A stretch of 42,016 bases of DNA from Clostridia bacterium. GTDB lineage: Bacteria; Bacillota; Clostridia; Oscillospirales; CAG-272. The position numbers and the translations under genes were made by a program. Below, piece by piece: positions 1-42,016 of the stretch; the first letter of the stretch is position 1, and each line of letters begins with the position of its first letter. Below the pieces are notes generated by a model. That model searched no databases. It was not told where the DNA came from and saw nothing but the letters and a program-made list of their open reading frames with translations. Location: the NCBI GenBank assembly GCA_017621695.1, contig JAGASP010000118.1, forward strand, positions 1-42,016, in the 5' to 3' direction.

Positions 1-290
1 AGGAAATTGCCCGTTTGGCATACTCACGAAAGAACGAGGTTGACCCATACGATTATGAGCAATTCTTGTCCGGGGTAAAGACGCTCACACAAATGGAGCG
101 AACGGTGTTCGACCATTATCTTGCAGGAAAAAGGGTTAAGGAAATAGTTGAGCTTGTGGGTATAAAGGAGTCAACGGTTCGCTTCCATAACCGCAACATT
201 TATTCCAAACTGGGTGTAAACTCGTTGAAACAGCTTTTAATGTTCGCAGCTATTATGAAGCGTGATAAAGAAGGAGGAGATATAAAGTGA
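1..290 (+). CDS. LuxR-type helix-turn-helix regulator, 3' end only
   Basis: The reading frame is open from base 3, so the gene begins upstream of the window and the TTG at 15 is probably not the start. The visible 95 residues contain a GerE/LuxR-type DNA-binding domain: a 'T.ER.VFDHYLAGKRVKEIVE' recognition-helix region followed by 'RFHNRNIYSKLGV' and 'SLKQLL'. This is the usual C-terminal output domain of small LuxR-like transcription regulators in Clostridia. The sensory or receiver part, if any, is outside the window. The stop codon overlaps the start of the next gene by 4 bp (GTGA), and an AGGAGG-like site lies inside its last codons, so the two are translationally coupled. Target genes cannot be told. 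Confidence 0.8.
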   Translation, partial: EIARLAYSRKNEVDPYDYEQFLSGVKTLTQMERTVFDHYLAGKRVKEIVELVGIKESTVRFHNRNIYSKLGVNSLKQLLMFAAIMKRDKEGGDIK

Positions 291-499
291 CATTGGCTGA
301 TAGGTTAAATAAGATCATTGCAGAGCAAAATATCTCAAAAAGAGAGTTTGCCAAACGGATCGGAGTTTCTGAAAACTATGTTTATACTCTGACCGGCGAA
401 AGCAAAAAAATCACTACTCTTTCTCCCTCCCTTGCAAAAGTCATCGCCTTTGAATTTGGCTGTAATGCAGAGTGGATACTGAACGGAAATAAAGAATAA
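287..499 (+). CDS. Small XRE-family HTH protein
   Basis: A 70-residue protein with GTG start inside the 4-bp overlap with the preceding LuxR-type gene; GGAGGA at about 273-278 sits at good distance. The sequence is almost only a Cro/C1-type helix-turn-helix: 'SKREFAKRIGVSENYVYTL' is the HTH, followed by 'LSPSLAKVIAFEFGCNAEWIL', the typical end of the XRE domain. Such single-domain proteins act as repressors or partners of a co-transcribed regulator. Here it forms a two-gene regulatory unit closed by a strong terminator at 506-554. No target operator was identified. Confidence 0.85.
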   Translation: MTLADRLNKIIAEQNISKREFAKRIGVSENYVYTLTGESKKITTLSPSLAKVIAFEFGCNAEWILNGNKE

Positions 500-505
500 A
501 TAATT

Positions 506-554
506 GCCCCGTTGGAAGTACTGTAATTTCTGCATTTCCAACGGGGCTTTTTTG
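506..554 (+). terminator. Rho-independent terminator after XRE gene
   Basis: A perfect 12-bp stem (GCCCCGTTGGAA with TTCCAACGGGGC) is followed directly by a run of seven T (548-554). It ends the LuxR/XRE transcription unit. Confidence 0.93.
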
Positions 555-557
555 TTT

Positions 558-891
558 CAGATATTAACTTTTACACGGCTGACACCGTTGCTCACTTCTC
601 TTGTGAGTATGGTATCGGGTATCGTGTGCTTTTATTTGCTACATCGTGGGACTTGTGTGTTTGGTTGTTGGTCTGGACTTGATGAACATAGTTTGGTATA
701 AACTATTCTATCACATGGACCCAGGCAGAACTATTGGTTGGTTTGGTCGTGTGTTTGACCTTGTGCCCGATTTTTTCAACTACATCAGCGGTGAAACAGT
801 CGGAAACTTCCTGATGTTCCTGCCCTTTGGTAGAGAAGTTTTATATATGACCATCATCGACCGCACCATAGGCGCAAAAAATCAGCGGTAA
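558..891 (+). pseudogene. VanZ-like membrane protein remnant, frameshifted
   Basis: No intact start or full-length frame is present. From about 558 to 650 one frame encodes a hydrophobic stretch ('LLTSLVSMVSGIVCFYLLH'); from about 610 a second frame continues with 'VGLVCLVVGLDLMNIVWYKL' and then 'ETVGNFLMFLPFG'. The N-x-x-x-F-x-PFG pattern is characteristic of VanZ-family proteins, which usually have about 160-200 residues and four or five membrane segments. Here the protein stops about 20 residues after that motif, so both a frameshift and a C-terminal loss are likely. The functional role of VanZ proteins (low-level glycopeptide tolerance in the best known case) should not be assumed for this remnant. 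An alternative is an unrelated small membrane ORF at 646-891 starting at GTG without a good ribosome site. Confidence 0.45.
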
Positions 892-925
892 CCGAAGCAA
901 AATCGGCTACCGCTTGTTTTGTTTT
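884..925 (+). terminator. Terminator after the VanZ-like remnant
   Basis: A 12-bp stem with one mismatch (884-895 with 903-914) is followed by a T-rich stretch (TGTTTTGTTTTC). It also marks the probable left limit of the island that follows. Confidence 0.75.
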
Positions 926-932
926 CATCCTT

Positions 933-1037
933 GGTGGAGGTCGAAGGAGGTCATATCATAAACTTTTCTATCGAGCGATTTTGACGAAAATTCTGTCCTA
1001 AAGGAGTTTTATGAAAAGACCTCCTTCGACCTCCACC
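933..1037. repeat. Perfect 20-bp inverted repeat with ribosome-site-like arms
   Basis: GGTGGAGGTCGAAGGAGGTC at 933-952 is exactly the reverse complement of 1018-1037, with 65 bases between. Each arm reads AAGGAGGT on one strand and ACCTCCTT on the other, that is, a perfect Shine-Dalgarno sequence and the matching anti-Shine-Dalgarno sequence. The loop is too long for an ordinary terminator. It lies between the terminator at 884-925 and the 3' end of the leftward zinc-finger gene. The role is unknown. Confidence 0.8.
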
Positions 1038-1046
1038 TTTGTCTGA
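1011..1046 (+). CDS. Possible 11-residue leader peptide
   Basis: ATG at 1011 is preceded by AAAGGAG at 1001-1007 and opens a tiny frame, MKRPPSTSTFV, whose codons run through the right arm of the 20-bp inverted repeat. A ribosome translating it would melt that arm, as in attenuation leaders. No rightward gene follows that it could obviously control, so it may be chance. Confidence 0.22.
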   Translation: MKRPPSTSTFV

Positions 1047-1057
1047 TGATTATATTT

Positions 1058-2182
1058 TTATTCAGTGTCTGCGCCGTCCGTCTGCATTGACGCGACCTTT
1101 TGACGCTTACGGCAATTTCGTGTGTTTTGCGCCCTGCGGCGTTTGTTGCACTCGGGGCTACCGCAATAGATCTTACGGTTCGCTTTGCCTACGCGCACAA
1201 AGGCGTTACCGCATATGGGGCAAATGAGAATGACGGGGTTATCGCAAATATCATATTCTTCTTCCTCATGCTTGAATTCGGGGAGAGGCAATTCGCTTAT
1301 TTTCTTCGCCAGCGTGTACCAGGCTATGTCAAATACCGAATGAATATCCGCAGCAAGGACAACGATATTTTTCTTGCGGTTGACCTTAAGGCGCATACGG
1401 AAGTCAGGCATCATATCCACAAGCTTATCACGGAGAATATAATAATCGTCATACGGAAGGGTGGCAAAGCCCTCTTCGATAGTATTTCGATGGACAGGGG
1501 GCGCATTACGTCTTGCCTCCTGCATTTCTTTTATAAGGTCTTCGGGCGTGACGGGCGTATCATCTATTTCATCGCTCATTTCCGGTAGCTCGCCTTTATA
1601 TTTTTCAAGGAAAGGAACGCCTTCAAAATATCTGCCCTCATCGGCAAGGTTAAAGGCGGCATCATCGTAACCCTTTAAAATCATATCAAGGGCAAAGGCG
1701 AAAGACGCCACTTGATAGAACTTCCCGAGGTCGTGCATAAAATCATTGACGTCAAAAATACCGTCTCTCTCAATAAAAAACGATTCGTGCGCCAAATCAA
1801 ACTCGTCTTCGCTCATAAGGGCGGCAAGCTCATCTACAAAATACGGATGCGCCACACGCTGACACCAATCCATAATCAATTCGTCAAACGGCTTCTTCTC
1901 GGAGAAGTCGTTTATTTTTAATGCCAGGTTATAAAGGCTTGCCAAAATATCCGCTCCCGTGAGTCCGTCGCTGTCGAAGAACTCAGGCTCGAAACCGGGG
2001 CGGCAAATAGGACGTGCCAATATTTCTCCGTCTGCATTCTGCATTTCGTATTTCTTGAACCGAAATAGCTTGTATATAAGCTGACCCACTCCGCCTACCG
2101 TACCAACTTCTCCGAAACCGAGCGTATCGGTTCTTAAGTCGGCCACTGAAGGTTTCCACATACCGGAACCATCTAAAGGCAT
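1058..2182 (-). CDS. Unknown protein with C-terminal zinc finger (DUF6076-like)
   Basis: The longest frame starts at 2221, but the ATG at 2182 is preceded by AGGAGG at 2190-2195 with good spacing, and the upstream ATG has no ribosome site; this gives 374 residues. The body is acidic and shows no enzyme motif that I can name. The C-terminus holds C-x2-C and C-x4-C pairs (C321, C324, C340, C345) followed by an Arg/Lys-rich tail, a zinc-ribbon pattern also seen in the DUF6076 group; that family name is from memory and tentative. The gene is transcribed leftward from a promoter that abuts the rightward replication operon. This position is the one taken by regulators in phage satellites and integrative elements, so a DNA-binding regulatory role is possible but not shown. 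Confidence 0.75.
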   Translation of the reverse strand: MPLDGSGMWKPSVADLRTDTLGFGEVGTVGGVGQLIYKLFRFKKYEMQNADGEILARPICRPGFEPEFFDSDGLTGADILASLYNLALKINDFSEKKPFDELIMDWCQRVAHPYFVDELAALMSEDEFDLAHESFFIERDGIFDVNDFMHDLGKFYQVASFAFALDMILKGYDDAAFNLADEGRYFEGVPFLEKYKGELPEMSDEIDDTPVTPEDLIKEMQEARRNAPPVHRNTIEEGFATLPYDDYYILRDKLVDMMPDFRMRLKVNRKKNIVVLAADIHSVFDIAWYTLAKKISELPLPEFKHEEEEYDICDNPVILICPICGNAFVRVGKANRKIYCGSPECNKRRRAQNTRNCRKRQKVASMQTDGADTE

Positions 2183-2225
2183 ATCTGTACCTCCTATGTA
2201 ATCAATGGTGTAATCAATCAAATTT

Positions 2226-2254
2226 TTACAACGATTACATTATAGCGTATAATA
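2226..2254 (+). promoter_or_regulatory. Rightward promoter for the replication operon
   Basis: TTTACA at 2226-2231 and TATAAT at 2249-2254 are 17 bp apart. Transcription would start near 2261 and run through a 200-nt leader into the excisionase-like gene at 2463. It interleaves with the leftward promoter at 2240-2268, so the two should compete. Confidence 0.75.
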
Positions 2255-2268
2255 GAGACAAATACAAG
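2240..2268 (-). promoter_or_regulatory. Leftward promoter for the zinc-finger gene
   Basis: On the minus strand TTGTAT (2263-2268) and TATAAT (2240-2245) are 17 bp apart, ahead of the ATG at 2182. The two opposing promoters share the same 43 bp, an arrangement typical of switch regions. Confidence 0.75.
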
Positions 2269-2319
2269 AGCAAATCGCAAAATTTTGTATTTTTTGTTCC
2301 TTGAAAACCGAATCCCGTC

Positions 2320-2435
2320 CGTTTTGGAGATTAGTACTTCATTGTGCCAGGATGACGAGAGTCGGAGCACAAGGGGCAGCCGGACTCTTGAGGGGTAAAG
2401 CACCTTAAGACCGAAACGAGTCGGACACAAACACA
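2320..2435 (+). other. Possibly structured 5' leader of the replication operon
   Basis: The 200-nt untranslated stretch before the excisionase-like gene has no reading frame with a ribosome site. It contains several complementary short segments (GAGTCGG with CCGGACTC, GTGC with GCAC, and a second GAGTCGGAC copy) and many GGGG or purine loops. This suggests a folded leader RNA. I do not recognise a known riboswitch or family. Confidence 0.3.
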
Positions 2436-2462
2436 AATCTATAAAAAAGGAGGAAAACAAGT

Positions 2463-2639
2463 ATGGAAAAAACAACGATGAGCGTTCAAGAATTATCGGC
2501 GCAGATGGGCATCAGCCTTCCCAAGGCATATGAGCTTGTTAAAACGCCCGGCTTTCCCACCCTTCGTATCGGAACGAGAATCCTCATTCCGGTTGACGCA
2601 TACAAGGAGTGGCTCAACAAAAATGCGTCCAAGATGTAA
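2463..2639 (+). CDS. Excisionase-like small HTH protein
   Basis: A 58-residue protein with a strong ribosome site (GGAGG at 2449-2453). The sequence 'MSVQELSAQMGISLPKAYEL' followed by 'FPTLRIGTRILIPVDAYKEWL' is the winged MerR/Xis-type helix-turn-helix found in excisionases and AlpA-like activators. These proteins bend att-site DNA and steer recombinases toward excision, or activate the integrase or replication operon of a satellite. It is the first gene of the rightward operon and precedes the primase by 40 bp, which supports a role in excision or replication control of the island. Confidence 0.85.
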   Translation: MEKTTMSVQELSAQMGISLPKAYELVKTPGFPTLRIGTRILIPVDAYKEWLNKNASKM

Positions 2640-2679
2640 GCACCGCAAAAATCTCATGGGAAGGAGGTGAAAAAGAAAA

Positions 2680-4989
2680 ATGAACGAACCCATGCAAGAT
2701 TTTATAGCGGAGCTGAAATCAATGCCCATATGGTTTCATTGGCATTGGGAGCAAGACAGAAGCGGAAGAAAAACCAAAGTCCCACACGCTGCCAAAGGCG
2801 GAGCAACCGGAACCTCGGATGACTGGTCTCACACGTGGGTTGCATATGAGGAGGCACTCTCCTTAAAGGAAGAACAACACGCCTCGGGGCTCGGTTTCAA
2901 GGTGCCTGACGGGTACTTCTTTCTCGATGCTGACCATTATGAGCTTGAAGATCCGTTTATGAAATTGCTTCTTGAACGCTTCGACTCTTACACCGAGCGG
3001 TCGGTCAGCGGTGGCGGTATTCATATCTACGGAAAGTGCGACAGAGCGAAACTCCCCTTTGTTACTGATAAGAAAGGTAAAGAAAAGCTCGACGGCGCAT
3101 TTTACGTAAAGAATCCGGGCAATCGTCTGGAGCTTTACATTGGCGGTCTTACAAATCGCTTTGCCGTATTCACCGGGGATGTGGTGTGGGAGCAACCTCT
3201 CAAGGAATGCACCAATGCCGTGCTTACGACGCTTGACAAAAATATGCGCCGATCCGAAAAGAAGAAATACAGCGAAAGCCGTGACGGAGACAAGGTTACC
3301 TTTGACCTTATCTGCAATCTGCGAAAGCAGAAGAACGGCGATAAATTCCGTATGCTTTTCGAAGAAGGTGATATTAGCGACTATGGTTCTCATTCCGAAG
3401 CCGATGCCGCCCTTTGTGCATTGATTGCTTTTCGCACCGGGGATGACCCGGAGATGATTGATACAATCTTCAGGCAATCTGCTCTCTACCGTGAAAAGTG
3501 GGAGAGGGACGATTACCGCGAAGCCACTATTGCTCTCTGTATTAGCGTGTGTAAAGGAGTATACCACCGCTCCAAAATGCCTCATCCGTATTTTGTCAAG
3601 TTCAATGAGGAGACGGGTGTGCCGTATATCTGTGTGCCTTTGCTTGCCAAATATGTCCGTGAGCATCTTTGTTATATGCTCGTCCGTGACAACGGCAAGC
3701 AGGGTGCTCTGAAATATGTGTATGAGGCAGACGGCGTATACAAGCTCTACTCCACAGAAATGTTTCTCGGCGCAATAAAAGCGTTTATCGCAGAATACGA
3801 TGAAGAGCTTGTCAAAATGAGCAAGGTCAACGAGGCGTACCAAGATATTTGTTCTGACTTATGCTTTGTTTCGCAGGATGAGCTGAACGCCGATGAAGGT
3901 CTTATCAACTTTAAAAACGGCTTGCTGCACATCACCGCAACCGAAACAACGCTGACACCGCACACACCCGAGGTTATTTCTACCATACAGATCCCCTGCG
4001 AGTGGAAAGGCTATGCTTCACCCACTCCCGTATTTGACCGCTATATGCACACCCTCACAAACGGAGATAAAGCCACCGAAGAACTCCTCTTACAGTTCAT
4101 AGGCGCCTGTATTTCCAATATAAAAGGATGGCGAATGAAAAAATCGCTCTTCCTCGTAGGTGACGGCAACACCGGTAAATCCCAGCTTAAAAGCCTTGTG
4201 GAGCGGTTGCTCGGCAAGGGCAACTTTATCGGCATCGACCTTAAAGAGATTGAGGCTCGGTTCGGTACGGGTGCTGTATACGGAACTCGTCTCGCAGGTA
4301 GCTCAGATATGAGCTTTGTATCGGTAGACGAGCTTAAGACCTTCAAGAAGATGACGGGTGGAGACAGCTTATACGCTGAGTTCAAGGGGCAGCAAGCCTT
4401 TGAGTTCACCTACAACGGACTCTTGTGGTTCTGTATGAACCGCTTACCGAAGTTCGGTGGCGACGATGGGCAATGGGTGTATGACCGCATTATGGTTGTC
4501 AACTGCCCCAACGTGATTTCGAAGGACAAGCAAGACAAAAAGCTCCTCGATAAGATGTATGCCGAGCGTGAAGGTATCGTATTCAAAGCAATTCAAGCTC
4601 TCCAAAGGGTTATCGCAAACGGCTATCGTTTTACCGAACCGCATTCCGTAGACCTTGCACGGGAGCGTTATATGACAGAAAACAATACCGTCATCTCTTT
4701 CTTTGAGGAGTGTATGTGCGAACGCCCCGGCAACAAGATCGTCGACTCTGCCACCACGGGGCGCATCTACAATGTCTACCGCGCTTGGTGCGTTGACAAC
4801 AACAACGGCTATGCCAAAACGGCAAAAGAGTTCCGCGAGACATTGTCGGCACACCTGGGTAAGTCCTTTAAGGACATCAGCGTACACACCAATCGCGGCA
4901 CCTATTACCGCAATCACACACTGACCATTGAAGCCAAGGAACAGTACAGCAGGGTTTACGGCTACGACAGCACGGAGTTTTTATCATAA
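2680..4989 (+). CDS. Primase-helicase (AEP primase + D5/P4-type SF3 helicase)
   Basis: A 769-residue replication initiator-like protein with start ATG after AAGGAGG. The N-terminus carries archaeo-eukaryotic primase motifs: a D-x-D pair ('FFLDADHY', residues 81-87) and 'SGGGIHIYGK' (110-119). A helix-rich linker at about 238-285 ('SEADAALCALIAF', 'FRQSALYREKWER') matches the segment that joins primase and helicase in phage primases. Residues about 405-420 ('GLINFKNGLLHI') match the D5-N region. A Walker A motif GDGNTGKS lies at 494-501, and the downstream 'WFCMNRLPKF' fits the SF3 sensor region. Family members unwind and prime DNA at plasmid, phage or satellite origins. The 3' flank carries 12 iteron-like repeats, a fitting binding region. 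The length is normal for the family and no catalytic motif seems lost. Confidence 0.93.
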   Translation: MNEPMQDFIAELKSMPIWFHWHWEQDRSGRKTKVPHAAKGGATGTSDDWSHTWVAYEEALSLKEEQHASGLGFKVPDGYFFLDADHYELEDPFMKLLLERFDSYTERSVSGGGIHIYGKCDRAKLPFVTDKKGKEKLDGAFYVKNPGNRLELYIGGLTNRFAVFTGDVVWEQPLKECTNAVLTTLDKNMRRSEKKKYSESRDGDKVTFDLICNLRKQKNGDKFRMLFEEGDISDYGSHSEADAALCALIAFRTGDDPEMIDTIFRQSALYREKWERDDYREATIALCISVCKGVYHRSKMPHPYFVKFNEETGVPYICVPLLAKYVREHLCYMLVRDNGKQGALKYVYEADGVYKLYSTEMFLGAIKAFIAEYDEELVKMSKVNEAYQDICSDLCFVSQDELNADEGLINFKNGLLHITATETTLTPHTPEVISTIQIPCEWKGYASPTPVFDRYMHTLTNGDKATEELLLQFIGACISNIKGWRMKKSLFLVGDGNTGKSQLKSLVERLLGKGNFIGIDLKEIEARFGTGAVYGTRLAGSSDMSFVSVDELKTFKKMTGGDSLYAEFKGQQAFEFTYNGLLWFCMNRLPKFGGDDGQWVYDRIMVVNCPNVISKDKQDKKLLDKMYAEREGIVFKAIQALQRVIANGYRFTEPHSVDLARERYMTENNTVISFFEECMCERPGNKIVDSATTGRIYNVYRAWCVDNNNGYAKTAKEFRETLSAHLGKSFKDISVHTNRGTYYRNHTLTIEAKEQYSRVYGYDSTEFLS

Positions 4990-4992
4990 TCC

Positions 4993-5293
4993 GTGACAGT
5001 AGTGACAGTACGGTGACAGTTCAAAAACACAACTGTCACCGCCGTAAACCCTTATACCATAAGGCTTTTTGAGGGGGGAGTGACAGTAGTGACAGTTCTT
5101 ATAACTTCTATGGGAATTTCGGAAAACTTTATATGCAAGTGGAAAGTAGATATAAAGATTAAAGAAAAATCCAAGAAGGAAATGAAAAAACTGTCACAAC
5201 TGTCACTAAAACACCGAAACCCCTTGATATATAAGGCTTTTTCGTAGTGACAGTTACCTGTGTTTACTGTCACCGAACTGTCACTACTGTCAC
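4993..5293. repeat. Iteron-like array, candidate replication origin
   Basis: The octamer GTGACAGT occurs 12 times in 301 bp. Six copies are on the plus strand (4993, 5002, 5013, 5080, 5089, 5247) and six on the minus strand (5032, 5190, 5199, 5266, 5277, 5286). The first 28 bp (4993-5020) and the last 28 bp (5266-5293) are inverted copies with one difference, and a second pair of related segments (AAACCC..TT..TA..AAGGCTTTTT) repeats at about 5046 and 5217. The middle is A/T-rich. An iteron cluster directly after a primase-helicase gene is the classical place for a replication origin. Origin function is inferred. Confidence 0.75.
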
Positions 5294-5320
5294 CAACTAT
5301 CACAGAAAGGAGAAAAAACG

Positions 5321-5656
5321 ATGAGCACGTGTAATACCAAGCAGAATGCCCTTTGCAAGAGCCTCGGCCCCGACTACAGAATCCGTACGATTGACCTTGA
5401 GCGTTGCATTTACCGCGACTTCGGCAACGGATTCGACGTTGAGGTCAGCGGAACACACACCACGAGTGAGCGCAAGACCGCCACGATTTATCTGTGGTAC
5501 AACGCTCGTACCATTGCCAAGATTGTGTCCGACGTCAAACGTGATGATATCGGCAAGGTTGTAGATGAGCTTTACAAACTCACCTGCGAACTTTTGGCAG
5601 ACGGAGAGCTGTGCGAAGAAAAAATCAGAGAGCTTCGCCGTACTCGGTCACTGTAA
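5321..5656 (+). CDS. Unknown 111-residue protein
   Basis: Starts at ATG after AAAGGAG, 28 bp beyond the iteron array. The protein is soluble and of mixed charge. It shows a likely beta-rich core ('FDVEVSG...KTATIYLWYN') and a C-terminal helical, acidic-basic region ('VVDELYKLTCELLADGELCEEKIREL'). No signal peptide, membrane segment or known motif is seen. Its place between the origin candidate and the capsid gene suggests an island function, for example in replication control or packaging, but nothing in the sequence proves this. Confidence 0.75.
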   Translation: MSTCNTKQNALCKSLGPDYRIRTIDLERCIYRDFGNGFDVEVSGTHTTSERKTATIYLWYNARTIAKIVSDVKRDDIGKVVDELYKLTCELLADGELCEEKIRELRRTRSL

Positions 5657-5805
5657 ATAATTTTTAGGGGGTAGGGGGGGCAAAATCTCCAGGACTCTTT
5701 TTCCGTACAGCGGTCGAGGGCTCTCACGCAAAAAAACCGGAATTCAAAGGGGGAATATGGCCCCCCTTTCAAAAAAGCCATACAATATCATACAAAAAGG
5801 AGTAA
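5657..5805. other. G-rich phage-like intergenic segment (cos-site candidate)
   Basis: After the unknown gene a noncoding stretch has two G-runs (GGGGG and GGGGGGG at about 5667-5680), then AAAATCTCC, and ends in a hairpin AAAGGGGG...CCCCCCTTT (about 5746-5770). Firmicute siphophages often carry G-rich runs followed by AAATCTC in the packaging region next to the terminase genes; that comparison is from memory. Here there is no terminase, but a capsid gene follows. The segment could be a cos-like packaging site or simply a strong transcription pause. Confidence 0.4.
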
Positions 5806-5812
5806 TTTTACA

Positions 5813-6820
5813 ATGAATAACACCAAAACCTACAGCGAACATCTCGCAAAACTCAACGCTTTAAGAGAAGAAATTCTCGGTATTAAGCGCGATCCTACCG
5901 CAGAAGAGCGCAAAATTGAAGCGGAATATGCGGTAGCTTTCAAGGATATGCTGCACACCGGTATGCCTCAGAACGCCCTTAAGATGGGTAGTGACGGCTC
6001 GGGCGGCTTCCTTGTTCCCGATACCTTTGAAAAGAAGCTCGTCGAGGGCTTGACAAAGGATAACCTTCTCCGCAGACTCGGCACGGTGCTGAAGACCACC
6101 AAAACAATGAAGATTCCGAGAGTGGTGGAAGAAGGCTCTGCTGCTTGGATTCCCGAGGGAGAAATCGTACGTGTCAGCGAGACCACCTTCGGTGAAATCG
6201 TACTTGACGCATACAAGCTTGCCAAGCGCGTCCTCGTTTCGGACGAGCTCTTGGAGGACGCCGACTTTGATGTGGAGGACTTCATTTATCAGATGTTCGT
6301 CCACGCCATTGCCAAGGCAGAGGAAGCCGCGTTCTTCACCGGTGACGGAAACGGCAAGCCCGTGGGCATCGTCTATCAGGCAGAAGTGGGCAAAGTTATC
6401 GACAACGCAACCGACCTTTCCTTTGATGACCTCATCGACCTTATCTTCTCGGTCAAGGAGCCTTACCGCAAGAATGCCGTTTTCATCCTTTCGGAGGATA
6501 CCGAAGTCAAGCTCAAGAAGCTCGGTCTTTATGACGGCAAACCTGCTTGGCGCAAAGCTTTGAACGAAGAGGAACCGGATATGCTCCTCGGCTATCCCGT
6601 ATACGTTACCAACGAGATGCCCGATGTGGATGCAGGAAACAAGCCTGTACTTTTCGGTGACTTCTCCTACTTCTGGATTGGAGAGCGTGGCAAGCGCAGC
6701 GTGAAGCGTCTTGTGGAGCGTTATGCCGACCACGGTCAGGTAGCCTACATCACATCCGAACGTATTGATGCAAAGCTCGTTCTTCCCGAAGCCGTCAAGT
6801 CCCTTGAGGTAAAGTCGTAA
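5813..6820 (+). CDS. HK97-fold phage major capsid protein
   Basis: A 335-residue protein with start ATG after AAGGAG. Residues 1-45 are a charged helical segment like the delta/scaffold region of HK97-type capsid proteins. From about residue 60 the sequence shows family hallmarks: 'GGFLVPDTFEKKLVEGL', 'TMKIPRVVEEGSAAWIPEGE' (the E-loop and N-arm region), 'LAKRVLVSDELLEDA', 'EEAAFFTGDGNGKPVGI' and 'GYPVYVTNEMP'. Family members form the shell of tailed-phage heads. It is complete, slightly short (full proteins with a longer delta domain are about 390), and stands without portal, protease or terminase genes. In a mobile island with its own primase this suggests a satellite that makes or modifies capsids, or a relic of a prophage. 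Confidence 0.93.
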   Translation: MNNTKTYSEHLAKLNALREEILGIKRDPTAEERKIEAEYAVAFKDMLHTGMPQNALKMGSDGSGGFLVPDTFEKKLVEGLTKDNLLRRLGTVLKTTKTMKIPRVVEEGSAAWIPEGEIVRVSETTFGEIVLDAYKLAKRVLVSDELLEDADFDVEDFIYQMFVHAIAKAEEAAFFTGDGNGKPVGIVYQAEVGKVIDNATDLSFDDLIDLIFSVKEPYRKNAVFILSEDTEVKLKKLGLYDGKPAWRKALNEEEPDMLLGYPVYVTNEMPDVDAGNKPVLFGDFSYFWIGERGKRSVKRLVERYADHGQVAYITSERIDAKLVLPEAVKSLEVKS

Positions 6821-6830
6821 ACACCATTAC

Positions 6831-6986
6831 GGGAGAGTAGCCCCCGTGGTTGCTCTCCCACCACATAGAAAGGAGATAGCGCGAAAGTTTAGTAATCCTT
6901 ATTTTCAAACTAAACTGTTTCGCGCCCAAATTCGCCCTAAAAATGGGTCCTACCCCATTTTTGTCGCAAGCGACACGGACGAATTT
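6831..6986 (+). ncRNA. Multi-hairpin RNA candidate between capsid and HTH genes
   Basis: Four helices can be drawn. A GGGAGAG/CTCTCCC hairpin covers 6831-6859. A long stem pairs 6879-6893 with 6909-6925 (15 bp with a 2-nt bulge). Then an outer stem AAATTCG/CGAATTT (6928-6934 with 6980-6986) encloses AAAAATGGG/CCCATTTTT (6939-6947 with 6954-6962) and TGTCGC-AA-GCGACA (6962-6975), making a three-way junction. Two ribosome-site-like AAAGGAG motifs flank it. The region is noncoding. It could be a regulatory leader for the downstream gene, or a processing or packaging signal. I know no matching RNA family. Confidence 0.5.
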
Positions 6987-7010
6987 CAAAATAGAAAGGA
7001 GATCTAAAAC

Positions 7011-7391
7011 ATGAAACCGCAAGATAAAATTGCAATCGATAACCTTCGTATGGAAGGCAAGTCCGCCGGGGACATCGCCCTCATCCTTCATCTCTCTCCC
7101 AACACCGTGCGCTCTCATATCCGCCGTCATCCCGACCTCCCCGGCACTCGTCGTTGTATGACTTGCGGTGCATTCGTGGCACAACCCACGGGGAGACGTG
7201 AAAAGAAGTTCTGCTCGGATAAGTGCCGTATGGCTTGGTGGAACTCACACCAGGATGCCGTTAACAGAAAAGCATATTACAACCTCGTTTGCGAGGAGTG
7301 CGGAAAGGAGTTTGTGAGCTATGGAAACAATCGTCGCAAATACTGCTGTCGCGCGTGTTACCTTATCGCCCGTCGCGCGAAATCCGTATGA
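7011..7391 (+). CDS. HTH protein with two zinc-finger pairs
   Basis: A 126-residue basic protein with ATG after AAAGGAG. Residues 8-40 form a sigma/LuxR-like helix-turn-helix ('IDNLRMEGKSAGDIALIL', 'SPNTVRSHIRR'). Two Cys4 zinc fingers follow: C49/C52 with C68/C72, and C94/C97 with C112/C116, separated by a Trp-rich helix. The pattern fits a DNA-binding regulatory or architectural protein. It precedes the SHOCT and recombinase genes, and the SHOCT gene begins inside its 3' end, so the two are coupled. A role in regulating recombinase expression is inference. Confidence 0.82.
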   Translation: MKPQDKIAIDNLRMEGKSAGDIALILHLSPNTVRSHIRRHPDLPGTRRCMTCGAFVAQPTGRREKKFCSDKCRMAWWNSHQDAVNRKAYYNLVCEECGKEFVSYGNNRRKYCCRACYLIARRAKSV

Positions 7392-7548
7392 CCCGACACA
7401 GATTATCCTTTATCACACCTCCGTAAGCCTTATCGAAAGGCTTGTAAAAAGAGGCGTTCTGACCGTCTCCGATTACAAGAAAGCCATTGACGTATTGAAC
7501 AAAAAGTACGGCATATCTTCGGATAGTATTTTCGCAGAAATCGCTTGA
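7321..7548 (+). CDS. SHOCT-domain small protein
   Basis: A 75-residue protein whose only in-frame ATG lies inside the previous gene, giving a 71-bp overlap; AAAGGAG at about 7303-7309 supports this start. The N-terminal 25 residues share bases with the zinc-finger gene in another frame. The C-terminal part ('LIERLVKRGVLTVSDYKKAIDVLNKKYG') is a SHOCT domain, a short helical pair with unknown or oligomerisation function, often found next to recombinase genes in Clostridia. It ends 60 bp before the first recombinase. Confidence 0.72.
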   Translation: METIVANTAVARVTLSPVARNPYDPTQIILYHTSVSLIERLVKRGVLTVSDYKKAIDVLNKKYGISSDSIFAEIA

Positions 7549-7608
7549 CTTTCGGGGCGTTTAGAGTGATATATATAGTACCTTATAAATGATACAAAGG
7601 AGGATTCT

Positions 7609-8871
7609 ATGACAAGAAAAATTGAGCAAGTGCGTTTTGCCGAAAGCGCACCCAAGAAAAAGCGAGTGGCAGCCTACGCCAGAGTCTCAAGCGGAAAAGA
7701 TGCGATGCTCCACTCGCTCTCGGCACAGGTCAGCTACTACAGCGACTACATCCAAAGCAACGGCTGGGAGTATGCAGGCGTTTATGCCGACGAGGCAATC
7801 ACCGGAACGAAGGACAAGCGTGACGGCTTTCAGAAGCTCCTCACCGAATGCCGTAAAGGCAACGTGGATATGGTCATCACCAAGTCCATCAGCCGTTTTG
7901 CAAGAAACACGGTCACGCTTCTCACCACGGTTCGTGAGCTCAAGGAGCTGGGCGTTGACGTATACTTCGAGGAACAGAACATCCATACAACGAGTGCCGA
8001 CGGAGAGCTGATGCTTACCATCCTCGCATCCTACGCCCAGGAGGAGAGCCTTTCGGTCAGCGAAAACACGAAGTGGCGTATCCGCAGAAACTTTGAAGAC
8101 GGCAAGCCTTGGAGCGGATTCGTCCTTGGTTATCGCTGTGAAAACGGACAGTATGTGATCGTCCCCGAGGAAGCCGAGGTGGTTCGGCGCATCTACCGCG
8201 AGTACCTTGAGGGCTTGGGAGCGACCGCCATTATGAAAGGACTTAACGATGACGGCATTCGCACAAGAACCGGAAAGCCGTGGCGCATCGGCGGCGTCCT
8301 CAAGATTCTGAAGAACTACAATTATACAGGCAATCTCCTGTTGCAAAAGACCTACAGCGAAAATCACCTCACCAAGCGTAAGCTGGTAAACAACGGAGAG
8401 CAACCGCAGTACCACGTTGCAGGGGCGCACGATGCCATCATCGACCTTGCCACCTGGGAGGCGGTACAGGACGAGATAGCAAGACGAGCCGAACAATATG
8501 CGCCTACAAAGAAGGCTTCTTCGTATCCGTTTACGGGACTGATCGTATGCGGTACCTGCGGAAAGCACTATAGGCGCAAAACCACGGCAAGCGGTATTAT
8601 TTGGGTCTGCACTACCTACAACACCTACGGCAAGAAAGGCTGTGCCTCCAAGGCGATACCGGAAAGTATTCTTTATGACCTGACCGCAGATATCCCTCTC
8701 GGTGATTTAACGGCTATCAGAGCCGAGAACGGTAACACCTTGGTGTTCTGCTGGGGGGACGGCACACAAGCCGTTAAACGATGGAAAGACCGCTCCCGTG
8801 CCGAGAGCTGGACGGAAGAAATGAAAGAAGCCGCCCGACAGAAGACCCTGGCACGGACGGCAAATAAGTAA
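7609..8871 (+). CDS. Serine recombinase, shorter of a tandem pair
   Basis: A 420-residue large serine recombinase with ATG after AAAGGAGG. The resolvase domain begins at about 19 ('RVAAYARVSS'), with the nucleophile most likely S27. 'TKSISRFARN' at 91-100 is the conserved second arginine motif. The recombinase domain spans about 165-290, and a zinc ribbon has C314, C317, C334 and C345. The long C-terminal coiled coil of the partner is missing; instead about 70 residues end the protein. Such enzymes cut att sites through a phosphoserine link to integrate or excise DNA. It is followed 11 bp later by a longer recombinase, so both are probably needed. Confidence 0.95.
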   Translation: MTRKIEQVRFAESAPKKKRVAAYARVSSGKDAMLHSLSAQVSYYSDYIQSNGWEYAGVYADEAITGTKDKRDGFQKLLTECRKGNVDMVITKSISRFARNTVTLLTTVRELKELGVDVYFEEQNIHTTSADGELMLTILASYAQEESLSVSENTKWRIRRNFEDGKPWSGFVLGYRCENGQYVIVPEEAEVVRRIYREYLEGLGATAIMKGLNDDGIRTRTGKPWRIGGVLKILKNYNYTGNLLLQKTYSENHLTKRKLVNNGEQPQYHVAGAHDAIIDLATWEAVQDEIARRAEQYAPTKKASSYPFTGLIVCGTCGKHYRRKTTASGIIWVCTTYNTYGKKGCASKAIPESILYDLTADIPLGDLTAIRAENGNTLVFCWGDGTQAVKRWKDRSRAESWTEEMKEAARQKTLARTANK

Positions 8872-8882
8872 AGGAGGATACT

Positions 8883-10469
8883 ATGGTAGCCAAGAACGTA
8901 ACCGTTATTCCTGCGACCATAAGTCAACGCACACGAAAATCTACCGAGGCACGGACACGCCGAAGGGTTGCAGGATATGCCCGTGTGTCCACCGACAGCG
9001 ATGAACAGTTCACCTCTTATGAGGCACAGGTCGATTACTACACACAGTATATCAAGAACAACCCCGAATGGGAGTTCGTCAAAGTCTACACCGATGAAGG
9101 CATCTCCGGCACGAACACCAAGAAGCGTGAGGGCTTCAATCAAATGGTCGCAGATGCCGTTTCGGGCAAGATAGACCTTATCATTACCAAATCGGTCAGC
9201 CGTTTTGCAAGAAACACCGTGGACAGCTTGACCACCATACGAAAGCTTAAGGAAAAAGGCGTTGAGGTCTTCTTTGAAAAGGAGAACATATGGACGTTCG
9301 ATTCCAAGGGCGAGCTTCTTCTCACGATCATGTCAAGCCTTGCCCAGGAAGAGAGCCGTTCCATCTCCGAGAACATCACTTGGGGCAAGCGCAAGCAGTT
9401 TGCGGACGGCAAGGTCAGCCTTCCGTACAAGCAATTCCTCGGCTACCGAAAGGGCGCAAACGGTCTGCCCGAGATCGTCCCCGAGGAAGCGGAAATCGTA
9501 AGGCTCATATACCGAATGTTTATGGAAGGCAAGTCGCAGAGCTATATCGCCAAGTACCTGATGGACAATGACATTCCGTCACCAAGCGGTAAGAAGACCT
9601 GGCAGGTCAGCACCGTGGAAAGCATTCTTACAAACGAAAAGTACAAGGGCGATGCCAGGCTTCAGAAGACATTCACCACCGACTACCTCACAAAGAAGAT
9701 GAAAGTCAACGAGGGCGAGGTTCCACAGTACTATGTGGAGAACAGCCACCCCGCCATCATCGATGCAAAAGCGTGGGATATGGTACAGGGAGAGCTTCGC
9801 AGACGGAAGGAATCCTCACGGCGCACTACCTCACAAAGTCCCTTTTCCGGTAGGGTATTCTGCGGTGATTGCGGAGAGCAGTTCGGTCCCAAGGTATGGC
9901 ACTCCAACAGCCAATACCGCCGTGTGATATGGCAATGCAACCATAAGTTCAAGGGCGAGGAGAAATGCACTACGCCACACCTGACCGAGGATGCTCTCAA
10001 GGAGTATACGAGGCAAGCATTGAGCTTTCTCATCGAGAACCGCGAAGCCTTGATTGAGGACGGCAGACTTATAAAGCAAGCCCTCTCCGATCACACCGAA
10101 ATCGATGCCGAGCTTCGTGCGGTTGCCGAGGAGATGGAGGTAGTGGCAGGACTGATTGAGAAAAGCATCGCCACCAATGCGATAACGGCTCTTGACCAGG
10201 ACGAATACGCCAAAACCTATGAGAGCCTTACCGAACGCTACACAACCTTGCAGAAGCGTTATACGACTCTCACACGGCAGAGGGAGGATAAGCAATTCAA
10301 GGCGGATGAGCTTAGCGGATTCCTCTTTGAGCTTGGCGAGCTTGACCTTCTCGATACCGAATGGAAGGACAGCCGATTTCGCGCCACCGTTGAGCGCATC
10401 ACCGTCCACAATGACGGACGGCTTGTGTTCACCTTCACGAACGGCAGCGAGGTGACGGTGATGATGTAA
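8883..10469 (+). CDS. Large serine recombinase, longer of a tandem pair
   Basis: A 528-residue large serine recombinase with start ATG after AAAGGAGG. The catalytic domain opens with 'GYARVSTDSDEQ' (nucleophile S36), followed by 'TKSVSRFARN' at 102-111. The recombinase DNA-binding domain lies at about 175-305. A zinc ribbon has C327, C330, C352 and C362. A coiled coil at about 395-490 is the part that controls synapsis direction in this family. It is full-length and similar to the first recombinase in the N-terminal half, so the pair looks like an old duplication that split roles. It ends the island operon and is followed by a terminator. Confidence 0.95.
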   Translation: MVAKNVTVIPATISQRTRKSTEARTRRRVAGYARVSTDSDEQFTSYEAQVDYYTQYIKNNPEWEFVKVYTDEGISGTNTKKREGFNQMVADAVSGKIDLIITKSVSRFARNTVDSLTTIRKLKEKGVEVFFEKENIWTFDSKGELLLTIMSSLAQEESRSISENITWGKRKQFADGKVSLPYKQFLGYRKGANGLPEIVPEEAEIVRLIYRMFMEGKSQSYIAKYLMDNDIPSPSGKKTWQVSTVESILTNEKYKGDARLQKTFTTDYLTKKMKVNEGEVPQYYVENSHPAIIDAKAWDMVQGELRRRKESSRRTTSQSPFSGRVFCGDCGEQFGPKVWHSNSQYRRVIWQCNHKFKGEEKCTTPHLTEDALKEYTRQALSFLIENREALIEDGRLIKQALSDHTEIDAELRAVAEEMEVVAGLIEKSIATNAITALDQDEYAKTYESLTERYTTLQKRYTTLTRQREDKQFKADELSGFLFELGELDLLDTEWKDSRFRATVERITVHNDGRLVFTFTNGSEVTVMM

Positions 10470-10485
10470 TGAAGTTTGCAAATGA

Positions 10486-10520
10486 AGAGTCGGCTACTAC
10501 GGTGGTCGGCTCTTTTTTTT
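10486..10520 (+). terminator. Terminator after the recombinases
   Basis: A stem of AGAGTCGGC with GTCGGCTCT, using G-U pairs, is followed by eight T. It closes the rightward island operon. The island end and attachment core should lie at or near here but cannot be fixed without an empty-site comparison. Confidence 0.85.
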
Positions 10521-10532
10521 GCTTTCAGAAGA

Positions 10533-10561
10533 TTGAAAAATTCATAAAAAAGTGGTATAAT
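10533..10561 (+). promoter_or_regulatory. Promoter of the NERD gene
   Basis: TTGAAA at 10533-10538 and TATAAT at 10556-10561 have a 17-bp spacer. The start point would be near 10568, giving a short leader of about 24 nt. Confidence 0.88.
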
Positions 10562-10591
10562 AAACGTATTAAATACCGAAGGAGGTATCCC

Positions 10592-11455
10592 GTGGGAATT
10601 CGAGCGTTTTTTCATAAAATCAAAATGGGCTTTGTACGAGCCGGGGAGTCCTCCATTCCGTATGTCAATGAGGCGAAGCGTTACGGTAATTACGGTGAGG
10701 ATGAATTTACATATAGACTCCGCAGAGAGCTTCCTTCGTGTAAAATTAAAAGAAATGTAGTCATTTCAACACCAGATGGCAATGCAGAAATTGACTGCCT
10801 GGTTCTCCATAATAATAAGCTTTTTGCTATAGAGGTCAAGCGTTGGAAGGGATGTCTGACCGAACGAGATGATGGCTTTTTGCAAGAAAAAACGGACAGG
10901 TGGACGGGAGAGATGCATACAAAGCTGCTGAAATCACCATTCAAACAACTTGGAAGAGCCATATACCTTTTGCGAAAGCAAATCCCCCTTAAAGCGTGGG
11001 TGAATGCCATTGTGTTCTTTGAGGATGATGAGCTTGAGTCGGTTTCCGCTTTTTCGGATAACGTATGGTTTGATCGCTATCAAGACCTTGTGGATTATAT
11101 CAGCAATGACGGCAAGGCTTCTTTCGGCACAAGTGCAAATGACTTTTTTGAAAAATGTGTTCCCGCCGACTACCTATATGCCAACGCTTGGGGAAAGTCC
11201 TTGCATTGTATTATCAACCGAGCCACATTGCGATTTGAAACTCCCCAAGGTAATATTTCTGCGGACAATATCGTTTTCATCCGCATCTCCCACCATTGGT
11301 CATATGACGAGTTACATATCACTATGACGGGCGGCTCGGTAAGAACTATAACTTTGGAAAATGCAAAAATTCAAGTCAGCGATAACGGTCGTATCAGCAC
11401 CTACGCTTTATGCAAATTGGATTATATTGAGTTGGGCAGAACGCTAAATCAGTAA
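10592..11455 (+). CDS. NERD-domain (nuclease-related) protein
   Basis: The frame is open from 10469, but the promoter at 10533-10561 and GGAGG at 10581-10585 place the start at GTG 10592, giving 287 residues. Residues 33-86 hold the NERD signature: 'NYGEDEF' (E36), 'GNAEIDCLV' (D68) and 'FAIEVKRWKG' (E81, K83). This matches the catalytic pattern of the PD-(D/E)xK nuclease superfamily. The second half, from about 200, is an extra beta-rich domain with no name that I know. NERD proteins are thought to process DNA or RNA and are common as accessory genes, often in defence regions. It is single, with its own promoter and terminator, next to the island edge. Whether it is island cargo or chromosomal is open. 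Confidence 0.85.
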   Translation: MGIRAFFHKIKMGFVRAGESSIPYVNEAKRYGNYGEDEFTYRLRRELPSCKIKRNVVISTPDGNAEIDCLVLHNNKLFAIEVKRWKGCLTERDDGFLQEKTDRWTGEMHTKLLKSPFKQLGRAIYLLRKQIPLKAWVNAIVFFEDDELESVSAFSDNVWFDRYQDLVDYISNDGKASFGTSANDFFEKCVPADYLYANAWGKSLHCIINRATLRFETPQGNISADNIVFIRISHHWSYDELHITMTGGSVRTITLENAKIQVSDNGRISTYALCKLDYIELGRTLNQ

Positions 11456-11488
11456 TTTAACGAATACCAATCTTTTAACGATAGGAAG

Positions 11489-11519
11489 GCACTACACCTT
11501 GACGGGGAGTAGTGCTTTT
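11489..11519 (+). terminator. Terminator after the NERD gene
   Basis: GCACTAC pairs with GTAGTGC across a 13-nt loop, followed by TTTTCT. Confidence 0.75.
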
Positions 11520-11584
11520 CTGCATTTTGAGTCATCCGAGGCACAACATATAGGCACCGCAAATACCGAAATGCATCACCAAAG

Positions 11585-11674
11585 AGAAAAAGCCCTTGAT
11601 TTACAAGGACTTTCGACTAATATTTAACGATAAAAAGAAAACAGTAGGTCGATACGATTGTATCAATCTACTGT
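11585..11674 (-). terminator. Two tandem terminators behind tRNA-Leu
   Basis: Reading leftward from the tRNA, a 15-bp stem (11660-11674 with 11641-11655, two mismatches or wobbles) is followed by TTTTCTTTTT. A second hairpin (GTCCTTG with CAAGGGC) at about 11590-11608 is followed by TTTTTCTCTTT. Both end leftward transcription. Confidence 0.8.
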
Positions 11675-11682
11675 TCCTTATT

Positions 11683-11769
11683 TGGTGCGGGCAAGAGGAC
11701 TTGAACCTCCACCGAGTTGCCCCGACTAGAACCTGAATCTAGCGCGTCTGCCAATTCCGCCATGCCCGC
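11683..11769 (-). tRNA. tRNA-Leu (anticodon CAG)
   Basis: The minus strand shows an 87-nt tRNA with encoded CCA end. The acceptor stem is GCGGGCA paired with TGCCCGC. The D-arm region reads GGCGGAATTGGCAGACGCG, the anticodon stem-loop is CTAGA-TTCAGGT-TCTAG, the variable arm is long as in class II tRNAs, and the T-arm contains GGTTCAAGTCC. Anticodon CAG reads the leucine codon CUG. A consensus promoter precedes it and terminators follow, so it is a single-gene unit. Confidence 0.97.
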
Positions 11770-11791
11770 ATATGTTTTTACAACGGTCTGT

Positions 11792-11820
11792 ATTATATCA
11801 CAAAACGCCGGGTTTGTCAA
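11792..11820 (-). promoter_or_regulatory. Promoter of tRNA-Leu
   Basis: On the minus strand TTGACA (11815-11820) and TATAAT (11792-11797) are perfect consensus boxes with a 17-bp spacer, 22 bp upstream of the mature tRNA. Confidence 0.93.
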
Positions 11821-11968
11821 TATGTTTTGATAAAATTTATTCCGTATCATCTTGCTACTCGCCCGATAGAAAAGGACGCTCTTTTCAGCACGCCCATATA
11901 TCCATTATATCATAGTTTTTTTGATTTGTAAAGGGGTTAATTTAAATAGTGAACAAATTTCTGCATTG

Positions 11969-11989
11969 TGCACAAAAATATTTTGTGCA
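11969..11989. promoter_or_regulatory. Perfect operator-like palindrome
   Basis: TGCACAAAA and TTTTGTGCA flank a 3-bp centre. The palindrome lies 19 bp upstream of the -35 box at 12008, which fits binding by a dimeric regulator. The protein is not known. Confidence 0.5.
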
Positions 11990-12007
11990 TTTCTTATAAT
12001 TTGCCTA

Positions 12008-12036
12008 TTGCAAAATCACTTTGTTTATGCTATACT
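12008..12036 (+). promoter_or_regulatory. Promoter of the broken small gene
   Basis: TTGCAA (12008-12013) and TATACT (12031-12036) have a 17-bp spacer. Confidence 0.7.
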
Positions 12037-12060
12037 ATAGGTGCAAGGAGGTAAAGACCA

Positions 12061-12330
12061 ATGGGCTAAGAAAACAAGACTTCTTAAAACAAGAAAAGAT
12101 CTGAAGAAGCTCAAGAAAAAAACAAATCGGTAGAAAAGGTGCAGGGTGTAGTGCATCAAACAGATTTGATGATCGGCGCGTACGAGCCGTTAGCAGTTAT
12201 TGAAATTCTGCAGATCAACTTGAAACGAAGTCACAAACAAACAAAATTCGCCTTTGGAGCATCAACACAGCTGAACAACGGTGTTCTTGTTAAAGAAAAT
12301 GGAGTAAAAATTTGGTTTATGTGTGTGTAA
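12061..12330 (+). pseudogene. Small broken gene with intact expression signals
   Basis: A good promoter and AAGGAGG at about 12045-12051 lead to ATG at 12061, but the frame stops at once (ATG GGC TAA). Moving one base gives a Lys-rich start (AKKTRLLKTRKDLKKLKKK) that ends at 12132. A third frame stays open from about 12087 to 12330 and encodes 'AVIEILQINL', 'KFAFGASTQL' and 'VLVKENGVKIWF', which looks like real protein. The simplest reading is a gene hit by one or two frameshifts. The alternative is a two-codon start-stop leader followed by a separate reading frame. No family is recognised. A strong terminator at 12398 ends the unit. Confidence 0.4.
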
Positions 12331-12397
12331 AATCAGATGCAAAGGCAGACAACAGAAAGAGAGGATCACAAAAGATGTTAGATATCAAGAATCATCA

Positions 12398-12450
12398 GAA
12401 GTGACCCTTGATTGTGAGTACAGGCACAGTCAAGGGTCACTTCGTTTTTT
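12398..12450 (+). terminator. Strong terminator
   Basis: A perfect 14-bp stem (12398-12411 with 12430-12443) is followed by G and six T. It closes the unit that starts at 12008. Confidence 0.92.
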
Positions 12451-12549
12451 GCTTTCTTGGCATCTCTGCCTTCCCTTTTCCCGCCGAATCAACAACACCT
12501 TCTTTGGTATTTTGTTACCCACAATGATTGTATTGCATGGACAATATAC

Positions 12550-12582
12550 AAAAACGAGCCGATCGCCAACGGCTCGTTTTTA
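12550..12582 (-). terminator. Bidirectional terminator
   Basis: AAAACGAGCCG pairs with CGGCTCGTTTT around a short loop, with T-runs on both strands. It lies 11 bp beyond the stop codon of the leftward isomerase-like gene. Confidence 0.85.
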
Positions 12583-12592
12583 TATACGCGGT

Positions 12593-13504
12593 TTATGCTT
12601 CGAAGCAACCGTAAGACTCCAAAATATGCTTGCCCACGCGGTACATCAAGGCTTCCATATCCTGTTGCATCTCAACCGTCGGCTCGCGGAGACGGCGCTC
12701 GCGGTTGTACTTGCGGCGGTTACCCAGCCAGTAGCGGTAGTGTCTGAGACAGCTGGACGCTTCAAAGGTCAACGGGCCTTTGAAACCGCAATCCAGAAGA
12801 CCGCACATGACGTCATCCATATTCATGGTACCCATGAAGGGGATCAGGTGCTCGTCAAGGCTGCCGCGGTTGTCATTGAGGTGGATCGCATAGAGGTCGG
12901 AGCCCAGCGCCATGAGCTCGTCATATTGGTCTCCTTCGATATTGCCGTGTCCCGTGTCCCAACAGGCGTGGAACAGCGGATGATCGACGTATCGGACAAA
13001 CTCCTTCATATCCGCACCGTTGAAAAAACCGTAGTTTTCTCCCATGTTGGCGTGGGTGGTGTTTTCGGTCAGTACGTTGACGCCGGTCTCCTCCATTACG
13101 GGAAACAGCCTGCGATAAAAAGCAGCATTTTTCTCGAAATATTCCTCTTTCCCCACCCCGGGAGCCCAACCGGAGTGTACCACAACGTTGGGGATCCCCA
13201 GCGCGGCGCAGACCTCCAAGGTACGGGCCGTGACGTCAAAAAGCTCGTCCACGGTTTCCTCCTTCATGGGATTTCCGCCGGGAGCGTGCGCTTGCACAAA
13301 GGTCACACCCAGACGGTCGGCATCTTGCAAGAGGCTGTTTGTTACTGAGCGCCAATCGTCGGACACTAAAAGAGATTTATGGTCGGACACGGTATAGAGA
13401 TTCAGGTCAACGCAGGAAAAGCCTGCAGCGCGGATGCGTGTGAGGCATTCCGTATAGCTGCTGCCATAGCTGTCAAAATCGGCCGTGGTTGTTGCCAGTT
13501 TCAT
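12593..13504 (-). CDS. Sugar phosphate isomerase/epimerase-like TIM-barrel protein
   Basis: The start was moved from 13624 to ATG at 13504, which has AGGAGG 8 bp upstream; this gives 303 residues. It is a xylose-isomerase-like TIM barrel of the AP-endonuclease-2 superfamily. Likely metal ligands are visible: E147 ('VLTENTTH'), D183 and H186 ('CWDTGH'), H208 ('AIHLNDN') and E248 ('LTFEAS'). Members isomerise or epimerise sugars or polyols such as myo-inositol derivatives and ketohexoses. The substrate is not clear from sequence. It is the second gene of a two-gene unit with the YwaF-like membrane protein (19-bp gap). Confidence 0.88.
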   Translation of the reverse strand: MKLATTTADFDSYGSSYTECLTRIRAAGFSCVDLNLYTVSDHKSLLVSDDWRSVTNSLLQDADRLGVTFVQAHAPGGNPMKEETVDELFDVTARTLEVCAALGIPNVVVHSGWAPGVGKEEYFEKNAAFYRRLFPVMEETGVNVLTENTTHANMGENYGFFNGADMKEFVRYVDHPLFHACWDTGHGNIEGDQYDELMALGSDLYAIHLNDNRGSLDEHLIPFMGTMNMDDVMCGLLDCGFKGPLTFEASSCLRHYRYWLGNRRKYNRERRLREPTVEMQQDMEALMYRVGKHILESYGCFEA

Positions 13505-13523
13505 AAACAAATACCTCCTGAAA

Positions 13524-14333
13524 TCAAGACTTGATGCCGGGCAATTGTCTTTCAGACCGCTTGCTTCGGATGAAAAAGACGACCAAATAAAACAATGTGA
13601 TGTAGAGAAGGAACAGTGCGACAACGATCAGCGGGTACAGGATCTTGTTTCCATTGACGAGATTGTAGAAGATTTGATAGGGGGTGCCGTCGTCTCGCAT
13701 CAGGAACATATAGTTCAGATACAATTCGCCGTCGGCGTTCCGAACGGTACTGTTGACGATGTATGCGGCGGCGCAAAATCCACCGAGGATCCCAAAGGTA
13801 ATGGGCATATTTTTCTTTTTCATACCGGACATTCCGGAAATGCCTATATAGAGAGACGCAAAACCGGATATGGAATGCGTGATACCCGAGATGACGTTGG
13901 GAAAGGAAAGAACGGGATATGCGGCATAATTCTGGCCGGCACCGTAGGTGCCAAACACCGCGCCCAGCATACCAAAGATCAAAACGAAATCCAAAGCGGC
14001 ATCGCGGAGTCTTCCCTTGGAAAAAGCGGCCAGAGGAATGGCGATGAGTTGGATACTGCACAGGAACAACGGAAGCTCGCTGACCCAGATCATGGGATTG
14101 CTGTCTCGTACACCGAAAAATACGATCTTGAAGATCTCAAGGCTGTCAATGAGGATCGCCGTGATGATCAGAACCGAATTTTTCTCCCGATATGTTTTGC
14201 TTTTTTGCCTGAGCCCTACAAAAATGGCAAGACCAATCAGTATGACCATCAAAGAAGAAACAAAGGTCAAGTGCTGCCAGGACAGGTATCCTTCGGCGGG
14301 AAGATAGCCGCCGATGCCGAAAAATGCTTTCAT
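13524..14333 (-). CDS. YwaF/TIGR02206-family integral membrane protein
   Basis: A 269-residue protein with about seven hydrophobic segments, among them 'LTFVSSLMVILIGLAIFVG', 'VLIITAILIDSL', 'LPLFLCSIQLIAIPLAAF' and 'ILYPLIVVALFLLYITLFYL'. The E-LPLF-C and G-H-S patterns resemble the YwaF group of uncharacterised membrane proteins. AAAGGAG lies 10 bp before the ATG. It is the first gene of the leftward pair. No transport or enzyme role is established for the family. Confidence 0.78.
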   Translation of the reverse strand: MKAFFGIGGYLPAEGYLSWQHLTFVSSLMVILIGLAIFVGLRQKSKTYREKNSVLIITAILIDSLEIFKIVFFGVRDSNPMIWVSELPLFLCSIQLIAIPLAAFSKGRLRDAALDFVLIFGMLGAVFGTYGAGQNYAAYPVLSFPNVISGITHSISGFASLYIGISGMSGMKKKNMPITFGILGGFCAAAYIVNSTVRNADGELYLNYMFLMRDDGTPYQIFYNLVNGNKILYPLIVVALFLLYITLFYLVVFFIRSKRSERQLPGIKS

Positions 14334-14413
14334 TTCGATGCTACGCTCCTTTGGTATATTGCGCGCAAATGATGCGCCGACGAAAAATGTCGGATTACAG
14401 ATATATTTATCAT

Positions 14414-14422
14414 ATTATATCA
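14414..14422 (-). promoter_or_regulatory. Extended -10 promoter candidate
   Basis: TGATATAAT on the minus strand is an extended -10 element 81 bp upstream of the YwaF-like gene. No good -35 box is seen at 17 bp, so this is tentative. Confidence 0.4.
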
Positions 14423-14525
14423 AAATATTTTGCAATATAGTGAAAAACGAAAGAGATTTCATAAATTTTCACAAATTATATTGTACTGACATGTTGCCTT
14501 TTCCCTCGTTTTTTGTCAAAAAGTA

Positions 14526-14554
14526 TTGACAAAATTACACTTATTTGCTATAAT
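14526..14554 (+). promoter_or_regulatory. Consensus promoter for the Q/N-rich protein gene
   Basis: TTGACA (14526-14531) and TATAAT (14549-14554) match consensus with a 17-bp spacer. Transcription would start near 14561, about 44 nt before the ATG. Confidence 0.92.
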
Positions 14555-14604
14555 GTCGTTATCCTGTATCTGGATAATTCATCACTTCGAGAAAGGTGTT
14601 TGTT

Positions 14605-15156
14605 ATGGACAACAACAATCAGCAGTTCAACAACCAGCAGAACAATGGCCAGCAGAACAACGCTCAGCCGCAGTTCAACAACCAGCAGCAATACAATGCT
14701 CAGCCTCAGTACAATGCTCAGCCTCAGTACAATGGCCAGCCCCAGTTCAACGGTCAGCCCCAGTTCAACGGTCAGCCTCAGTTCAACGGTCAGCCCCAAT
14801 TCAATGGCCAGCCCTATTACGGCCAGATGCCTCAGGGTCCCAAGATGCCTGACGGAAAGGCATTCTCTGTAGCAGCTCTCGTTCTGGGCATTTGCAGCGC
14901 TGCATTCTCCATGATCCTTGCATGGTCCTTCCCTGTCAGCCTTCTGTTCCTGGCTTGCGGCATCGCCGGTATCATTCTCGGCGTTATGGGTCGCAAGAAG
15001 TCTACCGCTTGCTACGGTAAGCCCTCCGGTGTTGCAACTGCCGGTTTCGTTTTGAGCATCATCGGCACCTCTATTTCCGCACTCTTTATCCTTTCCTGCC
15101 TCGCTTGCGCAGCTTGCATCGGTGCAGAATTGGGTGCAATCAGTTCTTTCTTCTAA
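14605..15156 (+). CDS. Q/N-rich repeat membrane protein (DUF4190-like)
   Basis: ATG at 14605 has AGAAAGG at 8 bp and is preferred over the GTG at 14596; 183 residues. Residues 1-75 are almost entirely Q, N, P, F, Y and G, built as tandem 'QPQFNG' or 'QPQYNA' hexapeptides (about nine copies). Residues about 84-183 hold several membrane segments, including 'VAALVLGICSAAFSMILAW' and 'SIIGTSISALFILSCLACA', with 'GVMGRKKS' between. This layout (low-complexity Gln/Pro-rich cytoplasmic tail, then DUF4190-type hydrophobic segments) is common in Clostridia, where its role is unknown. No signal peptide is evident. A strong promoter suggests high expression. The Lgt-like gene follows after 10 bp. Confidence 0.85.
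   Translation: MDNNNQQFNNQQNNGQQNNAQPQFNNQQQYNAQPQYNAQPQYNGQPQFNGQPQFNGQPQFNGQPQFNGQPYYGQMPQGPKMPDGKAFSVAALVLGICSAAFSMILAWSFPVSLLFLACGIAGIILGVMGRKKSTACYGKPSGVATAGFVLSIIGTSISALFILSCLACAACIGAELGAISSFF
14665..14823 (+). repeat. In-frame tandem 18-bp repeats (QPQFNG units)
   Basis: About nine units of 18 bp encode six-residue repeats. Four neighbouring units are nearly identical (QPQFNG), which suggests recent expansion by slippage and possible length variation between strains. Confidence 0.85.
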
Positions 15157-15166
15157 TTTGTAAACC

Positions 15167-15967
15167 GTGTTACCTCAAATTCATATTTTCGGGCGAGAGA
15201 TCGGAATGTACGCGCTGTGCGGCATGATTGGAATCCTGCTTGCGGGCTTTGTGTTTTGCCGCCTGCTTCTCAAACGGGGGCAGTCCGATAACGACGGTGT
15301 ACTCCTGCTTGTTTTTTCCGCTCTCGGCTGTGTCATGGGAAGTCATCTTTTATACGGTCTGACCCTGATTCCCAAATGGGGCGCGTTTTTGAAAGTTTCC
15401 ACGGCAAAGGATTTTTTTCTGTTGTTGGGATACTTCTTCGGAGGCGGTGTTTTTTACGGTGGACTGATCGGAGGCCTTCATGTGGCGTTGATCTACATCA
15501 AGAAAAGAAAGCTCAACGCGGCAGATTATGCGGATTGCGGAGCTATCTGCATTCCCCTGTTTCATTCATTTGCAAGAGTAGGATGCTTTTTTGCCGGCTG
15601 TTGTTATGGAATTGAGGTCGATTGGGGATTCGCATCCTCGCACAATCCTTTGGTTCCCGAGGTTGTCGGTATCCGACGTTTTCCTACACCGCTTTTGGAA
15701 GCGCTTTTGAACTTGGGACTGTTTTTGATGCTGTTTTTACTCAGAAACAAAAAAGCCCTCCATGGAAAGCTGATTTATCTTTATCTCGGTGCATATGCCA
15801 TCGTGAGGTTCTGTGTGGAATTTTTGCGTGGAGATACTGCCCGGGGTATATGGTTCGGCTTGTCCACTTCCCAATGGATCAGTTTGTGTATGCTCACGAT
15901 TTCCGTAGCGTCACTTCTGTATGCGCATAAAAAAAGAAACAGGGAGACGGTGGCCGCAGCTTCATGA
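15167..15967 (+). CDS. Lgt-like (prolipoprotein diacylglyceryl transferase family) membrane protein
   Basis: A 266-residue multi-spanning protein starting at GTG 15167, 10 bp after the Q/N-rich gene; no ribosome site is visible, so translation is probably coupled. Family motifs are 'GGGVFYGGLIGG' (92-103), 'HSFARVGCFFAGCCYG' (133-148) and 'RFCVEFLRGD' (214-223). True Lgt moves diacylglycerol from phosphatidylglycerol to the lipobox cysteine of prelipoproteins. In E. coli the motif is R143-V-G-N146; here R137 is kept but the Asn is replaced by C140, and a GCC triplet follows. Family paralogs with this Cys motif occur in Clostridia. Whether it has lipoprotein or other transferase activity is uncertain. 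Confidence 0.83.
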   Translation: MLPQIHIFGREIGMYALCGMIGILLAGFVFCRLLLKRGQSDNDGVLLLVFSALGCVMGSHLLYGLTLIPKWGAFLKVSTAKDFFLLLGYFFGGGVFYGGLIGGLHVALIYIKKRKLNAADYADCGAICIPLFHSFARVGCFFAGCCYGIEVDWGFASSHNPLVPEVVGIRRFPTPLLEALLNLGLFLMLFLLRNKKALHGKLIYLYLGAYAIVRFCVEFLRGDTARGIWFGLSTSQWISLCMLTISVASLLYAHKKRNRETVAAAS

Positions 15968-16010
15968 TTTTCAAGGTTGCCATATCCCATATAAGCGTGA
16001 ATTGTTTTCA

Positions 16011-16043
16011 TATGCCCCCAACTTCTATGAGTTTGGGGGCATA
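16011..16043 (+). terminator. Hairpin after the Lgt-like gene
   Basis: TATGCCCCCAA pairs with TTGGGGGCATA, with a weak T tail. It may end part of the rightward transcript. Confidence 0.55.
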
Positions 16044-16083
16044 TTGCTTGCGCGTTGTGCGCCTTTGGAATTTGTAAAAGAAC

Positions 16084-16110
16084 AGAGAGCGCAGGCTCTC
16101 TTTTTCTTTT
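16084..16110 (+). terminator. Rho-independent terminator
   Basis: AGAGAGC pairs with GCTCTCT over a 4-nt loop, followed by TTTTCTTTT. Confidence 0.8.
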
Positions 16111-16234
16111 ACGGTAGGATAAACACGCAGTTTTAAGGCAAGCTGACCGTCATTGTCAACGCAAAGATCATATCCATTTTTGGGATGCCTCCGAAAAATC
16201 TCCCGCTGGCAAATCGACAGTACTTCTAAACCAA

Positions 16235-16272
16235 AAATCTTCGCGTAGCAAAAGCTACGCGAAGATTTTTTT
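16235..16272. terminator. Long GC hairpin with T-runs on both sides
   Basis: AAATCTTCGCGTAGC and its reverse complement flank AAAA, giving a perfect 15-bp stem with T-runs on either strand. It can end the leftward transcript of the giant gene and tail peptide. The core CTTCGCGTAG recurs at 31808, in the MITE-like element. The rest of 16110-16375 has no gene that I can support; a CCAAGGG/CCCTTGG hairpin lies at about 16340-16367. Confidence 0.65.
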
Positions 16273-16374
16273 GAATCTCCAAATAAATTGCTCGCCGTCC
16301 ATTCATTGACAGAGCTTTTAGCGGTAACCCTTTCACTATTCCAAGGGAAGGGATACCTCCCCTTGGAAATTGCG

Positions 16375-16536
16375 TCAATCGTGATATCCTTTGTTTCGCT
16401 CAAAAAAGCCCGAAAAATCCTGTTCCTCGCCCAAAAAGGGATACGGATCACCTTGGCTTGAGGTAATCACGTCCTTTACCTCCAAAACAAGGATCTCGAT
16501 CTTTGCTTCTTCATAAACATTCAGTTTCTTTTTCAT
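16375..16536 (-). CDS. 53-residue tail peptide of the EDVIT type
   Basis: ATG at 16536 is preceded by AAAGGAG at 16544-16550. The peptide begins MKKKLNVYEEAKIEI, has 'LVLEVKDVITSSQGD' in the centre and an acidic, aromatic C-terminal half ('PFLGEEQDFSGFF'). Many small Clostridia proteins share the pattern K-Y-x-x-P/A-x-x-E-(I/V)-x-(V/L)-(F/L)-x-x-(E/K)-DVIT-(A/S)-S; this is from memory and no function is established. It lies 28 bp after the giant secreted protein on the same strand, so both are probably co-transcribed. It could be a chaperone-like partner, a signal, or a peptide precursor; none of these is proven. Confidence 0.72.
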   Translation of the reverse strand: MKKKLNVYEEAKIEILVLEVKDVITSSQGDPYPFLGEEQDFSGFFERNKGYHD

Positions 16537-16564
16537 AGTCGTTCTCCTTTCGTTTCAGTGGTGA

Positions 16565-19500
16565 TTATGGCGTGACAGCGGCACTGTATGCCTCGGCAGA
16601 CTTACCGTAAGCATACAGGGCATGAGCCAGCGCGGTCATTTTTTCGTTTTGGCTGTTCTGCATGGCCAGGACATAAGATTTTACGCTGTACGTAAGGGTT
16701 TGGATCAGGGTCTCATTTTCGTATAGCTCGAAGGTATAAACCGTATCAAAATCTGTGGCGAGGATGGCCTCGGTCATGAAGATGTTCCCCTCTTGGGTAG
16801 AATCCATGATCTGATCGCCGATCTTCACCGTCAGTTGAATGTTATCGGCATCACTGACTTTAACGTAAATCTTGTTATTGAAGTCAAAGCGGACGCCTGC
16901 GGAGGTGAATCTGGCAACGCCTGTGGATTGCGTCAAGTACAGATCCGTGGTGGCATTGGACAGATCCACGGTGGATGCTTCCAGAATTTCCTCGGTGCTG
17001 TTGACCGGTGCGTCGGTCATGTAATTTTTGTAAACCTGCGCCGCAGCGCCATAATGAAGCATATCGCTGACCAGCTGCTTTAATTCATCCGTGCTCGTTT
17101 CGTCCGCCAGCAGAGACTCTGCATATGCCTTGATGCTGTAGCCCTTCTTCTCTGCCAGCGTCTCGCCGTTCAGCATGAGGGCGGCATCAATGGTGTCACC
17201 CATGGTCTGGGGAGGCAGTTGATCGAAGGTAAAGACATAGATCTTCTTTTCGGCATCGAACAGCGTGCCCTTGACCTCGGCGCTCTTGCCGTTGGACATG
17301 GTGAAGGACATCACAGCATCCTTGTAGCTGTCGCTCATGAATACGTAATAGTTCATGGCAAGGTCTGATCCGACGGTGAGCGTAGCTCCCATGATCTCGG
17401 CGTGACTTGAAGCCTTGATAACCACGTCGCCGCCGATGATTTCGGTTGCGCCATCGCCGGGGACGATCATCTCCTCGCCCTGCCAGTAGGCCGCGCCCTC
17501 GCCAAGGATCTCATGGAGGGTGATGCTATAATTGACACTGATACCGTCGGGGAAGGTGGCACCCACGCCATATTCGTCGGTCGTCAGGGTGATGGTAGAA
17601 GAACTGCTGTAGAGATCATAGGAGTCTCCGCTGATCGTGCCACCTCTGATGGTCACCAGGCTACTGCTTCCGGCACGCACAGCGTAGCGGTCGCCGCTGA
17701 AGGTGCCGCCGCTGATGGTCACGGTGCTGTTAGAAGCATACACACCGTAATAACCGCTGATGTTGCCGCCGCTGATGGTTAAGTCACTGTTAGTCGCATA
17801 TACGCCGTCATCACCGTTGACGTTGCCGCCGCTGATGATCACGGAGCCTCCCAAAGCGTACACGCCGTAATGACCGCTGATATTGCCGTCGGCAATCGTC
17901 AGCTTACCATTAAAGATTATGATGCCTGCATTGTTGCCTGTGATCTTACTGCTCTCGCCGAGGCCTCGGATGGTAACGTCGACGGAAGATCCGCTGATAT
18001 ACACGGTACCCATACTGGCAATGGTACTGTTGATCTCATGGCCGTTCAGGTCAATGGTAAACACGCCGGAATAGATGGTCAGATAGCGGTTGCCCAGAGC
18101 AACGTCCTTTTGGAGGGTCACCACGGCCTCGTCGTCAGCGGTGCAATAATTCGCCACCCGAATGGCATCGTCTATGGAGGTGTATGCGCCGACGATCTCG
18201 CCGTTCTTGCTGACCGTCGCCACTGCGTCGGAAACGATGGCACCGCAGGGGCAGTAGCCGTTACGGTCCAAATGCTCCTCGGCCTCGTTCAGCGTCATGC
18301 CACAGGTAGAGCAGACGACCTTGTGATACGTCTCGTCCACGTAGGTATATTCCCTCTCACCAACGTGGCTGTAACCGCTTTCGTACTGCGCCGTGTAAGT
18401 CGTATCACCGTAGACGTAATCGATCTTCTGATCCCAGCCTGTGAAGGTGTAGCTGATACATCCGTCTGCTTCCTTACCGGTATTGCCCGTGAAGTAAGGC
18501 CAATCGCCATACTCATAGGTTTCTTCAAATTGGCTGTCGCCCACGATCCAGGTAACCGTGAAGGTCACGTAATTCCAGTAGGCATAGAAGTCCAGATCGG
18601 AGGTCACAGCCGTGTCGTGCTCCAGAGGATTGCCGTACCGATCGTGCCAGCCGCCCCAGACGTACATATCGCCGGGAGAATCGGGAATGGCAAGGTCGGC
18701 AATATGCAGGATGCTGCCGTAGGGATATTCCACCTCCCACAGGATGTCGTAGCCGTAACAGAATGTCACGACGAAGGTTTCCACGTCGCCGCAAACGCAA
18801 ACATGATCCACATTGTTGTAGTCGTGTTCTCTATATGCGTAATCCAGCAGGTCACAGCAGGCATAATCCACGCTGTGGGTGTCGCCGTGAATGGTGTAGA
18901 CGGGATCATCGTGGCCGTAGGCACTGATCCAGACGGAATTGGGATCCGTAATTTCCACGGTGCCCTCTGCGTCCTCGAACAGCTTACCGCAGCCCGAGCA
19001 AGAATAATGAGCGCTGTTGCCGTAAGTGGCGCAAGTGGCTTCTCTTGCGGGGATCAGAACCAAAGAATGAACGTGGGACTCGGCAAACAGAACCTTCAGT
19101 TCCAGAGCCTCAGAGTAGGTTTTGCCATCCTCCAGATGCACGATTCGGTAGGTTTTTTCCTCCGCAATGACGGGCAGATCAAAAATCGTGTAATCCTCGC
19201 ACTTCCAGGGATCCTCGTCTGTGTCCGTAGTAGAATAACCGATCTGTCCCGAGCCGATGCCGTTCATCATGAGCTGACTGCCTTCGGAGAGTGTCAGAAC
19301 ACCGCTTTCGGAAATCTGAACCGTGTCATAATTGCCATCGGGATCGATCACGGTAACCGTGGGCATACAAGACTGATTCGTTTCGTATTTGTTGAGGGAA
19401 GTAATGCGCTGGGTTTCGACGGTGACCTTCACGGAAGCGTCGGAATCGTCAGGGCAGATCTCAACCACCGTAAATCCGATGTCCTTGCCCTCCACCCCAA

Positions 19501-22500
19501 AGGTGAAATAGCCGTTACGGTCGGTGCATACGATCTCATTCAAAAGATCAGCGTGTTTTTCATCGGAGGAAAGAATGACTCTTCTTCCTGCCACGGGGTT
19601 GCCGAAGGCATCCAGGAGTCTTCCTTCCAGGGTCATCATCTCTGTCGGCCTCACCTCAACGTTGGTGTAGGTCAGTTTGATTTCGCTGACATACTGCTTG
19701 ACGGTCAGCTCCTCGGAGGTATAATCCGCGCCAAGCGCGATGTCTGCATAATTCTTCACGGAGCCGTCAACCGTCACCTGCGCGGTGCCGACCAGCGGCT
19801 GTCCGTCCTGACGGGACACCATCAGCTTGCGGCCATAGTACACGCTCGCGTCGGTAGCGCTGACTTCTCGATCGATAAAGGTCAGCACGCAAGGTACGCT
19901 TTCGCCGTCAACCGTCAGGGTCACGGCGCCGTCAAAGCCAACAACATTCATATACTGGCTGAACTCTACCAGCACACCTTCCGTATAGCCGTTCACGTCA
20001 ATGATCGTGGGCGCGACGGTGGTCACGAGACCAATGTTCACGTCCAGCTGGGGAGGAGGCACGGGGAGCCAGCCGTCCACAGCGTTGGTGTCCTTAGTGG
20101 AATCTGCCGTCAGGTAGCCCTCCTTCTCGGCGACGACCTTCCAGTTACCGGGAGGAGTCAGCCAGGAGTAGTAGCCGCCTGCTTCGGTGACGATGGTGCT
20201 GGCCTGGCCGAAGCTCTCGGCATCCCACAGGACGGCATTGCCGTTTTCATCCTTGTAGTAGATGCTGACGGTGGCACCCTCCACGCGGTTGGAAAGCACG
20301 GCCTCGTAAATGAAGCCCGCAGGGTCGATCAAGGGATCGGAGCATTCCATTTCGTGGGATGCAGTTTCTCCCAAATACTCCATCGCCAGATCAAAGGCAG
20401 TATCTCCTATGTCAAAGACCAATTCATCCTCGAGTCCCTCGGTCTCGATTCTGGACGGATCATCCTCCCAATGCTTGCCGTCTTTATTGCCGGAAGGATA
20501 CCAAGGGAAGTATCGCCAGTTTTTCTCCGCCATTTCATCCCATAGCTTCAAGGCTTTTTCGGCGGTAACATAACGATAATGGCCGCGTTGCCAAACACCG
20601 TCACCCTTGTCACCCTTGGTACTGAGATCCCGCTTCACTTCCTCATACTTTTCGGTTTTCTCCTTCAGCTTGCTGACAGCGGCGTTGTAGCGATTGATAT
20701 TGCCCTTGGAGAAAATACCGGTATAGCTGTCATTGTTGAAACCAAACAAGCCGACTGCGTCAATTGTAGCGTCCGCAAAGAGCCTCATGGGGTCCGCAAA
20801 TTTTGCAGGCACCAGGCTGAGCAGCTTTGTCAGCATATGCGCAGATTCCAGGCGCAGCTCGTTATCGTATTGATCACACAGGGTACTCAGCTCGGTCATG
20901 GCACTGCGCAAGCTATTGCTCACGTCTGTCAGAGCTTTGAGATACAGCGGGCTTTCTCTGTGATAATAGATCTTGTCGTTTGCGAGCATTTCGTCATACA
21001 GGGCATCTGCTGCAGGTCCTGAGATCGCTGCAAATTCATCCAAATACGAGCGCAGAGTCGAGCGTTGGTACCCCATGTCCACAACAATAGCCGCCCCGGG
21101 ATTTTCCGGATCAGGACCGAGCTTGTACCACGGCATCCATATAAACGCCTGCCCTTCAAAAATCTTATTGAAGGCTTCTCTGCTTCCATATATATCGTAG
21201 CCCATGCTTCCGAACTTAAACTGTCCCATGATACTGGATTCATACAGCGGATAGAGATGGAAATACTCCATATTCTCTTCATCGCCATACTTGGTAGCCT
21301 CGTAGATCTTGTCGATCGCCGCATACGCTGCACCCAGCTCCAGCATTTGGTTTACGTACTCGCCGTAAGCCTGTTGCATCCTATCCAGCGCCTTCGCAGT
21401 ATCCGATATAGCGCTCACCGAATCCAGCAAACCGCTGATATAGGAAAGGATACCGGTCACTTTGCTATACATCTTTCCGCCCTTGCTTTTCTGAAGCTTA
21501 TCCCATTCATTCAGGAGGTCACTTCTGAACTTCATCGCGCGGTAGATCTTGGTTTGAGAAGTACCTGAGGAACCGCTGGTGGACATGGACAGTACCAAGG
21601 CATCGTTGTGGTTCATGCCCCTGATGTTGGACTCAATCGATGCACCAACAATCAAGTTTCGATCATTGGGGTCATAGACGTAGGAGACCTTGATCAATCC
21701 GTTATCCTTGGCGGATGACAGCACATCATAGTTATTCGAATAGACGTCAAAATCCATATAGATATTGGAGGCATTGCTGAAATCCATGCTGCCGCGCAAT
21801 GTACCTGCAACGATCCGTTGGGTCTGGTACTTGTTGATATTATAGCCCTTCAGCGCGGCATTTGCCAGGCCTTTGTCGATCCAGGCACCCGCCACTGCAG
21901 GCGACTCTTTGGCCAGCACTTTTGTCACATAGTCCAGACCGCTCTGCGTCAGGAAGCCGTCGCCTTCCTCCGTCAATTCCACGCAGGGCTTGCCGCTCTC
22001 ATCGTAGTACATATTGATCAGGCGATCCTTATCCCAGTCCCAATCCATCCATTTCTCCGGAACCTGATCCTTCAGGAAGGACAGGCCTTCTCCGATCAGA
22101 TTGCCAAGGCCGTTGAGCGCAGGATTCTTTTTGCCAAGCATGTAATCAAAGAAAGAGTCCTCGTAATATTCCCTTAGATTGTCGGCAACCCACTCGGCCA
22201 TACCTTCCAGACCACGGTAGATGATATTCTCCATGAATGCCTGATTGTCTTGATAATTCTCATAGGTAGAATCGATCAGCTCAGCAACATCCTTATCGTG
22301 AATCCCATCCACGTACTTACTCAGAGAATCACCGGACGTTCCGCTTGCGCTCAGCTTCATCGTTCGCATGGTCAAGGTCTGCATATTCTGTGCGGGGACA
22401 TAGGAGGTGAACACGTCCATCCACGCATCTGTGTCGTAGGACATATGATAGTTGGCGCTGAAATCGTAGACCTCAAATCCGCCGTCCGTGTTTGCCATAA

Positions 22501-25500
22501 ACACACCGTTTTCCTCGCCGTAGACGGGGATCTCCATAAAGCCTCTCTGCCGCAGGGATGCGGCGGTAACGCTTTCATCGATGGATCCCGTCTTCGTGTT
22601 GGACACCAGGGCAAGGTAATCTTCCTCGCTCATGTCCTTCGGGCGGAATCCGAAGACCTCCGCGAAGGCGTTGTTCATCATGAACTCGAAATCTTGAGCA
22701 TACTGATAGTCGCTGATGATATCCGCCTGCATCTCGGCAGGGTAATACTGGAACAGCGGGTCGGTCTTCACAGGATCCATCAGGGCGTAAATGGTGTTTT
22801 CCAAGCCGTCTTCAAAGCAGAACATATTCTGGAAGGGCGTCCGATCCTGCTCCTTCATTCTTTCTGCCATGGCTTCCATCTGACCGGGCATCAGGGTGAT
22901 ACCGACTGCATCCGATGCGGTCTCCCACTCCACACCCATATGGGTGGGCAGCTGCATCACGGTCAGCAGGGTCGCGGGGTCGTATTCCACGCTTCGGATG
23001 GTCTTGGTGGTGATGTAACAGCCGCTGTCTTCATCGTATTCGGTCCACAGATACTCTTCCCTCTCGTTGCCGAAGACATCGGTATAGCGGAGCACGATGG
23101 CGGCATCACGGGCATAGCCTGCGGCATTGTTGTCGAAGGTTACGCGGAAGGTCTCGTAGATGTCATAGCGCTTCCCTTCCGTGCTGTCCAGAGCAGAGCG
23201 CAGAATGATGTTCTCTCGCTCTCCGGTCCGGAAGTTGACGGAGATGACGTTATCGGGATCATAGGAGGTGGGGAATACCACTTCTCCTGTCTCGGCATCG
23301 CGGATCACGATCTCACCGGTGATCTCCACGGGGATCGCCAGATCCTCGTTACACTCCACGTAGACGGGATCGGTGGTAAACTCGATACCCGTGTTGGCGA
23401 TGCGCACCACGGCGTAAACCTCATATTCCCACCAGAGCCACTTGAAGGGTGCGTCGTAGCGCAGAACCGCAAGGCCTGTATAGTTGGTGATGCCTTGTGC
23501 CACCAGCACGCCGTCGGCGTACAGATCCACCTCGGAGCCTGCAGGGGCGGTCACCATGGCGTTAATGCCGGTTTTGTCCGAAATGGTGGGTGCGTGGCTG
23601 ACGTTCACCATACGCGACAGCATCTCTTTATCCAACATACTGACGGATCCTGCGGCGGCATAGTAGCGGGAAGCCACGCCGTCCACGGTCGCATCGGTAA
23701 CAATGGTGGCGGTGCAGTACTGATCCCTGATCTGGTCAAAGGAAACGACGTCCTCCTTGTAACGGAGATAGACCACGAAGTTGAGTCTGCCTGCCCTTTG
23801 GTTCAGATCATTGATGGAATATTCATAGTACATGGTCAGTCCGTCATCCGAAAGATAACGGTCGGTGTAGGTCATGCGTGTACCGAAAGCCTGCTCTACC
23901 TGCATGATATGGAATATCTCCAGAGTGGAAGGAATGCTCAGAAGCAGGGTGGTATTGCGAAGCTGGAAGTCGGTATCCAGCACCACGTCAAAGGTCAGCT
24001 CGGTGTAGTACGGCCAGAAGGTATATTCATAGGGACTGAGCCTAAGCTCACGCTTCGTCACCATCGGCTCCTCTTTGATGAGGAAGCTGGCATCGGGGGC
24101 CAAGGGGGTTTCCACGTCCAGCACCTGATAGCAAGGCGCCTTCAGGGTCACGTTGGTTCTGTAATAGTCTTCCCCTGCCGTCCATCCGCAGGCGGTAAAC
24201 TGTGACAGCTTTTCCACGGCGTTGAGATAGCGGTTCTGCTCGGACACGGTCACCGTGTAGGTGCCGTCCGCAAAGCGGCGAATGAGCAGCTCTCCGCTTT
24301 CCACGATGTCGATGGAAACGCGGTTGCCGGCGGCGTTGTATACCTGAACGATGGCACGGCCGCTCTCGCTGTCCTCGGGAAGGACGGGGCGGATATACAT
24401 GGCGCCATATCGGTTGAGGGTTCCCTCGGTGTCACCGTAATTTTCCGAGTCACCGGGGTTCAGCACGGCGGTAAAGCCGTACATTTCCAGAGACGGATCG
24501 GGGGTGACCGTCACGGTCAGCTCATCGCTGAGCTCAAAGAATTCCTCATAGTTATTGATGATCACGTAGGGGAACTGGAGGGTGTAGTCCTCACAAATCG
24601 TACCCTTGGTGACGTTCCTGATCTCCACGGAGATGCCATCGAAGCTCTCCAGCATCTCGGTCTCCTCATCCCCGTCGGGAAGGATATCGTAAATGCTGAA
24701 TTTTGCGCTAAAGGTGCCCGAAACAGGCAGCTTTTTCATCTCGACAGCGAGCTTGTAAGGCATATTCGCATCCATAGCCGCTTGAATATCCTCGGCGGCC
24801 ACGGAGCCGGTGTATTTATAGTAACCATCGCACAGGACGTACACCAGCAGGTTGGCAGAGGGTGTTGCCTGCAGGGTGATCTTGCCGTCCACGATCTCGG
24901 TTTCCAGCTCTCGGAGCAGGTCACTCTGCGTTTGAAGGATGGAAACGCTGAGGCTGGGATCATCCTTCACGCCCTCGGGCAGTTCAATTTCCACGGTTCC
25001 CTTCTCTCGCTTCACCAGGTTGACGACGACGACCTGACCGTCCATGGTGGATTTCAGCTCAAATTCACCGGAATCGTAGTCCTTGTAATCAAAGGCGTAG
25101 GCTTCATCCAGGGTGACGGTGAAGCGGTAGCGGAAGGTGTCAGAGACCATGGCGAAGCCATCCAGCTTTGCGCCTGTGGTCAGTACGTTGTCCTCCAGCC
25201 AGTTGATGTACCAGTCGATCTGCACCTTGTCGGTGATATCCTCGTCCCCTGCCATGACCTTCACGCCGAAGGAGGAAAGCACCGTCATGGCCTTCAGGTA
25301 TTCGTTCAGCTCGACGAACTCCACAGCACCATAGCCGTTTTCTACGCAAAGCTCGGTCTGCTCCTTGAAGAATTCCCAATACGCCTTCTGGACATCATAG
25401 TCGCTGGTAAAGGGGATGCAGATGAAGGTGTCACCGGGCTTATAAATGCTTGAGTAGGACGTATCGCTGTAATCCTCGCCGCTTTCATACACGCCGTAAC

Positions 25501-28500
25501 GGTAGTATGCCGTAGGCACGTAGCCATCCAGCTTGGATTGGTTATATCTTTTCAGAGAGAAATTATTGATGTTATCTCCGAAGATCTCCATATCGAAGCC
25601 GTTTTCCGTGATCATCCAGCCAACGGAGCTGGGCAGGAACACTTCTGCCAGCTTGGGGCAGTACTCGGCAAAGGAATAGACAGGCATGAACGCGCCTTCT
25701 CTTTCCAAAAATACGATCCGCTCAAGCTCGGGACAATCGTAGAAGCAGGTGTCTCCATAGCCCGTATGCGTACCCGAAAGTTCATTGAAAATGGGCGACG
25801 TTCCGATGCTCGTCACCTTGGCGGGCACGATGATGGAGGTGATGGAGGTCTTTTCAAAGGCGCGGCTGCCAATGCTCTCCAGTGTTTCCGGCAGGTCGAA
25901 ATCCGTAATGGCAACACAGCCGGAGAAGGCCTTTTCACCGATGTGTTTCAAAATGGAATCCTTACCGCCAAAGGTGATGAGGCTCATAGAGGTACAGCCC
26001 TCAAAGGCACTCTTGCGGATATCCTCCGTCTGATAGTAAGCGTGGAAATACTTGAGGGAAGTGCAGTTCAGGAAGCAGTTGGAGCCGATCCATTCGCCGC
26101 TGTAAACATCTGCCACTTCCAGCGCAGAGCAGTTTGCAAAGGTGCTGCCCCACAGATGCTGAATGTCGGTGGAGGCACAGGTCACCTTTTTGATCACCGT
26201 ATTGTCGGTGAAGGCAGGAATGAAGCTAAGGCTGGAGGGCAGCACGATCTCCTCGATGGCAGTGCCGCGGATAAAGTGGTCTCCGATGCTATTTACGCTT
26301 TCGGGAATCGTGAGTTCCGTAACCAAAACACAGCCGTCAAAGGCATAGTCGCCAATGTAGCCCAGCTTGCTGTTCAGAGTAATGGACGTCACCTCTGCGC
26401 AATCCTGGAATGCACAATTGCCCACATAGGTTACGTTTTCACCCAGCTCGATCTTCGCCAACTTCGTGCCGCGGAAGGAGAACTTCTCTACACTGATCAG
26501 CGAATCGGGAAGGTCTGCGATCTCCAGAGAAATACAATCGCAGAAGGCACTCTCTCCGATGATCTCCAGCGAGTCGGGCAAGACGATGCCGTTCAGCGAC
26601 GTACATCCGTTGAACGCCCGTCCGTCGATCCGTTCCAGCTCGGCGGTGATCTGCACGTCGGTCAGGGATTCGCAACACTCAAAGGCGGCCTCACGGATGC
26701 GGGTGATACTGCCGGGCAGTACGACGCTTTCCAGATAGTAACAATCTTGACAAACACCCTTGCCGAGATAGGTCACGGATTCGGGGAACACAATAGACTC
26801 GATGTCAGAGTACTGGAAGGCATAGGGACCAACGTAGGACAGGATGCCCTCTCCCGTGGGATCCAGGTTGACTTGGGTAATGTAGGTTTCGGCGATGGTG
26901 CCGCCCATCAGCTTGGTCACCTTTTTGGGGACGGTATACTCGGTCAGGTAGGTACCGCGGAAGGCGTCCGCGCCGATATAGCTGACGTTTTCACCGAAGG
27001 TGACGGTCTCCAACGACGAGTAACAGAACGCACCGCTGCCGATGAAGGTCACGCTGTCGGGGATCTCAACGGATGTCAGCGAGGTGTTGGAGAAGGCGTA
27101 TCCTCCGATGGACGTCAATCGGTCGTTGAAGCGGATAGCGGAAATATTAGTTTGGGTAAAGGCGTAGCCGTCCAGCTCCAGAAGACCTGCGGGCAGGACA
27201 AGCTCACCCGCAAGACCTGCGCTCGCGAAGGCGGAGTTACCGATATAGGAAACGCTCTCGGGCAGGAAATCCAGGGAAGTGATACCGGAGCAGCCCGCGA
27301 AGGCATAGCCGTTCACCCGTTGCAGACCGTCCCGGATCTGCACGTTGACAAGACTTGCGCAGCCTTCAAAAACACTCGTTTCCAGCTCAGATAACAGGGT
27401 CTCGATGATCACTTCCTGCAAGGAATAGCAGCCGTAGAAGGCATATGCCCCCAGCTCTGTAACGGAGGCGGGGATCACCACCCGTTCCACAGCGGAGCAT
27501 CCCTTGAAGGCACGGTCACCGATGGATGTCACCGACGGAGGAATAACCAGCTCTGTCAGCGCAGAGCAACCGTCAAAAGCACCATCACCGATCTTTGTCA
27601 GGGTGGAAGGCAGCACGATCTTCTCCAAATTTTCACAGCCATAGAATGCCTCGGCGCCGATCTCGGTCACACCCTCGGGAATCACGATCACACGCAGCGC
27701 AGAGTTTTCAAACAGGCCTTCGGGAATAACGGTCATGCCTGCGGGAATGATATAGGTTTCAATACTCGTTCTTTCAAAGAAGTACTCCCCGGGGATAAAG
27801 CCCTGCGGCAGATCCAGCTCCGTGACGTTCCACAGTATACCCGGATGTCCCAAGGTCTTCAGGCTCTCGGGGAAAACCAGAGTCTTGCCATCGTAAGCGA
27901 AATTGTAGTCAATAACGATATCCGATCCTTGATATCGGTCCCAGTATTCCGTGATGATCCGACCGCCGTCAAAGACCTCCAGCCCTTCGGGCAGTTCCAT
28001 CTTTTCGCGCACAAAGAAGGACTTTACGGGGGCGAATACCTTCAGCGTAGAGGGCAGGACTACCTCGTCGGCGGTCACAGCGCATTCCAGACCGCCCTCA
28101 CCGATGATCTCCAAGCCCTCGGGCAGGATCAAGGTACCCACTTCGATCTCGGCATCCATTTCATTCAGCAGTTCAATGGTCTTGAGCGACTGGATCTCCA
28201 GCACGGAAACCTGCGGAATATACAGAGTCTCCACGCCTTCGGGGATCACCAGCTTTTCAATGCTACCCGGCAGACCTTCGATATGCTTGATCCCATCGCC
28301 CATCTCAAGGGTGGTGACGCAGGATGGCACCGCGGTCGGTTTCAGCGTCTCCACCGTATCCGGCAGGATCAGGGTGGTCATATAGGGGCAGCGGTCATAT
28401 TCAGCGGTACCGTAGGTTCCCGTACCAAAGGTCTTGCCCGCGATCGTCTTGACGGTGATGCCGTTGATGGTTTCGGGAATGGTCACCACTTCGTCATTGG

Positions 28501-30526
28501 AAAATACGGAGTACAGCGTGCCGTCGCTTGTGATCAGATAGCGGTTCTCGGTCAGCACCGTCGGATCAATGACGTTGTAAGTAAAGATCTCGGAGGTATA
28601 GGAGAAATCCCCCGCCGAAACCACGCAGAACACATAGAACTCACCCACCGTTTGGGGCCTCGTCTGGAAATAGCTTCGGTTGGAGGAATGCAGCGTAGCA
28701 CCGTCATAGCTCTTGACCGTATTGGTATACCAGTTCACCTTCAGCTTGGAAGAAGAATAGGAAGAACCCGTGGTATACAGGATGCCGTCATGATACAGCG
28801 CCATGGGTGCCAGTGAGAAAATATTGGTGCTGGCGGTGCTTTTCGCTACGTCCTTGTAAAGGATCTTCTCTCCCAAAATCTCATCATACTGTCCGCTTCC
28901 CGTATAGACCAACAGATCCTCGGGATAGACGTTCAGCACGGTGCTGCCTCTGCCGCCGAAATAGGTCTTACCGTTGGGCGCAGTAGCAGAATACGACACA
29001 CGGTATTCCGTACGCGGGCGGCGGACATCCGCAGACTCGGGAACGGTAAAGGTCGTTCCCTGATCCGAAATAATGAATTGCTGGTTTCTCCCATCAATAT
29101 ATTCATTATAGAAGAGGGTACAGTCGATCACCGTGTCGTCCGCCAAAGTAAAGACGTTGGAGGTCACGGTTGCCCCGGGCTCGACATAGGTATCGTAGCC
29201 AAAAACCTCAAAGGTGCTGATGGGATCATACGTCCAGCTGCGGTCAGGTCCGACCTCACCGCTTTCCCCGCCGAACACGGGCAGAATGGGGGTGTTCAGA
29301 TAATAGTCCTTCCCATCGACCTGCCAGAATACCTGGCAGGAGATATAGGTGGTACGCTCCCACAGCTCTTCCGCGGTAATGGGATCGGACTGCGAATTCA
29401 GATATTCAAGGTAATTGGAATTTTCGATATCCTCCACCGTCAGCACAGGCTCCGTGGTGGTGAAGGGGCCGTCCCACATGGAATCGTCAAAATGCCCTTG
29501 CAACACCCACTCGGGCACGGCAGCAGACAGATTCCACTCATAGATCACCTGTGTGCCCTCGGGCAGGCGGTCGGTATTGAAGTCCAGAATAAAACTGCCC
29601 TGTTCTCTGCTTCCGTAGCCGGGGCTACCTTCAAAGAAAGCATTCGTGCCAATGGCGATATAGCAGGGGTCGCTCAGATAGCCCGCTGCATATAGGCGCA
29701 CATAAAATCCGCCGGTGCTGGAGTAGTGATTGGTTTGCACATCACCGGCAAATTTCAAAATATCGTCGGCGGAAAGACGCAGAGTGGTGCGGTTGCCCAC
29801 GGATTCCACATACTCCGCTTGCTCATAGCGAATCATATTTTCAGAGTAGTGACCGCCGGTGGACAAGATCCAAACCAGATCCCGCTCTTCTCCCTCGTAG
29901 GGCTCATATTCACTATACCCGTCGCGGATCTCTTGCACAGCCGCCATGACCGCGGGAGACAGCTCCACCGTCAGCTCCAGCTCGTTGGGCAGATCCGCTT
30001 CGGTGGGATAGTAATAATAGGCGGGCAGGTTTTTTAGAAACATGGGCGTGGTCTCGAACTGCTTCAGATCCTCAGCTCTGATCGAACCCAAACCCTCTTC
30101 CCTTGCAAAAAACGTATAGTAAATGTTATACGCCTGATCTTCAAAGAATTCTTCCGCAGCAGACACCGCGCTGTAGCCTGCTACCGCGCCTGCTTTTACG
30201 TACTTTCGCAGGTAGCCCAGCAGCTCCAGCAGCAGCTCGTCGGACATACTACGGCAATACAGGGCAAAGTTATTGTATTGCCAGAACTCGCCCCGCTCGT
30301 CCATTTCCTCCAGTACGGAGAAGAACAGCTCGTATTCCGTGGCAAAGCCTGCTTCGTCCGCCACCTCCAAAAGCTCTGAACGATGCTTGATCAGCTCTTC
30401 CTCGGTGGCGCTTTCGGGATCCGGCAAGGCATCCACCGTGGCGGCGAAAGCCGAAAACGGGATCGACGGGATCAGCATAGCCACAACCAGCAAGATTGCC
30501 GTCATTCTTTTCTTCACGTTCAACAT
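16565..30526 (-). CDS. Giant secreted mosaic protein with BspA-type leucine-rich repeats
   Basis: A 4653-residue protein; ATG at 30526 follows AAAGGAGG. Residues 1-28 are a signal peptide (KKR, hydrophobic core, SAFA-AT). About 30-640 is an unknown, beta-rich, Tyr-rich region. About 655-1640 holds many LRR_5 repeats of about 23 residues ('IGDGAFDGCSALTELVIPPS' type). About 1640-3400 contains immunoglobulin-like and helical segments of no clear family. About 3425-3480 is carboxypeptidase-regulatory-like, and about 3640 is another Ig-like module. About 3840-4100 has CxxC pairs and two InlB-B type repeats ('FTGWDQKIDY'). About 4105-4310 is a right-handed beta-helix with repeated 'ISGGN' turns. 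About 4375-4653 is a C-terminal domain frequent in gut Clostridia. There is no LPXTG motif, SLH domain or final membrane segment. A role in adhesion or matrix is inferred. Confidence 0.93.
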   Translation of the reverse strand: MLNVKKRMTAILLVVAMLIPSIPFSAFAATVDALPDPESATEEELIKHRSELLEVADEAGFATEYELFFSVLEEMDERGEFWQYNNFALYCRSMSDELLLELLGYLRKYVKAGAVAGYSAVSAAEEFFEDQAYNIYYTFFAREEGLGSIRAEDLKQFETTPMFLKNLPAYYYYPTEADLPNELELTVELSPAVMAAVQEIRDGYSEYEPYEGEERDLVWILSTGGHYSENMIRYEQAEYVESVGNRTTLRLSADDILKFAGDVQTNHYSSTGGFYVRLYAAGYLSDPCYIAIGTNAFFEGSPGYGSREQGSFILDFNTDRLPEGTQVIYEWNLSAAVPEWVLQGHFDDSMWDGPFTTTEPVLTVEDIENSNYLEYLNSQSDPITAEELWERTTYISCQVFWQVDGKDYYLNTPILPVFGGESGEVGPDRSWTYDPISTFEVFGYDTYVEPGATVTSNVFTLADDTVIDCTLFYNEYIDGRNQQFIISDQGTTFTVPESADVRRPRTEYRVSYSATAPNGKTYFGGRGSTVLNVYPEDLLVYTGSGQYDEILGEKILYKDVAKSTASTNIFSLAPMALYHDGILYTTGSSYSSSKLKVNWYTNTVKSYDGATLHSSNRSYFQTRPQTVGEFYVFCVVSAGDFSYTSEIFTYNVIDPTVLTENRYLITSDGTLYSVFSNDEVVTIPETINGITVKTIAGKTFGTGTYGTAEYDRCPYMTTLILPDTVETLKPTAVPSCVTTLEMGDGIKHIEGLPGSIEKLVIPEGVETLYIPQVSVLEIQSLKTIELLNEMDAEIEVGTLILPEGLEIIGEGGLECAVTADEVVLPSTLKVFAPVKSFFVREKMELPEGLEVFDGGRIITEYWDRYQGSDIVIDYNFAYDGKTLVFPESLKTLGHPGILWNVTELDLPQGFIPGEYFFERTSIETYIIPAGMTVIPEGLFENSALRVIVIPEGVTEIGAEAFYGCENLEKIVLPSTLTKIGDGAFDGCSALTELVIPPSVTSIGDRAFKGCSAVERVVIPASVTELGAYAFYGCYSLQEVIIETLLSELETSVFEGCASLVNVQIRDGLQRVNGYAFAGCSGITSLDFLPESVSYIGNSAFASAGLAGELVLPAGLLELDGYAFTQTNISAIRFNDRLTSIGGYAFSNTSLTSVEIPDSVTFIGSGAFCYSSLETVTFGENVSYIGADAFRGTYLTEYTVPKKVTKLMGGTIAETYITQVNLDPTGEGILSYVGPYAFQYSDIESIVFPESVTYLGKGVCQDCYYLESVVLPGSITRIREAAFECCESLTDVQITAELERIDGRAFNGCTSLNGIVLPDSLEIIGESAFCDCISLEIADLPDSLISVEKFSFRGTKLAKIELGENVTYVGNCAFQDCAEVTSITLNSKLGYIGDYAFDGCVLVTELTIPESVNSIGDHFIRGTAIEEIVLPSSLSFIPAFTDNTVIKKVTCASTDIQHLWGSTFANCSALEVADVYSGEWIGSNCFLNCTSLKYFHAYYQTEDIRKSAFEGCTSMSLITFGGKDSILKHIGEKAFSGCVAITDFDLPETLESIGSRAFEKTSITSIIVPAKVTSIGTSPIFNELSGTHTGYGDTCFYDCPELERIVFLEREGAFMPVYSFAEYCPKLAEVFLPSSVGWMITENGFDMEIFGDNINNFSLKRYNQSKLDGYVPTAYYRYGVYESGEDYSDTSYSSIYKPGDTFICIPFTSDYDVQKAYWEFFKEQTELCVENGYGAVEFVELNEYLKAMTVLSSFGVKVMAGDEDITDKVQIDWYINWLEDNVLTTGAKLDGFAMVSDTFRYRFTVTLDEAYAFDYKDYDSGEFELKSTMDGQVVVVNLVKREKGTVEIELPEGVKDDPSLSVSILQTQSDLLRELETEIVDGKITLQATPSANLLVYVLCDGYYKYTGSVAAEDIQAAMDANMPYKLAVEMKKLPVSGTFSAKFSIYDILPDGDEETEMLESFDGISVEIRNVTKGTICEDYTLQFPYVIINNYEEFFELSDELTVTVTPDPSLEMYGFTAVLNPGDSENYGDTEGTLNRYGAMYIRPVLPEDSESGRAIVQVYNAAGNRVSIDIVESGELLIRRFADGTYTVTVSEQNRYLNAVEKLSQFTACGWTAGEDYYRTNVTLKAPCYQVLDVETPLAPDASFLIKEEPMVTKRELRLSPYEYTFWPYYTELTFDVVLDTDFQLRNTTLLLSIPSTLEIFHIMQVEQAFGTRMTYTDRYLSDDGLTMYYEYSINDLNQRAGRLNFVVYLRYKEDVVSFDQIRDQYCTATIVTDATVDGVASRYYAAAGSVSMLDKEMLSRMVNVSHAPTISDKTGINAMVTAPAGSEVDLYADGVLVAQGITNYTGLAVLRYDAPFKWLWWEYEVYAVVRIANTGIEFTTDPVYVECNEDLAIPVEITGEIVIRDAETGEVVFPTSYDPDNVISVNFRTGERENIILRSALDSTEGKRYDIYETFRVTFDNNAAGYARDAAIVLRYTDVFGNEREEYLWTEYDEDSGCYITTKTIRSVEYDPATLLTVMQLPTHMGVEWETASDAVGITLMPGQMEAMAERMKEQDRTPFQNMFCFEDGLENTIYALMDPVKTDPLFQYYPAEMQADIISDYQYAQDFEFMMNNAFAEVFGFRPKDMSEEDYLALVSNTKTGSIDESVTAASLRQRGFMEIPVYGEENGVFMANTDGGFEVYDFSANYHMSYDTDAWMDVFTSYVPAQNMQTLTMRTMKLSASGTSGDSLSKYVDGIHDKDVAELIDSTYENYQDNQAFMENIIYRGLEGMAEWVADNLREYYEDSFFDYMLGKKNPALNGLGNLIGEGLSFLKDQVPEKWMDWDWDKDRLINMYYDESGKPCVELTEEGDGFLTQSGLDYVTKVLAKESPAVAGAWIDKGLANAALKGYNINKYQTQRIVAGTLRGSMDFSNASNIYMDFDVYSNNYDVLSSAKDNGLIKVSYVYDPNDRNLIVGASIESNIRGMNHNDALVLSMSTSGSSGTSQTKIYRAMKFRSDLLNEWDKLQKSKGGKMYSKVTGILSYISGLLDSVSAISDTAKALDRMQQAYGEYVNQMLELGAAYAAIDKIYEATKYGDEENMEYFHLYPLYESSIMGQFKFGSMGYDIYGSREAFNKIFEGQAFIWMPWYKLGPDPENPGAAIVVDMGYQRSTLRSYLDEFAAISGPAADALYDEMLANDKIYYHRESPLYLKALTDVSNSLRSAMTELSTLCDQYDNELRLESAHMLTKLLSLVPAKFADPMRLFADATIDAVGLFGFNNDSYTGIFSKGNINRYNAAVSKLKEKTEKYEEVKRDLSTKGDKGDGVWQRGHYRYVTAEKALKLWDEMAEKNWRYFPWYPSGNKDGKHWEDDPSRIETEGLEDELVFDIGDTAFDLAMEYLGETASHEMECSDPLIDPAGFIYEAVLSNRVEGATVSIYYKDENGNAVLWDAESFGQASTIVTEAGGYYSWLTPPGNWKVVAEKEGYLTADSTKDTNAVDGWLPVPPPQLDVNIGLVTTVAPTIIDVNGYTEGVLVEFSQYMNVVGFDGAVTLTVDGESVPCVLTFIDREVSATDASVYYGRKLMVSRQDGQPLVGTAQVTVDGSVKNYADIALGADYTSEELTVKQYVSEIKLTYTNVEVRPTEMMTLEGRLLDAFGNPVAGRRVILSSDEKHADLLNEIVCTDRNGYFTFGVEGKDIGFTVVEICPDDSDASVKVTVETQRITSLNKYETNQSCMPTVTVIDPDGNYDTVQISESGVLTLSEGSQLMMNGIGSGQIGYSTTDTDEDPWKCEDYTIFDLPVIAEEKTYRIVHLEDGKTYSEALELKVLFAESHVHSLVLIPAREATCATYGNSAHYSCSGCGKLFEDAEGTVEITDPNSVWISAYGHDDPVYTIHGDTHSVDYACCDLLDYAYREHDYNNVDHVCVCGDVETFVVTFCYGYDILWEVEYPYGSILHIADLAIPDSPGDMYVWGGWHDRYGNPLEHDTAVTSDLDFYAYWNYVTFTVTWIVGDSQFEETYEYGDWPYFTGNTGKEADGCISYTFTGWDQKIDYVYGDTTYTAQYESGYSHVGEREYTYVDETYHKVVCSTCGMTLNEAEEHLDRNGYCPCGAIVSDAVATVSKNGEIVGAYTSIDDAIRVANYCTADDEAVVTLQKDVALGNRYLTIYSGVFTIDLNGHEINSTIASMGTVYISGSSVDVTIRGLGESSKITGNNAGIIIFNGKLTIADGNISGHYGVYALGGSVIISGGNVNGDDGVYATNSDLTISGGNISGYYGVYASNSTVTISGGTFSGDRYAVRAGSSSLVTIRGGTISGDSYDLYSSSSTITLTTDEYGVGATFPDGISVNYSITLHEILGEGAAYWQGEEMIVPGDGATEIIGGDVVIKASSHAEIMGATLTVGSDLAMNYYVFMSDSYKDAVMSFTMSNGKSAEVKGTLFDAEKKIYVFTFDQLPPQTMGDTIDAALMLNGETLAEKKGYSIKAYAESLLADETSTDELKQLVSDMLHYGAAAQVYKNYMTDAPVNSTEEILEASTVDLSNATTDLYLTQSTGVARFTSAGVRFDFNNKIYVKVSDADNIQLTVKIGDQIMDSTQEGNIFMTEAILATDFDTVYTFELYENETLIQTLTYSVKSYVLAMQNSQNEKMTALAHALYAYGKSAEAYSAAVTP

Positions 30527-30595
30527 ACTTTTTACCTCCTTTGGTAGTGCGTGGATTCTTTCACCGCAGTATCCTCTATGTGCGGTTTAAATCTG

Positions 30596-30679
30596 TCATC
30601 TCGTCCTTGTCGAGGATGCACGTATGTCCCGCAGGAGGGAGACTGCAAGCGCATCACACCGAACTCGTTTTCTTATCAT
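30596..30679 (-). CDS. Possible 27-residue leader peptide before the giant gene
   Basis: In the roughly 200-nt leader of the giant gene, ATG at 30679 has GGAGGTG about 8 bp upstream and encodes a very basic peptide (MIRKRVRCDALAVSLL...TRTR). It has no recognised family. It may be a leader that tunes translation of the giant protein, or chance. Confidence 0.25.
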   Translation of the reverse strand: MIRKRVRCDALAVSLLRDIRASSTRTR

Positions 30680-30730
30680 GTTCAAGCACCTCCGGCACAA
30701 ATTACAACGTATATATATTTATACAATCTA

Positions 30731-30739
30731 ATTATATCA
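30731..30739 (-). promoter_or_regulatory. Extended -10 promoter candidate of the giant gene
   Basis: TGATATAAT on the minus strand, in an A/T-rich stretch, gives a leader of about 200 nt. There is no good -35 match, which is common with an extended -10 element. Confidence 0.45.
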
Positions 30740-30757
30740 TATATATATCGAGCTGTG

Positions 30758-30835
30758 GGGGTGTATTTAGGGTGTATTAGGGGTGTATTTAGGGTGTATT
30801 TAGGGCGTACCGGGGGATTTTGGGGGTGTGACAAA
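30758..30835 (+). repeat. G-run tandem repeat GGGTGTATTTA
   Basis: Four units of GGGTGTATTTA (one unit shorter, one with an extra G) are followed by GGGCGTACC, GGGGG and GGGGG. At least seven runs of three or more G occur in 78 bp on the plus strand, so a G-quadruplex is possible. It lies just upstream of the promoter candidate of the giant gene. The rest of 30840-31038 shows only a GGAACCTGC/GCAGGTTCC hairpin at 30980-31003, a possible terminator for the leftward gene ending at 31039. Confidence 0.7.
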
Positions 30836-31038
30836 AAAGATGACAGCAAAAGCCACCACCGAGTCCAAATGCGTTTTACAGAAGCACGAACCGTTCACAG
30901 CGATCCATCATCCCCAAAATCAGATTTTGCTTTTTCCACAATACGTACTCTCATCCGAACCCATCAACAAAGCTTGAAGGGAACCTGCTCTATCGCAGGT
31001 TCCATTCGATATTCTTATGTATTGGTCGTCACAAAAAA

Positions 31039-31656
31039 TCATGCATCATTCCAAGCTTCACGCTCAAATTTTTGCAAGCTGACAAGAACAATATCCGAGC
31101 CACAGATGCAGTCGCCGTCCGATACCTCCTCTCGCCTTGCAGCATCTGAAATGCTGTCGGGCAAGCGATTCATCACCACGTACCGATGCACCTTCCGTTC
31201 CTCGACGAATTGTCGCCAGGAGATCTCCCGTCGACCGACCATTCTCGTATCGGCCGCGCCTCTGGCTACCGTTCCCCGTTTACTGCTTCTGGCCACCGAA
31301 AACGTCGTCTTCCAGTACTCGATACGGTTCACGCTGCAAAAATGATACCGATAATATTTCTTTTTCCGAAGCAGGAAACACACGTCCACCGTCTCGTTCG
31401 GTGTTTCCGCGACAACGTAGCCCCATCCGAGAAAAATTCGGGTTCGCTTCACTTGCATTCCCTTTTTTCGCAATATGGACTTGATGCGATGCACAAAAGC
31501 CAGCAGAATGATCAGATGACAGATCAAATAAAGCGCAAGGCAGAACAAGAGCGCTAAAAGCAGAGGCAAATTCCGTATCTCCGTGCTTCCCGACGTGGGC
31601 AAAAACAGCACAAGGCTCAAAATAACCGACGCGGCATAAAGAAACCATCTGAGCAT
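31039..31656 (-). CDS. Unknown membrane protein with two N-terminal TM segments
   Basis: 205 residues; ATG at 31656 has AAAGGATG upstream. Two hydrophobic helices ('MLRWFLYAASVILSLVLFL' and 'LLLALLFCLALYLICHLIIL') are followed by a basic cytoplasmic region of about 145 residues with 'IFLGWGYVVAETPNETVDV' and 'YYRYHFCSVNRIEYW', which looks beta-rich (PH-like). No family name can be given. It stands alone, downstream of the MITE-like element and upstream of the giant gene, on the same strand. Confidence 0.7.
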   Translation of the reverse strand: MLRWFLYAASVILSLVLFLPTSGSTEIRNLPLLLALLFCLALYLICHLIILLAFVHRIKSILRKKGMQVKRTRIFLGWGYVVAETPNETVDVCFLLRKKKYYRYHFCSVNRIEYWKTTFSVARSSKRGTVARGAADTRMVGRREISWRQFVEERKVHRYVVMNRLPDSISDAARREEVSDGDCICGSDIVLVSLQKFEREAWNDA

Positions 31657-31739
31657 ACGTACATCCTTTCCGCGCTTACGGCGCTAATGATTCGCATCAA
31701 ACGTAATGAAGATCACACGGAGCAAACGATATATGATTG

Positions 31740-31899
31740 GGAACCTCTAAAAACTCTGTTGGTGAGAGAGCCGTGAGGAAGTTTTTCGTCAGGTGATACA
31801 ATTTTTCTTCGCGTAGTGGAGCTACGCGAAGAAAATATGTGATGTATGACTGAAAAGTTACCGCGGATTCTCCGTCAAGAGAGTTTTTAGAAGTAACCT
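31740..31899. mobile_element. MITE-like element with terminal inverted repeats
   Basis: About 160 bp without a gene. The ends carry TCTAAAAACTCT (31745-31756) and AGAGTTTTTAGA (31880-31891) in inverted orientation, with TTG matching further inside. A 15-bp central palindrome (ATTTTCTTCGCGTAG type, about 31802-31834) has a TGGA-type loop. The last two bases lie inside the stop codon (TAG) of the URO-D gene at 31898. This is the build of a non-autonomous miniature element. No transposase is present in the window. A related central hairpin occurs at 16235-16268. Confidence 0.55.
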
Positions 31900-32869
31900 A
31901 TTCCCGTGCCAGTTGATAGATCAGATCATATGCAAATTCCAGATCCTCGACGGAGCAATGACTTTGTACGAAATGCGTCGTGCACACCAGCCAACGCTTG
32001 CCCTTGAGCTTGCCGAAGACACGGCGGATCTCCTGCTCCAGCTCGTCACGGGGCATGAGTCCGATGGCATATTGCACGCAAATACCGCCAAGGATGGCAA
32101 ATTGATCGGAATACTTCTCCAAATACACGTCGTAATCCATTCCCGCGCGTTCCTGCCAGGGATGCACCACGTCCAGCCCCAGCTTGGCAATACCGTCGGC
32201 CACCTTCATAACGCATCCGTCGGAATGAAGACTGCAAAAGGCACCTCTGGCGTGGACATGATCCACAACTCTCTTGAAATGGGGATAAATGATCCTCCAC
32301 CAAAGCTCGGGGCTGAACATAAGATCCTTCTGCGCCCCCCAGTCATCCGAAATGTGGATCATATCAATGCCCATATCGATACAGTGATCGGCAAACTGTA
32401 TCGTCCATTCTGCCTGCCGTCGGTACAGCTCATCCAGCGCATCGGGATAGAGCGCCAACCACATGAGATGGTTTTCAATGCCGAAGATGCCGTTGAAGTT
32501 TTCAAAAAATCCGGGTGTCTGGACATAGCAGAAGCGCCCTCGTTCCTTGTGATATGCCAGCGTGGCGGCAAGATTTTCATAGTCAGCCAAACAGTTGGGA
32601 TCGGTAAAAATAGGCTGATCGACGATCAGATCCGGGGTCAGATCCTCGCTTTCCGGCGGCGCTATGGCAGAGATCACATCCATACGGAAGACACCCGGCC
32701 CGCCGAAAAGATGGGCGATATCAAATTCATATTTGTCCTCAAACGCACCGACCGAACCCCAATGGGCGGTGATTTCATTGGTCAAATTGGCAGCCACCCA
32801 ACCGTAAATCGGCTGTCTGTCATAAGGGAGTCCTAAAATTGCTGCCCTGACTCGTTCCGTACTGTTCAT
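31898..32869 (-). CDS. Uroporphyrinogen decarboxylase (URO-D) family protein
   Basis: 323 residues, last gene of a three-gene leftward operon, 37 bp after the glycosidase. The URO-D family TIM-barrel signature appears as 'MGIDMIHISDDWGAQKDLM', 'CSLHSDGCVMKVADGIAKLG' and 'DVVHPWQERAGMD'. True HemE has an N-terminal RQAGR-type motif; it is absent here, so heme synthesis is unlikely. Family members outside heme synthesis are often corrinoid-dependent methyltransferases or unknown enzymes. The classical MtaA-type H-x-C zinc motif is also not seen. The ribosome site is weak (GGTGAAAG). The TAG stop overlaps the MITE-like element by two bases. Confidence 0.88.
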   Translation of the reverse strand: MNSTERVRAAILGLPYDRQPIYGWVAANLTNEITAHWGSVGAFEDKYEFDIAHLFGGPGVFRMDVISAIAPPESEDLTPDLIVDQPIFTDPNCLADYENLAATLAYHKERGRFCYVQTPGFFENFNGIFGIENHLMWLALYPDALDELYRRQAEWTIQFADHCIDMGIDMIHISDDWGAQKDLMFSPELWWRIIYPHFKRVVDHVHARGAFCSLHSDGCVMKVADGIAKLGLDVVHPWQERAGMDYDVYLEKYSDQFAILGGICVQYAIGLMPRDELEQEIRRVFGKLKGKRWLVCTTHFVQSHCSVEDLEFAYDLIYQLARE

Positions 32870-32906
32870 ATATCACTTTCACCAAATAGAATTTTCTCTG
32901 TTTTGA

Positions 32907-35900
32907 TCAGTTCTTCTTATAAATCGCAGGCGTTGTCAAAATACCCGTGCGGCGCAGACGGTACTCATATGTCCACAGGCTATCGCCCGTGACCCACGCC
33001 GAAGGCCCCTGCCATGCGAGGCGTTCGTCAGCGTCGTGCACGTCCCCGAAGCAGTTGCGGCGGGTGATGTAGGCAGTAACCGTCAACTCATGCTTGCCTG
33101 CGGGGATCACGCCAATGTCGGCTACGTAGGGCGGGTAGGCGATGACGCCCCGCTTCTCACCGTCCAGCTCCACCGTGTTGACGGCGGCGGTGTAATGCGG
33201 CACCTGCACCATTGCCGACCAGTCAGTGGGCGCGTCCACAGGGATGCGGTAGGAAATCGCGCCGCCGTAGAAGGGCAAGCCTTGGTAGGTCAGATCCGAG
33301 AAGCCCACGGTCTCGGGCAGATCCGTCACGGTCAGTAGACGACCCGCCACACGGACACCAAAGCTGCCCAGCAGGTACATGGCCTCGCAGTTGGAGCGCA
33401 CCGCGAATGGAATGGTGACGGTCAGGGTGTTGATACCCTTGCGGAGAGGAGGCAGAGCCACCTTCTGAATGGAGAGATCCACGTAGTAACCGTCAGGCTT
33501 TGCGGTGACGGCCTCACCGTTCCACTTGATGGTGGCGATGTCGGCATCCTCCAGCGCGATGTAGGGATCAGCGTAGTCAATGTCGCTGTACACCGTGAAC
33601 TCCAGAGTCACGGTATGCTCGGCGGGCTTGTCCTCCATGACCCAAGGCTGCGCCTTGCCCGCGGGGAAGCCCAGACGGCGGCGAACAGCGGCGTCAATGC
33701 GGAGGATCTCCTCAGTGGGATGCAGATCCTCGTCATCCAAAGCGTAGCGTGCCATATCCAGAAGCAGGACATTCGGCTCGGACAGAGTGTACGGCACCGT
33801 CATGGGGATCTCGGCCACGGGAGCGGTGGCGTCGGCCTCGGCCCAGGCGGCATAGCCGTCGGTCATACGCTTGATGCCGATGGGAGTAGGCGCAGCCATG
33901 GCGGCAGGCTCGTAGCTGCTGTCCTCCTCGGTGTCGCGGAGGTAGAGGAGCGCCGAATCATAGTCAAAGAGACTCATGACAATGTGGGTCTTGCCGTCCT
34001 TGTTGTTGTAGCGGATGGGCCTCACCTCGCCCGTGATGGTATCCCACAGCTCAGCCTTGTACTTGCCCTTAACATAGATGTGGATACCCATATCACGGCT
34101 GACATCCTTGTTATAGGGTTCAGAGCAATGGGAAACAAACAACCACAGTCCATCTGTGTCACGGCGAACCTGATGGATCAGATTACCCGTAAATGCGCCG
34201 CCGAAGTTGCGGATCTCCACGGTGCGGTCCTCGTACAGAGCGTCCAGCAGAGCGCCGCGGTTGAAGCCGATTTGGATGGACTTGTCAAAGAGCGCCTTGC
34301 CGCGCGCCGAGGGCTTGGCGTCCTCGTACTTGGGAGCGTCGCCCATGAACACCAGCTTACCGCCGGCGGCGCGGAATGCCTCCAGACGGTCGAGGGTGGT
34401 GGAGCGCAGGGTCTCGCACTCGGGAACGACAACCACGTCGTAGGCCATCTCGCCCACGTTGAGGGGCGCACCACCCACGGGACACTGGACAGGGAGGGTG
34501 GACTCGCAGATGTAGTCGAAGTCGATGTTACCGCGAAGCAGCCAATCCGTGACGTTTTGGAAGTTGCCGTCCAGCTTGTCGCGGATGAGAGCGGTCTGCT
34601 CGTTGGGACCCCAGTGGAGCCAGTAGCTCTCCACGGGATGCATGACCGCCACCTTGACCAAGGGCTTGCCTCGGGTCAGCGCGGTGTTCACGCGGCCGAA
34701 GTGATCCTCCACGTAGGCATACTCCTTGTACCAGGGGGACTGGTAGGAAATGGAGGCGGGGTAGTCCCGCTTGGCGGTGCCCTTCATGGACACCCAAGAA
34801 AGATGCTGAACACGGACGGTGACGCCCAGAGCGGCCTGCCAGTCGCCGTGGAGCTTGTGGCCACGGAAGTCAAAATCCCAGCCCGTAACGCCGTACAGCT
34901 CACTCATCATGCCGGGACGACCGTATTGGTGGACGGCGGATTGACACTGCTTGGCGGTGGTAAACTCGAAGCGGGCGCAGAGCATATCGATACCGGGGAT
35001 GCCGAAGCCGCGGTAGGAGCGCATACAATCGCCGATAGCGGCGGTCTGGGAGTGGAGGGTAGGCTCCTCCATCATGTGGCCCGTCAGCTCGATGCCGTGC
35101 GCCTTGCACCAGTCGCCGCAATTATCGGCGAAGGCCTCGGCAAACCGCTCGGAGATGTGGTCGTGGTAGTGGTAGCGGGTCAGGGAGATCTCGCCGTTCG
35201 GCAGATCCCACAAAAGCTCGGGCAGATGATCCACCAGAGACTCTCCGTAGGCGACCTTGAAAGTGTCCTCAAAGTCATCGGTCCAGGGCAGATGGACGTT
35301 CTGCTTGCTATCGGCAAAAGCCAGGGTGCCCTTGCGCATGAACTGCGGCTCGTCGGTGAAGATGGCGGGGACGGTCTTACCGAACTCGTCTCCCACGGTT
35401 TCCAGATAACGCTCGTGGGTCACCTCAATGAAGCGGTCGATGGCCTTCTTGTTGAGGGTATCCACGTAGGATTGATTGTTAAACCAAGGGCTGTTGCCCG
35501 AAATCTCCCGCCAGATCGTCCAGAGGGTGCCCTCAACGGCGTCCCCCTCGGCCACCTTGCGGTAGGACTTCAGACACTTGTCCTCCCCCAGTACCACGTC
35601 AAAGCGAGCGATGAGGAGGGCATTGTCACGGACCTTGTAGTTTGCGTCACAGGTAAAAGTGAGGTATCTTTGGCGGAACGTGTCCTCCTTGGTGACGTAA
35701 CCGCCGCCAAAGCCCGAGGGCCACTTGTCCTCGTCATAGAGCCACGCAAGCATCTCGTTCTCCTTGGCGTGATCGGTGCAGGCCTTGACGAGCCCCATGA
35801 AGCCGTCGGAGAGATAGGTGGTGGACATACCGTCGCGGCAATGCATATGGAAGCCGCCCAGACCCATTTCTTTGAAAATATCGATCTGACGGCAAAGCTC

Positions 35901-36017
35901 GTCCTTCTGCAAATCACAGTTCCATGCCCAGAAGGGGGTGCCGCGGTACTCGGCGGTGGGATTTTTAAACAAATCAAGATCCAGCGAGGGGTTCTTTCGG
36001 TTCTTGTCGTACAGCAT
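32907..36017 (-). CDS. GH106-like glycoside hydrolase
   Basis: 1036 residues; AAGGAGA 9 bp before the ATG. The N-terminal TIM-barrel shows 'YRGTPFWAWNCDL' (24-36), 'EMGLGGFHMHCRDGMSTTYL' (about 50-69) and 'MLAWLYDEDKWPSGFGGGY' (89-107), the pattern of the GH106 group (alpha-L-rhamnosidases and relatives). 'FTDEPQF' at about 215-225 and 'GHMMEEP' at about 305 are acidic motifs likely near the active site. A beta-sandwich region forms the last 300 residues. No signal peptide is seen, so it is probably cytoplasmic and acts on imported glycosides. It lies between two URO-D family genes in one operon (63-bp and 37-bp gaps). The rhamnosidase specificity is a family-level guess. Confidence 0.78.
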   Translation of the reverse strand: MLYDKNRKNPSLDLDLFKNPTAEYRGTPFWAWNCDLQKDELCRQIDIFKEMGLGGFHMHCRDGMSTTYLSDGFMGLVKACTDHAKENEMLAWLYDEDKWPSGFGGGYVTKEDTFRQRYLTFTCDANYKVRDNALLIARFDVVLGEDKCLKSYRKVAEGDAVEGTLWTIWREISGNSPWFNNQSYVDTLNKKAIDRFIEVTHERYLETVGDEFGKTVPAIFTDEPQFMRKGTLAFADSKQNVHLPWTDDFEDTFKVAYGESLVDHLPELLWDLPNGEISLTRYHYHDHISERFAEAFADNCGDWCKAHGIELTGHMMEEPTLHSQTAAIGDCMRSYRGFGIPGIDMLCARFEFTTAKQCQSAVHQYGRPGMMSELYGVTGWDFDFRGHKLHGDWQAALGVTVRVQHLSWVSMKGTAKRDYPASISYQSPWYKEYAYVEDHFGRVNTALTRGKPLVKVAVMHPVESYWLHWGPNEQTALIRDKLDGNFQNVTDWLLRGNIDFDYICESTLPVQCPVGGAPLNVGEMAYDVVVVPECETLRSTTLDRLEAFRAAGGKLVFMGDAPKYEDAKPSARGKALFDKSIQIGFNRGALLDALYEDRTVEIRNFGGAFTGNLIHQVRRDTDGLWLFVSHCSEPYNKDVSRDMGIHIYVKGKYKAELWDTITGEVRPIRYNNKDGKTHIVMSLFDYDSALLYLRDTEEDSSYEPAAMAAPTPIGIKRMTDGYAAWAEADATAPVAEIPMTVPYTLSEPNVLLLDMARYALDDEDLHPTEEILRIDAAVRRRLGFPAGKAQPWVMEDKPAEHTVTLEFTVYSDIDYADPYIALEDADIATIKWNGEAVTAKPDGYYVDLSIQKVALPPLRKGINTLTVTIPFAVRSNCEAMYLLGSFGVRVAGRLLTVTDLPETVGFSDLTYQGLPFYGGAISYRIPVDAPTDWSAMVQVPHYTAAVNTVELDGEKRGVIAYPPYVADIGVIPAGKHELTVTAYITRRNCFGDVHDADERLAWQGPSAWVTGDSLWTYEYRLRRTGILTTPAIYKKN

Positions 36018-36080
36018 ACCTTTGTCTCCTTATATGATGATTTCAGTATTTATAAATGTTGGATTTGCATCTGAGCACTA

Positions 36081-37199
36081 TTAAATCTTGATCTTTTTGA
36101 TCTCCTCGGCGTAATACTGCACCAGCTCAAACTTGGTGCCCGGCATGAGTCGGTGGTCGGGACAGGGGATAAATCCGCCCATGGAGGCCAGCCGCTTCAT
36201 GCGCTCGATCTCCACGTCCACGGCAGCCTTGTCCTTGCGGAGCGCGGTCTTGTCCATACCGCCGATACCCAGCACACGCTCACCGTACTTCTTGCGTGCG
36301 GCCTCAAACTGGTCACCCCATACACCCACCTCAATGGGGAACAGAACGTTGACACCGTTGTCAAGCCAAGTGGGGATCAGCTTTTCCACCACACCGTCGC
36401 AGTCCAGCGAGATGATGTCGATGCCGTACTGATGGAGCAGATCATTCCGCTTCTTGTAGTGCTTGCCGCAAAGCTCGTCAAACACCTCGGGAGAGAGGAG
36501 CGGACCGTTCTTGAAGCAAATATCCTCCCAATAATGGGCGAAGTCAAACTTCGCGCCCGTTTCCAGCACCGCCTTGACGCACTCGTACTGCATATCCGCA
36601 AAGGTGTCCACTATGTCGGCAAAGAGATCCTCATCCTCGTCGTAGAGAAGATAACTCATACCTACGACGGAGACGATATCACGGACAGATCCCAGCACAG
36701 AGCCTACGTGGAAGCCCACGGGAACGTCCCAAGGACGGTGCTCATTGAAATGCTGAAAGTATTCCTGACTTACACGCTCAGGTGCAAACTGCATTTTGGG
36801 GCGGTACAGGGTTTCAAATGTTTCCCTGTCTTTGAGGAGATAATCATCCTCCGAGGGGATAGACGTGATCCCCGGCTTGATCTTTTCGATGAGACCGTTG
36901 TGGTTTTGCACACGGCGGGAGCCATCGGGCAGCTCTTCCAGAACCTTGGGCTCAAACGTGGGGTACAGACCGTTATTGGTTCCCACAACGTGATTCCAGT
37001 TAAAGTCCCAGCCAATGAGCTTGTCCAGCTCGATCTCCTTGGCGCTGCCGTCATGACAGCCCTGCGCCAACTCGGCAGGGATCTTTCCCTGCTCTGCCCA
37101 CTCAACCAAAAGCTCGGGCCAATAGTTGAAATGAACAGCGGGAAGACGGTCAACGGGCTTGTAGTGCAATAGGTTCATGGCACGTTCAAGGTTTGTCAT
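36081..37199 (-). CDS. Uroporphyrinogen decarboxylase (URO-D) family protein, operon start
   Basis: The start was moved from 37334 to ATG 37199, which has AAGGAG 8 bp upstream; the longer frame would cross the promoter. 372 residues. URO-D barrel features include 'MTNLERAMNLLHYKPVDRLP', 'FDFAHYWEDICFKNGPLLSP', 'DIISLDCDGVVEKLIPTWLD' and 'GIGGMDKTALRKD'. As with the other copy, the HemE substrate-binding arginine motif is absent, so it is not a heme enzyme. The two URO-D proteins of this operon are only distantly alike and probably act at different steps or on different substrates. Transcribed from the consensus promoter at 37293-37321. Confidence 0.9.
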   Translation of the reverse strand: MTNLERAMNLLHYKPVDRLPAVHFNYWPELLVEWAEQGKIPAELAQGCHDGSAKEIELDKLIGWDFNWNHVVGTNNGLYPTFEPKVLEELPDGSRRVQNHNGLIEKIKPGITSIPSEDDYLLKDRETFETLYRPKMQFAPERVSQEYFQHFNEHRPWDVPVGFHVGSVLGSVRDIVSVVGMSYLLYDEDEDLFADIVDTFADMQYECVKAVLETGAKFDFAHYWEDICFKNGPLLSPEVFDELCGKHYKKRNDLLHQYGIDIISLDCDGVVEKLIPTWLDNGVNVLFPIEVGVWGDQFEAARKKYGERVLGIGGMDKTALRKDKAAVDVEIERMKRLASMGGFIPCPDHRLMPGTKFELVQYYAEEIKKIKI

Positions 37200-37292
37200 T
37201 GTTTCACTCCTTGTCAAAGCATAGAGATAGCTATGGAGAAATTTGCAAAGCGACCTGTCCCGATTTGTTGGAATCGGCACATTCTTGGCTGT

Positions 37293-37321
37293 ATTATAAC
37301 ATATAATTGTGCATTTTTCAA
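37293..37321 (-). promoter_or_regulatory. Promoter of the URO-D/glycosidase operon
   Basis: On the minus strand TTGAAA (37316-37321) and TATAAT (37293-37298) have a 17-bp spacer. The leader is about 87 nt. Apart from this promoter and the terminator at 37443-37479, the stretch 37200-37553 shows nothing else that I can support. Confidence 0.9.
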
Positions 37322-37442
37322 TAGAAATACCCAAAGCTTTTCGCTCTTACAACCGAAAATTTGTAAATATTTTTATGCCATTCTACCGTTAATGACCGGC
37401 TTCTTTTCGAGGCACACCATTTGTGCTGAAAGGGAGAAAATA

Positions 37443-37479
37443 AAAAACGAGAGGCACGCGTTGCGTATCTCTCGTTTTT
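37443..37479. terminator. Bidirectional terminator
   Basis: AAAAACGAGAG pairs with CTCTCGTTTTT around a 15-nt loop, with T-runs on both strands. It separates the PIN remnant and folate block from the URO-D operon. Confidence 0.9.
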
Positions 37480-37553
37480 GGGTGAACCCAACAATTTTGA
37501 ACCTTAATTTTAATAATCAACCAGCCATATCAATGCGTCCCTCTATGCTGATT

Positions 37554-37886
37554 TTATAAATTAGATTTGACATCTTCAATAAATTCATTGAAATTCATAA
37601 CTGAATAATTATTGTTTGCCATTTTCTTGTAGAATGAGCCATCGTTTGTAATCACTACACAACTCTCCCGAATTGCTGAACTCGCAATTAAAGCATCTTT
37701 AATATTACTTCGCGTACAAAATAATACTTTATCGTATACGCTTCTTTCCCCACCATACTTAGACTGCCCATATTTAAATGTTCCGTATATGGCTGGAGAA
37801 ATATATAGTTCTTTCATTTGCAGTTTTGATATTAAACCAATAAGTTTTTCCCTCTTTGTTTTTTTGTCGTCTGGTATGTTATGCAA
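37554..37886 (-). pseudogene. PIN-domain protein missing its N-terminus
   Basis: The open frame begins just after a stop near 37918 and has only a TTG at 37886 as possible start. Its C-terminal part is PIN-like: 'NIKDALIASSAI' carries one conserved acid and 'VVITNDGSFYKKM' carries the late acid. The N-terminal strand with the first catalytic aspartate (DTN-type motif) is gone. PIN proteins are usually toxin RNases paired with an antitoxin; no antitoxin gene is visible. The break point coincides with the premature end of folK, so this looks like the 3' piece left by a deletion or recombination event. Confidence 0.6.
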
Positions 37887-37906
37887 TTCCTCTACTTGAA
37901 TTGGAA

Positions 37907-38380
37907 TTATTCGGAAACTTTTTCAACTCGGCAATCTTCCCTTTCCTTCAGCCTACGAATTGCCATATCAAGGTAACCTGTTTTGTCTCCCATGTTAGAG
38001 CCCAGTGCTATGTAAGCCGTATGCCATTTTCTGCGTATGCTTACCGATACAGAGCCTATCGGGAGTCCTATTGGTGCCCAAGGCTTTTCTATCTTCAGAT
38101 CTACCTGTTCAATGAGTGTGTAGGTTGACAACAGCGCTTGAGCAAGCTGTTCTGCAACCGTCTCTATCAATTTCCACGTGTGCTTAGTCATAAAATCATT
38201 GATAAAATGACAGACCTCGCCATAGTTAACCGAAAGGGACAGATCATCCGCCAAGCCTGACTTTCGTGTACTCATATACATATCAACAGAAACCACAAAT
38301 TTTTGCCCAAGGGTATTCTCTTCCGGATAAACACCGTGCTTGGCATATACTTCTAACCCTTGTATACTAATCCTATCCAT
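37907..38380 (-). CDS. folB: FolB (dihydroneopterin aldolase) fused to a truncated FolK
   Basis: 157 residues with TAGGAG before the ATG. Residues 1-115 are a dihydroneopterin aldolase: 'IQGLEVYAKHGVYPEENTLGQ' holds the substrate-loop pattern and 'KIEKPWAP' is a family hallmark. It converts 7,8-dihydroneopterin to hydroxymethyl-dihydropterin and glycolaldehyde. From 119 a FolK (HPPK) domain begins ('TAYIALGSNMGDKTGYLDMA'), but it stops after about 38 of the usual 155-160 residues, straight after 'VEKVSE'. FolB-FolK fusions are known in Firmicutes. Here the pyrophosphokinase part cannot work. Fourth gene of the folE-HD-folP-folB unit. Confidence 0.88.
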   Translation of the reverse strand: MDRISIQGLEVYAKHGVYPEENTLGQKFVVSVDMYMSTRKSGLADDLSLSVNYGEVCHFINDFMTKHTWKLIETVAEQLAQALLSTYTLIEQVDLKIEKPWAPIGLPIGSVSVSIRRKWHTAYIALGSNMGDKTGYLDMAIRRLKEREDCRVEKVSE

Positions 38381-38388
38381 CTCTACTC

Positions 38389-39195
38389 CTATCGACCCAT
38401 AATTGCCTCTGTCATCTGAATGACACGTTTATTTTCCTTAATGTCGTGTACTCGTACAAAAGCGCACCCTTTCAATACGCCTACTACGGTGGTAGCAAGA
38501 GTTCCCTCCACACGCTGATCTGTCGGGAGATTTAACGTTTGACCAATGACCGATTTACGTGATGTTCCAAGTAGGATCGGGAAACCTAAGCTATGGAGCA
38601 CGTCCACGTGGTTGATGATTTCCAAATTCATCTGATAGGTCTTGCCAAAGCCAACTCCGGGATCCAAGATGATCTTATCATCGGAAATCCCCACATCCTT
38701 TGCAATCCGCACACATTCCTTCAAATCAGCAACGACATCATTCAAGTAGTCTTGATAGGTAGGTTCCGAGCGGTTGTGCATCAAACAACAAGCGGCACCA
38801 TATTGTGCGGTCAGCTCGGCTACCTTGTGATCAAACTTAAAGCCCCAGATATCGTTAACAAGATCGGCACCTGCCTTCAAAGCAGCTTCTGTAACTTTGC
38901 CTTTATACGTATCAATAGAAACCGGAATATCAAAACGACTCTTTATCGCTTCTATGACAGGCGCGACGCGGGAGATCTCTTCGTCATCCGATATAACCGT
39001 GTGCCCCGGTCGAGTCGATTCACCTCCGACATCCACAATATCAGCTCCGTCACGAATCATTTCCTCTGCATGATAAAGAGCTGCATCCATCTGATTGAAT
39101 TTGCCCCCATCCGAAAAAGAATCCGGTGTGACGTTCAATATTCCCATAATGTATGTTCTGTGTTCAGCATCGAACACCCTATTTCCAATTATCAT
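38389..39195 (-). CDS. folP: Dihydropteroate synthase
   Basis: The start was moved from 39228 to ATG 39195, which has AGGAGG 7 bp upstream; 268 residues. The enzyme joins hydroxymethyl-dihydropterin diphosphate and p-aminobenzoate to dihydropteroate, in the cytoplasm. Family motifs are 'MGILNVTPDSFSDGGKF' (17-33), 'DVGGESTRPG' (55-64), 'DPGVGFGKT' and 'GTSRKSVIG'. It lies 8 bp before folB-folK' and 17 bp after the HD gene, in one operon. Length and motifs are normal. Confidence 0.97.
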   Translation of the reverse strand: MIIGNRVFDAEHRTYIMGILNVTPDSFSDGGKFNQMDAALYHAEEMIRDGADIVDVGGESTRPGHTVISDDEEISRVAPVIEAIKSRFDIPVSIDTYKGKVTEAALKAGADLVNDIWGFKFDHKVAELTAQYGAACCLMHNRSEPTYQDYLNDVVADLKECVRIAKDVGISDDKIILDPGVGFGKTYQMNLEIINHVDVLHSLGFPILLGTSRKSVIGQTLNLPTDQRVEGTLATTVVGVLKGCAFVRVHDIKENKRVIQMTEAIMGR

Positions 39196-39212
39196 AGCAA
39201 TTCCTCCTATTT

Positions 39213-39710
39213 TTAGAACACGATCCACTCATTCTTTTTTTCGTCCGGCCAGTTGCATTCCGACCGTACAGCACAGGAAAAGCAATTTCGGGACATCTTG
39301 TCCGCACGGTAGAGGTATGCCGTCAGCTTGTCGGCATCAACACCGTGTGGGGCTCTGTGTCCGGCAATAGCTTTTTGGATAGACAGTATTTCATCGTCCG
39401 TAAAGCCACATTCCTTCAATACATTTCCTGCAATCTCAGCACTGGCTACGTTATGCGGCGTTCCACAGGTCATCTGATCATATCTGCCCAAATCATGAAG
39501 AAGTGCTGTAGCATAAACCACATCTTTATTTATGCTCTCGCCATCTTCCAAGCAGAAAATATACATCAACCTCGCCACGTCAAGAAAATGCTCCATCGTG
39601 TGCTTACAGAAAATGCGTCCTGCTTCTGCATCCTGCAATTTTATATAAAGATCCTGAAACACAGGATTTTTCTGTATCCGCTGTATACGGTCAACACCAT
39701 TGTCGTTCAT
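39213..39710 (-). CDS. HD-domain phosphohydrolase-like protein of the folate operon
   Basis: 165 residues with AGAGGA before the ATG. The HD signature is 'HTMEHFLDVARL' (H41) and 'ALLHDLGRYDQM' (H72, D73), which binds metals in phosphohydrolases. Near the C-terminus a Cys cluster 'NCFSCAVRSECNW' follows a late Asp. HD proteins like this are often found between folE and folP in Clostridia and may remove phosphate from dihydroneopterin triphosphate or a related compound. That role is inferred from position only. Confidence 0.85.
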   Translation of the reverse strand: MNDNGVDRIQRIQKNPVFQDLYIKLQDAEAGRIFCKHTMEHFLDVARLMYIFCLEDGESINKDVVYATALLHDLGRYDQMTCGTPHNVASAEIAGNVLKECGFTDDEILSIQKAIAGHRAPHGVDADKLTAYLYRADKMSRNCFSCAVRSECNWPDEKKNEWIVF

Positions 39711-39729
39711 ATCTTTATCCTCTGCCCAC

Positions 39730-40284
39730 TCAAACCTTTACCATGTTAAGGAAGGTCTGCTGAAGCGAATAATCATCATTAAATGCACCGCGTGTAATCG
39801 TTGTAACGGTTTTAGTGCCCGGCTTTTGCACACCGCGCATTGTCATGCACATATGCTCCGCCTCAATCATAACCATAACCCCCTTGGGGTGCAGATACTT
39901 TTCTAAAGCATCTGCAATCTGGGCTGTCATATTCTCCTGAATCTGCGGACGTCTTGCAAAAACCTCAACCGTCCTGGCAAGCTTACTCAAACCCGCTACA
40001 GTTCCATCCGGAATATATGCTATGTGTACTTTTCCGTAAAACGGAAGAAGATGATGTTCGCATACCGAATAAAAGGTAATATCCTTTTCCAATACCATAT
40101 TGTTGCAAGCTGCATGAAACTGTTTATTCAAATGAACGGAAGCATCCTCGTTAAGGCCACCGAAAATTTCTTCACACATACGTGCAATTCGCTCGGGAGT
40201 TTCTTGTAGACCCTCTCTGTCCACGTCTTCGCCTATGCCCTCCAGCAGTAGGCGAACGCCCTCTTTGATTTTTTCATGATCCAT
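39730..40284 (-). CDS. folE: GTP cyclohydrolase I
   Basis: ATG at 40284 has AGGAGG 6 bp upstream; the longer frame from 40392 would extend into the riboswitch region and lacks a ribosome site. 184 residues. Zinc ligands C75, H78 ('CEHHLLPF') and C146 ('MCMTMRGV') are present, as are '[12 protein letters not shown]' and 'TTITRGAF'. It turns GTP into 7,8-dihydroneopterin triphosphate, the first step of folate synthesis. First gene of the folE-HD-folP-folB/K' unit, lying 138 bp behind the terminator of a TPP riboswitch. Confidence 0.97.
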
Positions 40285-40421
40285 TTTTTGCCTCCTATGT
40301 CTATTGTAATGGATTTCTCCAACAATAAATTTCCAGATTTTCCTTTGAAATATTTGAGCCTCATTAAAACAGCAAAGCGGCTTGTATCCCACCCGCCGCC
40401 TTTTGAAAATATTTAATATTC

Positions 40422-40460
40422 AAAAACGGGAAGACTACCTTCTTTGGCAGCTTCCCGCTA
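40422..40460 (-). terminator. Expression-platform terminator of the TPP riboswitch
   Basis: On the minus strand CGGGAAG (40453-40459) pairs with CTTCCCG, followed by TTTTTG, directly 3' of the aptamer. With bound TPP this hairpin would form and stop transcription before folE. Confidence 0.85.
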
Positions 40461-40466
40461 ATACTC

Positions 40467-40566
40467 TTTATGTGGGTATCCCTACGTTGGCATTATCCAA
40501 ATCAGGTATCGGTCGAAGGTCACACCTTCCTCTCAGCCCGTAACACAAGCTCCCTACAAATTAACA
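40467..40566 (-). promoter_or_regulatory. TPP riboswitch (THI-box)
   Basis: On the minus strand the aptamer hallmarks are in the right order: GGGCTGAGA (P3 side), GACCGATACCTGATTTGGAT, then AATGCCAACGTAGGGA. These are the conserved thiamine-pyrophosphate-binding segments. A promoter lies upstream and a terminator downstream. The usual targets are thiamine synthesis or uptake genes, but here the next genes on the strand are folate genes. Confidence 0.93.
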
Positions 40567-40573
40567 CACCATA

Positions 40574-40602
40574 TTATATCACTATTCATAATATTTTTCA
40601 AG
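40574..40602 (-). promoter_or_regulatory. Promoter of the TPP riboswitch-folate operon
   Basis: On the minus strand TTGAAA (40597-40602) and TATAAT (40574-40579) have a 17-bp spacer, just upstream of the aptamer. Confidence 0.9.
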
Positions 40603-40697
40603 TATTTTTTATGAATTTATACCGATATGGTTGATTGTTTAGTAGAAAGGAAAAAGCAATATAAAAACCGTGCTGTCAGCCCGATAAAGCTCTTTTC

Positions 40698-41213
40698 CTA
40701 TGCGTCCACCCGTCTGTATTCGGTGAAACAGTACGGCATTCCATCTTCTGTATCAGTAGCACCATTGCTATACTGTGTTTCGCTAACGGAAATGCACTGC
40801 CAGCCTGGGGTATCATCCAGATTCGGGAAATAGGCGTCTTTCTCGAAAGAGGCATCAAACCGGGTAACATAGGCAGCGTCACAGTATGGCAAGAGTTGTT
40901 TATAAACCGAAGCTCCTCCGACAACCACGATATCCTCATCGGGATGGGCTTTCTCATAGGCAATCAGTTCCTCAACAGAGCGAAGTACGACAGCTCCTTC
41001 GGGTTTAAGGTTAGGATTGGTAGAAAGAATTAGATTTATTCTGTCCTTTAACGGTCTTCCATTTGGAAAGGTTCTCAGTGTAACAGAACCGTACACTATT
41101 GTTTTTCCTTCGGTTAGTTTGCGAAAATGGGTGAGATCCTCTTTTACGCTTGCTAACAGTTTTTCACGGTAACCTATTCCCCATTCGCGATCCACCGCTA
41201 CAATCAGCTTCAT
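40698..41213 (-). CDS. folA: Dihydrofolate reductase
   Basis: ATG at 41213 gives the family start 'MKLIVAVDREWGIG'; a TTG at 41219 is closer to AAAGGAGA and may be used too. 171 residues. The enzyme reduces dihydrofolate to tetrahydrofolate with NADPH. Seen motifs: 'WGIGYREKLLASVKEDLTHF' with the expected acid at D26, 'GKTIVYGSVTLRTF' (the MGRKT-type cofactor loop, altered here), and 'IVVVGGASVYKQLL'. It has its own promoter and is separated from folE by the riboswitch, so the two are regulated apart. Confidence 0.95.
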   Translation of the reverse strand: MKLIVAVDREWGIGYREKLLASVKEDLTHFRKLTEGKTIVYGSVTLRTFPNGRPLKDRINLILSTNPNLKPEGAVVLRSVEELIAYEKAHPDEDIVVVGGASVYKQLLPYCDAAYVTRFDASFEKDAYFPNLDDTPGWQCISVSETQYSNGATDTEDGMPYCFTEYRRVDA

Positions 41214-41308
41214 TCGCAAATACTTCTCCTTTTAATATGATTGTAACCGATTTCCAACGGTTAAAACTTAAAGTTGCTCTCAAAAAAATGAGATCTATCA
41301 TATAATGG

Positions 41309-41337
41309 ATTATATCATAAAAATGTGAACACATCAA
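41309..41337 (-). promoter_or_regulatory. Promoter of folA
   Basis: On the minus strand TTGATG (41332-41337) and TATAAT (41309-41314) have a 17-bp spacer. The leader also contains a TAACCG/CGGTTA hairpin about 25 nt before the start codon. Confidence 0.85.
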
Positions 41338-41621
41338 TCTTTTTCACTCAAAAAGAAGAATTTTAATAACCAGATAAAGCGATACCGTTTTGATCCCGCT
41401 TCTGTTTTATTTCATACGATATTTCATACAATGTCTGCCGCCTATTTCGTAATCCACCTTTCCAAGAACCTTGCCCGACTCAGAGAGATAAGCCATATAA
41501 CAACAGACTGTAACAACTGAAATATTGACAACATTGTTGCAGAATCAAGCAAGCATATGCTTCGCCTGCTAACAAATTCAGCAAATATCAGCGGTATGCC
41601 AAAATCATCGCATTGCAATTT
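41338..41621. other. Intergenic stretch with nothing recognised
   Basis: No ribosome site with a convincing frame, no RNA family and no repeat is seen between the folA promoter and the CIRCE element. The region is A/T-rich and divergent between folA (leftward) and hsp20 (rightward). Confidence 0.6.
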
Positions 41622-41648
41622 TTAGCACTCTCATTAATAGAGCGCCAA
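41622..41648. promoter_or_regulatory. CIRCE-type operator (HrcA site)
   Basis: TTAGCACTC, nine bases, then GAGCGCCAA. The left half is a perfect CIRCE half-site, the right half matches GAGTGCTAA at 7 of 9, and the spacer has the exact 9 bp. HrcA represses heat-shock genes through this element. It is 160 bp upstream of hsp20. Confidence 0.82.
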
Positions 41649-41712
41649 TATTTACAATTATGACATTTTTCTATAACAATTATGAAACAATTTGGGTTTA
41701 CAATATATCACG

Positions 41713-41766
41713 TGAAAGGAAGAGATTCGAAAGGCGCCTGAATCTCGAATAAAAATTATCCTTTCA
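41713..41766 (+). other. Nested stem-loop in the hsp20 leader
   Basis: TGAAAGGA (41713-41720) pairs with TCCTTTCA (41759-41766), enclosing GAGATTC (41722-41728) with GAATCTC (41740-41746). The 3' arm (ATCCTTT) could alternatively pair with AGGAT of the ribosome site at 41795-41801, so a temperature-dependent switch is possible but unproven. Confidence 0.45.
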
Positions 41767-41807
41767 ACAAATACTATAAACACAAAATCTATAAGGAGGA
41801 TTCTGTT

Positions 41808-42016
41808 ATGTTTGAACTTACACCCTTTGCACACAACAACCATTTTCTCAACTCTTATGACCCGTTCAAGGCAATGGAGGAATTCGAGAAGAACTTCTTC
41901 GGACATCAGCTTCCTGCCTTCAAGACCGATATTCGCGAGACCGAGAACGCATACGTTCTTGACGCTGAGCTCCCCGGCTTCTCTAAAGAGGATATCCACG
42001 CCGAAGTCAGAAACGG
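41808..42016 (+). CDS. Hsp20/alpha-crystallin small heat-shock protein, 5' part
   Basis: ATG at 41808 follows AAGGAGG. The visible 69 residues show the N-terminal arm (MFELTPFAHNNHF, 'DPFKAMEEFEKNFFG') and the beginning of the alpha-crystallin domain ('FKTDIRETENAYVLDAELPG', 'KEDIHAEVRN'). Family members form oligomers that hold unfolded proteins without ATP. The gene runs off the window; the full length should be about 140-150 residues. Upstream CIRCE suggests HrcA control. Confidence 0.95.
   Translation, partial: MFELTPFAHNNHFLNSYDPFKAMEEFEKNFFGHQLPAFKTDIRETENAYVLDAELPGFSKEDIHAEVRN

Follow-up and report, generated by a model that had tools for sequence, protein, structure and literature searches.

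The 42,016-nucleotide stretch of Clostridia DNA analysed here (the window) carries a mobile element that is probably a helper-dependent phage satellite working like a staphylococcal cos-SaPI. This reading rests on a cos-like packaging site and a lone major capsid protein (MCP) of the HK97 type whose delta domain is shortened, since the staphylococcal cos-SaPIs (SaPIbov5, with its capsid homologue Ccm) likewise pair a cos site with a short-delta capsid homologue. By analogy with these, the short MCP and the cos-like site together suggest that the element travels inside helper particles.

An earlier note on this DNA had listed an excisionase-like gene, a primase-helicase, an HK97-type MCP, DNA-binding proteins, two serine recombinases and a divergent zinc-finger-like gene, all apparently intact. 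All are present, and all genes of the element are open throughout; Pfam and PHROG scans, with a count of the iterons, confirmed the Xis-like gene, primase-helicase, iterons, lone MCP, HTH and zinc-binding protein (HTHZn), SHOCT-like protein and two large serine recombinases. The genes lie on the plus strand, except for the divergent gene (1058-2221, minus strand), which was recognised by eye from its cysteine motifs, was labelled "DUF6076-like" in the earlier note and gave no match in either scan. Its homologues in L018, L019, L020 and L060 (32-40% identity) are likewise divergent and adjoin Xis, and a profile finds another in L105. Two helix-turn-helix (HTH) genes at the left of the window (15-499), one of LuxR type (15-290; Pfam GerE, E 7e-14) and one of Cro/C1 type (287-499; HTH_26, E 4e-6), may form the element's left arm or adjoin it. 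The Xis-like helix-turn-helix protein (2463-2639; HTH_17, E 2e-6) has relatives at 79-91% identity in L018, L019, L020, L035-L039 and L060, and is followed by a D5/NrS-1-like primase-helicase (2680-4989; D5_N, DUF5906 and Pox_D5; PHROG 1829 DNA primase, E 1e-123) with a Walker A motif, GDGNTGKS. Directly after it, at 4993-5293, stand exactly the 12 iterons counted earlier, six per strand: the motif GTGACAGT has 12 exact copies in this interval and none elsewhere in the window, whereas 500 shuffled sequences held 0.026 copies on average and never more than 1. The array is likely the replication origin, and the motif recurs in relatives, with 10 copies in L071 and 10 in L063, there directly after the primase.

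Beyond the iterons lie a small protein with no Pfam or PHROG match (5321-5656), homologues of which precede the MCP or the small terminase (TerS) in L042, L061, L105, L106, L107, L111, L112 and L282; the cos-like site (5668-5764, plus strand); the 335-residue MCP (5813-6820; Phage_capsid, E 5.8e-68); HTHZn (7011-7391; PHROG 2308, E 4e-37); the SHOCT-like small protein (7321-7548; SHOCT_2, E 1e-4, under the curated cut-off); and the two recombinases (7609-8871 and 8883-10469), each with Resolvase, Recombinase and Zn_ribbon domains. YARVS motifs were found in the recombinases. Clostridial conjugative elements can also have serine recombinases with small HTH proteins, and these genes would fit a mobilisable element that spreads by conjugation and merely carries phage genes. 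However, the ten genes scanned against Pfam and PHROG include no relaxase or transfer gene, and such an element would not account for the cos-like site, which makes this explanation extremely improbable.

The element had been placed at 930-10520. Judged from sequence comparison, its right end probably lies at about 11455, past a NERD-domain gene (10469-11455, plus strand; Pfam NERD, E 3e-15) that is probably right-end cargo, because the recombinases of L105 and L040 are also followed by a NERD gene (reaching the contig end in L105, cut off by it in L040), and because four genomes of the genus have sequence from 11445-11452 onward next to other genes. In L054 a different gene takes its place. 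The right flank (11456 onward) was rejected as proof of an att or empty site, since it is a repeat of about 250 bp found beside different genes. Nothing marks position 930 as a boundary, and a search for an empty site with the left flank gave no useful match; as the window is the entire contig C94, the left end may lie outside it. Element ends and att sites were looked for, and the defined att ends that the earlier note envisaged were not found.

Iterated profiles, with Streptococcus phage Javan575 as the seed, matched no large terminase (TerL), portal, protease or tape-measure gene near the capsid gene, in agreement with the earlier statement that no terminase, portal, protease or tail gene is present; Phrog_2 was dropped as a terminase test, because it misses TerL in phage records where the later profile detects it. 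A survey of related loci (224 MCP ORFs, four loci contributing a second or split ORF) yielded 35 representatives at 90% identity with such an MCP and no other head genes, at least 4 kb of upstream sequence being available in 20. These loci were labelled MCP-only because head genes were absent or, where contigs were short, because a recombinase or primase lay nearby; the absence of TerL, portal and protease within 5 kb (0/35 with any such match) is thus partly the labelling criterion and not independent evidence, which comes instead from where the MCP starts and from the cos site. A serine recombinase lies within 5 kb in 28/35 and a primase in 20/35. Five MCP-only loci have a named host, in each case one of the Clostridia, and the remainder include viral contigs; relatives of the element were found in other gut and rumen bacteria, Massiliimalia massiliensis (L017) being a carrier that is in culture.

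The MCP of the window starts 63 residues before the GG.LVP anchor, compared with about 122 in phages, and its frame holds no start codon further upstream. The same was true of the group: all 34 MCPs measured in MCP-only loci start 31-67 residues before the anchor, whereas 73 of the 76 from head-module loci start 109-148 before it, these lengths resting on predicted start codons and MCPs shorter than 250 residues or cut by contig ends being left out. In 31 of 35 MCP-only loci the open frame is too short for 109 residues before the anchor; in the other four, the window included, it would allow at least 109. From these frames, the scaffolding delta domain of the MCP-only proteins is shortened or missing. 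The three head-module exceptions are L216 (start 41 by fallback, in a frame that allows 129), L052 (start 82, or 124 under a looser rule) and L224 (start 42, in a frame that allows only 58). Ten small ORFs that precede an MCP or TerS gave two PHROG matches, both of unknown function, and by eye no separate scaffold was noticed among them. The MCP is conserved under purifying selection (dN/dS about 0.13 against L036 and 0.19 against L038, rough values given a dS near or above 1). The shortened delta domain suits the earlier idea that the shell protein might resize or replace the capsid of the helper.

In one group of relatives, clade B, the delta region is nearly absent, with starts 31-44 residues before the anchor. 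Encapsulins likewise lack a delta region, and an MCP of this kind might build a small container of its own, unrelated to a helper head. We consider this highly improbable in view of the cos-like site and TerS, and since no conserved cargo partner was noticed, in passing, beside the MCP; moreover, Ccm alone forms no capsids (PMC8569155).

The cos-like site, about 95 bp long and just upstream of the MCP, was found by comparing loci, so that the description of the element as having no packaging genes needs amending, all the more as some relatives also have a small terminase (Terminase_4 in L009, L010, L042, L062 and L178). Direct blastn of the region returned self copies and two weak matches only; pattern and profile searches found more. 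The window copy is a seed of both models, and its own scores (E 9e-21 and 2.6e-20) are high by construction; a second site appeared neither in the window (at E below 1) nor in its own genome (E up to 0.01). After duplicate and short loci had been dropped, the model gave 101 matches in 88 of 396 loci (4.08 Mb), and none when the same sequence was block-shuffled once. Where head-module loci have a match, the site lies within 130 bp upstream of the TerS frame in 21 of 26. In MCP-only loci it lies on the same strand within 1.5 kb upstream of the MCP in 24/36 and anywhere in the locus in 32/36 (15/27 and 23/27 once the nine model seeds or their stand-ins are removed); eight have it elsewhere in the locus or on the opposite strand, three (L039, L061 and L111) lack it despite enough sequence, and one has too little sequence.

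Phages that were not used as seeds point the same way. The model marks the known HK97 cos junction, weakly (E 0.003), with a match that ends 6 bp from the genome end, and it matches between the HNH gene and TerS in Terrisporobacter (E 5e-18), Erysipelothrix (4e-17) and Gardnerella (1e-14) phages. Phi12, the SaPIbov5 helper, gave a non-significant match (E 0.49) at the start of its small-terminase gene, and of the 18 phage representatives that have a TerS match, only 6 show the site within 600 bp upstream of TerS. By comparison, 5668-5764 matches cos packaging sites and is a putative cos site.

Could the element be a prophage relic, stripped of all head genes but one? Related head modules occur in phages, and decayed copies exist: L106 and L107 have a stop in the MCP, L106 a split recombinase, and the genome itself a fragment on contig C98. 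The recombinase module, too, occurs in prophage-like loci, where HTHZn adjoins the recombinases as in the window element; among 146 HTHZn-like ORFs (duplicates included), an MCP is adjacent to 20 and not to 106, with too little sequence at the other 20. The HTHZn-recombinase module is therefore not specific to capsid satellites, and the check suggested in the earlier note, whether the gene order is conserved with its capsid gene, gives a mixed answer: prophages also have the HTHZn-SHOCT-recombinase module, and its capsid slot varies, yet across two MCP clades the MCP-only state, the short delta domain and mostly the cos-like site occur together. A relic is nevertheless very unlikely, given that the MCP-only state is common to these two clades, both strongly supported (100/99 and 100/100), with short MCP starts throughout; that the dN/dS values, though rough, are low and the genes of the window element all open; that the cos-like site is kept near the MCP in most relatives; and that the gene set recurs across genera. 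A mobile element bringing only the shell protein, as first proposed, thus recurs as a kind and is not simply a decayed prophage. The tree behind these clades was built with care from 63 hand-chosen representatives out of 117. Two separate origins of the satellite MCPs are not claimed: the AU test leaves a single clade unrejected (p 0.562), the tree so constrained being 2.48 log units better than the unconstrained one.

SaPIs have a backbone of tyrosine integrase, stl and other genes, and PICIs a tyrosine-type integrase with an stl/rpr-type repressor. The window element differs from both: no tyrosine integrase was found among the ten genes scanned against Pfam and PHROG, and it has two large serine recombinases and a divergent gene without family match. 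It resembles SaPIbov4/5 in having a cos-like site and a lone capsid homologue of the HK97 fold whose delta domain is shortened, and differs in its two serine recombinases, its HK97-kind cos-like site and its hosts. The MCP is distant from the cos-SaPI side: the phi12 capsid protein matches at E 1e-5, and the matches listed include no 355-residue Ccm chain. Bacillota HK97-type phages and prophages share the MCP family and, in many, a cos-like site and TerS family; they differ in having head genes beside the MCP, mostly a tape measure, and a full delta domain.

The cos-SaPIs have a phage cos site together with Ccm, a homologue of capsid proteins whose delta domain is shorter than the helper's and which occupies the pentamers of T=4 shells (PMC5052747, PMC8569155); expression of Ccm lowers phage titre 1000- to 10000-fold (PMC5052747). 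A capsid homologue alone can thus block a helper, so the MCP might be an anti-phage decoy, in an element without particle travel whose capsid protein poisons helper assembly and protects the cell; some relatives do carry restriction-modification or similar cargo. The decoy is nonetheless unlikely, as the cos-like site and the TerS of relatives fit packaging, and the recombinases, Xis and iterons are what an element that travels would carry. A satellite remains the preferred reading, and other described elements offer further parallels. The Gram-negative PICIs PmCI172 and EcCICFT073 carry a capsid homologue on a phage-inducible island, EcCICFT073 also encoding a head decoration protein and being packaged in full-sized capsids (PMC6092414, PMC6893505); they share the capsid homologue with our element and differ in hosts and genes. 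The PICI order of xis, primase/rep and origin, transcribed one way (PMC6092414), is found here as xis, primase and an origin that we infer from the iterons, again with no large terminase, portal, protease or tail genes by iterated profiles. While cf-PICIs encode all proteins for their own capsids and packaging (PMC12409344), the window element shares with them only its own MCP. PICMIs of Vibrionaceae are also small satellites with few genes, but are described as encoding no capsid remodelling genes (PMC10803314). Satellites with one capsid homologue (SaPIbov5 Ccm, PmCI172, EcCICFT073) are therefore already known; to call the element a distinct type was too strong.

Four relatives (L011, L110, L114 and L116) resemble cf-PICIs with serine recombinases: they look tail-less and capsid-forming, a reading that rests on the tape-measure profile and on PF10145, which missed the tape measure of a control (L050) that the profile detects. 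With at least 7 kb downstream, 43 of 48 head-module loci have a tape measure.

If the window element is a cos-SaPI-like satellite, it would reside in the chromosome until an HK97-type cos phage infects the cell or is induced, when the serine recombinases and the Xis-like protein would excise it and its own primase-helicase would replicate it from the iteron array. The helper terminase would recognise the cos-like site and package the element, while the satellite MCP, lacking about half of the delta region, would join the helper MCP in procapsid assembly and favour shells small enough to suit the satellite but too small for the helper genome. Such shells would be matured with the helper's portal, protease and tail, and the recombinases would insert the element in the next cell. 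No portal match, and so no helper, is visible in the element's own assembly (90.6% complete), where the one MCP match and the one cos match are both the window element; in a set of 12 genomes from the genus, a distant portal match occurs in one further genome, and a cos match likewise in one.

More tentatively, and with less than even confidence, we propose a satellite family, in clostridial and related hosts, that centres on one MCP whose delta domain was cut back once or twice (about half gone in clade A, nearly all in clade B), giving a "pre-matured" shell protein that would need no protease and would convert helper heads to satellite size. Clade A may have come from tail-less capsid-forming satellites that lost all packaging genes except the MCP and sometimes TerS and kept cos, and the slot between the replication and recombinase modules may be a cassette (MCP, TerS, TerS with MCP, or MCP with a half-length MCP paralogue). 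Described satellites of such a kind in gut or rumen Clostridia were not found in the accessible portion of the literature searched. If the satellite reading is right, Ccm-style capsid piracy is no staphylococcal oddity and recurs in gut and rumen Clostridia. The cos profile would offer a concrete means of finding helper phages, and the natural MCP delta deletions of two sizes would be ready tests of the role of the delta domain in capsid size.

Loci related to the window element were gathered from genomes and viral contigs using the capsid protein, two capsid alignments and the primase (two of the resulting lists being the best 80 matches), and 251 loci were scanned with iterated profiles for the small and large terminases (TerS and TerL), portal, protease and tape measure, as well as for the genes of the window itself. 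Among 224 reading frames for HK97-type major capsid protein (MCP), 147 had at least one of TerL, portal and protease no more than 5 kb away and 28 had none of these within that distance despite at least 2.5 kb of flank on each side, while 49 sat on short contigs. Incomplete MCPs were dropped and the rest clustered at 90% identity, yielding 117 representatives: 76 with head genes, 35 with an MCP only and 6 unassigned. The window element is a member of a family, not a singleton. Hosts are named for five of the 35 MCP-only loci and are all Clostridia (L009, L010, L016, L017, L018); another five comprise the window and genomes of its order, and the remaining 25 are viral contigs. Within 5 kb of the MCP, 28 of the 35 have a serine recombinase, 20 a primase, 13 a helix-turn-helix, zinc-binding protein (HTHZn), 10 SHOCT and 5 TerS. 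MCPs of the window's group, in phage or satellite, are uncommon: of 295 genomes from the host's family, 13 had one.

Every gene listed in the earlier note was found in the window, which spans the entire contig C94 (of a 2.62-Mb assembly with a completeness of 90.6%), and their reading frames are open. A zinc-finger-like gene (1058-2221, minus strand) diverges from the other element genes, which encode a Xis-like protein (58 aa), a primase-helicase (769 aa), a protein of 111 aa without known function that precedes a cos-like site, the 335-aa MCP (5813-6820, plus strand), HTHZn, a SHOCT-like protein and two large serine recombinases. For the iteron GTGACAGT, the count is exactly 12, six on each strand, against a mean of 0.026 in shuffled sequence. 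A NERD gene (10469-11455) probably also belongs to the element, since recombinases in loci L105 and L040 likewise precede a NERD gene; in L054 a different gene occupies this position. On the left, near-copies of a 39-bp stretch (831-869), possibly a binding site, precede Xis in L035, L036 and L038, which suggests that the element extends left of 930.

Several repeats accompany these genes. An inverted repeat at 930-1040, at the 3' end of the zinc-finger-like gene, has arms of about 20 bp by eye and 75% identity over 105 bp by blastn. A dispersed repeat lies between MCP and HTHZn (6905-6993); contigs C1, C3, C15, C49 and C56 of the same genome carry copies of it (78-84%). A repeat of about 250 bp (11456-11700) recurs in genomes elsewhere in the genus next to varying genes. 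Further along the window, a single minus-strand frame of 4653 codons (16565-30526) with BspA-type leucine-rich repeats (LRR_5, 489 bits) probably encodes a giant surface protein; an 18/54-bp tandem repeat (14653-14814) lies within a Q/N/P-rich frame (14596-15156), and an 11-bp unit is repeated 4.6 times at 30759-30809.

The best whole relative, L105, carries a divergent zinc-finger-like gene, Xis, a DUF3987 replication protein, the 111-aa family, the cos-like site and MCP, followed by HTHZn, SHOCT, two recombinases and NERD, with a DNA methylase at its left side. A decayed relative is seen in L106 (9917-11011) and L107 (5444-6538), whose MCP stretches are identical and each carry an in-frame stop; recombinase 2 of L106 is also split. 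The window's own genome probably holds a second, decayed element (contig C98, 30199-33054), where recombinase fragments precede a 79-83% copy of window 884-1255 that includes the end of the zinc-finger-like gene and spans the 930-1040 inverted repeat.

The slot between the replication and recombinase modules is variable. It holds MCP alone in the window, L036 and L038; TerS and MCP in L009, L010, L041, L042, L282 and L285; TerS immediately before HTHZn, with no intervening MCP, in L284, L286 and L287; and MCP with a half-length second capsid protein in L111 and L112. TerS was confirmed as Terminase_4 in L009, L010, L042, L062 and L178, and elsewhere was called by our own profile. Replication modules are also exchanged, between a D5-like primase, the DUF3987 protein (L105) and DUF927 with a Cch-type HTH (L009, L111); L036 and L038 have none between Xis and MCP. 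Type I restriction genes, DNA methylases and a PAPS-reductase-like protein are among the cargo-like neighbours; a glycosyl hydrolase beside L018 and two proteins without a match also occur. Furthermore, the HTHZn-SHOCT-recombinase module occurs in loci without a window-type MCP, in some of which a tape measure lies upstream. Counting duplicates, there are 146 HTHZn-like frames: an MCP adjoins 20 of them and is not adjacent to 106, the other 20 having too little sequence. Among nine places in genomes, MCP accompanies HTHZn at two. On the earlier note's question whether the capsid is conserved in the element, the results point both ways: the slot varies and prophages share the HTHZn module, yet the MCP-only state, the short delta domain and, for the most part, the cos-like site occur together across two MCP clades.

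In MCP-only loci, the capsid protein is shortened. Measured relative to a conserved GG.LVP motif, MCPs with head genes start 109-148 residues upstream in 73 of 76 representatives (median of all 76, 122), whereas in MCP-only loci the start lies 31-67 residues upstream in all 34 measured; in 31 of the 35, the open frame is too short to accommodate 109 residues. The absent part corresponds to the N-terminal delta domain, described for HK97-type phages as an internal scaffold removed by protease (PMC5052747, PMC6893505). Comparison of the window MCP with those of L036 (dN 0.12, dS 0.93) and L038 (dN 0.24, dS 1.26), with dS near saturation, indicates that it is under purifying selection. In L111 (7105-7725) and L112 (6070-6690), a 206-aa capsid-family protein directly follows the short-delta MCP (Phage_capsid, E = 2.5e-12 and 8.5e-11).

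Turning to the cos-like site, a conserved stretch of about 95 bp (5668-5764, plus strand) lies between the 111-aa gene and MCP. A profile seeded with 13 copies, 12 of them from loci where no head module is known (window included) and one from a phage, and rebuilt one time using its own matches, gave 101 matches spread over 88 of 396 loci; a single block-shuffled copy of the same sequence gave none. In head-module loci with a match, the site lies within 130 bp upstream of the TerS frame in 21 of 26. Moreover, in three phages outside the training set (Terrisporobacter phage TPDSL_ph1, Erysipelothrix phage phi1605 and Gardnerella phage vB_Gva_AB1), it falls between an HNH gene and TerS (E 5e-18 to 1e-14), overlapping the final 15 bp of HNH in phi1605. 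The HK97 genome record starts and ends at cos, with TerS beginning at base 50, and its joined ends match at E 0.003, ending 6 bp short of the junction. In phi12, the helper of the staphylococcal island SaPIbov5, the best match is not significant (E 0.49) and lies at the start of the small-terminase gene. Of 18 phage representatives in which TerS was matched, only 6 carry the site in the preceding 600 bp, so it marks one cos type, not every one. Among 36 MCP-only loci (the 35 plus L071), 24 have the site on the MCP strand, no more than 1.5 kb upstream of MCP, 8 have it elsewhere in the locus and 3 lack it, with too little sequence in one; minus nine seeds or seed stand-ins, the figures are 15 of 27 within 1.5 kb upstream and 23 of 27 anywhere in the locus. 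The genome that holds the window gave no further match (E up to 0.01); across the family, a match at E 1e-4 turned up in just 8 of 146 genomes.

In cos-SaPIs, the sources describe an island-borne phage cos site serving helper packaging, and a capsid homologue, Ccm, with a shorter delta domain that converts prolate helper heads to small T=4 shells, occupies pentamers and forms no capsids alone (PMC5052747, PMC8569155). Both devices, a cos-like site and a short-delta capsid protein, are found in the window element, with other genes surrounding them. From this likeness we propose that an HK97-type cos phage would package the element and that its MCP would co-assemble with the helper MCP. Cos packaging is the better supported half of this proposal, whereas capsid resizing is suggested by the shortened delta domain and the precedent. 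Satellites with a single capsid homologue are already published (Ccm; PmCI172 and EcCICFT073, PMC6092414); among the matches listed, we noticed no clostridial or serine-recombinase satellite of this kind in the openly licensed literature.

MCP trees were built from the mature part, with most delta columns excluded. On a quick tree of 117 rows, the MCP-only label required 2 changes against 30 in shuffles, and a careful tree of 63 hand-chosen rows resolved clade A, including the window (100/99), and clade B (100/100); the AU test did not reject a single joint origin of both (p 0.562). Grouped with clade A are L011, L014, L110, L114 and L116 (support 92/96, not starred). Four of these five carry TerS, TerL, portal, MCP and small genes, with serine recombinases following within 1.5-2.9 kb; L014 has a restriction-type gene in their place. 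Our tape-measure profile found no tape measure in the four, and PF10145 was absent from 11 of 11 such records (six of 26-38 kb, five fragments of 8-16 kb), whereas 4 of 5 controls contained it. With head module and serine recombinases, no tape measure found and lysis-like genes in some, L011, L110, L114, L116 and L117 are probable capsid-forming satellites. Because its tree neighbours look like such elements, clade A may descend from capsid-forming satellites.
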